This document shows, in pieces, positions 1-64,000 of a stretch of 64,000 nt of DNA. Position numbers and translations under genes: made by a program. Below the pieces are notes generated by a model, which saw only the letters and a list, made by a program, of their open reading frames with translations, was not told the DNA's origin and did no database searches. The stretch's first letter is position 1; each line of letters begins with the position of its first letter. The stretch comes from Acidobacteriota bacterium (GTDB lineage Bacteria > Acidobacteriota > Thermoanaerobaculia > Multivoradales > Multivoraceae), in the NCBI GenBank assembly GCA_026707325.1, contig JAPOXA010000206.1, positions 1 to 64,000 on the forward strand. Direction: 5' to 3'.

Positions 1-109
1 CGTCCAGGACGCGGCCGTCGATCGTGCCCGTCTGCGGACCGTCCGCGAGCAGCGGGGCGACGCAGATCAGGACGACAAGCCCTCCGAGCCAAACAGAACG
101 TCGATTCAT
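1..109 (-). CDS. TonB-dependent receptor-like protein, N-terminal fragment
   Basis: Only the first 36 codons lie in the window; the gene runs off the left edge. The ATG at 109 is preceded by a purine-rich GGAGG site. The peptide starts with a basic MNRR followed by a hydrophobic stretch ending near LLADG, which reads as a Sec signal peptide. It then gives TGTIDGRVLD, the usual opening of the carboxypeptidase-regulatory-like beta-sandwich found at the N-terminus of Oar-like TonB-dependent receptors. The complete receptor at 1763 has the matching TGIIRGTVRG. The gene is divergent from the sulfatase at 268, so it may belong to the same uptake locus. The family call rests on a short stretch and could also fit another protein with this domain. 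Confidence 0.6.
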   Translation of the reverse strand, partial: MNRRSVWLGGLVVLICVAPLLADGPQTGTIDGRVLD

Positions 110-267
110 GCCTCTCCCTCCAGGTCACGAGTTCGACCGGCCGCCGCAGACCATCCAGAACGGCCGGGCCAACCCCTTAGGGCTCCAAGTGTCAGATAAT
201 CTAGCCTAACGCCGTTCGCACTTACAAACACCGTTCAATCGAACGGATCCGATCGCAGGAGGGCCCG

Positions 268-1710
268 ATGACCCGCCGTACCCGCCGCGACTTCCTCCAG
301 CAGTCCTCTCGCCTGCTCGCCGGCGGCGCTCTCGCCGGTCTCCACGGCTGCGGCAGCGCCGAGCCGCAGGCCGAGGGCGACGACCGCCCCAACCTCCTCT
401 TCTTCTTCCCCGACCAGCATCGGCCCGACTGGCTCGGCCCGGGCAGCGGCGGTCTCGCAGCATTGCGGACACCGCACATCGACCGCCTAGCCCGCGACGG
501 CGTCAACTTCACCCGCGCCCTCGTGCCGTCGCCGGTCTGCGCCCCCTCACGCGCCTGCCTGGCCTCCGGCCGCGAGTACGACCGTTGCGGCGTTCCCGGC
601 AACGGCACCGACTACCCGCTCGAGCAGGAGACGTTCTACGGCCTGCTCCGGGATTCCGGCTACCACACCATGGCGGTCGGCAAGCTCGACATGTCGAAGA
701 ACAGCGGCAACTGGGGCATGGACGGAGCGAACTTCGCCGATGAGTGGGGCTTCTCGGCGCAGATCAACAACTGCGGCAAGGGCGACGGCATGCAGTCCTA
801 CCTGGAGGATCCGGAAGGGCCGAAGGACCCGTACTACGCCTTTCTCGACTCCCTCGAACCGCCGCAGGGCAAGGCCTGCGCCGAGGACTTCCGGCGGCGA
901 CGCTCCGGCTTCCCCGACACCTGGTGGGGCGACGTGATCACCTCGCCCCTCGGACCCGAGGCCTACTGCGACAACTGGATCGCACGCAACGGACTCGACC
1001 TGATCGAGGCGGCGCCGCGGGACCGGCCCTGGCACCTCGTCATCAACTTCACCGGGCCCCACCCGCCGGTCGACATCACGGCCGAGATGGAAAGTTGGGT
1101 GCGCGACAGGGATGGTCTCGGCCAACCCTTCGCCTACGAAGGCGCCCTGACTCCCGCCGAACACGTGGCCCTGCGCCAGAACTACGCCGCGATGATCGAG
1201 AACATCGACACCTGGCTGGGCCGCTACATCGACATGCTCGACGAAACCGGCCAGCTCGAGAACACGATCATCGTCTACTCAAGCGACCACGGCGAGATGC
1301 TCGGCGACCACGCGCTCTGGGGCAAGTCGCTGCCCTACCAGGCTTCCGCCGGAGTCCCCCTCCTGGCGGCCGGCCCCGGCATCCGCGAGGGCTACCAATG
1401 CGACCTGCCGACGACCGTCCTCGACCTCGCCGCCACCTTCCTCGACTACGCGGACCTCCCCACCCCGGCCGACATGGACAGCCGGTCGCTCCGCCCGCTC
1501 CTGGAGGGGCGGACCGACAGCCACCGGGACGTCGTCCTGTCCGGCCTCCGCGACTGGCGGCTCGCCTACGACGGCCGCTACAAGCTGGTCACCGGCTTCG
1601 AGAGCGAGGAGATCCTGTGGGATCTGGAGGCGGATCCGATGGAGACCGAGAACGTGGCGGCGAAGCAGCCGGAGGTGGTCCGGCGGTTGCGCGACGCACT
1701 GCCGGCCTGA
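268..1710 (+). CDS. Tat-exported sulfatase (Cys-type, CxPSR motif)
   Basis: Sulfatase of the alkaline-phosphatase superfamily, predicted to hydrolyse sulfate esters outside the cytoplasm. The N-terminus has a twin-arginine motif (RRDFLQ, residues 6-11), a hydrophobic stretch and then LHGC (C28), which may be a lipobox. DQ at 49-50 begins the metal site. CAPSR at 91-95 is the maturation motif whose Cys is converted to formylglycine by FGE or anSME. SSDHGEMLGDH further on is the second metal-binding segment. The 480-aa length is normal. The ATG at 268 follows AGGAGG with a good spacing. It lies between two receptor genes, which suggests uptake and degradation of a sulfated glycan. The substrate cannot be read from the sequence. 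No maturase gene is in the window. Confidence 0.9.
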   Translation: MTRRTRRDFLQQSSRLLAGGALAGLHGCGSAEPQAEGDDRPNLLFFFPDQHRPDWLGPGSGGLAALRTPHIDRLARDGVNFTRALVPSPVCAPSRACLASGREYDRCGVPGNGTDYPLEQETFYGLLRDSGYHTMAVGKLDMSKNSGNWGMDGANFADEWGFSAQINNCGKGDGMQSYLEDPEGPKDPYYAFLDSLEPPQGKACAEDFRRRRSGFPDTWWGDVITSPLGPEAYCDNWIARNGLDLIEAAPRDRPWHLVINFTGPHPPVDITAEMESWVRDRDGLGQPFAYEGALTPAEHVALRQNYAAMIENIDTWLGRYIDMLDETGQLENTIIVYSSDHGEMLGDHALWGKSLPYQASAGVPLLAAGPGIREGYQCDLPTTVLDLAATFLDYADLPTPADMDSRSLRPLLEGRTDSHRDVVLSGLRDWRLAYDGRYKLVTGFESEEILWDLEADPMETENVAAKQPEVVRRLRDALPA

Positions 1711-1762
1711 GCCCGCTATCATCCCGCCGCCGCTGCCCGCGGCAGTCCTCCCGGCTTCGATC

Positions 1763-4700
1763 ATGTCCCTCCGTTCGACGCTTGCCGCGATCCTGCTCGC
1801 AGCTGTCGCCATCCCCGCAACCGCGCAGTCCGAGGCAACCACGGGCATCATCCGCGGCACGGTCCGCGGGCCCGACGGCGCCACCGTCGGCGGCGCCCAC
1901 GTGCTGATCCAGCACGCGGAAACGGGACTCGTGACATCCGTCGAAACGACGGCTACGGGCACCTTTGCCCGCACGCTGCTGCCGCTCGGTTCCTACGAAC
2001 TGATCGTAACCAGGGACGACGAAGGACTGATGGAACGACTCGCCGGCCTGACGCTTCGCGTCGGCGAGAGCCTGAACCTCGACATCGAACTGAAGCCCGT
2101 CGTTGCCGAGGAGATCCCCGTCGTCGCCGATGCCTACGGCACGGCGGCCACCGAGGACGTGACGACCTCCCAGCGGCTCGCCGACGAGGTGATCGAGGGG
2201 CTGCCGACGAACGGCCGGAACTTCTTCGACCTGACCCTGCTCACACCGGGCGCCTCGCTCTCCCAGGGACCCGACGGCGATGAGCTGAACATCAGCGGCC
2301 AGCGCGGCATCTTCAACAACTTCATCGTCGACGGCGCCGACTTCAACAACTCGTTCTTCGGCGAGCAGCGCGGGGGGCAGCGTCCGGCCTTCACGTTCAA
2401 CCAGGACGCGATCCAGGAGATGGTCGTCATCAACCAGGGCGCGACAGCCGAGTTCGGCCGGTCCGCGGGCGGCTTCGTCAACGTGATCACGAAGTCCGGC
2501 ACGAACGAGTTGGAGGGCACCGGGCACACCTTCAGCCAGTGGGACGGGATCTCCACCGAGCACCCCTCCGGCGAAGCCGCGAAGCCGGACTTCAGCCGCC
2601 TCCAGTACGGCTTCACGCTCGGCGGTCCGATCAGCCGGAACCGGCTGTTCTTCTTCGGCGCCTACGACGAGCAGGACGCCTCGGAGACCAAGCAGGTCGT
2701 GCGCAACGTCGCCGGCCCCGCCAACCTGGCGCGGCTTGACCGTTTCCTGCGGGACCGCTGGCCCGGCCTGTTCGGCGACGAGTTCGGCCCCATCGAGCGC
2801 ACAGACGACAACCGCGCCCTGATCGCCAAGCTGGACTTCAACCTCAGCGAAAGCCACCAGGCGTCGGTCAAGTACAACTACACCTGGTCCGAGCAGGAGA
2901 ACGGCACGTTCGACGTCGACTCCTGGGGCCTGTCAGCGAACGGCATCGAGCAGGACTACTCGCACGCCGTCAACCTCAGCCTGCGCTCCCTCCTCAGCAA
3001 CCGGACCTCGAACGAACTCCGCCTGCAATGGGCGCGCGAGCACCGGCCGCGACGCTACGGCGGACCGCTGCAGCCTGGAGTCGAGCCGCCGCCCCAGCCG
3101 CCGTACCAGGTCCTCGGCGGCAGGCCCTTCCCCGACATCGCGATGGACTTCGCCGACGGCTTCCGCATCGGCCTGCCGTTCTTCCTGCCGATCGGCGCCG
3201 ACGCGGCGGACGACCGCAGGCAGCTCGTCGACAACGTCTCCACGCTGCTCGGCGATCACCTGGTCAAGGCGGGCATCGAGGCGAACCGGACCGGAGTCAG
3301 CCAGCAGTTCCTGGGGTTCGGCAACAGTCGCTACATCTTCGATTCGGTGGATGGCTTCATCCACTTCGTCGAGCAGGGGAACCGCTACGTCACCTGCTCC
3401 GACGGTTCGAGCAACGCCGCCGGCGCCTGCCCTCCCGGAACCGGGATCACCGGGCCCGTCCTGCTCTATCTGCAGGCCGCGACCGTGCCCGGCGTGCCGC
3501 CGGAGGACCTGGGGCGGCAGGCCTTCGACGTCGACGAGGTCGCGCTGTTCCTGCAGGACACCTGGCAGGCGAGCGACCGGGTCATCCTGAACCTCGGACT
3601 GCGCTGGGAGGGAACCTGGAACCCGGACCCGCTGATCGCCCCGCGGGACACCTGGTTCGCGCCCTACCTGGACGATCCGCGGTTCCCTTCGGACGGCACG
3701 ATCCCCGACGATCTCGACAACTTCCAGCCCCGCCTGGGCCTGGTCTGGGACGCCTCGGGCGACGGCTCCAACGTGTTGCGGCTGAACGCCGGCTCCTACG
3801 TCTCCCGCATCCCCAGCCTCGTCCTGGCCGGTCCGCGCACGACGAACGGCGCGTTCCAGCAGGTTCTCTTCCGCAGCAGCACCGCCTCGCCGGCGCTCGG
3901 CCCGGTGCCGCCCATCGACGAGCAGATCGACGGCTCGGACACGCTGCCCTTCCTGCCCGACATCACGGTCGTCGACCGCGACCTGGAACTGCCCGAGACC
4001 TGGTCGTTCGGCGCCGGCTACGAGCACCGCATGGGCCGCGGCCTGACCGCCGAACTCGCCTACCAGCATGCGCGGACCAACGAGCTCTTCCGCTTCGTCG
4101 ACCGCAACCACCCGGGATTCGGCGCGCCCTTCGGCGTCGGCACCCATCCTGGCGGCGGCGGCATCAATGCCCTGAACAACACGGAAAGTTCGGCGCGCTC
4201 CCGCTACCACGGCCTGACGGCCAGCCTGCGCGGCCGCGACGCCTTCGACGGCCTGCTCACCTTCGAGGTGAACTACACCTTCAGCCGGGATCGCTCCGAC
4301 GACGACAACGAGCGCGACCCCTTCACCTTCCGCTACGCCGATCCGACCGACCTCGGCCCCGAGTTCGGCTGGTCGGACCGCGACCGCCGTCACCAGGTCG
4401 CCGGCTACCTGCTCTTCGCCCTGCCCGGCAAGGTCCAGTTCAGCAACGTGTTCCGCTACCTGTCGGCGTCGCCCGTGTCGGAGTCCTGCGCCGCCCCCGG
4501 GCGGAGAGCCGCTCAGCCAGGCGACCGCATCTGCGCGGACGACCGCGTCCTCCAGCGAAACACCTTGCGCCGCGACAACGACTTCCTGACCTGGGACGTA
4601 AGACTCTCCCGTGCGTTCACCGTGGGGCCGGGCATCACCCTCGAACCGGTCTTCGAGATCTTCAACCTGACGAACGCCGACAACCGTCTCGACGCCTCCC

Positions 4701-4792
4701 AGGGCTCCCTGCTCTTCAACTTCGACGGCACGATCCGCAGCGGCCTGGGAGACAGCCGCCGCGGCCAGATCGGCCTGCGGGTTCACTTCTGA
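1763..4792 (+). CDS. Oar-like TonB-dependent receptor with carboxypeptidase-regulatory-like domain
   Basis: Outer-membrane receptor of 1009 aa. A Sec signal peptide (residues 1-22, ending ATAQS) is followed by a carboxypeptidase-regulatory-like domain (about 29-115). A plug domain follows (about 130-240; it includes NGRNFFDLTLLTPG and VITKSGTNELEG, typical of Oar-like proteins). A long beta-barrel extends to a C-terminal RVHF with the terminal Phe expected by the BAM machinery. It starts 52 bp after the sulfatase, so the two may be co-transcribed; a TATCAT sequence at 1717-1722 could instead serve as its own -10 element. In this family the ligand is usually an oligosaccharide or peptide, but nothing here identifies it. 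The stop is 16 bp from that of the convergent aminopeptidase. Confidence 0.88.
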   Translation: MSLRSTLAAILLAAVAIPATAQSEATTGIIRGTVRGPDGATVGGAHVLIQHAETGLVTSVETTATGTFARTLLPLGSYELIVTRDDEGLMERLAGLTLRVGESLNLDIELKPVVAEEIPVVADAYGTAATEDVTTSQRLADEVIEGLPTNGRNFFDLTLLTPGASLSQGPDGDELNISGQRGIFNNFIVDGADFNNSFFGEQRGGQRPAFTFNQDAIQEMVVINQGATAEFGRSAGGFVNVITKSGTNELEGTGHTFSQWDGISTEHPSGEAAKPDFSRLQYGFTLGGPISRNRLFFFGAYDEQDASETKQVVRNVAGPANLARLDRFLRDRWPGLFGDEFGPIERTDDNRALIAKLDFNLSESHQASVKYNYTWSEQENGTFDVDSWGLSANGIEQDYSHAVNLSLRSLLSNRTSNELRLQWAREHRPRRYGGPLQPGVEPPPQPPYQVLGGRPFPDIAMDFADGFRIGLPFFLPIGADAADDRRQLVDNVSTLLGDHLVKAGIEANRTGVSQQFLGFGNSRYIFDSVDGFIHFVEQGNRYVTCSDGSSNAAGACPPGTGITGPVLLYLQAATVPGVPPEDLGRQAFDVDEVALFLQDTWQASDRVILNLGLRWEGTWNPDPLIAPRDTWFAPYLDDPRFPSDGTIPDDLDNFQPRLGLVWDASGDGSNVLRLNAGSYVSRIPSLVLAGPRTTNGAFQQVLFRSSTASPALGPVPPIDEQIDGSDTLPFLPDITVVDRDLELPETWSFGAGYEHRMGRGLTAELAYQHARTNELFRFVDRNHPGFGAPFGVGTHPGGGGINALNNTESSARSRYHGLTASLRGRDAFDGLLTFEVNYTFSRDRSDDDNERDPFTFRYADPTDLGPEFGWSDRDRRHQVAGYLLFALPGKVQFSNVFRYLSASPVSESCAAPGRRAAQPGDRICADDRVLQRNTLRRDNDFLTWDVRLSRAFTVGPGITLEPVFEIFNLTNADNRLDASQGSLLFNFDGTIRSGLGDSRRGQIGLRVHF

Positions 4793-4808
4793 AGACCCGG
4801 AGGCACTT

Positions 4809-5987
4809 CTAGGCGCCGAGGATCCGCAGCTCCCTCGGCGACGACGTGAGCAGGTCGCAGCCCTGCTCGGTCACCCGGACGTTGTCCTCGATTCGCACCC
4901 CGCCCCAGCCGTCGAGATAGAGGCCCGGCTCGATCGTGAACACCGCCCCCTCCTCGACAACGTCGGTGTTGCCCGCCATCACGGACGGCGGCTCGTGGAT
5001 CTCCAGGCCCAGGCCGTGCCCCGTGCGATGGGTCATGAACTCCTTGAAGCGGGCGGCTCGCAGGTTCGCCTGGCAGTTCTTGTGGACGTAGTCGTACGTG
5101 ACGCCGGGACGTGACGCCGCCACTCCGCGGATGTTCGCCTGCAGCACCGCCTCGTAGACCTCCCGCATCCGGTCCGTCGGCGAGCCGCTGACCACGAACG
5201 TGCGGGTGATATCGCAGTGGTAACCGTCGAACGAGGTCCCGAAGTCGACCAGCAGGAACTCGCCCTCCTCCATCTTCCGCTCGTCGGGCACTCCGTGGGG
5301 CAGCGCACTCTTCGGACCGCTGAGAACGATCGGGCCGAAGGAGATGCCGCCCCCGCCGCGGCGCAACAGCTCACTCGAGAGCTTGGCGGCGATCTCGCGC
5401 TCGGTGCGTCCCGGCTTGACGTCCCGCAGCGTGAACTCGAGCGCCGCCTCGGCGATCTTCGACGCCTGCTGGATCGCCTTCGCCTCCTCGTCGCTCTTCT
5501 TGAGCCGCAGTTCGCTCACGATCGACTCGGCGCTCTCGATCTTCGCCTTCGGAAGCTCGCGGGACAGGTGCTGGACCTCCATGTAGCGCAGGCTGAGCGG
5601 TTCGACCGCCACCCGCGCCGCCTTCCCGAGGCCCTTGAACGCCGCGGCCGCGGCTTCCTCCGGACCGTCCGCGTCGTCCCAGAAGTGCACCGACTCGACG
5701 GCCGGCGCGACGCCGCGGAAGTTGGCCTCCTCCAGCGCGGGCACGATCGCCACGGGAGCGTCGGCGGTCGGCACGATGAGCAGGAAGAGCCGCTCGTGGC
5801 CGTCGAAGTGGTGGCCCAGGAGCCAGGTCAACGTGGCTCCCGGCGTCAGCACGACGGCGTCCGCGCCGGCCGAGGCCGCGGCCTGCCGCAACTGCTCCAG
5901 GCGGACGGCATCGCGGCTCGAGTGCCTCGGCGCCCCGTCGTCCCCGGCCCCTTCCGCCAGCCCTGCCTCCACGGTGTCGTCGCCCAT
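4809..5987 (-). CDS. M24 family Xaa-Pro aminopeptidase
   Basis: Metallopeptidase predicted to remove N-terminal residues that precede proline. The first 150 residues form the creatinase-type N-terminal domain. The pita-bread catalytic domain follows, and its five metal ligands are visible: Asp in LLVDFGTS, Asp in HCDITRTF, His in HRTGHGLGLEIHE, Glu in FTIEPGLY and Glu in GVRIEDN. The 392-aa length fits bacterial PepQ/PepP-like enzymes. No signal peptide is seen, so it is probably cytoplasmic. The first 25 residues are acidic and low in complexity, and a later start is possible. The gene is convergent with the receptor and divergent from the acyl-CoA dehydrogenase across 118 bp. Confidence 0.9.
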   Translation of the reverse strand: MGDDTVEAGLAEGAGDDGAPRHSSRDAVRLEQLRQAAASAGADAVVLTPGATLTWLLGHHFDGHERLFLLIVPTADAPVAIVPALEEANFRGVAPAVESVHFWDDADGPEEAAAAAFKGLGKAARVAVEPLSLRYMEVQHLSRELPKAKIESAESIVSELRLKKSDEEAKAIQQASKIAEAALEFTLRDVKPGRTEREIAAKLSSELLRRGGGGISFGPIVLSGPKSALPHGVPDERKMEEGEFLLVDFGTSFDGYHCDITRTFVVSGSPTDRMREVYEAVLQANIRGVAASRPGVTYDYVHKNCQANLRAARFKEFMTHRTGHGLGLEIHEPPSVMAGNTDVVEEGAVFTIEPGLYLDGWGGVRIEDNVRVTEQGCDLLTSSPRELRILGA

Positions 5988-6105
5988 CTTGTCGTCGCCG
6001 CCCTTCCCGAGGTTGTCCTTCGACGGAGTGTCGAACTCGACAGCTTACTCCGAACGCTCCAGCGTGCTGACGAGGACCCCCGGGCGCGATAAAGTCGCGC
6101 CCATC

Positions 6106-7299
6106 ATGGACACATCGATCGGCTCCGAATACGACTCCCTCCGCGAGGAGATCCGCTCCTTCCTCACCGCCAATGAGGACGTTGCCGTCCCGGCCGGTCC
6201 TGGCTTCGGCGGTGACGCATCGCAGGTCCGCGCAAGAACCCTGGAGTGGCAGAAGCGGCTCTTCGACGCCGGCTACGCCGGCCGCACGATCCCCAAGCGC
6301 TACGGCGGCGCCGGTCACGAGCCCGATGCCCTCGCCAGCCTGGTGATCGAGGAGGAGTTCCAGAACGCCGGGATCTCCCTTGGGATGGAGAACCAGGGCA
6401 CCGGAATGTTCGTCCCGACGCTGCTGCACTTCGGCCGCGAGGACCAGAAGCAGGAGCTGATCCGGCCCACGATGCGCGGCGAACTGATCTGGTGCCAGGG
6501 GTACAGCGAGCCGGGATCCGGCTCCGATCTGGCGTCGCTGCGGACCTCCGCGGTGCTCGACGGCGACGAATACGTGATCAACGGCCAGAAGATCTGGACC
6601 AGCGGCGCTCGCGAGGCCGACATGATGTTCGCCCTGATTCGCACCGAAGCGGACGCGGGAAAGCACGGCGGCATCAGCTACATCGTCCTGTCGATGGACA
6701 CCCCCGGCCTCGACGTGCGCCCGCTGATGACGATGACCGGCGACGCCTCCTTCAACGAGGTCTTCTTCACCGACGTGCGGGTGCCCGCCATGAACGTCGT
6801 CGGCCGCCCGGGTCAGGGCTGGGAGGTCGGCACCTACACCCTGCGCTTCGAGCGCAACATGCTCGGCCGCTCCAGCACGACGGAGAGCTACCTCGCCGGC
6901 TGCGTCGACATCCTGCGCGAGACCGGCCTGATCGACTCGCCCGTCTACCGGGACCGGCTGCTCAAGCTCGAGGGCCGGGTCCAGGCAATGAAGTACCACC
7001 AGTTGCGCCTCCTCACCGACAGGTTGAAGAAACGCGACTCCGGCGCCGGGGGACTCATCGTCAAGCTGAACAGCTGCCAGTTGAACTACGACGTCTGCGC
7101 CCTGGCGATCGACGCGATGGCGGAGCGCGGCGTCCTGAAGCGCGGCTCGAAGCACGTACGCGACTACGGCAACTGGCAGCGCAACTACATGTACGCCCTT
7201 GGCCTGATCATCGGCGGCGGCACCGCGCAGATACAGAAGAACATCATCGGCGAGCGGGGCCTCGGCCTGCCGCGGGAGCCGAAGCCGGCAGCGGCCTAG
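6106..7299 (+). CDS. Acyl-CoA dehydrogenase (first of a pair)
   Basis: FAD-dependent acyl-CoA dehydrogenase of 397 aa. The reading frame is open far upstream, but homology begins at the ATG at 6106 (MDTSIGSEYDS). Visible family segments are an N-terminal helical domain, the flavin-binding middle segment (QGYSEPGSGSDLASLRT and INGQKIWTSG) and a C-terminal helical domain ending in IQKNIIGERGLGLPRE. The N-terminus is of the type found in steroid side-chain or long-chain enzymes that act as heteromers with a second subunit. The second dehydrogenase gene begins 28 bp after the stop, which fits such an alpha2beta2 pair. GATAAA at 6088-6093 may be a -10 element very close to the start codon. The substrate is not determined. 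Confidence 0.9.
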   Translation: MDTSIGSEYDSLREEIRSFLTANEDVAVPAGPGFGGDASQVRARTLEWQKRLFDAGYAGRTIPKRYGGAGHEPDALASLVIEEEFQNAGISLGMENQGTGMFVPTLLHFGREDQKQELIRPTMRGELIWCQGYSEPGSGSDLASLRTSAVLDGDEYVINGQKIWTSGAREADMMFALIRTEADAGKHGGISYIVLSMDTPGLDVRPLMTMTGDASFNEVFFTDVRVPAMNVVGRPGQGWEVGTYTLRFERNMLGRSSTTESYLAGCVDILRETGLIDSPVYRDRLLKLEGRVQAMKYHQLRLLTDRLKKRDSGAGGLIVKLNSCQLNYDVCALAIDAMAERGVLKRGSKHVRDYGNWQRNYMYALGLIIGGGTAQIQKNIIGERGLGLPREPKPAAA

Positions 7300-7327
7300 C
7301 GGCCGGGGCCACAAGGAGTCCTCGAAC

Positions 7328-8380
7328 ATGGACTTTGGACTGACGCAGCCGCAGGAGCTGCTCCGAGACTCGATCGCCCGCTTTCTGGCCCAGGACGTGG
7401 GCATCGAGCGCGTCCGCCGCGCGATGGATTCGGACTCCGGCCGCGACGAAGCGATCCACGGCCAGCTCGGCGACCAGGGGATCACGGGTCTCCTGATCGA
7501 CATGGACCTCGGCGGTTCCGAACTCGGGATGCAGGAGGCGGCGATTGCCGCGCAGGAACTCGGTCGAGCCGCGGCACCCGTCAACTTCCACTCGTCCTAC
7601 GTCCTGGCGCCGCTGCTGATCGCCGGCGCCGACGCCGGCGAACGCCGAAGCGCCCTGCTCGGAGGGATCGCCGAGGGGAGGACCCTGCTCACGCCGATCC
7701 TCGACGCGCCGATCGAGAACGGCCGGATCGACGGTTCCGTGCTCTACCTGCCCGACGCCGCCTGGGCGGACGCCTTTCTGCTCGAAGACGGGGGCAGTCT
7801 GCACCTGCTCGACGCGACCACGCAAGGCATCGACGTGGAGCCCCTTCAGACCGTCGACGACACCCGCCGGGTCGCCGAAGTCACCTTCTCCGACGTCGAC
7901 CTGGGCGCGGCCCAGAACCTCGGCGGCAACTCCGACAGCACGCGGCGTGCCGTCCACGCGGCCCAGATCGCCCTCGCCGCCGACGCCCTGGGCGCCGCCC
8001 AGAAGGGGCTGCACATCGCGGTCGAGTACGCCAAGGAGCGCAAGCAGTTCGACCGCATCATCGGCTCCTTCCAGGCGGTCAAGCACATGTGCGCCGAGGT
8101 CCTCGCCGAGGTCGAGCCGGTCCAGTCCCTGCTCTGGCACACCGCCGACGCCTGGGACGGGGGATCGGACGAGATCGACCACCTCGCCCCCCTGCTCAAG
8201 GCCCACGCAACCGACGTGGCCAACCACGCCGTCACCATGACCACCCAGGTCTTCGGCGGCATCGGCTTCACCCACGAGTGCGACATGCACATCTTCTACA
8301 AGCGCGCCGGTTACGACCGGCAGATACTGGGGAACCCGACGGCGCTCAGGGAACAGGCGGCGGCGGTGATGTACGGCTGA
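7328..8380 (+). CDS. Acyl-CoA dehydrogenase (second of a pair)
   Basis: 350-aa acyl-CoA dehydrogenase family protein. An AAGGAG site precedes the ATG. The C-terminal half contains ERKQFDRIIGSFQAVKHMCAE and TTQVFGGIGFTHECDMH, both typical of the family; the N-terminal half is more divergent. It is shorter than its neighbour, as is usual for the partner subunit of heteromeric dehydrogenases in which only one subunit of the pair contributes the catalytic base. It is co-directional with the preceding gene and probably in the same operon. The damaged drmD gene starts only 22 bp downstream, so read-through from this operon into the defence island is likely. Confidence 0.87.
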   Translation: MDFGLTQPQELLRDSIARFLAQDVGIERVRRAMDSDSGRDEAIHGQLGDQGITGLLIDMDLGGSELGMQEAAIAAQELGRAAAPVNFHSSYVLAPLLIAGADAGERRSALLGGIAEGRTLLTPILDAPIENGRIDGSVLYLPDAAWADAFLLEDGGSLHLLDATTQGIDVEPLQTVDDTRRVAEVTFSDVDLGAAQNLGGNSDSTRRAVHAAQIALAADALGAAQKGLHIAVEYAKERKQFDRIIGSFQAVKHMCAEVLAEVEPVQSLLWHTADAWDGGSDEIDHLAPLLKAHATDVANHAVTMTTQVFGGIGFTHECDMHIFYKRAGYDRQILGNPTALREQAAAVMYG

Positions 8381-8402
8381 GGTTGCTGGAACCCCGCCCC
8401 GA

Positions 8403-11400
8403 ATGACGCCTCCCGAAGCCGCCTCGCCAGCCCCCGAACGCGAGCTTCCCGAAGACGACCCCGAAGTCGGTCAACTCGTCCACGTCCGCAGTCGTCGCTG
8501 GCTCGTCGAGGACGTCGAAGCCGGCGAGAAGCCCGGCCACTCCTCAGTCGTCAGCCTCGCCTGCGCCGAGGACGACGCGCAGGGCGAGGAGATCCAGGTC
8601 TTCTGGGACCACGAGATCGACCGCCGAATTCTGAAGCAGGAAGGCTGGGGCGAACTCGCCGCCAAAGGCTTCGACACGCCCCGCCGTTTCGCGGCCTTTC
8701 TGCACACGCTGCGCTGGAACTGCGTCACCGCCACCGATCCGAACCTCATGCGGCGCGAGCGCGGCTTCGGCGTCAATCCGTGGCGGACCCACAGTCGCTT
8801 TCTCGTCTCGCACAATCTGCTGCGCGACGCGACCTACGCCGACCTGATGCGCGAGTGGCTGGGGCCGGTACTGCCCGGGAGCCTGCTGATCCTCGACGAG
8901 GCCCACCACGCCGCCCCCGCGAGCGGCGGACGCTACGGCATCGAGTCGAAGTTCACCCGCGCCGTCCGCGACCTCAGCGGCCGCTTCGAGCACCGGCTCT
9001 TCCTCTCGGCGACGCCCCACAACGGCCACTCGAACAGCTTCTCAACGCTGCTCGAATTGCTGGACCCGAACCGCTTCACCCGGGGAGTCAAGGTGCGGAG
9101 AAGCTCGCTCGAAGCCGTGATGGTGCGCCGTCTGAAGGAGGACATCCGCAACGTCCAGGGTGGCTTTCCGAGGCGCCGCGTCGTACCCGTGAGGATCGAC
9201 CATCTCCCCGAGGACGCCCCCGAACTCCTGCTCTCTCGCCTGCTCGACGAGTACCGGGAAGCCCGCGAGGAACGGTTCAAGGCGGCGCCGAAGTCGGCCC
9301 GAGCCGCCTCCGGTCTGCTCGTCATCGGTCTCCAGCAGCGGCTGCTGTCTTCCATCGAGGCGTTCGCGCGCAGCCTGAAGACGCACCGCGGCACGCTCGA
9401 ACGCCGGCGCCGGAAGGCAGCGGACGCCGCTGGGCGGAGCGGCGGCCCGGACCAGTCGGAGAGATTCGCCTCCGGCTCGTGGCTAGCCGGGGACGGAGGC
9501 GACGAAGACCGCGCGGCCTTCACCGACCAAGAAGCCGAACGGGAGGAGGAGGCCCAGATCCGCGACCTGAACGCCTCGGCCGAGTCCGCCCGCGCGGCTG
9601 AACGGGCTGAGGGCGACCCCCTCAAGCGCGAGAACGACCTGCTCGATCGGATGCAGCGAATCGCCGAGCAAGCTCGCGGCAGGCCCGACGCGAAGGCCCG
9701 TGAACTCGTCGACTGGATCCGCGAGCACCTCTGCCCCGGCCTGCCGCCCCTGGGCCACGCGCGCCCCGCCGGTGCCCCGCCGCCGCGCTGGAACGACCGC
9801 CGCCTCCTCGTCTTCACCGAGAACCGGGAGGGCACGAAGCGTTACCTGCGCGCGATGCTCGACGCCGCGATCGCCTCCACCGACCGCGCGGAGGAACGGA
9901 TCGTGACGATCGACGGGCTCACTCGCGGACCCCGGCGGCGCGAGATCCAGCGCCGGTTCAACACCGACCCGCAGGAGGAGCCACTTCGCATCCTCCTGGC
10001 GACCGACGCCGCCCGCGAGGGACTGAACTTCCAGGCCCACTGCACGGACCTCTTCCACTTCGACCTGCCCTGGAATCCCGGGCGCATCGAGCAGAGGAAC
10101 GGGCGCATCGACCGCAAGCTTCAACAGGCGCCCGAGGTCCGGTGCCACTACTTCGTTCTGCCCCAGCGCGCCGAGGACCGTGTGCTCCAGGTGCTCGTCA
10201 GGAAGACGGAGACGATCAAGACCGAGCTCGGCAGCCTGTCCCAGGTCATTGACGACGCGGTGGAACGGCGCCTGACCAAGAGCGGCATCCGCCACCGCGA
10301 CGCCGGCCGACTGGCGCGTGAGATCGAAAGGGCCGACATCGACGCTGAGCGCCGGCGCCTGGTCAACGAAGAACTCGAGGCCGCGCGCGAACGCCGGGAC
10401 GACCTGAAGGGCCAGATCGCGCGCTGCCGTGACCTCCTGCAGCGATCCCGCCACTGGGTTCAGTTCGAGGAGAACGCCTTCCGCGACGCCCTGTCCTGTT
10501 CGCTCGAAATCGCCGGCGCGGCGCCCTTGCAGCGAACACGGAGCGAGGACGGCGGTGACGTCTGGACCTTCCCCGTTCTGGACGGTCAGACCAACGCCGA
10601 CCCGAGCTGGGCCGGCACGCTCGACTCCTTACGCCGGCCCCGACGCCGCAACCAGAAGCTCACCGAGTGGCGCAAGGAGGTACCGCCGCGCCCCGTCGTA
10701 TTCGAGGATCCCGGCATCCTCACCGACGACACGGTTCACCTTCATCTCGAACAGCGGGTCGCGCAGCGTCTGCTCGCCCGTTTCCGCTCCCAGGGCTTCG
10801 TGCACCACGACCTCTCGCGCGCCTGCCTTGCCCAATCCGCGGATTCGATTCCCCGCGTCGTGTTACTCGGCCGGCTGACGCTCTACGGCTGGCGCGCCGA
10901 ACGGCTGCACGAGGAGTATCGTGACGGCCGCGGCCCGATGGGTCGAACCGGGGCGCCGCGGCGCCCCGCTCGCCGCTTACGCGCGCGACGCGGAGATCCG
11001 CGCCCTCGACCTGCTGGAGCAGTCGCTCGTACGCACCGGCGGACGCCCGGTGAACGATGTCGTAGTCCGCCGACTGCTCGGCTCGGCGCCGCGAGATGCA
11101 GACGAACTCCGGCCCCAGCTCGAAGCCCGCGCCCACGCGATGGAGGAAACGGCGACCGATCGGCTGCGAGAGCGCGGCGAGCGCGAGAGCCGGGAACTCA
11201 GGGAAACCCTGGAACGCCAGCGCAGCCACGTCGGCAGGGAGCTGGAGCAGCGCGAATCGACGCTCAGGCAGCGGACCCTGGCCTTCAGCCAAGCCGAAGA
11301 ACGACAACTCCTGGCCGACATGAACTCCTGGCGCCGCTGCCTGGACCAGTTCGACCGCGATCTGGACCGAGAGCCCCGCCGCGTGCGCGACTTCTACGAG

Positions 11401-11463
11401 GTCCGCGCCGTGCCGCCGGTCGAGCCACTTGGCATCGTCTACCTTTGGCCCGAGACGAACTGA
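8403..11463 (+). pseudogene. drmD: drmD: DISARM SNF2-like helicase, with internal deletion and frameshift
   Basis: Class 1 DISARM SNF2-family helicase. The N-terminal domain (about residues 20-112) is followed directly by a segment that normally lies after helicase motifs I and Ia: NPNLM at 113-116 runs into RRERGFGVNPW. The piece that should carry Walker A (DDVGLGKT in relatives) is missing; I judge about 95-110 residues lost, in frame. Later motifs are present: DEAH at 165-168, LSATPHNGHSNSF, and the helicase C-terminal segment with ATDAAREGLNFQ and NGRIDR. Near 10917-10919 one extra base breaks the frame after HEE. The downstream frame (10921-11463) continues with VTAAARWVEPG and a coiled-coil-rich C-terminus. 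As written, the protein cannot bind ATP normally and is truncated, unless these are assembly errors. Confidence 0.8.
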
Positions 11464-11504
11464 TCTCGCCTGGCTCGAGTCCCCTGCGCTCCCTGCCGTA
11501 GCCC

Positions 11505-14013
11505 ATGGCCCGACCGAACGCGAACACGCTCGCCCACCTCGAGTGGCTCGGCTTCGTTCAGCCGATCGGGCTTGTGGTTTCGGCCCCGGCGCTGGACAAG
11601 GCCGGCGTCGTGCTGCAGCGAAGCGACCGGGAAGGTCAGCAGCGCCTGCAAGCAGCGGTCGAAGAGCGGCGGTTCAGGGAAGGCGAGGCGCCAAGGCCCT
11701 TCCTGCCCGACTTCGAGAAGTTCGCCCGTTCCGTGCTTGGCTGGAAGTTCTCGCCCAAGGGCTACGCCGGCGGCCCCGGCGCCTCGCTGTCGGACGAACT
11801 GAGCCTCCACCTACCGGACTACGGTGAGACCCTGCGCCCGGACTTCGCGGTCCGTGAGCGCGAACCGGAGGAGGGCGGATCGGCTTGGCAACTGCTGGTG
11901 CGAACCCTTGAGACCGGCCACGACTTCGATCGAATCGCCGCGGACGCCGGCCGGCTGGAAGCCTCGCCCCACAGCCGGCTGGAACGCCTGCTCCGGGCGA
12001 AGAACGTCCCCGCCGGCCTGCTCTTCAACGGTCGCTCCCTTCGACTGGTCTCGGCCCCGCGCGGCGAGAGTTCCGGCTGGATGGACTTCCGCGTCGCCGA
12101 CATGCTGCTGCCGGCCGGCCGGCCGATCTGCACCGCGCTACGACTGCTACTGAACGAGCGCCGGTTGCTGGCTCTGCCCAGAACTCAGCGACTCGCCGCC
12201 CTGCTCACCGACAGCCGGAAGTATCAGAACGAGGTCAGCGAGAAGCTCGCCGTTCCTGGGCGGCAGCCGAATCTCCACGGTTCTCGGTACGAGCTACCGC
12301 GACTGGCTGCCGCAGCTACACGCCGAGAGCCACGGCAACGCAGACCTCGTGGCCCACTTCTTCCGCTGCGGCTTCGGACGACTCCGCGAGGGCGGCGCGC
12401 TCGGCCTGATCGCCACGAACACGATCGCGCAGGGCGACACGAGGTCGACCGGGCTGCGGTGGATCTGCACGAATGGCGGCGAGCTCTACCGGGCCGAAAG
12501 GCGGTTCAAGTGGCCGGGGCTTGCCGCCGTCGTCGTCAGCATCGTTCACATTCGTCGCGGGCGGCTATCCGGCCGCCAGGGTCGACCCGAGGAAGCGGGT
12601 TCGGAGTTCACGCCAACGTGCCTTGAGGGTGCGGAAAGCGGCGGCGGAATGCTGGATGGCGCGGAGGTTCCTCTAATCACCGCGTTCCTTTACCACCGGG
12701 GCGGCCACTCAGATCCCGCCCGCCTATCGGCGAACGAAGGCAAGGGGTTCATGAGCAGCAAGATCTATGGAGCGGGCTTCACATTCGACGACAAGGACAC
12801 TCGCGGCGTCGCATCGCCGCTTGCGGAGATGCACCGCTTGGTCGAGGCGGAGCCCCGCAACCGGGACGTCATTTCTCCCTACATCGGTGGTGCAGAACTC
12901 AACACCAGCCCTACACACGCGCACCACCGCCACGTCATCGACTATCGGGACTGGCCGCTGCGCCGGGAACTGGTGCAAGCGCACTTGCCAACACGCACCG
13001 GGGGTTCCGCCGCGCTGAGGCACTGGGAACGGACTGCGCACCGGGTGCGAACGTCTGTTCACGTGGATCTACCAACCCACGGCGAAAGCACGCCGGAGGG
13101 AGCCAGCGAGTCGCCGCGGCCGCCTGACCGGGACCGTTCGAAGGCCACTTCCGCGCAAGGGACCGCGGCCACACCCTGGAGTGACGCGAACGACGAACAA
13201 CGGCGGAGGTGGCTGCGGAGCGGCATTGTGCCGGGCGACTACCCGGGCCCCGTCGCTGCCGACTGGCCCGCACTGCTCCAGATCGTCGAGCAGCGGGTCA
13301 AGCCCGAGCGACTCGGAAACCGACGCGAAACTCGCCGTCGGCGCTGGTGGCTGTTCGGAGACCGGCAGCCGGCGCTGTTTGCCGCCATCGCAGAGCTCGA
13401 CCGGGTCCTCGCCATCTCCAGTGTCGGCCAGCACGCCGCCTTCGCCTTTCTCCCATCGCGGATGGTCTTCAGCCACGCGCTCACCGTCTTCGCTCTCTCA
13501 ACGCACGCGGCGTTCTGCGCCCTCCAAGCCCGCCCGCACGAGCTCTGGGCCCGCTTCTTCGGCTCGTCTCTGGAAGAACGACTCCGCTACAACTCGTCAG
13601 ACTGCTTCGACACCTTCCCCTTCCCCGACAACTGGGAAGCCCGCACCGACCTCGAGGCCGCCGGCAAGACCTACAACGAGCACCGCACGGTCCTGATGAT
13701 CGAGAACGACGAGGGGATGACGAAGACCTACAACCGCTTCCACGACCCGGCCGAGACCGGCCCCACGATCCAGCGCCTCCGCGACCTCCACGCCGCCATG
13801 GACCGCACCGTCCTCACCGCCTACGGCTGGAACGACATCCCCACCGACTGCGAGTTCCTCCTCGACTACGAGATCGACGAAGAAGCCCGGGGCAACAAGA
13901 AGAAGCCCTACCGCTACCGCTGGCCCGACGAAGTCCGCGACGAGGTCCTCGCCCGACTGCTGGAACTCAACGCCCAGCGGGCAGCGGCGGAGGAGCAGAC
14001 CAACCTGACATGA
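11505..14013 (+). pseudogene. drmMI: drmMI: DISARM adenine-N6 methyltransferase, with core deletion
   Basis: Class 1 DISARM DNA methyltransferase in two pieces. The first (11505 to about 12249, 248 residues) is the N-terminal domain, from HLEWLGFVQPIGLVVSAPAL to SRKYQNEVSEKLA. The second begins in the next frame at about 12250 with PFLGGSRISTVLGTSYRDW and continues to 14013 (587 residues). It includes GLIATNTIAQGDTR, THAHHRHVIDY and a conserved C-terminus (GNKKKPYRYRWPDEVRDEV). PFLGG should be preceded by NP of the NPPF catalytic motif. Both that NP and the upstream SAM-binding motif are gone, together with what I estimate as several hundred residues. Because the join changes frame, translation from 11505 leaves the real frame and stops at 12626. 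A restart at the GTG at 12349 would give only a C-terminal fragment. Confidence 0.78.
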
Positions 14014-14026
14014 CCTGGCCATCACC

Positions 14027-14051
14027 GCGAGAGCGCCCACAGTGCTCTCGC
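14027..14051. other. Hairpin between drmMI and the next gene
   Basis: A perfect 8-bp stem (GCGAGAGC / GCTCTCGC) with a 9-nt loop lies 13 bp after the drmMI stop and 24 bp before the next start codon. There is no T-tract after it. It may be a processing site or an attenuator that separates the inserted genes from drmMI. Its function is not shown by the sequence. Confidence 0.35.
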
Positions 14052-14075
14052 ACGCAGCCATAGGAACGCCGCTCA

Positions 14076-14834
14076 ATGTTCATGGACGCCCTTTGGGTGG
14101 CCTACAACATACCCAGGCTCTATCTCCCTCCGGTCGAGGCCTACCGCGCGGCCGCTCTGACGAAGGTACTCCCCATCTTCGACGACCTTGAGCAGGAAGC
14201 GGACGCCGTCGCCGAGGCAGAGTTCGAGCGCCTCTGCACCCAGCCAGCCACGCCTGACTTCCACGGCGGTCTCAGCGACTTGGCAGAGCGGGCCACAGAG
14301 TACGGCCAAGAGTACGGCGAGACGATGTTCGCCATCCGCCAGAGTGTGTTGAACCTGCTCGCCGCCGGCCTGCACCACCTGTTCGAGCAGCAACAGAAGG
14401 GCCTCTTCTACCAGACCGTGGCCGCTCGAACGGGAACGGAGTACCGCTGGAAGACGCTCAAACCCAGCCTGCTTGCGTCAGGAGTGGTTTGGACGAGACT
14501 CCCCGGGGCAGCGAGTCTGGAAGAACTCAGGCTCGCCGCGAACACGATCAAGCACGGCGCGGGAGACTCGGCCGCCGAACTCGCGGCGGTCAGGCCAGAT
14601 CTCTTCGGCCTCGACCCGGACGGCAATCGAGAGACAGATGTCGAAAGGCAGAGGCTAGGCGCCGCGATGCAGGCATCCGACCTGCTCTTCGCCCCGCTGG
14701 GCGGGGGCGACCTCCACGTAGCCGAGAGAGACCTGGCCGACTGGTGCGATGCCGTCCTGCAGTTCTGGCGCGGACTAGCAGCGGCGCTTCGAAAGCTGCA
14801 TTCTCCCGAGTCCGAGCTTCCCTTCGACCATTGA
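14076..14834 (+). CDS. Unknown 252-aa protein inside the DISARM cluster
   Basis: I do not recognise this gene with certainty. It is a soluble, mostly helical, acidic protein without signal peptide or membrane segment. The middle has RQSVLNLLAAGLHHLFEQQQ. Near residue 150 it has the most distinctive stretch, ELRLAANTIKHGAGDSA followed by RPDLF, which resembles a set of hypothetical proteins that may have HEPN-like folds. That is a memory-based resemblance only, and no RxxxxH RNase motif stands out. Two ATGs are possible (14076 and 14082). The gene sits between drmMI and drmA, where class 1 DISARM clusters usually have nothing, so it may be an accessory gene or a separate defence gene that inserted here. 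Confidence 0.6.
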   Translation: MFMDALWVAYNIPRLYLPPVEAYRAAALTKVLPIFDDLEQEADAVAEAEFERLCTQPATPDFHGGLSDLAERATEYGQEYGETMFAIRQSVLNLLAAGLHHLFEQQQKGLFYQTVAARTGTEYRWKTLKPSLLASGVVWTRLPGAASLEELRLAANTIKHGAGDSAAELAAVRPDLFGLDPDGNRETDVERQRLGAAMQASDLLFAPLGGGDLHVAERDLADWCDAVLQFWRGLAAALRKLHSPESELPFDH

Positions 14835-15126
14835 GGACTCCGGGGGACTCCGCGGTTGCTTTCCTCGGACCGCGACGCCCTTCGACACCTACGGCACGCC
14901 GGGCACGGCGCGCCTCAGCGACCTGAGGTGTTGATGATCGGTCCTGCGAGGAGCCAAGCAGCGGCCCCGAAACGGCTAGACTCGACCCCATGACAGGGCC
15001 TTGCCAGCCACTCACTGGCCCGCGCATGGCCGAATCACCCGCCCGAGTCGCGGATACGAGGCGAACCTCGCGAAGCGCGGCGCCTGATCGCCAGCCCAAC
15101 CCCTGCATCCGGCCGGGAGGCACGCC
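14835..15126 (+). other. Intergenic segment with hairpin and possible promoter
   Basis: 292 bp separate the unknown gene from the AAA ATPase, the largest gap in the island. It holds a 6-bp hairpin (CCTCAG / CTGAGG, 14913-14928) and a TAGACT sequence (14977-14982) just upstream of an ATG at 14990. That ATG opens a 46-codon frame that ends by overlapping the TTG start of the ATPase. No clear -35 element is seen. The segment fits a separate transcription unit for the ATPase/TOPRIM pair. The 46-codon frame is weak evidence for a peptide. Confidence 0.3.
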
Positions 15127-16335
15127 TTGACGACCGACGGCCGCCTGCTGACGCGGGTCGTTCTCCGCAACTACAAGAGCATTCCCGCGTGCGACGTGTC
15201 GCCGCCGAAGCTCTGCTTTCTGGTCGGCCCCAACGGCTCGGGAAAGAGCAACTTCCTCGACGCCCTGAGACTCGTCTCCGATTCCCTCCAGCACTCACTC
15301 GATCACGCGCTTCGGGACCGAGGAGGAACGCACGAAGTGCGGCGACGCTCCAGCGGACACCCCACCCATTTCGGGATTCGGCTGGAGTTCGAGATCGACG
15401 ACGCCATGGGGCACTTCGCGTTCGAGGTCGGCGCGATGCGAAACGGCGGCTACCGGGTGCAGCAGGAGGAGTGCAGGATCGTCGATGCCGCCAACGAAGA
15501 GCACTTCTATCAGATCGTGAACGGCGAAGTTCGCCGTTCGACCTTCGCTCCCTCCCCCCCTGCTTCGGCTGCTCGCCTCTACCTCTTGGTGGCGTCGAGC
15601 TACCCGCCATTCCGCGCCGTCTACGAAGCGCTCTCCGCTCTCGGCTTCTACAACCTGAACCCCCAAGCGATCCGCACTCCTCAGCCACCCGACCCGGGCG
15701 AGATACTGAAGCGCGACGGCAGCAACATCGCCAGCGTCGTTTCGCATCTCGCGTCGCAGGCGCCGGAACTCAAGGAGCGAGTGGAGGACTATCTGAGCGC
15801 CATCGTGCCTGGCCTGGAGCGGGTCGATTTCCGCAATGTCGGTCACCTGGAGACCCTAGAGTTCAGGCAGAAGGTCCGCGGCGCCAAGCACGCTTGGCGG
15901 TTCTACGCGGGCAACATGTCCGACGGCACGCTGAGAGCTCTCGGGGTCCTTGTCGCGCTACTGCACGCGGGCGCCAACGGTTCGGCACCGACCCGCCTCG
16001 TCGGAATCGAAGAACCTGAGGTCGCCTTGCATCCGGCCGCCTCGGAAGTTCTGGTGGACGCCATCAGGGACGCATCGGAGCGCACCCAGATCCTCGTGAC
16101 CAGCCACAGCCCGGACCTGTTGGACCACATCGGGGCGGACACTGACCTTTTGCTCGCCGTTGAAGCGGTCAACGGCGAGACCCGCATCGAGCCCCTCCAT
16201 GAAACGAGTCGGAGCGCCCTCAGCGAACGCTTGTTCACGCCGGGGGAACTCCTCCGCATGGACCGCCTGAATCCGCGGGGCGCCTTGTTCGGCAGTGACC
16301 CGATGCAGATCAGCCTGTTCGGCGCTGCGCGCTGA
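15127..16335 (+). CDS. AAA family ATPase (AAA_21/OLD-like), defence-associated
   Basis: 402-aa ATPase of the ABC/SMC-like AAA class seen in bacterial defence modules. Walker A is GPNGSGKS (residues 34-41), just after an LRNYKSI opening typical of these proteins. Walker B is in LVGIEEPEVALHP, followed by the HSPDLL switch histidine segment. The start is TTG with a GGGAGG site 8 bp upstream, chosen because homology begins within ten residues. The next gene starts 4 bp after the stop and encodes a DUF4276 protein. Such ATPase/TOPRIM-type pairs are common anti-phage units in which the ATPase senses and the partner is the effector. The specific trigger is unknown. The gene looks intact, in contrast to the neighbouring DISARM enzymes. 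Confidence 0.83.
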   Translation: MTTDGRLLTRVVLRNYKSIPACDVSPPKLCFLVGPNGSGKSNFLDALRLVSDSLQHSLDHALRDRGGTHEVRRRSSGHPTHFGIRLEFEIDDAMGHFAFEVGAMRNGGYRVQQEECRIVDAANEEHFYQIVNGEVRRSTFAPSPPASAARLYLLVASSYPPFRAVYEALSALGFYNLNPQAIRTPQPPDPGEILKRDGSNIASVVSHLASQAPELKERVEDYLSAIVPGLERVDFRNVGHLETLEFRQKVRGAKHAWRFYAGNMSDGTLRALGVLVALLHAGANGSAPTRLVGIEEPEVALHPAASEVLVDAIRDASERTQILVTSHSPDLLDHIGADTDLLLAVEAVNGETRIEPLHETSRSALSERLFTPGELLRMDRLNPRGALFGSDPMQISLFGAAR

Positions 16336-16339
16336 TTCC

Positions 16340-16939
16340 GTGCTCCGCATCGCAACGATCGTCGAGGGCCGGGGAGAGGTAGCTGCGCTTCCAAAGCTCC
16401 TGGGCCGGATCGCGAATCGCGTGGCGCCGGGCCTGCGTCTGGCGCTGCCACGCCCGCTCCGGGTGGCCCGCAACAGAATCCTGAAGCCGGGAGAACTGGA
16501 GCGGTACATCAGGATGGCGGCCGCCGACGCCGGCGTGAACGGCTGCATTCTCATACTCCTCGACGCGGACCGCGACTGCCCAGCGGAACTCGCGGCAGAG
16601 ATCCTCGAGCGAGCGACGACGGAGCGGGCGGACCTGCGGATCCGGGCCGTGGCGGCGAATCCAGAGTACGAGTCGTGGTTTCTCGCCGCGATTGAGTCAG
16701 TCGCCTCTCACCTTGGCACAGCGGCCACTCGGCCTGACGATCCCGAGTCCATACGGGACGCCAAGGGATGGCTCAGTTCCTCGATGCCAACCGGCAGGAA
16801 GTACCGACCGACGATCCATCAAGCCCGCTTCACCGCCGCCCTTGACCTCGACGCCGCGAGGTCGGCGCCATCGTTCGACAAGCTGTGGCGCGACGTAGCC
16901 TCTCTGCTCGTTTCACCGCCCGTGAGCAAATCCGAGTGA
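16340..16939 (+). CDS. DUF4276 family protein, TOPRIM-like, partner of the AAA ATPase
   Basis: 199-aa protein starting at the GTG at 16340. The family pattern is clear: an N-terminal IVEGRGEVAALPKLLGRI with the conserved Glu of a TOPRIM-like fold (residues 8-11), a central LILLDADRDCPAEL with Asp residues that would bind metal, then ANPEYESWFLAAIES. These three blocks suggest a metal-dependent nuclease or related effector, by analogy with OLD-family TOPRIM domains. That function is an inference, not established for this gene. It overlaps the drmA start by 4 bp (GTGA), so it is translationally coupled to DISARM even though it is not a standard DISARM component. Confidence 0.78.
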   Translation: MLRIATIVEGRGEVAALPKLLGRIANRVAPGLRLALPRPLRVARNRILKPGELERYIRMAAADAGVNGCILILLDADRDCPAELAAEILERATTERADLRIRAVAANPEYESWFLAAIESVASHLGTAATRPDDPESIRDAKGWLSSSMPTGRKYRPTIHQARFTAALDLDAARSAPSFDKLWRDVASLLVSPPVSKSE

Positions 16940-19679
16940 GCGAACCGAAGAGCCAGAACGCCGCGGCGCTGACGTCCCTGGATGTCCGCCAACGGTTGGT
17001 CGAGGCCATCGAACTCGACCTGATCGGGCCCGCAGCCGGCGATGAGCTCGCCGAGGAGAGCCTGCCTGCCTACGAAGCGCCGTCCAATTGGTACCTCACC
17101 GGGTTCCTGATTCCGTCCGGTACGCCGCCGGAAGCGATCGCCGAGCACGACGAGCAGGAGGACCGCGGGCCGGACGAAACGCCCGGGCGGCCAGGTCTCT
17201 CCGAAGAAACCACCGAAGACCGGATGGCTGCGAAGAAGCTCTTCTTCCCTTCGTCCATGGGGCTGAGCTTCCTTGCGGCCGCGGAGGGCCGGCTGGAAGT
17301 CACGATCAGATGGGGGGACTACGAACTCGCGGGCTCAGGCTTCGAAGCAGCCGAGGCGGCCAACAGCACAGGAGACGGCGCGCACGAAGACGGCGAGAGG
17401 CGCTGGCAACGAAGAGCCCGTCAGGAGACGGTCCGCGTCACGCTCGGAGCGGCGGAGTCATCGGAGCACGAGGTGCCTGGTTCCAACGGGTTGCGGCTAC
17501 AGGTCGAACAGAGGCCGGTTGTCGGCGTCTCTTCGATCCCCGAGAGCACTCAGGCGGTCAGCCTGTTCCTCGTGAACAACCGGGCACCGGCGACGGCTCT
17601 CCAGGACGCGGAAGCGACCTACGTCTTCCAGGCCGGGCTGGAGGTCCGGGGTGAGAGACCCTTCGTGCCGCGGCCCGACCCGCGCTCCCCCGACGGCGAG
17701 GACTGGGACGAGCAAATCGCCGCCCTGCACTACCTGGACACGCCGAGTTACGCCACGGGCCACAACGTGAGCGTTACGTGGGACCTTGCCGCGGACGGAA
17801 GCTGCCACGCGCTCCGCACGACCTGGCTGCCGCAAGCGGAAGTCGAGAAGACGGAGACCTTCGAGCCAGATGGCGTCGACCTGTCGATGGACCGGCTCGG
17901 CGAACTCGTAGACGCTGCCGACGCGGAGGTGACGTTACGGCCGCTCGTCGGCGCCTACCAAGAGTGGATCGACGTCCGGCGGCTCGGCCTAGCGGACTTG
18001 CCCGCACCGCACTCCGAAACCGCCGCCGAGCTGCTGGACTAGGCCGCATTCGCCGTGTCCAGGCTGGAACGGGGCATCGACGCCCTGAGCCGCGACGAGC
18101 AGGCGCTCGACGCGTTCCGGGTGGCCAATCGCGCCGTGGCGGAAGCTCTGCGTCGTCGGAATCCGAGAGTCTTCCGGAAGGAGGTGCCCAAATGGCGGGC
18201 GTTCCAGCTCGCCTTCATCCTGCTCAACCTGGCGCCGCTCGCCAATCCGGAGGACCTTCACCGCGAGGTGGTCGATCTGCTCTTCTTCCCCACCGGCGGC
18301 GGCAAGACGGAGGCCTACCTGGGCCTGGCCGCCTTCGCCATCGTGCTGAGGCGTCTCCGCAACCCGCTGGAGAATGGGCGGGCAGGCGCCGGGGTGTCCG
18401 TCATCATGCGCTACACGCTGAGGCTCCTTACGCTCGATCAACTGGCGCGCGCCGCGGGCCTCGTCTGCGCCCTGGAACTGGAGCGGAGCCGGGCGCCCCA
18501 ACGCTACGGCGAGTGGCCCTTCGAGATCGGGCTGTGGGTCGGCAGGGCGGCGACGCCGAACCACATGGGACGAAAGGGCGCCGAACCGCCGGGTTCCGCT
18601 CGCCAGAAGGTGCGACGCTTCAAGGCAAAGCCCCGCTACGAACCGTCGCCGATCCCCATCGAAGACTGCCCCTGGTGCGGCACGAAGTTCAAGGCCGAGT
18701 CATTCGATCTACAACCCGACTCCGACGCCCCAAAGAACCTGCGGGTAGTCTGCGCGAACTGGGAGGCGCCCGGCGTATCGTCGAGGAGGAGGTCCAGAAC
18801 ACACTGGGCCGCTACGGCGCGAGACGCTGGCTGAACCAGGAACGGAGGCACTTCCGCGACCGCGGCCATCTCTACGAGCCACTTGAACTCACCTCCAGGG
18901 TCTCCACCGCCGACGTCGCCCGCGCGCGGAGGCGGCTCGCCCAGCCATTTCACCAGGACGACCGGGTCGATGTGGCCCTCGCGACGAACATGATCTCCGT
19001 CGGCCTCGACATCCAGAGGCTCGGGCTGATGGTTGTCATGGGCCAACCGAAGACGACCGCCGAGTACATTCAGGCAACGAGCCGAGTGGGTCGCGACGAC
19101 GCGAAGCCCGGTCTTGTCATCACGCTGCTCAACGCGCACAAGCCGCGCGACCGCTCCCACTACGAACGCTTCCGGCACTACCACGAGACGTTCTACCGCG
19201 CCGTCGAGGCAGGAAGCGTGACCCCGTTCGCCGCCCGGGCTCTCGACCGGGGAATGGCCGGCGCCCTGGTCGGCCTCGCCCGGCACGCTGAGCCCGCTCT
19301 GACGCTCGCCACCGGCCCGACCGCGCTCGAGCAGGTTCGCTCAGGGCTTGAACGTCTCCTGGTCGACGCGTTCTCTGAACGGGTTGGCCGTCAGCACCTG
19401 CCGGAGGAGGAGCGGGACGAGAGGCTTCACGGTATCCACAAGCGGGTCGGCGACCTGCTCGACTCCTGGCTTCACGTCGTAGCCGACTACCAGGCCTCCG
19501 GCGTCCAGGTGAAGTACCAGCAGCATGAACGGGCGCAAGGCAAACCACTGCTCCGCGAGATGCTGGACGACGACTTCGAAACGCCGCACCACGAGAAGCT
19601 CCGCGCCAACCGCTCGCTACGCGACGTGGAGCCCCAGGTCAATCTGTTCGTGCCGGGCCCGACCGGCGGTGCCGGATGA
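16936..19679 (+). pseudogene. drmA: drmA: DISARM helicase, with amber codon and DEAH-region deletion
   Basis: DISARM core helicase. The start is GTG at 16936, overlapping the previous stop; SLDVRQRLVEAIELDLIGP and NWYLTGFLIP are typical of its N-terminus. An in-frame TAG at 18040-18042 follows ETAAELLD, and the same frame continues with AAFAVSRLERGIDAL, so a Gln codon (CAG) probably became TAG. Walker A (FPTGGGKTEAYLGLA) is at about 18286-18330. After NLRVVCAN (18738-18759) the protein jumps, with a frame change, to SLRELGGARRIVEEEV. The DEAH motif and the following segment, perhaps 250 residues, are absent. The last part (about 18746-19679) is intact, with NMISVGLDIQRLGL and EYIQATSRVGR. The stop overlaps drmB by ATGA. 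Confidence 0.82.
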
Positions 19680-21523
19680 TGGCCCGGCGGAAGGGGCCCG
19701 GAAGACCCACCGGCAGCGTCCGCCGAAGTCAGGTGATCACGACCTACGGGCCGGGCGCGCTGATAGACCTGCCCCATGACTCGGCGATCATCGGTGGACT
19801 GGACCTCTGGCCGGCGCCCCACGTTCTCGAACGGGTTGACGAGCCGCGACTTGCCGCCCGGTTGGGCGGTCTGACAGGCGGCGCGCCTCCTGCGCTCCAT
19901 GTGCCGCCCGCGGCTTCCGACCGGCCCGGCGATGTCTCGGACGGCATCACCTCACCGCGGTTCCCCGAGTGGTTTCTCGTGCAGAAGGAAGAGTCTTCGC
20001 CGGATGGGGACGGCAGTCGCCGCTCACGACGACTGGTCCACCGCCAAGGGCTCGACAACCGGCGCAAGCACAGGAGCCTGGCTTACGGCGGCCAACCGGT
20101 GGTCGCCACCCGCTTCGTTCGGGGCTGCCCGCGCGGCCACGTCGACGACATCGACTGGTGGAGCTTCGTCCACCGAGGCCCCTCTCTGTGTCGTGGGGAG
20201 CTGCAACTCGAGGAACGGGGCGCCGGCGGCGACCTCTCGAACCTGTTCGTTCGCTGCAGTTGCGGCAAGTGGCGAGGTCTGCACGAAGCGAAGGAGATCG
20301 ACGATCAGCCGCTCGGCACCTGCAGTGGTGCCAGACCGTGGCTCGGCCCAAACGCCAACGAGGCCTGCGACCAACCAGCCCGCCTCCTGATCCGCACCGC
20401 CACGAACGCGTGGTTTCCGCAGATCCTGACCGTGCTGTCCCTACCGAAGAGGGCCGAGGCGATCGACGATGTCGTCGCCGGGCTGTGGGACGACCTGGAG
20501 ATCGTCGATGAGCCGGTCGAACTCCGGTTCCCAAAGAGGAAGACTCGGGTCGCGGCGGCGCTGCACGGCTATGACGACGCCGAAGTCTTCGCCGCCATCG
20601 AGCGCCGGAAGGCGGGCGCCCCGGACGACCGGCCAGTCAAGCTGGCCGAACTGGACGCCCTGCTCAAGGCGCCGGAGGGATACGGCGACGACGTGCCAGT
20701 CGATCAACGCTTCCACGCCCGGAGGCTCCCGGAGCAGGCGTGGAAGCGGGCCGCCGGGTCCTTCGAAGACCGGGTCGAGGCCGTCGTGCAGGTCCACCGG
20801 CTGCGCGAAGTCTCCGCCCTCACCGGATTCTCCCGATTCGAGGCGCCGACGCCGGACATTCTGGGCGAAGCCGACACGAACGTGGAAAGCGCGGCCCTGG
20901 CCCTTGAGCCTTCCTGGTTTCCGGCGGTCGAGAACCAGGGTGAGGGCTTGTTCCTCCAGCTTCCGGCGGACGCCGTGGCGGAATGGCTGGAGCGCCGGGA
21001 GGTCAGGGAACGCTGCGAGACCCTTGCCGCGGGCCACGACCGCCGCGAGGAGGAACGACCGACAAGCGCGAAACGCCGCCTGTTCCCAGGCGGCGCCTAC
21101 GTCCTTCTCCACACGTTGTCTCATCTGCTGATCCAGTCGCTCGCGCTACGCTGTGGCTATCCGGCTGCCTCGCTCCGGGAGCGTGTCTACGTCGATGACG
21201 AAGCCGAACGCTTCGGGCTCCTTCTCTACACCGCGAGCCCGGACGCCGAAGGCACCTTGGGCGGCCTGGTACAGCAGGCCCGGCACATCGCCGAGCACCT
21301 GCGCCACGCGCTCCGCCTTGGCCAACTCTGCTCGAACGATCCGATCTGCGCCCACCACCGGCCCGACCAGAGCGCCGAGAAGCGCTGGCTGCACGGCGCC
21401 GCCTGTCACGGCTGCACGCTGGTGGCTGAGACTTCCTGCGAGATGCGGAACGACTACCTCGACCGAGGCCTCGTCGTGCCGATCATCGGCGGCGACGCCG
21501 GCTTCTTCGACAGAGTCGAATGA
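19676..21523 (+). CDS. drmB: drmB: DISARM DUF1998 protein
   Basis: 615-aa protein that partners the DrmA helicase in DISARM. The N-terminus RRSQVITTYGPGALIDL is the family hallmark. A Cys-containing central stretch (about residues 150-240, with RGCPRGHV and RCSCGKW) fits metal binding. The C-terminal DUF1998 region carries HTLSHLLIQSLALRCGYPA, then CSNDPICAHH and CHGCTLVAETSCEMRNDYLDR, with several Cys/His likely to bind zinc. Length and all conserved blocks look complete, unlike drmD, drmMI and drmA. Translation is coupled to drmA by a 4-bp overlap. Without a working helicase partner its present role is uncertain. Confidence 0.9.
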   Translation: MMARRKGPGRPTGSVRRSQVITTYGPGALIDLPHDSAIIGGLDLWPAPHVLERVDEPRLAARLGGLTGGAPPALHVPPAASDRPGDVSDGITSPRFPEWFLVQKEESSPDGDGSRRSRRLVHRQGLDNRRKHRSLAYGGQPVVATRFVRGCPRGHVDDIDWWSFVHRGPSLCRGELQLEERGAGGDLSNLFVRCSCGKWRGLHEAKEIDDQPLGTCSGARPWLGPNANEACDQPARLLIRTATNAWFPQILTVLSLPKRAEAIDDVVAGLWDDLEIVDEPVELRFPKRKTRVAAALHGYDDAEVFAAIERRKAGAPDDRPVKLAELDALLKAPEGYGDDVPVDQRFHARRLPEQAWKRAAGSFEDRVEAVVQVHRLREVSALTGFSRFEAPTPDILGEADTNVESAALALEPSWFPAVENQGEGLFLQLPADAVAEWLERREVRERCETLAAGHDRREEERPTSAKRRLFPGGAYVLLHTLSHLLIQSLALRCGYPAASLRERVYVDDEAERFGLLLYTASPDAEGTLGGLVQQARHIAEHLRHALRLGQLCSNDPICAHHRPDQSAEKRWLHGAACHGCTLVAETSCEMRNDYLDRGLVVPIIGGDAGFFDRVE

Positions 21524-21617
21524 GCGTGGCGCCACACCGGCGGAACCGCAAGCGATCGGGCACACCGGGGCCCAGTGCCCTCACGGCAGAGCCAGCCCGC
21601 CCGTGCTCCGGTCCGCG

Positions 21618-22415
21618 ATGAACCCACAGGTGATCGAGGCCCTGGTCGGCCTTCCAGCCCATGTCAGACACTCGCTGGCGACCGCCCTCGAAGCCGGTCT
21701 GCTCCGCCTGGAGTCCACGCCGACCGCGCTGCGCGCCAACCTGTCCCTCGGCCACGACCGGACAGAGGACGTCCTCGGCCTGTTCGCCGGGTGGCGACAA
21801 GCCGGCGTCTCCGAGTCCGTGGCCGCGGCCTGGCTACGGAGCCTGGAACAGCTCGCCGATAGCTTCTCCAGCCCCGACCTCGTGTGGTCCGGCCCTGAGG
21901 TTCCCGGCCTTCACGCCCGGGACACACGGCGTGTCTACAACGAGGTGATCGGTGCGGCGTCTCGATCGATATGGGCGTCTACGTACGCATTCTTCGACGG
22001 GGAACGCGCCTTCAAGGTTCTGGCCGAGAAGATCGACGCGCGGCCCAGCCTCGATGTCACACTGCTCCTGAACATCCACCGCGGACGCGGCGTCACCACC
22101 GCCGCGGATCACCTGGTTCGTAGCTTCGCAGACAGCTTCTGGAAGCAAGAGTGGCCCGGAACCTCGCGCCCTGCCGTCTTCTACGACCCGCGCTCGGTCG
22201 CGACGGGAGGTCCCGAAGGCGTCCTCCACGCGAAGGGAGTCGTGGCGGACGAAGAGGTCGTCTTCATCACCTCCGCGAACTTCACGGAGGCCGCCCTCGA
22301 CCGCAACATCGAGATGGGCTTGCTGCACCGCGACCGCCACCTCGCCTTGACGGTAGTCAGGCACTTCCAGACGCTGATCGACCGGAAGCGGCTTCTTCCT
22401 TTGCCGATGGAGTGA
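21618..22415 (+). CDS. drmC: drmC: DISARM phospholipase D-like protein
   Basis: 265-aa PLD-superfamily protein, the last gene of the DISARM cluster. One HKD motif is clear: H204, K206 and D211 in LHAKGVVAD, followed by SANFTEAALDRNIEMG with the conserved Asn and Glu. A single motif is normal for DrmC, which would work as a dimer. In characterised DISARM systems this gene is dispensable for defence. The ATG at 21618 is preferred, but a GTG at 21603 in the same frame is possible. It is 94 bp after drmB, and its stop is 3 bp from that of the convergent outer-membrane protein gene, so this marks the right edge of the island. Confidence 0.87.
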   Translation: MNPQVIEALVGLPAHVRHSLATALEAGLLRLESTPTALRANLSLGHDRTEDVLGLFAGWRQAGVSESVAAAWLRSLEQLADSFSSPDLVWSGPEVPGLHARDTRRVYNEVIGAASRSIWASTYAFFDGERAFKVLAEKIDARPSLDVTLLLNIHRGRGVTTAADHLVRSFADSFWKQEWPGTSRPAVFYDPRSVATGGPEGVLHAKGVVADEEVVFITSANFTEAALDRNIEMGLLHRDRHLALTVVRHFQTLIDRKRLLPLPME

Positions 22416-22418
22416 GGC

Positions 22419-23285
22419 TTAGTCTGCTCTGCCGAACAGCCGCACCATGCTGACCGTCACGCCGATCCCCTCCGCCTCCACCGTCGACGGCACGGTGACC
22501 CGAACGTCCGGGAAGTCGGCGACCCAGGACTCGTCGCCCCACCGGCTGTAGGCCGCCTCGAAGCGCAACGCGATTCTGCGGGCGTACTCGCCGCTGCCGA
22601 ACCGCTTCTCCAGGCCGAGGCCCCAGGTGGTGGCGACCGCGTCCACGTCGCGGCCGTCGCTCCCCGAGACGAACTCCGAGGCTGAACACGGCTCGGCGTT
22701 CAGGCAGCCTTCGAAGGTCGTGCTGAAGCGCGACTTGAAGAGGCGAACGCCTCCGAGCAGGTAGAGGCTCATGTCCCGGGACCGGAGCGAATCCGGCAGG
22801 AAGCCGAGCCGCAGGGTCAAGCCGTAGCTGCGCTTCTTGTCGAGGGTCCACGCATCCGGCCAGCTCTCGCCCAGTTGCTTGCGGTCGGGCGACGTCCCCA
22901 CGCCGGCGAGCCGGCCGTCCGGCTCGCCGCTGTGGAACATGACGTCGAGTTCCGTACTGAGGTACGCGCCGCCGTCGCCGGGGGCCGTGCGGTAGCCAAC
23001 GATGAAGCCGGCCGCGAGATCCACCGTGTCGGCGGAGTCCTGATCGTGGAAGACCATGCCGCGCCGCGGCTCGGGCACGAGGGTGTTCGGATCCGTGTTG
23101 TCGACGCTCTTCGAGAAGGTGGCTTCGAACTGCTCGGCCGAGGCGCTGTAGCCGGCGTAGAAGCCGCGTTCCTGGCCGAGAGACGCTCCGGCCAGGACCA
23201 GCAGCGACGCGGCGCCGAGGCCCCCGACCCTTGCCGGCGCCCACGATCGATGCGGGGACGTTCGTCGGAGCTTGCCCATCTTCAT
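22419..23285 (-). CDS. Exported outer-membrane beta-barrel-like protein, function unknown
   Basis: 288-aa protein with a Sec signal peptide. The basic N-terminus is long, then VLAGASLGQ precedes the mature part. The mature part has alternating hydrophobic strands, Gly and aromatic residues (FYAGYSASAEQFEATF; YLLGGVRLFKSRF) and looks like an outer-membrane beta-barrel of about 10-12 strands. Two Cys (in GCLNAEPCSAS) may form a disulfide in a loop. No specific family is recognised. It is the last gene of a minus-strand operon after the serine hydrolase (10-bp gap). The start could also be a few codons later (MGKLRR). Confidence 0.6.
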   Translation of the reverse strand: MKMGKLRRTSPHRSWAPARVGGLGAASLLVLAGASLGQERGFYAGYSASAEQFEATFSKSVDNTDPNTLVPEPRRGMVFHDQDSADTVDLAAGFIVGYRTAPGDGGAYLSTELDVMFHSGEPDGRLAGVGTSPDRKQLGESWPDAWTLDKKRSYGLTLRLGFLPDSLRSRDMSLYLLGGVRLFKSRFSTTFEGCLNAEPCSASEFVSGSDGRDVDAVATTWGLGLEKRFGSGEYARRIALRFEAAYSRWGDESWVADFPDVRVTVPSTVEAEGIGVTVSMVRLFGRAD

Positions 23286-23295
23286 CTCCCCGCGC

Positions 23296-24639
23296 CTACT
23301 CCACGATCGCCTGGTAGGTCAGCACCTCCATCGTCGGGCGGAGCGGATAGGTGCCGGTCGGCAGCAACTGGGTCAGCACGATGGCGACGAGGCCTTCTTC
23401 GGGATCCACCAGGAAGTCGGTCGAGGCGGCGCCGCCCCACCCGTAGGTGCCGGGCGAGGCCGGCAGTCCGGTCAGCCCCGTGTCGGTGACCGAGTAGCCG
23501 CCCAGGCCGTAGCCCATGCCCTCGCTCATCCCCATGTCGAGATTCAGGCTCGACATGGGCGACGGACCATAGGCCGATCCCAGGTGGTTGTCCATCATCA
23601 GGGCCACCGTCTGCGTCCCGAGGATGCGCACGCCGTCGAGTTCGCCGCCGTTCGCCAGCATCTGGGCGAAGCGCAGGTAGTCGCCGGCGGTGGCGACCAG
23701 GCCGGAACCGCCCATCTCCACCTTCGGCGGCTTGCGGTAGGCGCTGGCCTCGGGATCGTCGAAGACGACGATGCCGCCCTCGGGCGTCGGCGCGTAGTTC
23801 ACGGCGAGACGATCGAGCTTCTCGTCCGGAACGTGGAAGGCCGTGTCGACCATGCCCAGCGGATCGAAGATGCGCTCCTTCAGGAACTCGCCGAAGGTCT
23901 GCCCGGAAGCGACCTCGACCACCCGGCCGGCGACCTCGAGGCCGACGCTGTAGTTCCAAGCGGTGCCGGGATGCGCCAGTAGCGGCTGCTTCGCCAGCTC
24001 CCGAACGTAATGCGCCAGATCGTCGTGGGGAACGGCGTCCGCCGAACCCTCGAGTCCCGCGGCCGCGTAGCTGGCGGCCACCCGGCTGGGGATGAAGGTG
24101 TACGTCAACCCGGACGTGTGGGTCATCAGGTCGCGAATGACGATCGGCCGCCGCGGCGGTTCCGTCTCCATGACGTCGCCGTCGCCCGAGACGTAGACCT
24201 GCGTGCCGGCGAACTCGGGGAGAATCGCGGCCAGGGGCGTCGACAGCAGGAAGTGGCCCTCCTCCCAGAGGATCATCAGCGCCGCCGAGGCGATCGGCTT
24301 GGTCATCGAGTACATGCGGAAGAGCGTGTCCTCGGCCATCGGCTCGCCGGCCTCGACGTCCTGGTGGCCGCTGGCCTCGAAGTGAACGACCTGGCCGTCT
24401 CGCGCGACGACGGTGATCACGCCGGACAGCTTGCCGTCCGTCACGTAGCGCTCGAAGGCCGGGCGGATCCGGTCGAGCCGTTCGCTCGACATGCCGGCGC
24501 TCTCGGGCGCTACGCGCGGCAAGCCGGCGAAGGTGCCGGCGGCGCCCGCGCTGTCCGTGCCCTGGGGCGCGCACGCGGCGAGCAGAGCGGCGGCGAGTAC
24601 GCCAGCGAGAGCGAGGATGGAGATTCTTCGTTCGTGCAT
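23296..24639 (-). CDS. Class C beta-lactamase-related serine hydrolase, lipoprotein
   Basis: 447-aa serine hydrolase of the beta-lactamase/EstB superfamily. The signal peptide ends in LLAAC (C23), a lipobox, so it is probably anchored in a membrane facing the periplasm. The catalytic SxxK is SMTK at residues 111-114, and a Tyr follows in WNYSVGLEV. HTSGLTYTF and the C-terminal GWGGAASTDF, which replaces the KTG box, also fit the family. These enzymes are mostly esterases, D-amino-peptidases or amidases; real beta-lactamase activity should not be assumed. It is co-transcribed with the sialidase-like gene upstream (14-bp gap). Confidence 0.85.
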   Translation of the reverse strand: MHERRISILALAGVLAAALLAACAPQGTDSAGAAGTFAGLPRVAPESAGMSSERLDRIRPAFERYVTDGKLSGVITVVARDGQVVHFEASGHQDVEAGEPMAEDTLFRMYSMTKPIASAALMILWEEGHFLLSTPLAAILPEFAGTQVYVSGDGDVMETEPPRRPIVIRDLMTHTSGLTYTFIPSRVAASYAAAGLEGSADAVPHDDLAHYVRELAKQPLLAHPGTAWNYSVGLEVAGRVVEVASGQTFGEFLKERIFDPLGMVDTAFHVPDEKLDRLAVNYAPTPEGGIVVFDDPEASAYRKPPKVEMGGSGLVATAGDYLRFAQMLANGGELDGVRILGTQTVALMMDNHLGSAYGPSPMSSLNLDMGMSEGMGYGLGGYSVTDTGLTGLPASPGTYGWGGAASTDFLVDPEEGLVAIVLTQLLPTGTYPLRPTMEVLTYQAIVE

Positions 24640-24653
24640 GTCGGGTTCCTCTC

Positions 24654-25940
24654 TCAGTCGTTGCCGAGTAGCCAGGTCTCATCGAAGCTCACGTGCTTGA
24701 TGCTCTTGCCCTGGCCGCCGTCGTCCAGGGCGCCGGCGACGTGGTAGCTGTAGGTCACGTGGATGCGGCCGTCCCGCGCCTGGATCACCGACGGGTAGTG
24801 GTAGCGACCGACGTCCTTCTCCTCGCGCTCGATGTAACGCCGGCGGTTGAAGGTTCTGCCCTCGTCCTCGGAGATGGACACGGCGAGCTGGTAACGGCCG
24901 TCCGGAATGTCGTTGTGGACCACGATCCACCGGCCGCTCTCGAGCTTCAGCACTTCGAGACCCGCGCCGCTCTCGACCAGGTCCGGGTGATCGCGGGCGA
25001 TGGTCCAGGTCGCTCCCAGGTCCTGCGACTCGGCGACGTGGGCGAGCTTGGGCGGCGGGCCGTTGTCGCGCATGTAGGCGACCAGTGTGCCGTCGTCGCG
25101 CAAGGCGAAGGTGGGCTGGATGTTGCCGCCGCCGATGATCGGCTCGCTCATTGTCCAGGTGTGGCCGCCGTCGTCGCTGTAGGTGGCGGAGGCGAAGCTG
25201 AAGCCATCCGAGTAGAGCCCCAGGAGCAGTCGCTGGGCGCCCTCGGGCAGCGGCAGGACGACCGGATGGGCACGGGTGAACCAGCCGATGCGGCGGGTCA
25301 GCTTGTCCGCGGCCTGCTCCAGGTTGCGGGCGGCCCATTGCCGGGCCGACTCGGGCGCCGCCGGATCCGTGGCGCCTGCGAAGCCCAGGCTCCGGAAGTA
25401 CTCGTCCGTCTTCGCCGCCACCAGGTCGTGGAATCCGTCGCCTGGCTTCATGTGCAGCACGTCCTGCCACCGCCAGACCGGAGGCCCGCGCCCCTCGAAG
25501 TCGGTGGAGATCTTGAACTTCATCAGGGCGCTCTCCCAGAGGTTCGCCTGAATCGTGGGCCAGAACAGCCAAAGCCGGTAGCCACCCGCGGCGACCGGCT
25601 CGAGCAGCAGGGTGCAGTTCGTGTCGGGAAAGCCCGGCGTGTCCGCGAGCAGGAAAGGCTCGCTCCAGGCCTCCGCGCCAGCCGGCAGGCGGGCGCCCAG
25701 GATCCGCACGTCGTCCGACCTCCGCTCGCCCGATCCATGGAACCAGGCCACCAGCAGATCGCCATTCGGCAGTTCGACGATGGAGGAACCGTGGTTGTGC
25801 CAGTGCTCGAGCGGGAAGATCAGCGAGCCTGTGGGACCCTGGGCAGCCGCAGGGAGGGCGGCGGTCGACAGCAGGACCGCGACCAGCGCCGGAACGCTGC
25901 GCGGGCGGAGGCGCCCGATCGGGAGCCGGTTCGCCGTCAT
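24654..25940 (-). CDS. Exported sialidase-like (BNR/Asp-box) protein
   Basis: 428-aa exported protein with the six-bladed propeller fold of sialidases. A signal peptide ends near ALPAAAQG (about residue 34). The first blade has HNHGSSIVELPNGDLLVAWFHG, a pattern seen in bacterial exo-alpha-sialidase-like proteins. Asp-box repeats are visible as SDDGGHTW and SEDEGRTF. A catalytic Arg triad cannot be assigned with confidence, so the substrate could be sialic acid or another sugar. It follows the PQQ-like propeller gene by 19 bp and precedes the serine hydrolase, in one operon of exported proteins. Confidence 0.75.
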   Translation of the reverse strand: MTANRLPIGRLRPRSVPALVAVLLSTAALPAAAQGPTGSLIFPLEHWHNHGSSIVELPNGDLLVAWFHGSGERRSDDVRILGARLPAGAEAWSEPFLLADTPGFPDTNCTLLLEPVAAGGYRLWLFWPTIQANLWESALMKFKISTDFEGRGPPVWRWQDVLHMKPGDGFHDLVAAKTDEYFRSLGFAGATDPAAPESARQWAARNLEQAADKLTRRIGWFTRAHPVVLPLPEGAQRLLLGLYSDGFSFASATYSDDGGHTWTMSEPIIGGGNIQPTFALRDDGTLVAYMRDNGPPPKLAHVAESQDLGATWTIARDHPDLVESGAGLEVLKLESGRWIVVHNDIPDGRYQLAVSISEDEGRTFNRRRYIEREEKDVGRYHYPSVIQARDGRIHVTYSYHVAGALDDGGQGKSIKHVSFDETWLLGND

Positions 25941-25959
25941 TCAGGCGGCTTCTTCACCG

Positions 25960-27306
25960 TCACTCCGCCGCGAGGGACACGCGGATGATCTCTTCATCGT
26001 TGCGCGCGATGATGTGGCGGTTGGCGTAGGCCGGGTGCGTCCAGTTCACCATCGCGTCGAAGAGCCGTCGCGGACCGAAACCGGACTGCGTCGTCGGTTC
26101 GATCAATCTGGCGCGATCGATCTCCTCGTAGCCGTCCCGCGAAAAGCGGGCGATGATCAGGTCGCCGAGATCGTTGTTGACGAACCAGCGGTCGCCGTGC
26201 CTGACCATGAAGGCCGCGCCCCAGCGGCCCTGGCGGGTCATCCTGTCGCTCTCCCAGAGCCGTGAGCCATCGGCAGCGTTCAGACCTCGGAGCTGACCGT
26301 AGCTGCAGACCCCGTAGATCGTGTCGCCCTCGAGGATCGGCGTCGTGATCAGAGAGTGGAGTCCGTCCGTCTCTTCCGGCATCTCGCTGCGGCTCTGGCC
26401 GCGCCACAGCTCGCGTACCTCGGGCTTCTCGGAGTCGAACTCGAGCAGCAGCGAACCGCGGTAGAACTGGCTGAAGAGCAGCCGGTCGCCGTCGACCACC
26501 GGAGTCGTCACGGTCATGCCCGAGGCCACTTCCCAGGGCACGCTCCAGTACACATCACCGGTCGCCGGGTTGAGCGAGTTGACCGCCTTCGGCTCCCAGA
26601 TGACGAGCTGCTCGACGCCGCCACGCTCGAAGATCATCGGCTGGCCGTAACCCATCTCCCAGTCCGAGGAAAGGGACCGCCAGACCTCTTCGCCCGTGTG
26701 CTTGTCGAAGGCGATCACCTTGCCGTGCGGTTCGGCGCCCACGACCTGGATCAGCAGGTCGCCGTGGACGAGCGGCGAGCTCGTGAAGCCCCAGATCGTG
26801 ATGCTGGCATTGCCCTGTTCCACGGAGTCGTAGCTCCAGATCACCTCGCCGGTTTCGGCCTCAAGCGCGATCAGGTGACCGACGGCGCCCATCACGTAGA
26901 GCGTGTCGCCATCGATGGTTGGCGTCGAACGCGGACCGATCGCGTAACTCTGCTGCAGCGCCGAGTAGTTCACGTCCCACTCGTGACTCCAGAGTTCCTC
27001 GCCGTTCTCCTCGTCGAGCGCCAGGATACGTTCCTTGCCCGTGATGGCGCGGGTGCCCTCAACGCGCTGCCAGTCGGTTACGAACACGCGGCCGTCCGCC
27101 ACCACCGGCCCCGAGTAGCCGCCGCGGATGGGAACACGCCAAACCACCTCGAGGCCCCCCTCGGGGAACTGCTCCAGGATGCCGTCCTCCTGCCACACGC
27201 CGGAGCGGTCGACGCCCCGCCACTGCGGCCAGTCGTCGGCTATCGCCGGCACGCACAGCGTCAGACCGAGCACCAGACCAAAGATGCGAATCGCTATGCC
27301 TTGCAT
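25960..27306 (-). CDS. Exported PQQ-like beta-propeller protein
   Basis: 448-aa protein with repeated propeller blades of the pyrrolo-quinoline-quinone-like type. The frame is open upstream, but the ATG at 27306 is chosen because a signal peptide begins there (MQGIAIRIFGLVLGL, cleavage near AIADDWPQWRG) and an AGGAGG site lies about 10 bp upstream. Blade motifs such as ALDEENGEELW, ALEAETGEVIWSYD and AFDKHTGEEVW recur about every 50 residues. The DDWPQWRG opening is common in acidobacterial and planctomycetal propeller proteins. The residues that bind PQQ in true dehydrogenases are not evident, so enzyme activity is uncertain. It is the first gene of the minus-strand operon that ends at 22419. 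Confidence 0.8.
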   Translation of the reverse strand: MQGIAIRIFGLVLGLTLCVPAIADDWPQWRGVDRSGVWQEDGILEQFPEGGLEVVWRVPIRGGYSGPVVADGRVFVTDWQRVEGTRAITGKERILALDEENGEELWSHEWDVNYSALQQSYAIGPRSTPTIDGDTLYVMGAVGHLIALEAETGEVIWSYDSVEQGNASITIWGFTSSPLVHGDLLIQVVGAEPHGKVIAFDKHTGEEVWRSLSSDWEMGYGQPMIFERGGVEQLVIWEPKAVNSLNPATGDVYWSVPWEVASGMTVTTPVVDGDRLLFSQFYRGSLLLEFDSEKPEVRELWRGQSRSEMPEETDGLHSLITTPILEGDTIYGVCSYGQLRGLNAADGSRLWESDRMTRQGRWGAAFMVRHGDRWFVNNDLGDLIIARFSRDGYEEIDRARLIEPTTQSGFGPRRLFDAMVNWTHPAYANRHIIARNDEEIIRVSLAAE

Positions 27307-27402
27307 GAGAAGGGACCTCCTGCTCCTTGGCTGCGCCCACTCGCTCGTCGGCGCGTGTTCTGCAATGACGGCGCAACGGTAGCAGCAACGTGCTCTGGGT
27401 GC

Positions 27403-27420
27403 GCGGGTCTTCTGACCCGC
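27403..27420. other. Short hairpin upstream of the PQQ-like operon
   Basis: A perfect 7-bp stem (GCGGGTC / GACCCGC) with a TTCT loop, in the 256-bp gap between glnA and the PQQ-like gene. It may be a second terminator element for glnA or a repetitive extragenic hairpin. No T-tract follows on either strand. Confidence 0.35.
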
Positions 27421-27520
27421 CCTCGGTCGAAGCCGCGAAGCGGCGCAGACGGGGCAACAAGGCCGCCGGCCGGAGGTCGGCGACCACTTTGGACGCCGCC
27501 TGCGGCGGCAGCCGGTGGGG

Positions 27521-27549
27521 GCGCCGGCGCACCCAGAATGCGCCGGCGC
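27521..27549 (-). terminator. Terminator-like hairpin after glnA
   Basis: An 11-bp perfect GC-rich stem (27521-27531 with 27539-27549) around a 7-nt loop begins 14 bp after the glnA stop codon. It lacks a clear T-tract, as is common in high-GC genomes. It probably ends the glnA transcript. Confidence 0.6.
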
Positions 27550-27562
27550 CGTGACCAGGTGC

Positions 27563-28984
<1,422 letters not shown>

Positions 28985-29304
28985 GAAGTTCTCCTTTGCT
29001 GTTCCTTGCTGCGGACCGAGCCGCGCCAAATCTGTTGTGGCCGAGACGCCGCCCGGCCGCACGCTCCAACACGAATCGCCAAGGCCGCGTGTCTATCAGC
29101 GCGGCCATGAACTAGGCAAGCCACGGGCCGCACGCTGCGCAGTCTTCGCTAGCAACGTCCATGCCCAACCAGCGTTCTGGCAAGAACCGGCCTCAGCGCT
29201 ACGAACGAACGGCCCTGACCGTCCGGCCAGACGCCGCGGAGGCGACAACTCTGTAGTCCGCAGGCCCCCGGATCCCACGTTTCTGTAGCGCCGCGCCCAC
29301 GGCG
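28985..29304 (-). promoter_or_regulatory. glnA upstream region with a possible sigma-54 promoter
   Basis: 320 bp without a gene. Read on the minus strand, 29166-29151 gives GGGCATG, four bases, then TTGCT. This matches the sigma-54 consensus (TGGCACG-N4-TTGCW) at 10 of 12 positions with the required GG-N10-GC spacing. The transcript would have a leader of about 155 nt before the glnA start. glnA is a classical NtrC/sigma-54 target, which supports the idea, but no NtrC-binding palindrome was found, and such matches occur by chance in GC-rich DNA. The part next to the ybeY-era stop shows nothing else. Confidence 0.35.
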
Positions 29305-30633
29305 TCAGCCCGCCTCCAGGCGGCTCAGGACGGCCGCATCCTCGCGCCAGCCTGGCGCTGTCCGCACCCGCAGCTCCAGGTAGACCCGCCGCCCCAGGAA
29401 CTCCTGCAGATCGCGTCGCGCCGCCGTGCCGATCTCCTTGATCCGCTTTCCCCGCCGGCCGACGACGATCCCCTTGTGGCTCTCTCGGTCGACCAGAATG
29501 CTGGCAAGCAGGTCCGTCCGCTCCTCGCCGTCCTCCCAGGCCTCGATGACGACCGCGGTCGTGAACGGCAGTTCGTCGCGCGTCTGCTCCAGGACCTTCT
29601 CGCGGATCAACTCCGCGACGAGAAAGCGCTCGGTGTGGACCGTGAGCAGCTCCGGGTCGTGCCGCGGCTCCCCGGACGGCAGGTGGCGCCAGAGGAGTTC
29701 GAGCACCTCCTCCACGCCGTCCCCGGTGAGGGCAGAGACCGGAACGATCTCCTCGAACACGTCGCGGCCCGCATAGCGCTCGATCTCGGGCAGCAGGCGG
29801 GGCTTGGCGACCAGGTCGATCTTGTTCAGCAGGCAGAACATCGGCCTGCCGCGCCCCTCCGCCGCCGCCGCGGCGACGAGATCGAGCGCGTAGGCGTCGC
29901 CCCGGCCGAACGGGGTCGCGGCGTCCCGCAGCAGACACACCACGTCCGCCTCCTTGAGCGCCGCCGCGGCGGCGTGAACCATGCGGCGGTTCAGGCGGTG
30001 CAGGGGCCGGTGCAGGCCGGGCGTGTCGTGAAACACCATCTGGCCGCGTTCCGTGCTCAGGATGCCGATCAGGCGATGGCGGGTGGTCTGCGGCTTGTCC
30101 GAGACGATCGCCAGCTTCTCCCCGAGCATGCGGTTCATCAACGTCGACTTGCCGGCGTTGGGCCGGCCCACGAGAGCCACGGTGCCGGCCTTTCTGGTAG
30201 CCGGAACCTCGCAGGCCCCCAGGAAACGAGTCCGCAGCCGGGATTCCAACGCCTCCATCTCGCCGTCGTCGGTCTCGTGGTCGTAGCCCAGGCAGTGCAG
30301 AATGCCGTGCAGCGCCAGGACCTTGAGCTCCCGTTCGAGCGTCGCCCCGTCGCGGGAAGCCGCGGTCTCGACCGAGATGACGACGTCGCCCAGGTGCCGC
30401 CCTTCCGGTGTCTCCTCGCCCGGAAACGAAAGAACGTCGGTCGCCCTGTCGAGCTGCCGGTACCGGCGGCTCAGCTCCCGCATCTCCTCGTCGTCGACCA
30501 GGCGCAGGGTGAACGTAGCCGCCGCCGGCGCCAGCTCGGCAACCGTCTCGCGCGCCACCGCGCGGAGCCCCGGAAGACACTCGCGGCACCTGGCTTCCAC
30601 CGGGGCCGCGACCTGCAGGTCGATGCTCGCCAC
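29305..30633 (-). CDS. YbeY-Era fusion: rRNA endonuclease joined to ribosome-assembly GTPase
   Basis: One 442-aa frame carries two proteins that are normally separate. Residues 1-145 are YbeY, the metal-dependent endoribonuclease for 16S rRNA 3'-end maturation; its zinc site H109, H113, H119 lies in HGILHCLGYDH. Residues 150-442 are Era, the GTPase that binds the 3' end of 16S rRNA: G1 GRPNAGKS (156-163), G3 DTPG (203-206), G4 NKID (270-273) and a C-terminal KH domain (about 375-430, with GIVVGRRGKRIKEIG). The joint is short (RTRFLGACEVPATRKAG), with no sign of a stop or frameshift. Both parts look complete. It follows pgpH by 8 bp in the usual phoH-pgpH-ybeY-era order. Confidence 0.9.
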   Translation of the reverse strand: MASIDLQVAAPVEARCRECLPGLRAVARETVAELAPAAATFTLRLVDDEEMRELSRRYRQLDRATDVLSFPGEETPEGRHLGDVVISVETAASRDGATLERELKVLALHGILHCLGYDHETDDGEMEALESRLRTRFLGACEVPATRKAGTVALVGRPNAGKSTLMNRMLGEKLAIVSDKPQTTRHRLIGILSTERGQMVFHDTPGLHRPLHRLNRRMVHAAAAALKEADVVCLLRDAATPFGRGDAYALDLVAAAAAEGRGRPMFCLLNKIDLVAKPRLLPEIERYAGRDVFEEIVPVSALTGDGVEEVLELLWRHLPSGEPRHDPELLTVHTERFLVAELIREKVLEQTRDELPFTTAVVIEAWEDGEERTDLLASILVDRESHKGIVVGRRGKRIKEIGTAARRDLQEFLGRRVYLELRVRTAPGWREDAAVLSRLEAG

Positions 30634-30641
30634 CGCCGGAG

Positions 30642-33059
30642 TCAGTCGCCGCCTGGACCGCCGCCGGCGCCGCCGGACAGAACCCGCAACGGACCGCGGC
30701 CGCCGCGGCCGAACTCGAACCCCGGGTACTCCACCCGATGATGATGCACCGTCCTCAGGACATTCTGCAGGGTGTAGCGCATCCGCCGCAGGTCGGCGAG
30801 CGTCAGGTCGGTCTGGCTGAACTGATCGTCCTCCAGGATGTCGTTCAGCAGGCGTTCGACCAGTCCCCGGATCGACTCCTCGGAGAAGTCGCCGAGCGTG
30901 CGGCTCGCCGCCTCGACGGTGTCGGCGACCATCAGCGCGGCGAACGTCTTGCTCTGAGGCATCGGGCCCGGGTAGCGATACTGGTGCTCGGCGACCTCCT
31001 CGCCCGCTTCCGCCTGCTCCTTCGCCTTGGCCAGGAAGTAGCTCAGCCGGCGCGTGCCGTGGTGCTGCTCGATGGCGTCGACGATCGGCTGCGGCAGCCG
31101 GTTCTCGCGCGCCAGCCGGGCGCCTTCCTTGACGTGATCGATGATGATCAGGGAGGACATGGAGGGCGAGAGGCTGTCGTGCGGATTGTCGCCCTCGCGT
31201 TGATTCTCGACGAAGTACTGCGGGCGCAGCACCTTGCCGATGTCGTGGTAGAGGCCGCCCACATAGGCGAGGGTCGGATTCCCGCCGACCGCCTCACAGC
31301 AGGCTTTCGCCAGGTGCGCCACCATCAGGGAGTGCTGAAACGTCCCCGGCGCCTCGAACGCAAGGCGTTGCAGCAGCGGCAGGTTCGTGTCGGAAAGCTC
31401 CAGGAGCTTGATGTCGGTGGTCCTGAACAACACTGCCTCGAACACCGGAACGGCGAAGCTGACCGCGGCCGCCACCATCAGGCCGCCCAGGAACCCGCAG
31501 AGCACTTCGAACCCCCAGACGGCCACCGTAACGCCATCCCCGAGCAGAGTCAGCATCGTCACCGAGGCGACGTTGACGAGTCCCACCAGCAGGCCCGCTC
31601 TCGTCACCGCGGACCGCCGCTTCAACTGGTCGAGAGCGAACACCGCGGCCAGGCTGCCGGTCAGGCAGTAGATCATCGTGCCGCCAGCCAGCCCCAGTTC
31701 GGCGTTCGCAGCCTCCACCCAACCCAGCCGGCCGACCAGGACCGAGAAGACGACGCCGGCGAGCAGGCCGGCGCCGCGACCGTAGAGCACCGACACGAGT
31801 AGCGCCACCGCCGCGAAGGGGATGGCGAACACGTAGCTTCGCGCCGAACTCAGCGCCTCGATCGGGAACGAGGCGCCGAGCGCGTCGGCAACCAGGAATC
31901 CGACTCGGGTCGCGGCGAGGCCCAGGATGAGAATCAGCACGACACTGCCGAAGTCGCGGCCCTCGACCGCGACCAGGCGCCTGCGCCGGAACGCGACCCA
32001 AAGGAACGCCACGGCGAGCCCGAGCACCAGTGCCGACGCCAGCGGCGAGCGAAGAAGGACCACACTGCTCTCGCTGCCCGTCACCTCCCGTAGCAGACGC
32101 ATCGATTCGGGATCGACCTCGTCGCCCTTGCGCACGATGACCTGACCGGCCTGAATCTGGTTGAACACCGGTCCGACGTCCTCTGCCGCGGCGTCTCGCC
32201 GTTTCTGTGTCTCGTTCAGGTTCAGGTAGACGTTGGGCGCCAGGTTGACCATCAGGAAGTCGACGACGGTTGCCCGCTCGGCCCGCGACCACCCGTCCCA
32301 GCGGCCGACCTCCGCCTCCAGGTAGCTCTCCACCTCGACCGGATAGCCGCGATAGCCGAAGAGGTCGAACTCGACCGACTCCTCGCCGGTCTGCATGTTG
32401 TGCAGCGTGACGCCCTCGAGGCGGTTCTGGAGCAGCGTTTCCTTGTTCTCCACGATGCCGGCCCGGAGCAGCAGCCCCACCAGGCGGGTCAGGCGTTCCT
32501 CCAGCTCCGCGCCCCCGTCCTCGCTGCCCGTGCGGGCCGCCAGCAGGTCCGCATGGCGTTCATCGACCCGCAGGCCGCTCCCGACCCTCAGCCGCCGCAA
32601 CCGCTCCTCGGCCACGTCCTCTTCGGCCAGGAGCTCGGCCACCTCGTCGAAGCCCCGCTCGATCTCGAACAGGCTCGCGATCCGCGCTTCGACCTCGTCC
32701 GCCTGAACGGCGTCGAAATCGTAGAGCGGGCGGACGCCGGCGCGGGCCCGCTGTTGCAGTTCCTCCGAGGTCTCCTCGTCGAGCAGCAGCACGTCCCGGG
32801 TCGCATGGTAGTCGCGGTTCGCGATGTCTCCCACGCCCAGATCCGGCCGGAAGAAGACCCCCGGCGGCGCCATGATCCAGACGCCCGCCAGGATCATGAA
32901 CACGACCCAGACGATGTCGAGTTCCAGCGCGTAGTGCCACAGGCCGGCGATCGTCACGCGCTCGCCGTGGCGGCGGTACATGCTGCGGCGGAGCCGCTTG
33001 CGAGCCTCCCTCCTGCGGTCCGACCGGCGGCGCTTCGGCGCCTTGACCGCCGCGGTCAC
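30642..33059 (-). CDS. pgpH: 7TM-HD domain phosphodiesterase (PgpH-like)
   Basis: 805-aa membrane protein. A basic N-terminus precedes one transmembrane segment (about residues 47-67), then a long extracytoplasmic region, then about seven further membrane helices (roughly residues 340-540). A cytoplasmic HD domain follows with LYHDIGK and IDHVKEGARLA. In the family this domain hydrolyses cyclic di-AMP. No diadenylate cyclase is in the window, so the substrate is an inference from homology. The gene overlaps phoH by 4 bp and precedes ybeY-era, the order found in many bacteria. The C-terminus is Gly-rich. Confidence 0.88.
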   Translation of the reverse strand: MTAAVKAPKRRRSDRRREARKRLRRSMYRRHGERVTIAGLWHYALELDIVWVVFMILAGVWIMAPPGVFFRPDLGVGDIANRDYHATRDVLLLDEETSEELQQRARAGVRPLYDFDAVQADEVEARIASLFEIERGFDEVAELLAEEDVAEERLRRLRVGSGLRVDERHADLLAARTGSEDGGAELEERLTRLVGLLLRAGIVENKETLLQNRLEGVTLHNMQTGEESVEFDLFGYRGYPVEVESYLEAEVGRWDGWSRAERATVVDFLMVNLAPNVYLNLNETQKRRDAAAEDVGPVFNQIQAGQVIVRKGDEVDPESMRLLREVTGSESSVVLLRSPLASALVLGLAVAFLWVAFRRRRLVAVEGRDFGSVVLILILGLAATRVGFLVADALGASFPIEALSSARSYVFAIPFAAVALLVSVLYGRGAGLLAGVVFSVLVGRLGWVEAANAELGLAGGTMIYCLTGSLAAVFALDQLKRRSAVTRAGLLVGLVNVASVTMLTLLGDGVTVAVWGFEVLCGFLGGLMVAAAVSFAVPVFEAVLFRTTDIKLLELSDTNLPLLQRLAFEAPGTFQHSLMVAHLAKACCEAVGGNPTLAYVGGLYHDIGKVLRPQYFVENQREGDNPHDSLSPSMSSLIIIDHVKEGARLARENRLPQPIVDAIEQHHGTRRLSYFLAKAKEQAEAGEEVAEHQYRYPGPMPQSKTFAALMVADTVEAASRTLGDFSEESIRGLVERLLNDILEDDQFSQTDLTLADLRRMRYTLQNVLRTVHHHRVEYPGFEFGRGGRGPLRVLSGGAGGGPGGD

Positions 33060-34063
33060 CGGTTGCCTTTCTGCCGGGACCGCGCAGCGTGACGGGTTTC
33101 CCAGCGGTCGTACGCGCCGACGATCCGTTGCACGAGTTCGTGGCGGACCACATCGGACTGGCCGAAGCGAACGAACGCGATGCCCTCTTCGCCCCGGAGT
33201 ACCTGGAGCGCGTGCTTCAGACCGGACTGCTGTCCGGGCGGCAGGTCGATCTGGGTGATGTCGCCGTTGACAACGGCCTTCGAGTTGAAGCCGATGCGGG
33301 TCAGGAACATCTTCATCTGTTCCGGCGTCGTGTTCTGCGCTTCGTCGAGGATGATGAAGCTGTCGTTGAGCGAACGGCCGCGCATGAAGGCGAGGGGCGC
33401 CACCTCGATCACTTCGCGCTCCATCATCCGGGACACCTTGTCGAAGCCGATGATGTCGAACAGGGCATCGTAGAGGGGGCGCAGGTAGGGATTCACCTTC
33501 TCCGCCAGGTCGCCGGGGAGAAAGCCGAGCTTCTCGCCCGCCTCGACCGCGGGCCTCGCCAGCACGATGCGCCGCACCTTCTGCTCCTTCAGCGCCGATG
33601 CCGCGACCGCTACGGCCAGGTACGTCTTTCCGGTGCCGGCAGGCCCGGTCGAAACGACCAGTTCATGATCCAGCATAGCGCGCAGGTAGCGCTTCTGGTT
33701 CAGGCTGCGCGGCGCGACGAGCCGGCGCGAAGCCTGAATCAGGGCACCCGTCCGGAAGAAATCGACCAGGGAAGTCGCCGGCTCCTGAGCCACGACCCGC
33801 AGGGCGGTGGCGAGATCGTCGGAGCGGAGTCGGCGTCCCGCCGCGGCCAGGGCGCCGAGATCGGTGAGCAACCGCTCCGCCGCGCCGACCGCAGCCGCCG
33901 CGCCCCGGATCTGTACGGCCGAACCGCGCACGCCGAGGGTGACCTCGAGAGCCTTCTCCACGCGTCGCAGGTTCTCGTCGTGGGCGCCGCAGATCGCCTG
34001 CACCGATTCCTCGGGCAGGGTCACCTGCGCCCTGGCCTGCGCTGCCGACTCAGCTGTAGTCAA
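33056..34063 (-). CDS. phoH: PhoH family ATPase
   Basis: 335-aa PhoH-like protein. An N-terminal KH-like region (about 20-75) precedes a P-loop domain with Walker A GPAGTGKT at 140-147 and Walker B in SFIILDEAQNTTPEQ. The C-terminal GFNSKAVVNGDITQIDLP is typical. The family is thought to act on RNA together with YbeY and Era, and its genes cluster with them, as here. It overlaps the upstream hydroxyacyl-CoA dehydrogenase by 14 bp and pgpH by 4 bp, so it is translationally coupled on both sides. The biochemical role is not firmly known for the family. Confidence 0.92.
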   Translation of the reverse strand: MTTAESAAQARAQVTLPEESVQAICGAHDENLRRVEKALEVTLGVRGSAVQIRGAAAAVGAAERLLTDLGALAAAGRRLRSDDLATALRVVAQEPATSLVDFFRTGALIQASRRLVAPRSLNQKRYLRAMLDHELVVSTGPAGTGKTYLAVAVAASALKEQKVRRIVLARPAVEAGEKLGFLPGDLAEKVNPYLRPLYDALFDIIGFDKVSRMMEREVIEVAPLAFMRGRSLNDSFIILDEAQNTTPEQMKMFLTRIGFNSKAVVNGDITQIDLPPGQQSGLKHALQVLRGEEGIAFVRFGQSDVVRHELVQRIVGAYDRWETRHAARSRQKGNR

Positions 34064-34901
34064 AAAAACCCTTGCCCGTCTTGCGCCCCAGATGTCCCGC
34101 CTGGACCAGTTGCTTGAGCAACGTCGGCGGCGCGAAGCGCGTCTCCCGGTATTCGTCGAACATGATGTTGGCGACGGAGTACATCGTGTCCAGGCCGATG
34201 AAGTCGCTCAGCGTGAACGGCCCCATCGGGTAGCCGCAGCCGAGCTTCATCGCGGTATCGATGTCCTCCATGCTGCCGACGCCGCTCTCGTAGGCGCGGA
34301 CGGCGTCGAGCAGGTACGGAATCAGCAGCCGGTTGACGATGAAGCCGGAGTTGTCGCCGCAGGCCACCGGCGTCTTGCCGACGCGCTCGGCCAGGTTCCA
34401 GCAGGCGTCGTAGGCCTCGTCCGCGGTCATCAGGGTCCGTACCACCTCGACCAGCCGCATCGCCGGCACCGGGTTGAAGAAGTGGAGACCGACGAACCGG
34501 TCGGGCCGCGCCGTGGAGGCGGCGAGCTGGGTCAGGGTCAGCGAGGACGTGTTGCTGGCGAAGATGCAGGCGTCGCCGACGATGCCGTCCAGCGCCACGA
34601 ACAGCTCACGCTTCGTTTCCAGATCCTCGACGATCGCCTCGACCACCAGGTCGGAACCGGCGAGATCGGACAGTTCGACGGTGCCGGTCAGGTTCGCCAG
34701 CGCCCGGTCGTGTTCCTCGACATCGATGCGCCTCCGCTCGAGGCTCCTGGCCAGCGACGCGCGCACCGCGCCGAGCCCCTTGTCGAGCACGTCCTGGTTG
34801 ATCTCCCGCACCGTCACCGGAATGCCGGCCCGTGCGCAGATCTCCGCGATGCCCCGGCCCATCAGGCCACAGCCGACTAGTCCAACGCGTTCCACTTCCA
34901 T
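34050..34901 (-). CDS. 3-hydroxybutyryl-CoA dehydrogenase
   Basis: 283-aa NAD(P)-dependent 3-hydroxyacyl-CoA dehydrogenase, short form without an enoyl-CoA hydratase domain. The Rossmann motif is GLVGCGLMGRGIA (residues 8-20). The catalytic His is in GLHFFNPVPAMRLVEV, and the C-terminal domain has NRLLIPYLLDAVRAYE and GCGYPMGPFTLSDFIGLD. It would reduce acetoacetyl-CoA or oxidise 3-hydroxybutyryl-CoA. It sits in an operon of ribosome-assembly and repair genes with no other beta-oxidation gene adjacent; the acyl-CoA dehydrogenases at 6-8 kb are distant. The assignment to C4 substrates is by family resemblance. Confidence 0.9.
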   Translation of the reverse strand: MEVERVGLVGCGLMGRGIAEICARAGIPVTVREINQDVLDKGLGAVRASLARSLERRRIDVEEHDRALANLTGTVELSDLAGSDLVVEAIVEDLETKRELFVALDGIVGDACIFASNTSSLTLTQLAASTARPDRFVGLHFFNPVPAMRLVEVVRTLMTADEAYDACWNLAERVGKTPVACGDNSGFIVNRLLIPYLLDAVRAYESGVGSMEDIDTAMKLGCGYPMGPFTLSDFIGLDTMYSVANIMFDEYRETRFAPPTLLKQLVQAGHLGRKTGKGFFDYS

Positions 34902-34961
34902 CGGTACTTCCTCTTCTCCCTGGTCTGATTTCGCGCTGCCTCGGCGGACAGAAGCGGCACC

Positions 34962-35390
34962 CTAACAGTTGATCTCGACCTCGCGTTCTTCCGGCCCGGC
35001 GCCCATGCGGAGCCGCACTTCGAGGGCGGACGGCGGCCGCGAAAGACGCTCCGCCCACTCCACGACCTTGACCCCGTCCCCCGCCAGGAACTCGTCGACG
35101 CCGGTCGCCTCCACCTCCTCCGGCGCCAGGCGGTAGAGGTCGACGTGAACGAGACGCACGGGTCCCCGGCCGGAAGCGGGACCCCGGTCGTACTCGTGAA
35201 TCAGGGTGAAGGTCGGCGACTGGACCTGGGCCGCGTCCAGCCCAAGGCCCTCCGCGATGCCCTGCGTCAGCACCGTCTTGCCCGAACCGAGGTCGCCGAA
35301 CAGGAGCGCCGTACCGTCCGGCCGGAGCCGGGCCGCCAGTTCGACGCCGAGTTGCCTGGTCTCGTCGGCGCTCTTCGTGCGGAAGATCAT
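34962..35390 (-). CDS. tsaE: tRNA threonylcarbamoyladenosine biosynthesis ATPase TsaE
   Basis: 142-aa small ATPase needed, with TsaB, TsaC and TsaD, for the t6A modification at position 37 of ANN-decoding tRNAs. The P-loop is GDLGSGKT (about residues 33-40). SPTFTLIHEYD and the HVDLYRL Walker B-like segment are the family hallmarks. Length is normal. It overlaps the nnr gene by 4 bp, a neighbour seen in many bacteria. No tsaB or tsaD is in the window. Confidence 0.92.
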   Translation of the reverse strand: MIFRTKSADETRQLGVELAARLRPDGTALLFGDLGSGKTVLTQGIAEGLGLDAAQVQSPTFTLIHEYDRGPASGRGPVRLVHVDLYRLAPEEVEATGVDEFLAGDGVKVVEWAERLSRPPSALEVRLRMGAGPEEREVEINC

Positions 35391-36934
35391 GCTTCGAGCG
35401 ACTGGAACGCGGCGCCCAGCTCGTCCACTAGGTCGCAGGCCGCCATCGAGATCTCGCCCCAGCGCTCCGCCGCCAGATCGCCGGACAGCCCGTGAGCGTA
35501 GACGCCCAGCCGGGCGGCCGCGGGAGGATCGAGTCCCTGGGCCAGAAGCCCCGCGATCACACCGGTCAGCACGTCGCCGCTGCCGCCCGACGCCATGCCC
35601 GGATTCCCGGTCGGGTTGACCCAGGTGCCCAGCGCCGGGTCCGAGATCAGGGTCTGACGACCCTTGAGCACGACGACCGCGCCCGTCTCGCGGGCGGCCC
35701 GCCTCGCATGCTCCCAGCGGCTTTCCGTGACCGCCGACACCGATACGCCGAGGAGCCTGGCGAGTTCTCCGGGATGAGGGGTGATCACCAGGTCCGAGTC
35801 GCGCGCGAGAAGCGCCTCGGCGTCGCCGGCGAAGGCGGAGATGCCGTCCGCGTCGAGCACGACCGGCGCCGCGCTCCGGGCGACGATCTGTCGCGCCAGC
35901 AGGCGGGCATCGTCCGAGAGCCCCAGGCCCGGGCCGAGAGCCAGCGCGCCGGGCAGGGCACGCTCGACGATCGTCTGGAGCAGCGGTTCGACGGCGTCAC
36001 GCGACCACCCCTTTCCCAGCTTCGGCAGCCCCAGGGTCATCGACTCGATCGAACCGGCGTCGACCACCTGAACGAGATGTTCGGGCACTGCCGCCGTCAC
36101 CAGGCCGGCGCCGCTCCTGACCGCCGCTCGTGCGGCCAGCACCACGGCGCCGCTATAGCCGGTCGAGCCGCCCGCGACGACGACGTGGCCGAAGGTTCCC
36201 TTGTGCGCGTCGCGCTGCCGCGTCCGCAGGCAACCAACGAGGTCCTCCCGTCGCGACTGGTAGAGGGCGTCCGGCCCCGGCGGCGGTTCGGGCAACGGAA
36301 CGCCGAGATCACCGATCCACAGACGGCCACCGGAGTCCGCGGCCGGCGCCAGCACGTTCGCGACCTTGGGAAACCCCAACGCCACGGTCAGATCGGCCGC
36401 CACATGCGGACCCGGGGGCATCGCCGCCGACGCGTCGACGCCCGTCGGCACGTCGACCGAGACGAGCGGCGCGGCGCCGCGGCGCTGACCGAACCAGTTG
36501 ACCCAGTTCGCCACGGGTCCCTCGACAGGTCGGTTGAGGCCCGTACCAAGCAGGGCGTCGACCCAGAGTTCGTAGTCCTCGTTCACCTCGTCGTCCGCGG
36601 CCGGCTCCGGCACCGACCGGGGCGAGAGTCCGAGCTGTTCGCACGACACGAACTGGCTCGTCGCATCGACGCTCAGCCGATCGAGCGGACCGGCAACGAA
36701 GGCCGTCGCCTCGTAGCCGCGGGTCGCGAGATCGCGGAGCAACGCGAGCCCGTCGCCGCCGTTGTTGCCACGGCCGCAGGCGATGGCGATCCGGCGGGCG
36801 CGCGGATAGCACTCGACGATCGCGTCCGCGGTCGCGCGCGCGGCGTTCTCCATCAGGACGATCGCCGGCACGCTGAGGCTCTCGATCGCCGCGGCCTCGA
36901 CGTCGCGCATTTCCTCGGACGTGACGACCCTCAC
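35387..36934 (-). CDS. nnr: Bifunctional NAD(P)HX epimerase/dehydratase
   Basis: 515-aa repair enzyme for hydrated NAD(P)H. The N-terminal YjeF domain (about 1-220; AIVLMENAARATAD and CGRGNNGGDGLALLRDL) is the epimerase. The C-terminal carbohydrate-kinase-like domain (about 235-510; ITPHPGELARLLGV and NPGMASGGSGDVLTGVIAGL) is the ATP/ADP-dependent dehydratase. Both have the expected motifs and the length is typical of the fused form. It overlaps tsaE downstream and the DUF2064 gene upstream by 4 bp each, within one long operon. Confidence 0.93.
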   Translation of the reverse strand: MRVVTSEEMRDVEAAAIESLSVPAIVLMENAARATADAIVECYPRARRIAIACGRGNNGGDGLALLRDLATRGYEATAFVAGPLDRLSVDATSQFVSCEQLGLSPRSVPEPAADDEVNEDYELWVDALLGTGLNRPVEGPVANWVNWFGQRRGAAPLVSVDVPTGVDASAAMPPGPHVAADLTVALGFPKVANVLAPAADSGGRLWIGDLGVPLPEPPPGPDALYQSRREDLVGCLRTRQRDAHKGTFGHVVVAGGSTGYSGAVVLAARAAVRSGAGLVTAAVPEHLVQVVDAGSIESMTLGLPKLGKGWSRDAVEPLLQTIVERALPGALALGPGLGLSDDARLLARQIVARSAAPVVLDADGISAFAGDAEALLARDSDLVITPHPGELARLLGVSVSAVTESRWEHARRAARETGAVVVLKGRQTLISDPALGTWVNPTGNPGMASGGSGDVLTGVIAGLLAQGLDPPAAARLGVYAHGLSGDLAAERWGEISMAACDLVDELGAAFQSLEA

Positions 36935-37599
36935 AGAAGGACCTCGGCGGTGCGCGGACAGAGTGAACGCAACTCGGCCCGACGCTCAAGCCGCTGGCGG
37001 AAGCGGGCGAGGTCGGCCACCGTGTCGAGATCGTGCGCCTCAGGCAGAAGCGCCGTGTCCAGGCCGAGTTCGCCCAGACGCGAGAGCGTCGCGCCGAACA
37101 CCGACGGCGAACTCCAGGCAATGCCCTCGAACAGGCGCCGGTGAAGCGCCTCCCGCCGAAGCGCGATCAGGTAGTAGCCGCCGTCCGCTGCCGGCCCGAG
37201 CACGGCCTCGCGGCCGGCGTCGAGCGCCTCGAAAGCCTCCTCTACCCGTGCGGAGTCGAGGTCGGGGTGGTCGCTGCCGACCGCCGCCACCCGATCGGCG
37301 CCATCGGCCGCCCAGCGAAGCCCGCGGTAGAGACGCTCCCCCAGGTCCCGCCCCTCCTGGAGACGCCACGGCACGGCGGCGGGCGCCAGGTCCGAGGGGG
37401 GCTCCGCATCCGGTGTCGACGCCCACATCAGGACGAGTTCCCAGGGACCGGCGCTCAGGCGGTGTCCCAGATCCGCGACAAGCGCGCGCTGAAGCGAAGC
37501 GGCGCCCGCCGGCGTGAGCCCTCCGGGCGCCACCAGCCGGGTCTTCACCCGGCCCGGGATCGGCGCCCTGGCGAAGAGGAGCAGGCGTTGCGTGCTCAC
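36931..37599 (-). CDS. DUF2064 / TIGR04282 glycosyltransferase-like protein
   Basis: 222-aa protein of the DUF2064 family, related to GT-A nucleotidyl- and glycosyltransferases. The opening LLLFARAPIPGRVKTRL is diagnostic, and VGSDHPDL and LGPAADGGYYLIAL supply the acidic and glycine-rich active-site loops. The start is GTG at 37599 rather than the longer upstream frame, because homology begins at once there and the GTG overlaps the preceding stop (GTGA). In other bacteria the family often sits near carotenoid or glycan genes; here it lies in the nnr-tsaE operon, and its substrate is unknown. Confidence 0.82.
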   Translation of the reverse strand: MSTQRLLLFARAPIPGRVKTRLVAPGGLTPAGAASLQRALVADLGHRLSAGPWELVLMWASTPDAEPPSDLAPAAVPWRLQEGRDLGERLYRGLRWAADGADRVAAVGSDHPDLDSARVEEAFEALDAGREAVLGPAADGGYYLIALRREALHRRLFEGIAWSSPSVFGATLSRLGELGLDTALLPEAHDLDTVADLARFRQRLERRAELRSLCPRTAEVLL

Positions 37600-37847
37600 C
37601 TGTTCCGGAGTCGCCGCAACGACCACGCGATGGCGATGCCGAGCGCGCCGGCCGCGATCGGCAAAACCCAGACCCCGGCCCTTCCGGGAGATGATCTTCC
37701 GGGCGATGACCTTCCGGGAAGGGCCGCCAGGCGAGGGACGCCCACTCGTTCGAGGGCGCCTCTCACGTCCGCCACCGCCTCGCGAACCTCGTCGCGGCGG
37801 CGTGCCAGCGCCGCTGCCCGTTCCCGCGCCTCCGACTGCCGCCTCAC
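37596..37847 (-). CDS. Small membrane-associated protein with PGRSS repeats
   Basis: 83-aa protein of unknown function. The N-terminal third is a charged helix rich in Arg and Glu. A short in-frame tandem repeat follows (PGRSS twice, then PGRAG; 15-bp units at the DNA level, 37676-37720), then one transmembrane segment (about residues 58-75, WVLPIAAGALGIAIAW) and a basic tail. It overlaps the holin-like gene upstream and the DUF2064 gene downstream by 4 bp each, which argues that it is real. It may play the part of the DUF3618-type small protein that often accompanies DUF1469 proteins. Confidence 0.55.
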   Translation of the reverse strand: MRRQSEARERAAALARRRDEVREAVADVRGALERVGVPRLAALPGRSSPGRSSPGRAGVWVLPIAAGALGIAIAWSLRRLRNR

Positions 37848-38317
37848 GACGTTCCCCCTGGCGTTCCGCCCTCGTCGCCCTCGTCCGGTCCCGGCGCCGT
37901 ACCGCCGCGGACGGCCTCGTCGTCCAGCAAGCCGCGCCAGAAGTCAAGGTGGCTGCCGACGCGGCGCCTGACGGTGCCCACCGGCGACTCGAGCCGGCGC
38001 GCCCGCACCCGAACGACCCGACTCAGGATGAGCGCCAGCACGAGAAGGCCGCCGGCCACCGCAAGCGCCGCCGCCCACACCGGCAGTACGTTGGCCAGGC
38101 CCGCACCCGCCGCGAACACCAGCGCGCCGAGCGCCCAGAACACGGCGCCGAAGACCAAGGCAGCGAGCAGGACCAGACGGAGCAAACGAGCCCAGTTCCG
38201 CGCCAGGTCGAAGCGCAGTTGCTCGACTTCGGCCTCGAGCAGCGCCGCCGCCGACCGTGCCAGCGAACCTCCCAGCCCGCTCAGGTTCGCGAGAGCCTCG
38301 ACGATCTTCGTGGTCAT
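37844..38317 (-). CDS. Phage-holin-family (DUF1469-like) membrane protein
   Basis: 157-aa membrane protein. An amphipathic N-terminal helix with ALLEAEVEQLRFDLARNWARL is followed by two transmembrane segments (about 46-70 and 77-100) and a hydrophilic C-terminus. This layout matches the DUF1469/holin-X family, found mostly in chromosomal, non-phage settings. No phage gene is near, so a role in lysis should not be assumed. It is the first gene of the long operon running to ybeY-era. The gap to the VWFA gene upstream is 52 bp, and it could be co-transcribed with it. Confidence 0.7.
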   Translation of the reverse strand: MTTKIVEALANLSGLGGSLARSAAALLEAEVEQLRFDLARNWARLLRLVLLAALVFGAVFWALGALVFAAGAGLANVLPVWAAALAVAGGLLVLALILSRVVRVRARRLESPVGTVRRRVGSHLDFWRGLLDDEAVRGGTAPGPDEGDEGGTPGGTS

Positions 38318-38369
38318 TGGGGCTGAGGCCTCAAGCCGGCTTCATCGCCGGGCGGAGTTCAGGCGCCGT

Positions 38370-40142
38370 TCAGGCGCCGACACGCAGGGTCCGCGTGACG
38401 AAGGAAGTTGCTCCGGCAACCTCGTCCCGCACCGCCACCGTCAGGCGCTGGTCGCCCTCCTTCATGATCAACGGCAGCGTGTACGTGTAATAGCTCTCCA
38501 TGGCGCGTTCCAGGTCTTCGGCCGGGATCGTGAGTTCGAACGGCTCGACCTGGGGCGGGGAGATGTCGCCGTTCGATGCCAGCGCCTGCACCCAGATCCG
38601 GGCGCGCAGGAGATGATGGCCCTCGGTCCCCACGGGCACCAGGGTCATCTCGCCGATCGGAACCTGGACGTCGACGTGAACCGTGTAGAGCCCCCGCTCT
38701 TCGCGGCGAATCTCGTCCGCCTTGATCAGCGAGATCTCCAGGTCGTTCTTCTCGTAGCCGAGCTTGAGCGCCGCCAGCGTGCCTTCGGTCATTTCCGTGT
38801 CGACCGACTTGTCGCGGTAGCTCTCGCGGTGGCGGACGAAGCGCTCACGCTTGAGGCCGAGCCGTTCCTGCGCCTCCTTCGTGAGGTCGACATCGATGTT
38901 GTACTTCCGGCCCGTGCCCGCGTGACCCGGCTGGAAGCCGAGCGAGTAGTAGCTGGCGAAGTCGAGGGCGATCCGGTTCAGACCGTCCCGGAAGTTGTTC
39001 GTGTTGACGATGTACTGCCCGCCGGTCTCCTCGGCCATGTACATGACGGAAGAGTGCATGTTGTCCCGGGCGACGGAGTCGATGTTCGACGAGAAGGCCA
39101 TCCCCTGCATCGAGGCGTCGCGGGAGTTGATGCCCATCGGCCCCGAGGCGTCGACGGTGTAGAACGAGACCTCATTCGCGTTGGCCGTGTCGACGAGGTC
39201 GGTGAAACGCCGGCTCGAGTCGTACTGCAGCGAGTCGAGGAAGAAGTTCTGGTTGTACTCGATCGAGTCGACGGAGCGGCCGCGCTGGTCCAGCGCCTCC
39301 CACATGTCCGCGCCGGCCCTCATCGGCAGCCCGTCCGAGACGTAGAGGAAGGCCTTGCGGCCCGGCATGCCCGCCAGCGAGATGACGCTGTCCTTCAGTC
39401 CGTCGAGCGTGAACTGCATGTCGTTGTAAATCTGCTGCGAGTAGATCCGCACGCGCCCCTGCACGAAGTGGTAGTCGCGATCTTCCTCGCCGATGTCGCG
39501 GATCAGATCGGCCCGGTCCGAGTCCCACATCGTCCGGCCGCCGGTGTGCTTCTCCAGGTCGTAGAGCGCGTTGGCAATCATCTGGGGGTCGCTCGTGAAC
39601 TCACGCTCCACCTTCACCGAACGGTTGAAGGTCAGGAGCATGACGCGGTCGTCGCGGGTCACGTGCTGGCGCAGGAACTCCCGGACGTAGCGGAAGAAGC
39701 GGTTCCGGTTCTGGGGGCGGATGTTGTGGTGGTCGACGTAGATCACCAGGTTCAGGCGCTCGTCCTCGGGCACGACGTAGTTCCGGCGCGCAAGCCCGGG
39801 CCGGTCGATGATGTGCTGCTCCGGCTCGCCCGGCACCAGGCCGGCAACCGCGCCGACCTTGACCCGCTCGTGGACCTCGTAGAAGTTCGTGATCGGTACC
39901 GGACGCTTCTGCTCAAGCAGGACGAAGTCGTCCTTCGTCAGACCGGTCACGGGGTTGCCGTCCCGGTCGCGGACGAAGACCTGGACATTGATCACCTTGA
40001 CGTGGACCGTGTCCTCGAACGTGGCGCCGGGCGGCCTGGACGGCGTCTCCTGGGCGCCAAGGGAAAGCGGAGCGATCAGCATCCACCCGGCAAGCCGTGC
40101 CAGAGCGAACGCGGGCGATCGGAATGAGAGCGTTCCAGTCAT
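38370..40142 (-). CDS. VWFA-domain protein of the acidobacterial type
   Basis: 590-aa exported protein. The ATG at 40142 gives a signal peptide (residues 1-30, ending SLGAQET). Then VKVINVQVFVRDRDGNPVTGLTKDDFVLLE, cited here only as a region at about 45-75, is the start of the acidobacterial VWFA-related domain. The VWA domain follows with NLVIYVDHHN in place of a DxSxS MIDAS motif, so metal binding may be lost or altered. The last third is a beta-rich domain. The family is abundant in Acidobacteriota, which supports the taxonomic reading. A TATAAT sequence lies only 10 bp upstream of the start. The function of the family is not known. Confidence 0.85.
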   Translation of the reverse strand: MTGTLSFRSPAFALARLAGWMLIAPLSLGAQETPSRPPGATFEDTVHVKVINVQVFVRDRDGNPVTGLTKDDFVLLEQKRPVPITNFYEVHERVKVGAVAGLVPGEPEQHIIDRPGLARRNYVVPEDERLNLVIYVDHHNIRPQNRNRFFRYVREFLRQHVTRDDRVMLLTFNRSVKVEREFTSDPQMIANALYDLEKHTGGRTMWDSDRADLIRDIGEEDRDYHFVQGRVRIYSQQIYNDMQFTLDGLKDSVISLAGMPGRKAFLYVSDGLPMRAGADMWEALDQRGRSVDSIEYNQNFFLDSLQYDSSRRFTDLVDTANANEVSFYTVDASGPMGINSRDASMQGMAFSSNIDSVARDNMHSSVMYMAEETGGQYIVNTNNFRDGLNRIALDFASYYSLGFQPGHAGTGRKYNIDVDLTKEAQERLGLKRERFVRHRESYRDKSVDTEMTEGTLAALKLGYEKNDLEISLIKADEIRREERGLYTVHVDVQVPIGEMTLVPVGTEGHHLLRARIWVQALASNGDISPPQVEPFELTIPAEDLERAMESYYTYTLPLIMKEGDQRLTVAVRDEVAGATSFVTRTLRVGA

Positions 40143-40151
40143 GGAAGGTCG

Positions 40152-40157
40152 ATTATA
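40152..40157 (-). promoter_or_regulatory. TATAAT -10 element for the VWFA gene
   Basis: A perfect TATAAT on the minus strand lies 9 bases before the ATG at 40142. Transcription starting 6-8 bases after it would begin almost at the start codon, giving a leaderless or nearly leaderless mRNA. No convincing -35 element is seen at 16-18 bp. Confidence 0.45.
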
Positions 40158-40178
40158 AGGGACCAGTCCGGCAGAACC

Positions 40179-40204
40179 CGCCTGACGCGTCCTCGCGTCA
40201 GGCG
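40179..40204 (-). terminator. Terminator-like hairpin after the lgt-thiD pair
   Basis: A perfect 11-bp stem (40179-40189 with 40194-40204) and a TCCT loop, 78 bp after the thiD stop and upstream of the VWFA promoter. It probably ends the lgt-thiD transcript. Confidence 0.6.
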
Positions 40205-40282
40205 CGTACGGGTTCCGACGACCGGCCGCGGGCGGCGGAACGGCACCCCGGCGCCGGCCGCGGCATTCCCTACGCTTCGCAT

Positions 40283-41128
40283 TCACCGCCGGCCGCGGCG
40301 GCCCGCCATCGGATCGAGCGTGCCCTGTCCGCCGCTCCGCCCCAGCGGGTAGGAACCCCGCAACGCGCGCTCGACGAAGGCGACTGCCCGCCGTACGGCT
40401 TCCTGGAGCGGCAGATGCCAGCCCAGGCCGGCAGCGACCGCGGCAGAGAGCGTACAGCCCGTGCCCCGCCGCCAGCGCGTCCGGATCCTCGGGTGGACGA
40501 AGGCCTCGAAACGGTTGCCGTCGAACAGCAGATCCGTCACTTCGCCGCCGCTTCCGGCGGTGCCGCCGTTCGATCCGGCGGCGGCCGGATAGCCGTGGCC
40601 GCCCGTGACCAGAACGCTCGGGCCCATCCGTTCGATCCGGCGAGCGGCGTCGCGGGCTTCCTCCAGGCCATTGATCGTCATCCCGGAGAGAGCCTCCGCC
40701 TCGAACAGGTTCGGCGTCACGAGCAGAAGCTGTGGAAGCAGCCTCTCCACGAGCGCAGGCACCGCTTCCCTGTCGAGAAGCACCGTCCCCGACGTCGATC
40801 TGAGCACCGGGTCCAGCACCGCCGGCGTCGGCGGCAGCCGCTCCAGCCAGTTTGCCACGACTTCAACGGTCGCCGCGTCGGCGAGCATGCCGATCTTGAT
40901 TGCCTCGATGCCGATCTCCTCGGCCGTCTCCAACTGCTGGCGCACAAGGTCGGGTCCCAGGGGCTCTACCGCACGCACCTCCGCCGCCGACTGGGCGGTG
41001 ACCGCGGTCAGAACGCACAGCCCGTGAACCCCGTAGGCCGCGAAGGTCCTCAGGTCCGCGGGGGCACCCGAGCAGCCGCCGGAGTCCGAACCGGCAATCG
41101 TCAGGACGCGCGGCGGCGGTGCAGCCAT
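40283..41128 (-). CDS. thiD: Hydroxymethylpyrimidine / phosphomethylpyrimidine kinase
   Basis: 281-aa kinase of the thiamine pathway. The ATG at 41128 is chosen because the family start VLTIAGSDSGG follows within eight residues. TGGHGY and RRGTGCTLSAAVAAGL carry the ATP and anion-hole residues, with the GTGC motif near residue 230. The usual GGAGIQADL reads GCSGAPADL here, a small departure in the substrate loop. The gene overlaps the lgt end by 28 bp. No thiamine riboswitch is seen upstream, as the gene lies behind lgt. Confidence 0.88.
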   Translation of the reverse strand: MAAPPPRVLTIAGSDSGGCSGAPADLRTFAAYGVHGLCVLTAVTAQSAAEVRAVEPLGPDLVRQQLETAEEIGIEAIKIGMLADAATVEVVANWLERLPPTPAVLDPVLRSTSGTVLLDREAVPALVERLLPQLLLVTPNLFEAEALSGMTINGLEEARDAARRIERMGPSVLVTGGHGYPAAAGSNGGTAGSGGEVTDLLFDGNRFEAFVHPRIRTRWRRGTGCTLSAAVAAGLGWHLPLQEAVRRAVAFVERALRGSYPLGRSGGQGTLDPMAGRRGRR

Positions 41129-41901
41129 AGCGAAGCGACCAGAAGCAGAATGGCGATCGCGATCAACTGAGCCACTGTCAGAACGCCGAAGAACCGATCG
41201 TCCTTGGCGCGCAGGAACTCGACCAGGAAGCGCTCCAGCGACAGCAGGCCGACCACCGGAAGCGCAACCCCGCCCGGCGCCGTCCCGCGGGCGAGCAGCG
41301 ACCTGCCGAACCAGAAGATCAGCAGGGCGGTAACGGTCTCGTAGATCTGGGTGGGGTGTACCGCGACCAGGGCGTCGGCGGCAACGTCCGGCGGCAGGTC
41401 GACCCCGAACTCCCGTTCCATCGCGCTGGCCACGGTGGGGATAGGACCCTTCGGGAAGGTCATGCCCCAGGGCAGGTCGGTGGGAACGCCGTAGTCGTCG
41501 CCGACCAGCAGGCAACCGATACGGCCGACGCCGTAGCCGAGCGCCAGGGCGGGCGCGGTGGCATCGGCGGACGGCCAGAGCGGCATCCGCCGGCGCCGCA
41601 TGACCAGCAGCACCGCCGCCGCGCCGACCAGGAACCCGCCGTACCAGACCAGCCCGGCACGGCTGTAGAGCAGGTGCCAATCGCCATACAGCAGCGCGTA
41701 GTACGCCTTGCCGCCGACGATGCCGCCCACGGCGCCGGCCAGCAGCAGGGCAGCCGCGTCGTCCGCGGCACGGGAAGCGCTCGAACCCACCTGCCGGAGG
41801 CCCCAGCGCAACTGGAGGCTGGCCGCGAACAGCGCCGCCACCAGCATCACGCCGAACGGCGAAACGGAGAGCGGACCGATATGAAACAGCTCCGAAATCA
41901 C
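41101..41901 (-). CDS. lgt: Prolipoprotein diacylglyceryl transferase
   Basis: 266-aa inner-membrane enzyme that moves diacylglycerol from phosphatidylglycerol to the lipobox Cys of prolipoproteins. About seven transmembrane segments are visible. The signature GRIGCLLVGDDYG contains the essential Arg, and VHPTQIYE is the second family motif. Length is normal. Substrates in this window would include the serine hydrolase at 23296 and perhaps the sulfatase at 268. It overlaps thiD and is divergent from the DHH phosphoesterase by only 27 bp. Confidence 0.93.
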   Translation of the reverse strand: MISELFHIGPLSVSPFGVMLVAALFAASLQLRWGLRQVGSSASRAADDAAALLLAGAVGGIVGGKAYYALLYGDWHLLYSRAGLVWYGGFLVGAAAVLLVMRRRRMPLWPSADATAPALALGYGVGRIGCLLVGDDYGVPTDLPWGMTFPKGPIPTVASAMEREFGVDLPPDVAADALVAVHPTQIYETVTALLIFWFGRSLLARGTAPGGVALPVVGLLSLERFLVEFLRAKDDRFFGVLTVAQLIAIAILLLVASLWLHRRRAS

Positions 41902-41928
41902 GAGTCGATCCTAGCCCGCGGCGCTAGC

Positions 41929-42978
41929 ATGAAGCCGATGCTGAGCGAACTGGCCCGGAGCCGCTTCGCCGCGTTCCGCGAGTACATCGAGAACACGGAT
42001 CCGCGGGCGCGCTGGCTCGTCCTGACCCACAACAACCCGGACCCCGATGCACTGGCTGCGGCGGCCGCTTTGGCGAAGGTCCTGCGCTCCGGGTTCGGAC
42101 GCCCCGCCACACCGGCCTACGGCGGCATCATCGGCCGGGCCGAGAACCAGGAGATGGTTCGCTCCCTCGACCTCGACTTCAGCCAGGCCCGGCGGCTGAA
42201 GCTCGCCCACTACCGCTATGTGGCGCTGGTCGACTGTCAGCCCGCGACCGGCAACAGCCCGCTGCCGGCCGAGCGGATGCCCGACGTCGTCATCGATCAC
42301 CATCCGCCCCGTCCCGGCACGGCCGCAACGCCCTTCCACGACCTCAGAACCGACTATGCCGCCGCCGCCACGATCGCCGCCGAGTACCTGCTCGCCGCCG
42401 GGGTGCCGGTCACCCGCCGGGAAGCAACCGCGATCGTCTACGCGATTCGTAGCGAGACTCTCGACTTCTGCCGCGGCTCCAGCGCCGCGGACCGCGCGAT
42501 CCACGACCACTTCAACGCTCAGGCTCTGCCACGTCTGCTGGGCCGGATTCGGAACCCCAGGCTGCCCCTGAACTACTTCGAGACACTGCGCGAGGCGCTG
42601 GCCAACCTCTACGGCGTGGACACCCTGATCCTGAGCCGGCTCGGCCCGGTGGCCCAGCCCGACATCGTTCCCGAGATCGCCGACCTGCTGCTGCGCCTGG
42701 AAGGCTGCACCTGGTCCATGTGCAGCGGTCTCCACGAGGACCGCCTGTACTGCTCGGTCCGGACCACGAACACCCGCGCCGACGCTTCCCGCATCATGCG
42801 CCGCCTGGTTGGACCTGGCGGCCGCGGCGGCGGCCACGGCATGATCGCGGGCGGCTGGATTCCCAGAGCCAGGGGAGACGACAACGCGGTGCGCCGCCAG
42901 CAGGACCGGCTGGCCGCCAGGCTGGCCGGACTCCTGCGCAAGGACCCGAGCCGGATCGCGCCAATCGCCGGCGGCTGA
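41929..42978 (+). CDS. DHH family phosphoesterase (NrnA-like)
   Basis: 349-aa DHH-DHHA1 protein, predicted to degrade nano-RNAs, pAp or cyclic-dinucleotide products. The Mn-binding motifs are THNNPDPDAL (motif I), VDCQP (motif II) and VIDHHPP (motif III, the DHH triad). The C-terminal DHHA1 domain ends with GGRGGGHGMIAGG. The start at 41929 avoids overlap with the divergent lgt gene; an in-frame ATG at 41881 would overlap it. If the substrate is pApA, it could act after PgpH in cyclic di-AMP turnover, but that is inference. Its stop is 27 bp from guaA, in convergent orientation. Confidence 0.85.
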   Translation: MKPMLSELARSRFAAFREYIENTDPRARWLVLTHNNPDPDALAAAAALAKVLRSGFGRPATPAYGGIIGRAENQEMVRSLDLDFSQARRLKLAHYRYVALVDCQPATGNSPLPAERMPDVVIDHHPPRPGTAATPFHDLRTDYAAAATIAAEYLLAAGVPVTRREATAIVYAIRSETLDFCRGSSAADRAIHDHFNAQALPRLLGRIRNPRLPLNYFETLREALANLYGVDTLILSRLGPVAQPDIVPEIADLLLRLEGCTWSMCSGLHEDRLYCSVRTTNTRADASRIMRRLVGPGGRGGGHGMIAGGWIPRARGDDNAVRRQQDRLAARLAGLLRKDPSRIAPIAGG

Positions 42979-43005
42979 GCACGGCCCGCCTCATTCCCAT
43001 TCGCC

Positions 43006-44571
43006 TCACTCCCACTCGATCGTGCCGGGCGGCTTGCTGGTCAGGTCGTAGACGACCCGGTTGACGCCAGCCACCTCGTTCACGATCCGGCCCGCGACGC
43101 GGCCCAGGAACTCGTGGGGCAACTGGCTCCAGTCCGCCGTCATGAAGTCCTCGGTCTCGACCGACCGCAGCGCGACCACGTTCTCGTAGCTGCGGCCGTC
43201 GCCCATCACGCCGACGCTCTGCACCGGCAGCAGCACGGCCAGCGCCTGACTCACCCGGTCGTAGAGCCCCGCCTCGCGCAGTTCGTCGATGAAGATCGCG
43301 TCCGCCTCCTGGAGCACCGCCACGCGGTCGGCGGTGACGTCCCCCAGAATCCGGACCCCCAGCCCGGGACCCGGGAACGGGTGCCGCCCCACGAACTCCG
43401 AGCCGAGACCGAGTTCGCGGCCGAGCTTTCGCACCTCGTCCTTGAACAGGAAACGAAGCGGCTCGATCAGATCGAAACCGAGCTGTTCGGGCAGGCCGCC
43501 CACGTTGTGGTGGCTCTTGATCATCGCCGACGGGCCGAAGGCCGAAACCGACTCGATCACGTCCGGGTAGAGCGTGCCCTGGACGAGGTAGCGGATCCTG
43601 CCGCCATCGCCCGTCCGCTCCAGCCTCTTCGCCTCGCGCTGGAAGACCTCGATGAACACCCGGCCGATCGTGCGCCGCTTCTCTTCGGGATCCGTGATGC
43701 CGGCGAGTTCTCCCAGAAACTCGGTCGCGGCATCGACCACGACCAGATGGAGATCGAGACCGGCACTGAGACTCCGTTCCACGGTCGTCCGTTCGTTCTT
43801 GCGCAGCAGGCCGTTGTCCACGAACACCGCGGTCAGGCGATCGCCGACGGCGCGCCGGACCAGGCTCGCCGCGACCGCCGAGTCGACGCCGCCCGACAGG
43901 GCGCAGAGAACCCGGTCCGTCGGCCCGACCTGTTCCGCGATCGCCGCCGTGGCCTCCTCGGCGTAGGACGCCATCCGCCACGCGCCGGAAGCGGAACAGG
44001 CGCCGTAGAGGAAGTTCCGGAGCATCTCGCGGCCGCCGTCCGTATGGGTGACCTCGGGGTGGAACTGAATCCCGAACAGGGCCCGTTCCCGGTCCTGGAC
44101 GGCCACCACCGGCACCGTCGGCGCCGAGGCGGTCGCCTCGAATCCCGGCGGCACTTCGTCGACGCGGTCGCCGTGCGACATCCAGACTCTTTGCTCCGCA
44201 TCGAGCCCCGCGAACAGGCCACCACCGCGCAAGGACAGGGAAATCTCCGTGCGGCCGTACTCGCGCATGCCCGACGCCACGACCCGGCCGCCGAGCACCT
44301 GGGACATCCACTGCATGCCGTAGCAGATGCCGAGGACCGGGATGCCCAGCCGCAACAGTTCCGGGTCGGCCTGCGGCGCGTTTTCCTCGTAGACGCTGTC
44401 CGGCCCACCCGAGAGCACGATGCCGACGGGTTTGCGGGCGCGCACTTCGTCGACGGACAGGTCGAACGGGTGGATCTCGCAGTAGACCCTGAGTTCCCGC
44501 ACCCGCCGGGCGATCAACTGGGTGTACTGGCCGCCGAAGTCGAGGACGAGAACGGTCTCGTGCTCGGTCAC
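43006..44571 (-). CDS. guaA: GMP synthase (glutamine-hydrolysing)
   Basis: Makes GMP from XMP, glutamine and ATP. The N-terminal glutamine amidotransferase domain has the nucleophile C83 in GICYGMQ, with its His and Glu partners in QFHPEVTHT. The ATP-pyrophosphatase domain has the PP-loop SGGVDSAVAA, and the dimerisation domain ends with TSKPPGTIEWE, the universal C-terminus. The 521-aa length is normal. It is the last gene of the cinA-plsY-gpsA-guaA operon and overlaps gpsA by 4 bp. Confidence 0.97.
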   Translation of the reverse strand: MTEHETVLVLDFGGQYTQLIARRVRELRVYCEIHPFDLSVDEVRARKPVGIVLSGGPDSVYEENAPQADPELLRLGIPVLGICYGMQWMSQVLGGRVVASGMREYGRTEISLSLRGGGLFAGLDAEQRVWMSHGDRVDEVPPGFEATASAPTVPVVAVQDRERALFGIQFHPEVTHTDGGREMLRNFLYGACSASGAWRMASYAEEATAAIAEQVGPTDRVLCALSGGVDSAVAASLVRRAVGDRLTAVFVDNGLLRKNERTTVERSLSAGLDLHLVVVDAATEFLGELAGITDPEEKRRTIGRVFIEVFQREAKRLERTGDGGRIRYLVQGTLYPDVIESVSAFGPSAMIKSHHNVGGLPEQLGFDLIEPLRFLFKDEVRKLGRELGLGSEFVGRHPFPGPGLGVRILGDVTADRVAVLQEADAIFIDELREAGLYDRVSQALAVLLPVQSVGVMGDGRSYENVVALRSVETEDFMTADWSQLPHEFLGRVAGRIVNEVAGVNRVVYDLTSKPPGTIEWE

Positions 44572-45629
44572 AGGGCGGACTCTACCTTGAGTTCACGCCC
44601 CATCAGATCGCGGATCGCCGCCGCCGGTTTCTTGCCCCGATAGAGGATCTCGACCATCTGTTCCGTGATCGGCAGCTCGAGGTGCTTCTCCGTCGCCAGT
44701 TCGAGCAGCGCGAGGGAGTTCCGCACGCCTTCGGCGACGCCCGCGCGACCCGTCTCGATCTCCTCCAGCGTACGGCCGCGCCCCAGCTCGATCCCCGTGT
44801 TCCGGTTACGCGAAAGGCCGCCGGTGCAGGTCAGCACGAGGTCGCCCAGGCCCCCGAGGCCGGCGAACGTCGCCGGCCGGCCGCCGCACGCGAGCCCCAG
44901 GCGCATCACCTCGTGCAGGCCGCGGGTGATCAGCGCCGCGCGGGTGTTCGAGCCATAGTCCAGACCGTCCAGCACGCCGGCGGCGATCGCGATCACGTTC
45001 TTCGCCGCGGCGGCGATCTCGACGCCCACCACGTCGGTCGACGTGTAGAGCCGCAGCGCCCCGCGCGAGAGTTCCGCCTGCAGCCGCTCCGCAACGTCCG
45101 GGTCCTCCGACGCGACGACGCAGGCGGTCGGCAGCTCGGCGGCCAGCTCCGCGGCGAACGACGGACCGCTGATCGTCGCGAAGTCGATGTCGACGGCCGC
45201 CGACGAGGCCTCCTCGGCACAGACCTCGCTCATCCGGCGGAAGTGGCCCCGATGGTCGGATTCGATCCCCTTGGTGCCCGAGACCAGAGTCACGCGTTCA
45301 GGCAGCGGGGCGGCGGCGCCCAGGCTGGAGCGTGCCTCCAGGAAGGAGCGAACCACCGCGCGAAACCCGTGGGAGGGCACGACCACCAGCACCGTACCGC
45401 TGGCGGCGGCCTGTCGCAAGTCCCAGGTCACACGGACCTCGGCCGGCAACTCGACGCCCGGCAAGTACCGCTCGTTGACCCGTTCGGAAGCCAGCTTCGC
45501 GCCGAACTCGGCCGAGCGGGCCCACAGCAGCACCGCCGCACCCGAACGGGCCGCGTGAACGGCAAGCGCGGTGCCCCACGCGCCGGCCCCGAGCACGGCC
45601 ATGCCGCCGCCGGCTCCGGCGCCGCTCAA
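44568..45629 (-). CDS. gpsA: NAD(P)-dependent glycerol-3-phosphate dehydrogenase
   Basis: 353-aa enzyme that makes sn-glycerol-3-phosphate for phospholipid synthesis. The Rossmann motif is VLGAGAWGTALA near residue 13. The catalytic Lys lies in AAAKNVIAIAAG, and GLGDLVLTCTG and SRNRNTGIELG are family hallmarks. It overlaps plsY, which uses its product, by 4 bp; this coupling makes good metabolic sense. The C-terminus (RGKKPAAAIRDLMGRELK) is also typical. Confidence 0.95.
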   Translation of the reverse strand: MSGAGAGGGMAVLGAGAWGTALAVHAARSGAAVLLWARSAEFGAKLASERVNERYLPGVELPAEVRVTWDLRQAAASGTVLVVVPSHGFRAVVRSFLEARSSLGAAAPLPERVTLVSGTKGIESDHRGHFRRMSEVCAEEASSAAVDIDFATISGPSFAAELAAELPTACVVASEDPDVAERLQAELSRGALRLYTSTDVVGVEIAAAAKNVIAIAAGVLDGLDYGSNTRAALITRGLHEVMRLGLACGGRPATFAGLGGLGDLVLTCTGGLSRNRNTGIELGRGRTLEEIETGRAGVAEGVRNSLALLELATEKHLELPITEQMVEILYRGKKPAAAIRDLMGRELKVESAL

Positions 45630-46297
45630 CCGGAGGCCTCCGGCTCGGGCGCCTCCGGATCCGGCTGCGACTTGGCGCCCAGCCGCGATTCCGTGCCCGC
45701 CCGCAGCCGCGCCAGGTTGGCCCGGTGCTTGACGATCACGAGAGCGGCGATCGCCGCCGTACCCGCGAGCAGGGCCGCCCCCGGATGGACCCCGTGGTCA
45801 ATCCGATAGGCGCCGCCAAACCAGTAGACGCCGACCAGCAACGGAAGCGCCGCGGCAGCCGAGATCGAGCCCAGGGAGACGTAGCGCTTCCAGGCGACCA
45901 GCACGACGAACACGGCCAGCGCTCCGAGCGCCGCCACGGGCACCAGTAGCGCCAGGACACCGGCGGCGGTCGCCACTCCCTTGCCGCCCCGGAAGCCGAG
46001 AAAGAGGGGGAACACATGCCCGGCGACCGCCGCGACGGCGGCCGCCGCCAGCCACCAGGAGCCCCCGTCGAGAGAACGCGCCAGGACCACCGCCGCGGCG
46101 CCCTTGGCGGCGTCCAGCAGCAGCGCGAGCAGAGCCGCCCACTTGCCCGAAGCCCGCAGCACGTTCGTCGCGCCGGCGCTCCTGCTGCCGATCGTGCGCA
46201 CGTCGATGCCCCGGTGGAGGCGCACGATGAGGTAGCTCCAGGGCAGGGACCCGAGGAGGTAGGCGGCAACTACCGCGACGGGACCGGCCGCCGTCAC
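45626..46297 (-). CDS. plsY: Acyl-phosphate:glycerol-3-phosphate acyltransferase
   Basis: 223-aa membrane enzyme that acylates glycerol-3-phosphate at position 1. Five or so transmembrane segments are seen. The three PlsY motifs are present: YLLGSLPWSYLI near the start, GSRSAGATNVLR in the first loop and FRGGKGVATAAG in the second, with a third loop before the last helices. The C-terminal 25 residues are a hydrophilic Glu/Pro-rich extension. It is coupled to gpsA and cinA by 4-bp overlaps. PlsX is not in the window. Confidence 0.94.
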   Translation of the reverse strand: MTAAGPVAVVAAYLLGSLPWSYLIVRLHRGIDVRTIGSRSAGATNVLRASGKWAALLALLLDAAKGAAAVVLARSLDGGSWWLAAAAVAAVAGHVFPLFLGFRGGKGVATAAGVLALLVPVAALGALAVFVVLVAWKRYVSLGSISAAAALPLLVGVYWFGGAYRIDHGVHPGAALLAGTAAIAALVIVKHRANLARLRAGTESRLGAKSQPDPEAPEPEASG

Positions 46298-47616
46298 GGC
46301 GGACCCATCCGCGACGGCGCCGCCCAGGGCAGGGCGTCGGCCGGCCCCGCTCCGGCGAGCAGCATCCGCCTCAGCATCTCGAGCGCGAACTGGGTGGAGA
46401 GTTGCCTGACTCGCGCCCGGTCCCCGGGGAACCGGGCTTCGAAGTGCGAGCGCGAGTCCGCCGGTCCGGCCACGGCGATGTGAACCGTGCCCACGGGCCG
46501 CGACTCGCTGCCGCCGCCCGGGCCCGCGACGCCCGTGATGCCGATGCCGTAGTCGCTGCCGCAGCGCACCCGGGCGCCCGCGGCCATCGCCAGCGCCGTC
46601 GGTTTCGACACGGCGCCGTGTTCCACCAGGGTCTCCCGGGGCACATCCAGCAGTCGCATCTTCAGCCCGTTCGAGTAGGTCAGCAGGCCGCCCACGAACC
46701 AGGCGCTGCTGCCGGCGGTTGCCGTCAACCGCTGGCCGAGCAGGCCGCCTGTGCAGGACTCGGCGACGGCGACCGTCTCGCCGCGCGCCGCCAGCAAGCC
46801 GCCGACGGCAGCCTCGAACTCGATACCGTCCTCGATCGGTCCGACGCAGAACACCGCGTCACCCAGGGCGTCCCGAACCGCCTCCTCCATCTCGGCCAGA
46901 CGCCCCGGCCGGCCTTCCACGGCGCCGCCGGCACGCAGTCGCAACCGGATCTCGCCCGGCCGCGCCAGGACAGACACGTTGCCGTCCCCGAAGCGCTCGT
47001 AGACCGGCGAGATCCTCTCTTCGACCACCGACTCCGGCAGACAGGCGACACGCACCTCGACCTGATCGAAGCCCGCACCGTCCTCGGACCGCTCCGCCAG
47101 CCACGGATCGAGGGCGTCCTCGACCAGGGCGTGAAGCTCCCGCGGCACGCCGGGAAACAGGAAGTAGGTCGTGCCCCGGGGCGAGGGCGCGGTATCCACG
47201 ATCCGCTGACCCGGCGCGACGCCGGCGCGGTTCGGCAGCATCTCCGCTCCGTCGACCCGCTCCGCCTGTTTGCGGTTTACCCGCGGGATGCGGCGCCCCA
47301 ACTTGCGGAACCCGCGTTCGATCTGGTCCCATAACTCTTCGTCGACCGCGATGGACCGCCCCAGTAGCCGGGCCAAACCCTCCCGCGTCAGATCGTCCCG
47401 CGTCGGACCCAGCCCGCCGGTCACCAGCAGCAGCTCCGCCCGCTCCCGAAGCGCATCGAGGGTTTCCGCGATCTCGACCACGTCGTCGCCGACGACCGCC
47501 TTCGAAACCAGGCCCACGCCGCGCCGCCTCAGCACCTCCGTCAGCGCCAGCGAGTTCGTGTCGAGCCGGTCCGTACCGAGCAACTCGTCGCCGACCGCGA
47601 GTATCGAAGCCCTCAC
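46294..47616 (-). CDS. cinA: CinA-like protein (NMN amidohydrolase / ADP-ribose pyrophosphatase type)
   Basis: 440-aa two-domain protein. The N-terminal MoCF-like domain (about 1-170) has GDELLGTDRLDTNS and TGGLGPTRDDLTRE, the pyrophosphatase part. The C-terminal CinA domain (about 265-425) has VAESCTGGLLGQRL with the active-site Ser, and GVAGPGGGSESRPVGTV, as in nicotinamide-mononucleotide deamidases. It is the first gene of the operon leading to guaA. The start at 47616 is chosen because ILAVGDELLGTD follows at once. Confidence 0.92.
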   Translation of the reverse strand: MRASILAVGDELLGTDRLDTNSLALTEVLRRRGVGLVSKAVVGDDVVEIAETLDALRERAELLLVTGGLGPTRDDLTREGLARLLGRSIAVDEELWDQIERGFRKLGRRIPRVNRKQAERVDGAEMLPNRAGVAPGQRIVDTAPSPRGTTYFLFPGVPRELHALVEDALDPWLAERSEDGAGFDQVEVRVACLPESVVEERISPVYERFGDGNVSVLARPGEIRLRLRAGGAVEGRPGRLAEMEEAVRDALGDAVFCVGPIEDGIEFEAAVGGLLAARGETVAVAESCTGGLLGQRLTATAGSSAWFVGGLLTYSNGLKMRLLDVPRETLVEHGAVSKPTALAMAAGARVRCGSDYGIGITGVAGPGGGSESRPVGTVHIAVAGPADSRSHFEARFPGDRARVRQLSTQFALEMLRRMLLAGAGPADALPWAAPSRMGPP

Positions 47617-47650
47617 CGGCCGCAGTGTAGCGAGGCGGCTTGCACACCCG

Positions 47651-47821
47651 CCCGCTCCGGTCCGGGGGGAGGGTCCCAGGGGACGCTCGCCCTCAGGAAG
47701 AGAATGGGGAGTATGGGCTCGCTGTTGTCGGCTGCGTTCCGCTACGGCAGTGGTTCATGCGAGGGCGCGGGCAGTCACTTGCCTCCGACCCTCTGGGACC
47801 TTCCCCCCGGACCGGAGCGGG
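47651..47821. repeat. Large inverted repeat between cinA and vapBC
   Basis: Two 33-bp arms (47651-47683 and 47789-47821) are reverse complements of one another, with only two or three mismatches, and enclose about 105 bp. The arms are rich in G and C, with a run of six G in the left arm. There is no open frame of note inside. This could be a miniature inverted-repeat element or a very large RNA hairpin. No flanking target duplication was seen. The rest of the 369-bp gap (47617-47985) holds the vapBC promoter and nothing else that I can support. Confidence 0.6.
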
Positions 47822-47909
47822 CTGGACGTCGTCGGTGTCCCCGGACGCGACGTTGCTGCGTAGATGCGCCCAGCAGTAGCGGCAGGACGGATCGTCGTCA
47901 CGAACCGCT

Positions 47910-47950
47910 TTCTTTACGTCTTGACCTAGAGTAAAGAACGCGGCTAGTCT
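47910..47950 (+). promoter_or_regulatory. vapBC promoter and palindromic operator
   Basis: Two perfect 8-bp inverted arms (TTCTTTAC at 47910-47917 and GTAAAGAA at 47931-47938) surround a TTGACC -35 element (47921-47926). A TAGTCT -10 element follows at 47945-47950 with an 18-bp spacer. The placement fits autorepression by the antitoxin, as is usual for such modules. The AT-rich palindrome stands out in GC-rich DNA. Confidence 0.5.
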
Positions 47951-47985
47951 TCGCTCGCACCGACGACCCGGGAAGGAACGACACC

Positions 47986-48213
47986 ATGCCGCGAGTGAGC
48001 GCCAAACGCCAGATCACGCTCCCCATCGCTCAATGCAGGGAAGCCGGAATCGAACCCGGCGACGAGTACCGCTGCTTCGTTGCCGACGGTCGCATCACGA
48101 TCGTGCGCAAGGAGGCCGGCGCGGCCAAGGGCGTTCTGCGGCACGTCACCGGCGACCCTGCGATGAGTGACGACGAGTCGCTTCAGAGCGCACTCGACGT
48201 GTCGAGGCCTTGA
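47986..48213 (+). CDS. vapB: VapB-type antitoxin with AbrB-like DNA-binding domain
   Basis: 75-aa protein. The N-terminal half is an AbrB/MazE-type swapped-hairpin domain (VSAKRQITLPIAQCREAGIEPGDEY), here residues 4-28. The C-terminal half is polar and probably disordered, as expected for the toxin-binding tail. It overlaps the PIN toxin gene by 4 bp (TTGA). The palindrome at 47910-47938 is its probable operator. Confidence 0.82.
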   Translation: MPRVSAKRQITLPIAQCREAGIEPGDEYRCFVADGRITIVRKEAGAAKGVLRHVTGDPAMSDDESLQSALDVSRP

Positions 48214-48644
48214 TCGCGGTCGACACGAGCGTCCTGCTCCGCTACCTGCTCCAGGACGACGAGGAGCAGGCGGCGCGTGCAGGCGCCGTCTTCGCTGCCG
48301 GCGAAACGATCCTGGTCACCGACATCGTCCTCGCGGAAACGGTCTGGACGCTCTCCGGCAGAAAGTACGGACTGCCGAAGACTCAACTGGTAGCCGTCCT
48401 CGAACGCCTGTTCAGCGAGCCGAGCATCCGTTTCGAGGACGACCAGGTCGTATGGCGAGCGCTCCACGCTTACCGCAGAGACGGAGCGACGGAGGCAACG
48501 GCGTCGCCCAGGCGCGTCGGATTCGCAGACGCGCTGATCGTGTTCAAGGCGCTCCGGACCGCGGCGAGCGACGGTGAACGGCTGGACGGCGTCTACACCT
48601 TCGACGCGGCCATGCAGCGGCTCCCCCACGCCGCGGCGCCTTGA
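48210..48644 (+). CDS. vapC: VapC-type PIN-domain toxin
   Basis: 144-aa ribonuclease toxin with a TTG start at 48210 inside the antitoxin stop. The PIN acidic residues are visible: Asp in IAVDTSVLLRYLL (residue 4), Glu in VLAETVWTL, Asp in GFADALIVF and Asp in YTFDAAM near the C-terminus. PIN toxins cut tRNA or rRNA; the target here is unknown. A strong hairpin follows 13 bp after the stop. The pair lies at the edge of the second accessory block. Confidence 0.86.
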   Translation: MIAVDTSVLLRYLLQDDEEQAARAGAVFAAGETILVTDIVLAETVWTLSGRKYGLPKTQLVAVLERLFSEPSIRFEDDQVVWRALHAYRRDGATEATASPRRVGFADALIVFKALRTAASDGERLDGVYTFDAAMQRLPHAAAP

Positions 48645-48657
48645 GTCCGACTGTCCG

Positions 48658-48681
48658 GGCGCCGGCCTCCTGGCCGGCGCC
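48658..48681 (+). terminator. Terminator-like hairpin after vapC
   Basis: A perfect 10-bp stem (48658-48667 with 48672-48681) around a TCCT loop, 13 bp after the vapC stop. There is no T-tract. It could serve both vapBC and, from the other side, the McrC-like gene that ends at 48828. Confidence 0.55.
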
Positions 48682-48827
48682 AAGAGCTGCGGCAAAGCGG
48701 TGAGCTCGCGCCTTTCGATTTCGTTGACTGCCAACCTTCGAACCTCGAGCGGGCTCGCCGGCGATCGATCGGGTGCCAGACGGCACAGGGCCAGCCACGA
48801 GCTGACCGTGAAACCGGCGGAGCGGTT

Positions 48828-49916
48828 TCAGGCTGCCGTACGGATCATGGCGCCGGTTTCCGCGCCGAGTTCCCTGGCGAACAGGAACAGATCCCGGCGA
48901 AGTTCAGGCCAGGGCGCGCCGAGATCAAGTGATCGCACCTTGAGATCGTGGTCGGAGAGCCGATAAGCGTGGCTGAAGCGGCGTCCGACCGTTGCGTAGA
49001 GGAGGACCCCCGAGGGCGGAACCTCTTCCGACCGGGGGCGTGCGTAGTTCGTCAGGTACGCCAAGAGCTGCCAAAGGTGACCATTCTTCAGTTCCGACCC
49101 GGCGCGGTCGAAGGGCTTGACCTCACACTTCGCCTCGACGATAACGCTACGGCCACCACGGGCGGGAACGAAGATGTCCGCCTTCATGACCTGCAACCGT
49201 GGCGAGGCCGGCGTAGAGGTCGCGTCATGCCAGCGGATCTGCCGGTGGCCCTTGTGCACGCCGAGCTCAGGACACTCCAAACGCAGAAAGCCGCGGACGA
49301 AAGCCTCGAAGAGATTCCCCATCTCGGGATCATCGGCGTCGAACTCCCGGAAGCGCGTCACTCCATCTGCACCCTCGGTGAACAGACGCGCGCTGGCCAG
49401 CCGCGAGACGCTGAGCAGGAACCCGTAGTCCGTGTTGTTCCGGTGGATCCGGACTCGACGGAAGAGTTCGTCGCGAAGCTCCGCCCGGCCGACTTCCGGC
49501 ATGAGCCGCGCGAATCGTGCCAAGCGGCCCCGGAGCTGCTCGTCGAGTTGCCCCGGCGGCAAAGCCGCCAATCGCAGCATCGTCGCCTTGACGAGGCGGT
49601 TCTGGAGAACGTCCGTCGTCAGTTCCTCGTAGCGCACGGCCACCCCGGCGCGGGCCCGTAGCGCCCGCCGCGCCGTCGCGGCCAAGTCGATCTTCCCCCT
49701 CGGCCGCCGGGTTTCCTCCGAGTGCTCAACGTAGTCCCGGTCGAGGCCCCGCCGGCGGACTCTCGCGAAGCTGTCGCAGAGCAAGCGCGCCAACAGGTTC
49801 TGCGGCAGGTCGTCACCGGTTGCGTCGACCACGTTCCGGGGCGCCGTCTTCACGCGATCCAGCCGCTCCCACGCGTAGCAGAGAACGTAGTAGAGCGTGT
49901 GTGTCGGGATCTTCAT
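48828..49916 (-). CDS. McrC-like nuclease subunit of a modification-dependent restriction system
   Basis: 362-aa protein of the McrC family. The N-terminal part (residues 1-190) has YYVLCYAWERLD and SRLASARLF, typical of 5-methylcytosine restriction McrC proteins. The PD-(D/E)XK nuclease site is D247 in MKADIFV and E261-x-K263 in VIVEAKCEVK, with a supporting Glu at 204. It would cut DNA when driven by the GTPase/ATPase partner encoded 20 bp upstream. Length and motifs look intact. It may restrict methylated or otherwise modified phage DNA. Confidence 0.85.
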   Translation of the reverse strand: MKIPTHTLYYVLCYAWERLDRVKTAPRNVVDATGDDLPQNLLARLLCDSFARVRRRGLDRDYVEHSEETRRPRGKIDLAATARRALRARAGVAVRYEELTTDVLQNRLVKATMLRLAALPPGQLDEQLRGRLARFARLMPEVGRAELRDELFRRVRIHRNNTDYGFLLSVSRLASARLFTEGADGVTRFREFDADDPEMGNLFEAFVRGFLRLECPELGVHKGHRQIRWHDATSTPASPRLQVMKADIFVPARGGRSVIVEAKCEVKPFDRAGSELKNGHLWQLLAYLTNYARPRSEEVPPSGVLLYATVGRRFSHAYRLSDHDLKVRSLDLGAPWPELRRDLFLFARELGAETGAMIRTAA

Positions 49917-49936
49917 CGGGCGGGAGGCTCGAAGGC

Positions 49937-51442
49937 TCAGTCGCCGGACAGCAAGGCCTCGACGCGTTCCGCCGCCCGGCCAGGACTGTCGAACCAGTAC
50001 TCCTCCAGCAAAGGCTTGATCTCGTAGTCCACGACGTCCCGATACCAGGCGCTCCAGGCGCTCGCCGCGTCCTCCGGCGGGTCGCAGAAGTAGCTGTGGC
50101 CGATCCGAAAACCCGTTCCCAGATCGCCGTCCTTCTCGATCACGGCGTTCAGTTCCTGGAGGCGACCCACGATCCGGTCGCGCAACCAGTCAGGCACGCC
50201 CCGGTCGACCAGGTGCTGCTGGAACTTCGCCTCGCCGAAAGCCGGACCGATCGTCCCGAACGCGAAGCGCCGCCGGAGCGCGTAGTCGACCAGCGCCAAC
50301 GAGCGATCCGCCGTGTTCATCGTGCCGATCAGATACAGGTTGTCCGGCACATGGAACTTCTCCGCCGGCCCGCCATCCTTCGGCGGGTAAGCCAGGGGAA
50401 CCGCCCACTCCTCTTCCCGTTTGTCCGCCTCGATCAACATCAGCAACTCGCCGAAGATGCGGCTCAGGTTGCCGCGGTTGATCTCGTCGATGATCAGGAC
50501 CAAGGGCTTGGCCGGTCGGCCTTCGCTCTCGGCCTCCTCGCGCTCCGCGTGGGCCTCTCCGCAGAACTCAAGGAAGGGCCCGTCCCGTGGCTCGAAGCCC
50601 CCGTCCCGCGTCGGCCGGAAGCCGCGAACGAAGTCCTCGTAGCCATAGGACTGATGGAACTGCACGAACTCGATTCGCTCCCGGGAACGCTTGCCCGTCA
50701 GCGCCCAAGCGAGACGCCGAGCCATGAAGGTCTTGCCGGTGCCGGGTGGGCCCTGGAGGACGAGGTTCTTCTTGCGTAGCAGCTGGTGGTGCAACCGATC
50801 GAGGTCTCCCCCGCCCAGGAAGATCTCTTCCGCGGCGTCCTTGAGTGAGTACGACGGGTTCTCGGCACGCCACTTCTCTCGCCTGTCCCGGTCGTTGGAT
50901 TGCGGAGGTACGGCCCGGGACGTCGGCGGGAAGATCTCACGCACCAATTCCGGTAGAGCCATCCTCCGGTTGTCCGCAAGTTCCCTGAGACTGCGTTGGA
51001 ACTGTAGACACCGACCAGCGTCAGTATCGACCGTCCGGTGGCGTCCGCACACCTCCGGCTCGGACTCCCTCAGCCTCTTCAGACGCTTCTTGTTGTACGG
51101 CTGCCAGCTATGCGGATCTTGAGCATGCCAGCAGGCGGACAGCACCACCGGAACGAACGCGGGCAGGGCTTTATTCGGGTCCAGCACACCCTCGCCGCAC
51201 TTCAACTCGATCATCTCCCCGAACTGGTCTATTCGGCCTCCCGCCTCGTCATCGTTGGCGGGAGTGGGGAGGCACTGTCGAAGCTGATCAGCCAGATCTT
51301 GATCGCGTGGGAGCCGTTCCGCCAAGTGAGTAAGGAGGGTCTGGTCCCAACCCCGGCCCGAGGGCGACTGGTAGCCCTTGGCTAACGCCCTCAGATCTCC
51401 GCCATCCGCGAACTTGTCGATTACCCGCTTGAACGTCCCCAT
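49937..51442 (-). CDS. McrB-like AAA+ motor subunit
   Basis: 501-aa protein. The AAA+ domain occupies the second half: Walker A GPPGTGKT at 231-238, FHQSYGYEDFVRGFRP, Walker B in LIIDEINRGN, and GTMNTADRS with the McrB signature, followed by ALRRRF with the sensor Arg. The first 180 residues are not a recognised methylcytosine-binding DUF3578 domain; they are helical with a conserved-looking DPHSWQPYNKKRLKRL. That domain probably reads the DNA signal, and its specificity is unknown. It lies 20 bp upstream of the McrC gene in one operon. Confidence 0.85.
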   Translation of the reverse strand: MGTFKRVIDKFADGGDLRALAKGYQSPSGRGWDQTLLTHLAERLPRDQDLADQLRQCLPTPANDDEAGGRIDQFGEMIELKCGEGVLDPNKALPAFVPVVLSACWHAQDPHSWQPYNKKRLKRLRESEPEVCGRHRTVDTDAGRCLQFQRSLRELADNRRMALPELVREIFPPTSRAVPPQSNDRDRREKWRAENPSYSLKDAAEEIFLGGGDLDRLHHQLLRKKNLVLQGPPGTGKTFMARRLAWALTGKRSRERIEFVQFHQSYGYEDFVRGFRPTRDGGFEPRDGPFLEFCGEAHAEREEAESEGRPAKPLVLIIDEINRGNLSRIFGELLMLIEADKREEEWAVPLAYPPKDGGPAEKFHVPDNLYLIGTMNTADRSLALVDYALRRRFAFGTIGPAFGEAKFQQHLVDRGVPDWLRDRIVGRLQELNAVIEKDGDLGTGFRIGHSYFCDPPEDAASAWSAWYRDVVDYEIKPLLEEYWFDSPGRAAERVEALLSGD

Positions 51443-51577
51443 CCCTCAACCTCCGCTTGAATCGCCCCTTCGGGACGCCCTACTCCAACACATCCGGCGG
51501 CGGCTCGATCTGCCCGCGGGTGTCGCCACTCGCATCCAGCTCCTGCGAGCACAGCCGAACTGCTGCCGCGGACCGCC

Positions 51578-51742
51578 TTAGCCTGCCGGCGGCGGCCTGA
51601 GCCAGCCCCAGCCGAACACCGCGACCAGGATGGGAAGAGCCAGAATCCCGCATCCGCCGAACCAGAGTCCGACAGCGAGCGCGACGCCTCCGACCACCAG
51701 CGCGATCCGGTCGAGACGGTCAAGCGGTGCGCCCGGGGCCAC
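51578..51742 (-). CDS. Small two-helix membrane protein
   Basis: A 54-aa frame from GTG at 51742 to TAA at 51578. After a charged LDRLDRIA it has two hydrophobic stretches (VVGGVALAVGLWF and ILALPILVAVFGWGW) and a Pro-rich tail. It lies 9 bp after, and in the same frame as, the antitoxin-like gene upstream. No family is recognised. Residue composition fits a real membrane peptide, but support is only from hydrophobicity and position. Confidence 0.4.
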   Translation of the reverse strand: MAPGAPLDRLDRIALVVGGVALAVGLWFGGCGILALPILVAVFGWGWLRPPPAG

Positions 51743-51751
51743 GTCGACGTT

Positions 51752-52009
51752 CTATCTCGGCAGACCGTCTTCGTCGTACAGCAGGTCGCCATGCTCGACG
51801 GCCGCAGGGTCTGGTTGCAGCGACTTGGCGCAGCGGCGGCCGATGGCAAGCAACTCCTCGACGGCCGCATCCAGGTCGTGCCGGCACTCCTCGCGTGCGA
51901 GGCGTTCCCGCGGCGTCGGAGTGATGGCGCCGGCCATCATCTCGTCCGTCGGCCCAGCCCGCTCGCTCTCGGGACGGCCGGTCTCCTCGTTCTTGCCATT
52001 CAGGGCCAT
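51752..52009 (-). CDS. Orphan antitoxin-like small protein
   Basis: 85-aa protein from ATG at 52009. The middle is a charged helix (HDLDAAVEELLAIGRRCAKS), and the end reads LLYDEDGLPR. This closely resembles the C-terminal tail of a group of VapB antitoxins that end in YDE/NGLP. No PIN toxin gene lies next to it; only the small membrane protein follows. The N-terminal 35 residues do not show a clear DNA-binding domain. It may be a relic of a toxin-antitoxin pair or an antitoxin acting in trans. A longer frame starts at 52165 but reads poorly. Confidence 0.45.
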   Translation of the reverse strand: MALNGKNEETGRPESERAGPTDEMMAGAITPTPRERLAREECRHDLDAAVEELLAIGRRCAKSLQPDPAAVEHGDLLYDEDGLPR

Positions 52010-52388
52010 CAGTCTCTCTGCGCCAGGACACGCAAGGAAAACGATACACCCACGTCCGAAACCCCGACCGCGCAACCACTCCAGGCGGACACACTCTCGG
52101 CCGCCCCTGCCCTCGCTACGCCACGGGCCCAGAGTCCGCATGGAGGGCCCAGACTCGGCATGCAACTGGCCGCCAAAGCGGTCCGGCCTCGCGGCTGGCG
52201 GTTTCCTGGCCGCCTTCGGCGGCCGCGGGTTGGAAATCCGGCAGGCGCCTCGCCACGGCGGCCAGCACGGCCGTCACGCTCCGAACGCTGCTATCCTCCG
52301 ACAACGGTCAGCCGCGACGGAACGGCCCAGCCGCCGACGTCGAAAACCCGCCCCCCGGCAGTCCCCTGCCGCGAACGAGAGAGGCGAG
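52010..52388. other. Intergenic segment with a hairpin
   Basis: 379 bp between the divergent antitoxin-like gene and the PD-(D/E)XK gene. It contains a perfect 7-bp hairpin with a 3-nt loop (GGCCGCC-TTC-GGCGGCC, 52208-52224) and a TATCCT sequence near 52290 that could be the -10 element of the downstream gene. No other feature is supported. Confidence 0.3.
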
Positions 52389-53009
52389 ATGGCAGCGAAC
52401 GCACAGACGCACAGCGCCGAAGTCGACGCGAGGTTCGAACGGATCGACGCGAACCTGGAACGCGCTTCCCGGTGGTTGGTCGAGCTCCGGGAAACCCAGG
52501 AGAGGAACGCTCGAGAGCTGAGGGAAACCGAACGGATCCTGCGGGAGGAAGGCGCCGAGACGGACCGGCGGCTTCGCAGAGCCGAGAACCTGTTCACCAC
52601 GCAGTGGGGCAAGCTGATGGAGAGCCTGGTCAAGGGCGACCTCATCCGCCTGCTAAAGGAGCGCGGCATCGAAGTCGAAGGGACGGCCAAGGAGACCGAG
52701 AAGTCCCGCAACGGAGAGCACTTCGAGATCGACATCCTCGCCATCAACGGCGGCGAGATCGTCGCCGTCGAGGTCAAGACCACGCTTCGCTCGGAGGGCG
52801 TCACTCGTTTCCTGGGCAAGCTCGAACGCTTTCTGGAGTGGTGGCCCGACTTCCGGGGTCGCAGGATCTATGGTGCCGTCGCGTACCTCCAGGCCGACGA
52901 GTCGGTCGTGAGATACGCCGAGAGAAGGGGCCTGTTCGTGATCCGCGCCACCGGCAACAGCGCCAGCATCGTCAACCCCGACGACTTCGAGCCGCGCAAC
53001 TTCTCCTGA
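52389..53009 (+). CDS. Coiled-coil protein with PD-(D/E)XK nuclease-like domain (DUF3782-like)
   Basis: 206-aa protein. Residues 8-75 form a long charged coiled coil (heptads rich in Glu, Arg and Leu). The C-terminal half has FEIDILAINGGEIVAVEVKTTL, cited here as the region at about 117-137, with the Asp...Glu-x-Lys arrangement of a PD-(D/E)XK nuclease fold. The family is widespread in cyanobacteria and others and its role is unknown. Its place beside McrBC- and VapBC-type genes suggests a link with defence or mobile DNA. The start is the ATG at 52389, after a GAGAGGCGAG purine site. Confidence 0.65.
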   Translation: MAANAQTHSAEVDARFERIDANLERASRWLVELRETQERNARELRETERILREEGAETDRRLRRAENLFTTQWGKLMESLVKGDLIRLLKERGIEVEGTAKETEKSRNGEHFEIDILAINGGEIVAVEVKTTLRSEGVTRFLGKLERFLEWWPDFRGRRIYGAVAYLQADESVVRYAERRGLFVIRATGNSASIVNPDDFEPRNFS

Positions 53010-53020
53010 GCCGTCCACAA

Positions 53021-53039
53021 GCCGGCCCCCGCGGCCGGC
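53021..53039 (+). terminator. Terminator-like hairpin after the PD-(D/E)XK gene
   Basis: A perfect 7-bp stem (GCCGGCC / GGCCGGC) with a 5-nt loop starts 12 bp after the stop at 53009. No T-tract. Confidence 0.45.
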
Positions 53040-53054
53040 GCAATTCTCCGGCCG

Positions 53055-53075
53055 CCCGCCGCGTCTGCCGGCGGG
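53055..53075 (-). terminator. Hairpin downstream of deoA
   Basis: A perfect 7-bp stem (CCCGCCG / CGGCGGG) with a 7-nt loop, about 100 bp after the deoA stop. It could end the minus-strand transcript. The rest of the 169-bp gap shows nothing else. Confidence 0.35.
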
Positions 53076-53178
53076 GAGGCGGGCGTGCCCAGTGGCCGGC
53101 CAGTTCCATACGCGTCCGCGCCGTGTGGGCGCGGCGTCTGTTCCGGCCTGATTCGAACCGCGTTGGTCTCCGCCCGCC

Positions 53179-54444
53179 CTACTCCATCACGGCTGGCGGC
53201 GGCTCGGTTTCCTCTCCGATGACGAGCGCCGCGGCGAACTCGCGCTGCAGCAGTTCAGGATCGCGGCGCACGTAGAGGCGGACGAGTTCCTGGCCGCGTT
53301 CGACTCTCTGGCCCAGTCGCACGTCGTAGCGGAGCGCGACGGCATGGTCGATCCTGTTCGGGTCCCGGTCCGGGCGGCAGGCGTCGGCGAAGGCGTTGCC
53401 GATGCGGCGGCAGTCGACGGCCTCCAGGAATCCCGACTCGGAGGCGGTGACGACGGCTTCGACCGGCGCCAGGTCGAGGGAGTCGACCCAGCCGGGTTCG
53501 GCGCCCTGCGCGTCGGCCCAGTCGACCAGCTTCTGCCGGGCGGCGCCGGAACCGATCGCCGAGTCCATGTCCCGCCGCGGGAGTTCCCGTCCCAACAGGC
53601 GGGCGGCCTTGCGGCAGATCGCGGCCACCACCTCGAGCAGCCGTGGGTCGCCGTCACCGGCGAGACAGTCCAGCGCTTCCCGCACTTCGGCCGCGTGGCC
53701 GACCCAGCGGCCCAGGGGCTGGTTCATGTCGCTCAGGACGTAGTCGGCCGGTGTGCCGCACGCGACGCTGATCTGGACCAGGCTCGAGGCCAGTTTGCGG
53801 GTGTCGCCGGCGTCCGGAAAGAAACCGCCGTTGCCGATCTTCACGTCGAACACGATCCCGGACGCTCCGAGCGCAAGTTTCTTGGACAGAATGCTGCCGA
53901 CGACAAGCGGAATCGAACTCACGGTCGACGTGCGGTCCCTCAGGCCGTAAAGACGTTTGTCGGCGGGTGCGATGCCGGCCGTGGCGATGCCGATCGCCAT
54001 GCCGAACCGGTCCAGCAGGTCGAGGGTGCCCGCCCGGTCAAGCTCCAGGCACACGCCGGGGATGCTCTCCAGTTTGTCGGCGGTGCCGCCGCTGTGGCCC
54101 AGGGAGCGGCCCGTCAGCTTGGCCGCCGGCACGCCGCAGGCGGCAAGCAACGGCAGCGCGATCAGACTGACCGTGTCGCCGACGCCGCCCGTGGAGTGCT
54201 TGTCGACCAAGGGACCGAAGTCCTCCGCAAGAGCCCATCGGTCGCCGGACTCGAGCATCGCCAGGGTCAGTTCCCGTGTCTCATCCCGGTCGAGCCCCCG
54301 CATCGCAGCGGCCATCAGGAAAGCGGCCAGGTGTACATCGGACCAGCTACCGGAGGCCGCACCGTCGACCACCGACCGCACTTCCGCCGCGGTCAGCGTC
54401 CGGCCCTCCCGCATCCGGTTCAGGATGTCGAAGGGCGTCGCCAT
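53179..54444 (-). CDS. deoA: Thymidine / pyrimidine-nucleoside phosphorylase
   Basis: 421-aa nucleoside phosphorylase that splits thymidine (or other pyrimidine nucleosides) with phosphate. The ATG at 54444 gives the normal start PFDILNRMREGRTLT. The phosphate-binding signature is LVDKHSTGGVGDTVSL near residue 80, followed by LTGRSLGHSGGTADKLESIPG and SKKLALGASGIVFDVKIGNGGF. Family, length and domain order are complete. It follows the TPR protein gene by 13 bp and is probably co-transcribed. Confidence 0.93.
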   Translation of the reverse strand: MATPFDILNRMREGRTLTAAEVRSVVDGAASGSWSDVHLAAFLMAAAMRGLDRDETRELTLAMLESGDRWALAEDFGPLVDKHSTGGVGDTVSLIALPLLAACGVPAAKLTGRSLGHSGGTADKLESIPGVCLELDRAGTLDLLDRFGMAIGIATAGIAPADKRLYGLRDRTSTVSSIPLVVGSILSKKLALGASGIVFDVKIGNGGFFPDAGDTRKLASSLVQISVACGTPADYVLSDMNQPLGRWVGHAAEVREALDCLAGDGDPRLLEVVAAICRKAARLLGRELPRRDMDSAIGSGAARQKLVDWADAQGAEPGWVDSLDLAPVEAVVTASESGFLEAVDCRRIGNAFADACRPDRDPNRIDHAVALRYDVRLGQRVERGQELVRLYVRRDPELLQREFAAALVIGEETEPPPAVME

Positions 54445-54457
54445 CGGGCTGCCCGCC

Positions 54458-55297
54458 CTACCCGCCGAACGCGAACGGCGACGCGCCCACCGCCTCGGGG
54501 CCGAGCTGCTGTCGGGCACGGATCGCGTACCCGCTATCCGGGAACTCGTTGACGACCCGCTGGAAGGTCTCGCGGGCACCGTCTTCGTCGCCGAGCTGCG
54601 CGAGAGTGACGGCCAGTTCGAACAGCAGGGCGTCCTTCGGCAGCGACGAGGACTCGGTCGCCACTGCACCGCGCAGGCTGGCGGCCAGTTCCTCGCCCCG
54701 CCCCTCGGCCCGATCCAGGCTGTAGAGGTTCAACTGCACGCCGATGCCCATCGCGTGATCGCGGCCCGCGGCTTCCAGGTAACCCGTCCACAGCTCCCGC
54801 GCCTTCGCCGTATCGCCGGAATCCGCCGCGATCCGCCCCAGGTAGACGGAAGCCAGCCTGCCGGACGAGGTCGAGCCGTAGCTTTCCCGCACGGCCTCGA
54901 GTTCCATCCTCGCGGCCGAGCGCCGTTCCGCCTCCGAGGCGAAGCTCAGACCGTCGCCATCGGTTTCGCTCCCAGCGGTCGTCGCTTCCGCCTCCTCCGC
55001 GGCACCCTCGCCCGGAGCGCTGTCGGAAGGCGTACCGAACAGGTCGTCGATCGCGTCCGTCGCCGGCTCGTCGATCGGCGCCCGGTAGACCTTGAGGGCC
55101 TCGCTGAGCTGGTAGCTGGCCTCCTTCTCCCGGCCATCCTGGTAGTTCAGGAACAGTACGACTCCGACGACGACCGCGATCACCACCACGACGCCCATCA
55201 GGATCTGTCGCACGTGCTCCGCGAACCACGTGGAAGCCGAGAAGACGGCCTCCCGCACCTCGTCGCGCCGTATCTCGTCTCGTGTCAAACGGCTCAT
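54458..55297 (-). CDS. Membrane-anchored tetratricopeptide-repeat protein
   Basis: 279-aa protein with a cytoplasmic N-terminus (TRDEIRRDEVREAV), one transmembrane segment (about residues 34-52, ILMGVVVVIAVVVGVVLFL) and a periplasmic domain. TPR-like helices are seen around residues 60-80 and again from about 140 to the end (DTAKARELWTGYLEAAG; DGARETFQRVVNEFPDSGYA). An acidic low-complexity stretch lies between. The layout resembles YfgM-type proteins that help secreted proteins fold. It is not conserved enough in sequence to be sure. Confidence 0.65.
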   Translation of the reverse strand: MSRLTRDEIRRDEVREAVFSASTWFAEHVRQILMGVVVVIAVVVGVVLFLNYQDGREKEASYQLSEALKVYRAPIDEPATDAIDDLFGTPSDSAPGEGAAEEAEATTAGSETDGDGLSFASEAERRSAARMELEAVRESYGSTSSGRLASVYLGRIAADSGDTAKARELWTGYLEAAGRDHAMGIGVQLNLYSLDRAEGRGEELAASLRGAVATESSSLPKDALLFELAVTLAQLGDEDGARETFQRVVNEFPDSGYAIRARQQLGPEAVGASPFAFGG

Positions 55298-55442
55298 ACC
55301 GCATCCCCTCCGAAGCGCGAAACACTAGCAGCCCAACCCGCGGACACGCGAGATGCGCGGCCCTGTGGCACACTTGGCTACCGGCCCCGGAAGCGAAGGG
55401 CCGCGCTACCGACACGGCACGCAAACCACTGGAGCACCCAAG

Positions 55443-55628
55443 ATGCCCACCCTTGGAATCGGCGAACTCCTGATCGTCCTTGCGATCGTCGTCCTGATCT
55501 TCGGCGCAAGCCGCATTCCGAAGCTGGCGGGCGGCCTGGGCAGCGGCATCCGCAACTTCAAGCAGGGCCTGAAGGGACCGGACGAGGACGAGGCCGAAGA
55601 CAAGCCCAAGCGCGAGATCGAAGAGTAG
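55443..55628 (+). CDS. tatA: Twin-arginine translocase subunit TatA
   Basis: 61-aa TatA/E protein. The N-terminal membrane helix GELLIVLAIVVLIFGASRIPKL is at residues 7-28, with the conserved Glu/Phe-Gly hinge. The amphipathic helix GGLGSGIRNFKQGLK follows, and the tail is acidic and Lys-rich. The ATG at 55443 is chosen over the longer frame because homology begins there. It forms the pore for folded proteins such as the sulfatase at 268. TatB and TatC are not in the window. The tRNA region lies just downstream. Confidence 0.92.
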   Translation: MPTLGIGELLIVLAIVVLIFGASRIPKLAGGLGSGIRNFKQGLKGPDEDEAEDKPKREIEE

Positions 55629-55650
55629 CGAGGCCTGGTGCGCCTGGCTG

Positions 55651-55729
55651 TGGTGCGCCTGGAGGGACTCGAACCCCCTTGCCTGCTGATTGGGAATCCC
55701 TGTCGCGCCATCCGCTGAGATGCAGGCTG
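55651..55729 (-). pseudogene. Degenerate tRNA copy next to tRNA-Arg
   Basis: This 79-bp stretch aligns with the neighbouring tRNA-Arg gene. The first 28 bp on the plus strand (3' acceptor strand with CCA, T arm) are identical in both. The D arm, the anticodon stem and the 5' acceptor strand do not pair; the loop would read CCC. A further short copy of the 3' end (TGGTGCGCCTGG) is at 55637-55648. It is a decayed tandem duplicate or a tRNA-like fragment of the kind left by site-specific integration. Confidence 0.65.
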
Positions 55730-55806
55730 TGGTGCGCCTGGAGGGACTCGAACCCCCGACCTGCGGATTAGGAATCCGCCGCTCTATCCGGCTGAGCTAC
55801 AGGCGC
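55730..55806 (-). tRNA. tRNA-Arg (anticodon CCT)
   Basis: A full cloverleaf folds on the minus strand. The acceptor stem GCGCCTG pairs with CAGGCGC, the discriminator is A and CCA is encoded. The D loop is normal, the anticodon stem GCGGA/TCCGC encloses a loop TTCCTAA with anticodon CCT, and a T arm with GTTCGAGTC follows. It reads AGG codons. It lies between convergent tatA and apt. Confidence 0.93.
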
Positions 55807-55858
55807 CCTGGAACGTGGCCGCGACGCTGACCGTCCGCGCGGCAACCGTCGAAGGATC

Positions 55859-56395
55859 TCAGTATCGGACCAGGGATTCAACCACTTCGTATCCATCGAG
55901 CCGGCGGCGTCCGTCCAGGTAGGTCAGCTCGACGACGAACCCGATCGCGTCGACCGTTCCGCCGACGGACTCGATCAGGTCCGCCGCTGCCTTCGCGGTG
56001 CCGCCCGTCGCCAGCAGGTCGTCGACCAGGACGACGCGCTCGCCGGCGGCGACGCCGTCGATGTGCATCTCCAGGGTGTCGCGGCCGTACTCGAGTTCGT
56101 AGCTGCGCGAGGCCGTCTCGGCCGGCAGTTTCCCCGGCTTGCGCACCGGCACGAAACCGACGTTCAGCCGGTTTGCCACCAGCGGGCCGAAGATGAACCC
56201 CCGCGCCTCGATTCCCACCACCTGCTCGATATGCCGGCCGGCAAACCTCTCCGCGAGGCGGTCCGCGGTCTCGCGCAGCGCCGCCGGGTCCTTGAGCAGC
56301 GTCGTGATGTCCTTGTACAGGATTCCCGGCTTGGGAAAGTCGGGGACTTCCCGGATCCGCTCCTTCAGCCACAATGCCGAGTCCTTCCCGCTCAA
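55859..56395 (-). CDS. apt: Adenine phosphoribosyltransferase
   Basis: 178-aa purine-salvage enzyme that makes AMP from adenine and PRPP. Family segments are [17 protein letters not shown] near residue 20, [12 protein letters not shown], and the PRPP-binding loop [17 protein letters not shown]. Length is typical. It follows pcm by 13 bp on the minus strand, and the methylthioadenosine phosphorylase in the same operon (57901) would supply adenine, so the two may form a salvage route. Confidence 0.95.
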
Positions 56396-56408
56396 GATTC
56401 CTCCTCGG

Positions 56409-57095
56409 CTACTGGGCCGCCTCGACCTTCGTCTTCCAACCGTGGCGGCCGATCAACGGCACGAAGCGCACCGCCTCGCCGAGCTGGCGGGTGACCGTTC
56501 CGTTGCCGTGCTTCTGGTAGGCGACGAGGCGCTGTTCGTGGCGGTCGCCCTCAGGGATGAGAAGACGCCCGCCCGGCGCCAGTTGCTCGAGAAGCGAATC
56601 CGGCGCCCGCGGCGCGGCGGCGGCCACCAGTATCCGGTCGAATGGGGCCTCGGCGCTCCAGCCGACCGTGCCGTCGAAGACCTGGACCTTGACGTTCGGC
56701 AGCTCGAGTGCCTGGATCCGGCCGATCGCTTCCCGCGCCAACCGGCCCACGCGCTCGATGCTGTAGACCCGGTGCGCCAGCAGGGCCAGGATCGCCGTCT
56801 GGTAGCCGGAGCCGGTGCCGATCTCCAGCACGGAGTCGTCCTCCCGCACGCCCAGATCCTCGGTCATGCGCGCCACCACGTACGGCTGGGAGATCGTCTG
56901 CTCGCAGCCGATCGGCAGCGCGTGGTCGCCATACGCGTCATTGACCAGATGCTCGGGCACGAACAGGTGGCGCGGCACCCGCTCGAACGCGGCGATCACA
57001 CGCTCCTCCCGCAGGCCGCCCCGTTCGACCAGGTCCGCCACCATGCGGCGGCGGGCATAGGCGTAGCCGCCCGGACCGGCCGCCTGCGTCTTCAA
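56409..57095 (-). CDS. pcm: Protein-L-isoaspartate O-methyltransferase
   Basis: 228-aa SAM-dependent enzyme that repairs isoaspartyl residues. The N-terminal helix region has [21 protein letters not shown], then [13 protein letters not shown], and the SAM-binding site is [19 protein letters not shown] (about residue 85). It overlaps surE by 4 bp; the surE-pcm pair is common in Gram-negative bacteria and linked to stress survival. The C-terminus [11 protein letters not shown] is also conserved. Confidence 0.94.
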
Positions 57096-57874
57096 CCCAG
57101 TGCTCCCGCGAGACGGGGCAGGACCCCGTCGCCGGCATCCAGCGACTCTCGGTCCGTCAGGTCGGCGGTGAGCGGAGTGATCGAGATGAAGCCGTCCCTG
57201 ATCGCCGCCGCATCCGTGTCGTCGAGGCGCTCCGGATCCGGCTTGCCGACGATCCAGTACATCGTGCCGCCCCGCGGATCCGCCTGTTCGACGACCGTGT
57301 TGCGGTATGGCCGACGGCCAAGCCGCGCGACCCTGACCCCGCGGGGCGGGTCGAACGGGAAGTTCACGTTGAGCAGCATGCGCTCGGGAATCCCCTGCTC
57401 GACCAGGGAGACGATCGCGCGGGCCGCCAGCGCCGCGGCACGCTCCATGTCGGCGCGCCGGGCCTTCCTGTACTCCTGGGAGAAGGCGACCGCCGGCACG
57501 CCGGCCAGCCGCCCCTCGAGCGCCGCGCCCACCGTGCCGCTGTGGGTCACGTCGTCGCCCAGGTTGACCCCCATGTTGACGCCCGAAACGAGCAGGTCGG
57601 GAGGCCGGTCAAGCAGCGAGTGAACCGCCAGGTTGACGCAATCGGAGGGCGTGCCGTCGACCGCGAACCAGCCCTCCCGCACCCGCCTGGCGCGCAACGG
57701 CCGGAACAGGGTCAGCGCCTGACTGCAACCGCTCTGTTCGCGTTCCGGGGCCACCACGTCGTAGGCGATCGCCCCCCCGGGGGTCGGCGCTCTGTCGAGG
57801 GCCGCGGCAAGACAGCGCAGACCAGGCGCATCGACGCCGTCGTCATTCGTCAGGAGCAGTCTGATGGCGCTCAT
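57092..57874 (-). CDS. surE: 5'/3'-nucleotidase SurE
   Basis: 260-aa metal-dependent nucleotidase. The metal site is formed by the Asp pair in LLTNDDGVDAPGL (residues 11-12), and SGVNMGVNLGDDVTHSGTVGAA carries the conserved Ser, Asn and His. Family and length are normal. It is coupled to pcm. The start at 57874 is 26 bp after the phosphorylase gene stop. Confidence 0.94.
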   Translation of the reverse strand: MSAIRLLLTNDDGVDAPGLRCLAAALDRAPTPGGAIAYDVVAPEREQSGCSQALTLFRPLRARRVREGWFAVDGTPSDCVNLAVHSLLDRPPDLLVSGVNMGVNLGDDVTHSGTVGAALEGRLAGVPAVAFSQEYRKARRADMERAAALAARAIVSLVEQGIPERMLLNVNFPFDPPRGVRVARLGRRPYRNTVVEQADPRGGTMYWIVGKPDPERLDDTDAAAIRDGFISITPLTADLTDRESLDAGDGVLPRLAGALG

Positions 57875-57900
57875 CGGCTCAGGTTCCCTCCCCGAACCGC

Positions 57901-58800
57901 TCAGTCGTCACTGCGATCGTCGCCCAGGAGGCGGCCGACGATCGGCTCCAGATCGCGCAACACGGACGCCGGAACGACCGCCGGATCGGTGATCAGGGCG
58001 TGCTCGAGCGCGTTCACGCAGGGACACGCTCCGGCCCCCCGACGCTCAACCGGCAACGACTCGACGATCCGGGCCACAGCGGCCTGGGCGGTGCGCGCGT
58101 TCTGCCGCAGAACCGCGAGCACGGCCTCGACCGTCACGTCCTCTTCCTCCTCGTGCCAGCAGTCGTAGTCCGTGATCAGGGCCAGGGTCGCGTAGCAGAT
58201 CTCCGCCTCGCGGGCGAGCTTCGCCTCCTGCAGGTTCGTCATGCCGATCACGTCCGCGCCCCAGCCCCTGTACATCATGGACTCGGCGCGGGTCGAGAAC
58301 TGAGGGCCCTCCATGCACACGTAGACGCCGCCGCGATGGACCACCGCCCCGGCCGCGACCGACTGATCGGCGCAGACCTCCGACAGCCGCGGACAGATCG
58401 GATCGGCGAAGGCGACGTGGGCCGCCAGCCCGTTGCCGAAGAAGGTGTCCGGCCGGTGCCGGGTACGGTCGATGAACTGGTCCGGCACCACGATGTGGGT
58501 CGGCTGGTAGCGCCGCCTCAGAGAACCGACCGCGGAAAGCGAGATCAGCCGCTCCACGCCCAAGGTCTTGAAGGCGTAGATGTTGGCGCGGAAGTTCAGT
58601 TCGCTGGGCAGGATGCGGTGGCCGCGGCCGTGCCGCGCCAGAAAGGCGACGGGCCGGCCCCGCAGTTCCCCGAGCACGAAGACCTCCGAGGGGCTTCCGA
58701 ACGGCGTCTCGATCCGCCTCTCCTCGCGAACCTCGAGTTCCTCCATGCCGTACAGGCCGGAGCCGCCGATGATCCCGATCGGACGCGCGTCAACGCTCAC
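57901..58800 (-). CDS. mtnP: S-methyl-5'-thioadenosine phosphorylase
   Basis: 299-aa phosphorylase that splits methylthioadenosine into adenine and methylthioribose-1-phosphate. The opening IGIIGGSGLYGMEEL, the phosphate site in ARHGRGHRILPSELN, and YVCMEGPQFSTRAES followed by GMTNLQEAKLARE all match the MTAP group of nucleoside phosphorylases. It overlaps the oxidoreductase gene upstream by 4 bp. The C-terminal 40 residues are less conserved. It could provide adenine to Apt. Confidence 0.9.
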   Translation of the reverse strand: MSVDARPIGIIGGSGLYGMEELEVREERRIETPFGSPSEVFVLGELRGRPVAFLARHGRGHRILPSELNFRANIYAFKTLGVERLISLSAVGSLRRRYQPTHIVVPDQFIDRTRHRPDTFFGNGLAAHVAFADPICPRLSEVCADQSVAAGAVVHRGGVYVCMEGPQFSTRAESMMYRGWGADVIGMTNLQEAKLAREAEICYATLALITDYDCWHEEEEDVTVEAVLAVLRQNARTAQAAVARIVESLPVERRGAGACPCVNALEHALITDPAVVPASVLRDLEPIVGRLLGDDRSDD

Positions 58801-59786
58801 GCCCCGGCGCCCCCGGCAATCGTCGAGTTCACGAGGAGAGCCGTCTCAAGCGCCCGCCGGCCGGCCGCGCCGTTGACGAACGGTGTTTCGCCGCTGGCGC
58901 AGCGGTCGAGAAACGCCTCGAGCTCGTGCCGCAACGGCTCGCCGCCCTCGACCTCGAGATCGGCGGCCAGGATCCGCCCCGCCGGCCCGCCGGCCGACAC
59001 CGGATCTCCGCCGTCAGCCGCCTCTTCGCCGCGCACGCGCCGGGCGCCTCGCACCGTCTGCTCCTGGTAGTCGAGCGAGAAGTAGCGGTCCTCGAAGAAC
59101 ACCCGCAACTGGCGCACGCGTTCGGCCGAGACCCGTGACGCGGTCAGGTTCGCCACGCAGCCGGATTCGAGCTCGATCCGCGCGTCGGCGATGTCGACCC
59201 GGTCCGACAGGACATCGATGCCGACCGCCCGCACTTCCCGCACCGGACTCGGGTCGAGGGCGTGGAGGATCTGCAGGTCGTGAATCATCAGGTCGAGGAC
59301 GACGTCCACATCCAGGCTGCGCGGACTGAACGGCGACATCCGTTCGACTTCGACGAAGCGGGGCTCGAGCCCCAGTGACAGCACTTCCTGGACGGCGGGA
59401 TTGTAGAACTCGACATGCCCCACCGCCAGGACGACGCCTCGGGACGCGGCCGCCGCGATCAGCGCGTCCGCCTGGTCGAGATCCGCCGCGATCGGCTTCT
59501 CCACGAGCACGTGAATGCCGGCCTCGATCAGGCGCTCCGACACCTCCAGGTGATCGACGGTCGGCACCGCGACGACGGCCACGTCCACGGCGTTCAGAAT
59601 CTCGTCGATCCCGGCCGCGACGGACGCGCCATGCTCGAGCGCGGCGCCTTCGGCCCGCGCCGGATCCGCGTCGACCACGAGCACCGAACCCGGCCCCAGA
59701 AGGCGGGCCAGGAGGCGCACATGGTGGCGCCCCATCGCGCCCGCGCCGATCACGGCGGCCCGGACGGTCTCGATCCCCTCCTTCAC
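58797..59786 (-). CDS. Gfo/Idh/MocA oxidoreductase, GnnA-like
   Basis: 329-aa NAD(P)-dependent sugar oxidoreductase. The Rossmann motif is VIGAGAMGRHHVRLL (about residues 12-26), the catalytic Lys is in VEKPIA, and DVVLDLMIHDLQIL is conserved. It lies directly after lpxA (4-bp overlap). In organisms that make 2,3-diamino lipid A, GnnA, which oxidises UDP-GlcNAc at C3, is encoded beside lpxA. That makes a GnnA role plausible here. No GnnB transaminase is in the window, so the assignment is an inference. Confidence 0.75.
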   Translation of the reverse strand: MKEGIETVRAAVIGAGAMGRHHVRLLARLLGPGSVLVVDADPARAEGAALEHGASVAAGIDEILNAVDVAVVAVPTVDHLEVSERLIEAGIHVLVEKPIAADLDQADALIAAAASRGVVLAVGHVEFYNPAVQEVLSLGLEPRFVEVERMSPFSPRSLDVDVVLDLMIHDLQILHALDPSPVREVRAVGIDVLSDRVDIADARIELESGCVANLTASRVSAERVRQLRVFFEDRYFSLDYQEQTVRGARRVRGEEAADGGDPVSAGGPAGRILAADLEVEGGEPLRHELEAFLDRCASGETPFVNGAAGRRALETALLVNSTIAGGAGA

Positions 59787-60595
59787 GACCGGGCGCCGCG
59801 GGAACCGCGCCGTGCCGAGCGGATGAAGCCCCGGTCGGAACTCCGGATGAAGCCGATCAGGGCATCGACATCGGCGTGGCCGGCGTGCTCGGCGTCGAGT
59901 TCTTCGAGGGCCTGGGTCGTGTTCCTCCGCGAACGGGTGAGCACCCGCACGGCCCGCTCGATCGAGCGGATGTCCTCCGCCGACTTGCCCTTGCGCTCGA
60001 GTCCGATGCGGTTGACGCCCATGCAGGTCGGCTTGATCCCGACCGTGATGCAGAACGGCAGCGCGTCCATCGTGATCACGGAGTAGCCGCCGATGTAGGC
60101 GTGCCGACCCACCCGGCAGAACTGGTGGACGGCCGAGAAAGCGCCGATCGTGGCGTCGTCCTCGACCTCCACGTGACCGGCCAGGGTGCCACCGTTCGTG
60201 AACACCGTCCGGCTGCCGACCTGACTGTCGTGGCCGACGTGGGTCTGCGTCATGAACAGGTTGTCGTCGCCGATGCGGGTGATGCCGCCGCCGAACGCCG
60301 TGCCCCGGTTGACCGTCGAGAACTCGCGGAACTGGTTGCGGTCGCCGACCACGAGCCGGCTCGACTCGCCCTCGTACTTGAGGTCCTGCGGGTCGAATCC
60401 GACCGCGGCGTAGGGAAAAACCCGGTTGGCCCGTCCCAGAACCGTGTCGCCGAGGACCGTCGCGTGCGAGCCGATCTCCGTGTCTTCGCCGATCCGGACG
60501 CCGGCCCCGATCACCGCATAGGCGCCGACGACCACGCCATCGCCCAGGTCGGCCGATCGATCGACGACCGCCGTCTCGTGGATTCTCGACGTCAT
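59783..60595 (-). CDS. lpxA: Acyl-ACP:UDP-N-acetylglucosamine O-acyltransferase
   Basis: 270-aa left-handed beta-helix acyltransferase, first step of lipid A synthesis. Hexapeptide repeats run from residue 3 to about 190, and the catalytic His is in THVGHDSQVG. The start is chosen at ATG 60595 (MTSRIHETAVV), since the upstream frame does not fit. A C-terminal helical domain has GVNRIGLERKGKSAEDI. The last 20 residues are basic and low in complexity. It follows fabZ by 25 bp. Confidence 0.94.
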   Translation of the reverse strand: MTSRIHETAVVDRSADLGDGVVVGAYAVIGAGVRIGEDTEIGSHATVLGDTVLGRANRVFPYAAVGFDPQDLKYEGESSRLVVGDRNQFREFSTVNRGTAFGGGITRIGDDNLFMTQTHVGHDSQVGSRTVFTNGGTLAGHVEVEDDATIGAFSAVHQFCRVGRHAYIGGYSVITMDALPFCITVGIKPTCMGVNRIGLERKGKSAEDIRSIERAVRVLTRSRRNTTQALEELDAEHAGHADVDALIGFIRSSDRGFIRSARRGSRGARS

Positions 60596-60620
60596 GGTCC
60601 GCGCCGCGGTCCGCGGTCCT

Positions 60621-61106
60621 TCAGGGCGCCACCATGGTGGACGTGCAGACGGCCTCCACCGCGAGCTCCCCGTCGACCGTGGCCCGACCCCGGAAGCGGG
60701 AGTGGACGGTGCGCAGGCGCAGGGACTCCACCTCCATCCGCAGTTGGTCACCGGGAACGACGGGACGGCGGAAGCGGGCCCTCTCGATGCCGGAAAAGAA
60801 GAGCACCCGGCGGTCCCGGTCCTCGATCTCGTGCAGCAGCAGCAGGCCCGCGGTCTGCGCCATCGCCTCGATCACCAGGACTCCGGGCATGATCGGATTC
60901 CCCGGGAAGTGCCCGTCGAAGAACGGCTCGTTGCGGGTCACGTTCTTGATCGCCACCACCCGCTTTCCCGGCACCAGCTCCAGCACGCGGTCCACCAGGA
61001 GGATCGGATAGCGGTGCGGCAGTACGCTCGCGATCCAGCGCGAGTCGAACGGTCCGAGCGGAGCGCGCACGGCGGCGCTGCCGGTCCTCTCCCGTTCCTT
61101 GCTCAC
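60621..61106 (-). CDS. fabZ: 3-hydroxyacyl-ACP dehydratase FabZ
   Basis: 161-aa hot-dog-fold dehydratase of fatty acid synthesis. The catalytic His is in FFDGHFPGNPIMPGV, followed by the Glu in LVIEAMAQTAG, the signature of FabZ. Family and length are normal. It sits between lpxD and lpxA as in many Gram-negative bacteria and overlaps lpxD by 4 bp. Confidence 0.95.
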   Translation of the reverse strand: MSKERERTGSAAVRAPLGPFDSRWIASVLPHRYPILLVDRVLELVPGKRVVAIKNVTRNEPFFDGHFPGNPIMPGVLVIEAMAQTAGLLLLHEIEDRDRRVLFFSGIERARFRRPVVPGDQLRMEVESLRLRTVHSRFRGRATVDGELAVEAVCTSTMVAP

Positions 61107-62194
61107 GTCTCGTCTCCTCTGTCCGCCGCGGGATCGTCGCGGCCACCGCGCCCTGCCGATTCGAGTTCGCCCACGCGCCGCTCAAGCGCCCTGAGCGCGC
61201 CGCGCATCGCCGGCAGGCGCGACTGTAGCGCGTTCCGCCGGCGCCAGGCAGCGATCGGCACGGCGGGTATGCCCGCGACCTGCCGGCCATCCTCGACCTC
61301 CTGGAACACCGCCGACTTGGCCGCCACCTGCACGCCGTCGCCGATCCTGAAGTGGCCGGCGACGCCCGCCTGCCCCGCCAGCAGCACCCGATCGCCGATG
61401 CGGCTGCTGCCGGACACGCCGGCCTGACCGCAGAGGATGCACCCCTCGCCGATCTGCGCGTTGTGGCCGATCTGCACCAGGTTGTCGATCTTCGTTCCGC
61501 GACCGATCGTCGTCGTGTCGAAAGTGGCCCGGTCCACCGCGGAGTTGGCGCCGATCTCCACGTCGTCCCCGATCACGACGACGCCGACCTGAGGCAGCTT
61601 GACCTGGGAGGCGGCTTCCGCGCCCTCCGCGAACCCGAAGCCGTCCGCGCCCAGGACGACACCGGAGTGCACGACCACCCGCTCGCCGATGCGCGTGCCG
61701 TCGTAGACCACGACATGGGGATGGAGCAAGGTGCCGGCGCCCAGACTGCAACCCCGTCCGACCACGGTGTGGGCGCCGACGACCACGCCCGGACCGAGCG
61801 TCGAGCTCGCGCCGACCACGGCGAAAGCGTCAACGCGGGCGGTGGGGTCAACCTGGGCGGAAGCGTCGACAGATGCCGTTTCGTGAACGCCGGGCACCAC
61901 CTCGGGGACCGGAAAGAGAGCCGTCATCAGGTCGGCCAGGGCCCGGTAGGCGTCGTCGCAGAGCACCAGGTCGGTGCGGAGATCGGCGAGCGTTTCGGGA
62001 GACAGATCCCTCGACACGAGCAGTGCGCCGGCCTTGGAAGCCAGCGCCTGATCGCGGTACCGCGAGTTGGTCAGAAAGGAGAGATCTCCAGGGCCCGCCG
62101 CCATCAGCGTGGCGATGCCGTCGATCGGCCGATCCGGATCGCCCTCGAGGTCAGCTCCAACCATCGCGGCAAGATCGGCGAGGCGGTGGGTCAC
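61103..62194 (-). CDS. lpxD: UDP-3-O-(3-hydroxyacyl)glucosamine N-acyltransferase
   Basis: 363-aa trimeric acyltransferase, third acylation step of lipid A synthesis. The N-terminal uridine-binding domain (about 1-100) has LSFLTNSRYRDQA. Hexapeptide repeats form the beta-helix from about 105 to 300, with the catalytic His in LVQIGHNAQIGEG. The C-terminal helices include RRVGELESAG. It is the first gene of the operon fabZ-lpxA-... on the minus strand and is divergent from the PQQ-like gene over 104 bp. Confidence 0.94.
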   Translation of the reverse strand: MTHRLADLAAMVGADLEGDPDRPIDGIATLMAAGPGDLSFLTNSRYRDQALASKAGALLVSRDLSPETLADLRTDLVLCDDAYRALADLMTALFPVPEVVPGVHETASVDASAQVDPTARVDAFAVVGASSTLGPGVVVGAHTVVGRGCSLGAGTLLHPHVVVYDGTRIGERVVVHSGVVLGADGFGFAEGAEAASQVKLPQVGVVVIGDDVEIGANSAVDRATFDTTTIGRGTKIDNLVQIGHNAQIGEGCILCGQAGVSGSSRIGDRVLLAGQAGVAGHFRIGDGVQVAAKSAVFQEVEDGRQVAGIPAVPIAAWRRRNALQSRLPAMRGALRALERRVGELESAGRGGRDDPAADRGDET

Positions 62195-62298
62195 GGAGCG
62201 AGCCTACCGGAAGCGCGGCACGGCCACCGGCGGAGCGGATACCATGCGCAACGATCCGTAGCCAACGTTTCCTTCCAGCGACCGGGAGGTCCGATTCG

Positions 62299-63669
62299 AT
62301 GAAGAGAGCGACATCGCCCCGACACCGAAGCCACACCGTTGTCCTCGCGACGCTCACCTGCGCCGCGCTCTGCGCCGGCGCGGCTGCCGCAACCGACAAC
62401 TGGCCCCAGTTCCGCGGCCCGGGCATGAACCCGGCCGTTTCCGACAACCCCGGGCTGCCTGATCGCTGGAGCCAGACGGAGAACGTGGAGTGGGTCGCCG
62501 AGATCCCCGGGCTCGGCTGGTCCAGCCCGATCGTCTGGGGCCATCGGGTGTTTCTGACGACCGCGGTTTCCGAAGGTGACTTCGAGCGTCCGCAGGCCGG
62601 TCTCTACGCCGCCCGCGGGCGCAGCGAACCGCCGCAGGCGCGGCACGACTGGCGCGTGTACTGCCTGGATCTTCAAACCGGCGACGTGCTGTGGGAGCGG
62701 TCGGTCAAGGCGGGCATTCCCGAGTTCCCGCGCCACCAGAAGCAGACGTACGCCTCGGAGACGCCGACCACCGACGGCGAACGCGTTTACGCGCGCTTCG
62801 GCGACCTCGGCGTGTACGCCTTCACGATGGAGGGCGAGTCCGTGTGGAGCTTCGACACGCCCTACCGCCCCACCATGTGGGACTACGGCTCCGCCTCCTC
62901 GCCCGTGCTGCACGGCGACTTGCTGATCGTCCTCTACGACAACGAGGAAGAGTCCTGGATCGCCGCTCTCGACAAGCACACCGGCGAAGAGCGCTGGCGC
63001 ACGGTCCGCGAAGAGGTGTCGAGCTGGGCGACGCCGTTCGTCTGGGCGAACGAAGCACGCACCGAGATCGTCACCACCGGCAAGAACCGGATCCGTTCGT
63101 ATGGCCTGGACGGCAAACTGCTCTGGGAGATGGACGGCCGCATGTCCTGGGCGGCCATCGCCACGCCGTTCGCGGCTCACGACATGGTCTACGTCAACTC
63201 CGGCTACTTCCAGGATCAGCGCCGGCCGGTCTTCGCCATCCGCCCGGGGGCGCTGGGCGACATCACCCTGGAAGGGGACGCGACGGAGAGCGAGTTCGTC
63301 GCCTGGCACCAGCCCAAGGCGGGCAACTACAACACCTCGCCGCTGGTCTACAAGGGCGTCTACTACAGCCTGCTGGACCGTGGCTTCTTCGAGGCGTACG
63401 ACGCGCTGACCGGCGAGCCGGTGTACGGCCGGAAGCGCGTGGCGCCCCGCGGCGGCGCCAGCTTCACCTCATCGCCGTGGGCCTACAACGACCGCGTGTT
63501 CGCGCTCAGCGAGCAGGGCGACACGTACGTGATCCGCGCCGGCTCGGAGTACGAGGTGCTCCACACGAACAGCCTCGACGAGATGGCGATGGCGTCGCCG
63601 GCGGTCGCCGGCGACCGGCTGCTGATCCGTACCCGGTCGAAGCTCTACAGTATCCGCGACACGGAGTAG
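62299..63669 (+). CDS. Exported PQQ-like beta-propeller protein
   Basis: 456-aa protein with a Sec signal peptide (MKRATSPRHR, then a hydrophobic stretch to about residue 35, AAAATDNWPQFRG). The mature part has propeller blades such as CLDLQTGDVLWER, AFTMEGESVWSFD, ALDKHTGEERW and EAYDALTGEPVYG. It is related in layout to the protein at 25960 but not a close copy. The start is ATG 62299 after GGGAGG. PQQ ligands are not evident. It interrupts the usual skp-lpxD neighbourhood and is transcribed in the opposite direction. Confidence 0.82.
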   Translation: MKRATSPRHRSHTVVLATLTCAALCAGAAAATDNWPQFRGPGMNPAVSDNPGLPDRWSQTENVEWVAEIPGLGWSSPIVWGHRVFLTTAVSEGDFERPQAGLYAARGRSEPPQARHDWRVYCLDLQTGDVLWERSVKAGIPEFPRHQKQTYASETPTTDGERVYARFGDLGVYAFTMEGESVWSFDTPYRPTMWDYGSASSPVLHGDLLIVLYDNEEESWIAALDKHTGEERWRTVREEVSSWATPFVWANEARTEIVTTGKNRIRSYGLDGKLLWEMDGRMSWAAIATPFAAHDMVYVNSGYFQDQRRPVFAIRPGALGDITLEGDATESEFVAWHQPKAGNYNTSPLVYKGVYYSLLDRGFFEAYDALTGEPVYGRKRVAPRGGASFTSSPWAYNDRVFALSEQGDTYVIRAGSEYEVLHTNSLDEMAMASPAVAGDRLLIRTRSKLYSIRDTE

Positions 63670-63671
63670 CG

Positions 63672-64000
63672 CTACTCCGTGGGAGTCGCCGGATAGGCGG
63701 CGTTGTAGCGCTCGATGATCAGGTTCGTGATGTCCGCGGCGTCGGCCGCGAACAGCAGCCCCCCCTGGAACTTGTTGAAGATCGCCGTGTAGCCGAACTC
63801 CCGGCCGACCTGGGAGATGATCGGCAGCACCGCCTGCTCGATCTCGCCGAACCGCTCGCCCTGCACCTTCTGCATCTCGCGGTTCGCGTCGTCCTGGGCG
63901 CGGCGCAGGTCGATCGTCATGTCCTCGAGCCCCTTTTCGAGCTCGGCCAGGCGGTCCTCGGCCAGGGTCAGTCGGCCGTCGTTGTACTGCTTCTGGAGCG
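63672..64000 (-). CDS. Skp/OmpH-like periplasmic chaperone, C-terminal part
   Basis: Only the last 108 codons or so are present; the 5' end lies beyond the right edge. The visible sequence is a long charged coiled coil (RLAELEKGLEDM; RRAQDDANREMQKVQGER) followed by the compact C-terminal part with VLPIISQVGREFGYTAIFN and ITNLIIERYN, as in Skp/OmpH proteins. These chaperones carry outer-membrane proteins to BAM. The position near lpxD supports the call, since the order bamA-skp-lpxD is common. Confidence 0.85.
   Translation of the reverse strand, partial: LQKQYNDGRLTLAEDRLAELEKGLEDMTIDLRRAQDDANREMQKVQGERFGEIEQAVLPIISQVGREFGYTAIFNKFQGGLLFAADAADITNLIIERYNAAYPATPTE

What the first reader, a model, noticed from the sequence alone, without database searches (positions are those of the whole stretch)
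8736..8763. drmD: in-frame loss of helicase motif I
TDPNLM runs directly into RRERGFGVNPW at about residue 116. In relatives roughly 95-110 residues, with DDVGLGKT, lie between these blocks. The rest of the helicase (DEAH, SAT, motif VI) is preserved.
Basis: partly seen in the sequence, partly recalled or inferred. Interest (0 to 1): 0.55.

Follow-up and report, generated by a model that had tools for sequence, protein, structure and literature searches.

The report
Decaying second copy of DISARM defence
A bacterial anti-phage gene here has lost the piece that binds ATP, but this is one of several recent breaks in a spare defence system that appears to be falling apart, not a new kind of enzyme.

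Summary
At 8747/8748 drmD lacks 282 bp (94 codons, in frame) that 78 of 80 fetched DrmD loci carry; in 77 of 80 it holds an unbroken motif I. "The rest is preserved" holds only to residue 838: a one-base insertion at 10917 puts the last 181 DrmD codons out of frame. Three more breaks lie in the operon: drmMI lost a net 2.0 kb including its NPPF motif region, drmA has a nonsense codon and a 691-bp deletion through its DELH and STAT motifs. Of 32 flanking genes compared, 25 are intact by rule, one runs off the window, six differ only at their ends. The genome holds a second DISARM locus with drmD, drmMI, drmA and drmB each in one open frame. Other genomes of the genus hold copies broken elsewhere. 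Substitutions in drmD still show strong purifying selection, so the damage is recent, or, less likely, an assembly error. Best explanation: recent decay of a redundant class 1 DISARM island in an acidobacterial genus. A functional ATPase-free DrmD is unlikely.

The parts
8383..22417 (.). DISARM island; in G059 the same site is empty (window 8382 and 22418 are 8 bp apart there)
8403..11501 (+). drmD ORF, 1032 aa; in the DrmD frame only to 10916
8747..8748 (+). junction of the 282-bp in-frame deletion that removes motif I; at most 1 nt of microhomology against L038 (by eye)
10917..10917 (+). one-base insertion relative to G063, G061 and G062; frame shifts
10918..11463 (+). drmD C-terminal 181 codons and stop, out of frame with the rest
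11505..12253 (+). drmMI N-terminal part
12241..12304 (+). region of the drmMI deletion junction (net 2024 bp against G061 and G062); frame changes; about 5-6 nt shared at the edges (by eye)
12250..14013 (+). drmMI C-terminal part (ORF 12349-14013), includes MmeI-type TRD
14076..14834 (+). 252-aa ORF, no family found in Pfam or PADLOC
15127..16335 (+). HEC-01A AAA ATPase, no lesion found, embedded between drmMI and drmA
16340..16939 (+). HEC-01B (DUF4276), no lesion found, embedded
16936..18765 (+). drmA N-terminal part, with GGGKT
18040..18042 (+). in-frame TAG in drmA where G061 and G062 read CAG
18747..18766 (+). junction of the 691-bp drmA deletion that removes the DELH and STAT motifs; frame changes; about 12 nt similar (7 identical) at both edges, by eye
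18747..19679 (+). drmA C-terminal part
19676..21523 (+). drmB, full length, no lesion found
21630..22415 (+). drmC (PLD nuclease), no lesion found; start approximate

Best explanation
This is a recently inactivated, redundant class 1 DISARM island. A 282-bp deletion removed motif I from drmD, so any product could not bind ATP (inferred from helicase knowledge). Four further lesions broke drmD, drmMI and drmA. The locus sits in a site that is empty in G059 and occupied in other genomes, and the same genome keeps another DISARM locus whose drmD, drmMI, drmA and drmB are each in one open frame. Redundancy (inferred) relaxed selection, and small deletions, an insertion and a nonsense change are dismantling the copy. 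Shown: the lesions in this assembly, the second locus, the empty site, the substitution pattern. Inferred: loss of function, redundancy as the cause, and that the assembly is right.
For: Five lesions in drmD, drmMI and drmA and no internal one found in 32 flanking genes compared; the chance that all five fall in the island by position alone is about 0.0002 (three genes) to 0.0013 (whole island) (rough). Second locus G000:C146 with the four genes each in one frame without stops. Copies broken at other places in G051_C74, G063_C166, G062_C6 and G052_C156. drmD core, window branch: 63 synonymous and 10 nonsynonymous changes, pN/pS 0.053; G063 branch 0.058. The part behind the frameshift: 6 synonymous, 0 nonsynonymous. 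At most about 10% of the branch can have been neutral.
Against: The 282-bp deletion is in frame and the substitutions look constrained, as a working variant or a wrongly assembled intact gene would also show. G051 has another in-frame drmD deletion in one open frame. drmB, drmC and HEC-01A/B show no lesion here. G063 has a broken copy, and no second whole locus was seen in it among the listed matches (capped lists), so redundancy is not the whole story. No reads or transcripts were available; the genome is a 209-contig draft.
Confidence: 0.87

Rival explanations
1. Assembly error or strain mixture: the missing pieces exist in the organism and were dropped by the assembler.
For: Draft genome of 209 contigs. 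Substitutions show no decay yet, as for an intact gene. The site varies between genomes, where assembly is harder (inference).
Against: By eye the junctions share only about 1 to 7 exact bases, less than usual assembly words (k of 21 or more, recalled), so reads across them should exist. The only long match to the missing 282 bp in the genome is the paralogue on C146, 82% identical over 267 bases; the next is 54 bases. No internal lesion found in the flanks. Similar relics occur in G062, an assembly of about 10 contigs.
Confidence: 0.1
2. A functional DrmD variant without ATPase, acting as a DNA-binding or scaffold subunit.
For: The deletion is in frame; low pN/pS on the branch; G051 carries another in-frame deletion of the motor domain.
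Against: The frame breaks again at 10917; the C-terminal part behind it shows the same constraint though it is no longer read in that frame, so the constraint predates the damage. drmMI and drmA are broken in the same operon, and in G051_C74 as well. None of the 80 fetched relatives shares the short form.
Confidence: 0.03

Closest known systems
Class 1 DISARM (drmD, drmMI, drmA, drmB, drmC)
   Same: All five genes are recognised by PADLOC profiles or by relatives in the same order; drmD is called the class I marker, an SNF2-like helicase, in PMC7205518 (passages).
   Different: drmD, drmMI and drmA are each broken; DrmD lacks motif I and DrmA the DELH and STAT motifs.
DISARM locus G000:C146 of the same genome
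   Same: Same drm genes; drmD 64%, drmMI 54%, drmA 59%, drmB 55% identical to the G061/G062 reference proteins.
   Different: drmD, drmMI, drmA and drmB are each in one frame without stops; no HEC-01 match above 42% identity there; its PLD gene matches in two frames.
DISARM locus G063:C166 / L038
   Same: drmD about 88-92% identical at DNA level, same chromosomal site.
   Different: Keeps motif I; has its own 4-base deletion near the drmD start, a drmMI match ending at residue 366 and a frame change in drmA.
HEC-01 (HEC-01A ATPase plus HEC-01B DUF4276)
   Same: Both genes are full length between drmMI and drmA.
   Different: Here embedded in DISARM; PMC12988326 (one passage) speaks of HECs as Hma-embedded candidates.

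Membership tests
Class 1 DISARM | drmA and drmB core genes present | tested here: met
   PADLOC DrmA and DrmB hits; core named in PMC9142583 passages
Class 1 DISARM | drmD marker gene present | tested here: met
   PDLC02621, 717 bits; marker status from PMC7205518 passage
Class 1 DISARM | drmMI methyltransferase present | tested here: met
   PDLC02640 on both halves
Class 1 DISARM | drmD, drmMI and drmA unbroken (needed for a working system) | tested here: not met
   five lesions
SNF2-type helicase DrmD, active | motif I (Walker A, GxGKT) | tested here: not met
   282 bp absent; 77 of 80 fetched relatives have G.GKT
SNF2-type helicase DrmD, active | motifs II, III and VI, C-terminal helicase domain | tested here: met
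   Helicase_C hit; DEAH, SAT and motif VI read in the ORF (motif names recalled)
Class 1 DISARM | phage restriction activity | not testable with these tools
   needs cloning and plaque assay

The most novel reading that the evidence does not exclude
The island is being rebuilt module by module: where a second DISARM is present, the DISARM motor and methylase genes are shed by internal deletion while the embedded HEC-01 pair is kept and exchanged on its own. The HEC-01 pair is full length without stops in the three decaying copies that hold it (window, G051_C74, G063_C166). In G061 a HEC-01A gene stands at the same chromosomal site with no drm match above 42% identity, as an end stage would look. 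Against it: in the whole DISARM copy of G061 (1.30 Mb) HEC-01B matches only over residues 156-199 of 199, so HEC-01 can break too, and the lesions are too few for significance.
Probability: 0.17. Interest if true: 0.45.

Novelty: new member of a known kind. Interest (0 to 1): 0.2.

Why it matters
It removes a candidate for an ATPase-free DrmD. It also warns that a strong profile hit (717 bits here) can name a probably dead locus DISARM. The genus offers whole, freshly broken, half-deleted and relic copies side by side, a natural series for asking how immune systems are lost when a second copy is present.

Tried and rejected
Rejected: ATPase-free functional DrmD (second frameshift, broken partners). 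Kept at 0.1: assembly artefact. No tRNA in 5000-26000 and no repeats within either island edge to mark an integration site; the two edges were not compared with each other. No structure was predicted: loss of motif I does not need a model.

Searches for print (PMC open library only, listings): 'DISARM, DrmD, helicase' (6 papers), 'sponge symbiont, DISARM', 'anti-phage defence, pseudogene, decay, DISARM' (12 of 24 listed), 'Multivorans thiocomprendens' (none), 'hma-embedded', 'DISARM, SNF2, drmMI' (10 of 23 listed), 'defense systems, sponge, symbionts, pseudogen, DISARM'. No listed title names DISARM decay in this group. Passages were seen of PMC9142583, PMC12458937, PMC7205518 and PMC12988326; of the others only the listing.

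Slips in my own work: one search used a wrong frame for G061 and G062 in the drmD core (redone; only the drmD C-terminal rows are used). One search stopped with an error at drmA, where a frame was also wrong (that row discarded). One search used a wrong motif pattern (redone). One search crashed after its alignment table (redone). In one search the row 'drmA Cpart' (w 0.929) is in a wrong frame and is discarded for 'Cpart2'. One search kept only matches above 42% identity.

Full report
Observation. The ORF 8403-11501 (1032 aa) is a DrmD by profile (PDLC02621, 717 bits); that model matches at positions 10-112 up to 8750 and 206-868 from 8748 on. G061 and G062 also carry 282 more. The window junction is 8747/8748. 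The missing 94 residues hold DDTGLGKT, motif I.

How unusual the loss is. Of 80 DrmD loci fetched (the best 80 of 149 relatives), 78 align over the whole segment and 77 carry G.GKT: 71 DDTGLGKT, 5 DDVGLGKT, 1 DDTGVGKT. L095 reads DDTGLGET. L103 lacks reference residues about 127-264 (its two pieces lie in different frames), and L109 matches only from residue 309. None shows the window's short form.

The rest of the gene and operon. A one-base insertion at 10917 puts the last 181 DrmD codons in another frame. drmMI has lost a net 2024 bp, with a frame change; its right edge falls in the NPPF motif region. drmA has TAG at 18040-18042 where G061 and G062 read CAG, and a 691-bp deletion with frame change that takes the DELH and STAT motifs. 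drmB (19676-21523), drmC, HEC-01A (15127-16335) and HEC-01B (16340-16939) show no lesion. [quoted passage not shown] a DrmA this broken should therefore leave no working DISARM (inference).

Control. Of 43 gene models in G059:C9:1-64000, 32 had an orthologue of 75% identity or more in the window and 11 did not (they lie before or beyond the stretch that matches the window). Of the 32, 25 were intact by rule. One is cut by the window end. In four the stop or mismatch lies in an N-terminal stretch upstream of the gene proper: the acyl-CoA dehydrogenase (stop at residue 117, first Pfam domain from 336), a VWA-like gene (stop at 52 of 860, but the window has an open ORF 38370-40286 of 638 aa), and two where I read the start from the alignment. 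In two the stop lies at the C-terminal end: residue 335 of 340 in a PhoH-like protein (domain ends at 319) and residue 145 of 163 in a PIN-domain protein (domain ends at 138). So I count no internal break in the flanks, but the gene models are my own, and 48.7-53.2 kb has no counterpart in G059 and was not tested.

Selection. In the drmD core (682 codons) the window branch has 63 synonymous and 10 nonsynonymous changes (pN/pS 0.053), the G063 branch 60.5 and 10.5 (0.058). The part behind the frameshift: 6 and 0. Pairwise w for the two drmA parts against G061 is 0.21 and 0.18. With 10 observed, at most about 18 nonsynonymous changes are compatible, so at most about 10% of the branch was neutral. 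The genes were in use until recently; the lesions are young. An assembly error would give the same pattern, which is why reads are the decisive test.

Genome context. The island 8383-22417 lies in a site that in G059 is 8 bp long. The same genome has another DISARM on C146 with drmD, drmMI, drmA and drmB each in one frame without stops. Among 17 stretches examined in the genus, drmD is whole in 7 (G000_C146, G051_C80, G056_C10, G055_C115, G061 twice, G062_C2), broken or relic in 4 (the window, G051_C74, G063_C166, G052_C156), and not found in 6 (some of these are only contig parts). G061 and G062 supplied the reference proteins, so their wholeness there is partly by choice. In the G061 copy at 1.30 Mb, HEC-01B and drmC match only in part. 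G051 and the window's genome each pair a broken copy with a whole one; G062 pairs a whole copy with a relic on C6; G061 has two copies with whole drmD, drmMI, drmA and drmB; G063 has a broken copy. G056_C10 has a frame change in drmMI. So redundancy fits but is not the whole story.

Organism. The nearest named relative belongs to Acidobacteriota, Thermoanaerobaculia, Ca. Multivoraceae. That this genus lives in sponges is recalled, not from a call.

Verdict. Ordinary: most likely recent pseudogene decay of a redundant defence island. A deletion is in frame by chance one time in three and this needs no function.

Noticed in passing
G051_C74 (L143) 6349-7836: Another drmD with an in-frame deletion: it keeps GLGKT and then jumps to the C-terminal third, one open frame of 495 aa; drmMI and drmA beside it are broken.
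   Followed up: partly
L095: DrmD of a Gemmatimonadetes MAG reads DDTGLGET at motif I; its first residues match in a separate piece.
   Followed up: no
window 15142-17326: The stretch with the HEC-01 pair is only about 66% identical to L038, whereas drmD is about 92%, so this cargo seems to be exchanged apart from the DISARM backbone.
   Followed up: partly
L138 12906-15998: In G061 the region after drmMI holds an IetA/IetS pair, another embedded defence system.
   Followed up: no
L038 5901-9978: About 4.1 kb between the acyl-CoA dehydrogenase and drmD in L038 encode another DrmD-profile helicase and a second protein on the other strand; the window has no match to them there.
   Followed up: no
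window 14076-14834: 252-aa ORF without any family match in Pfam or PADLOC.
   Followed up: no
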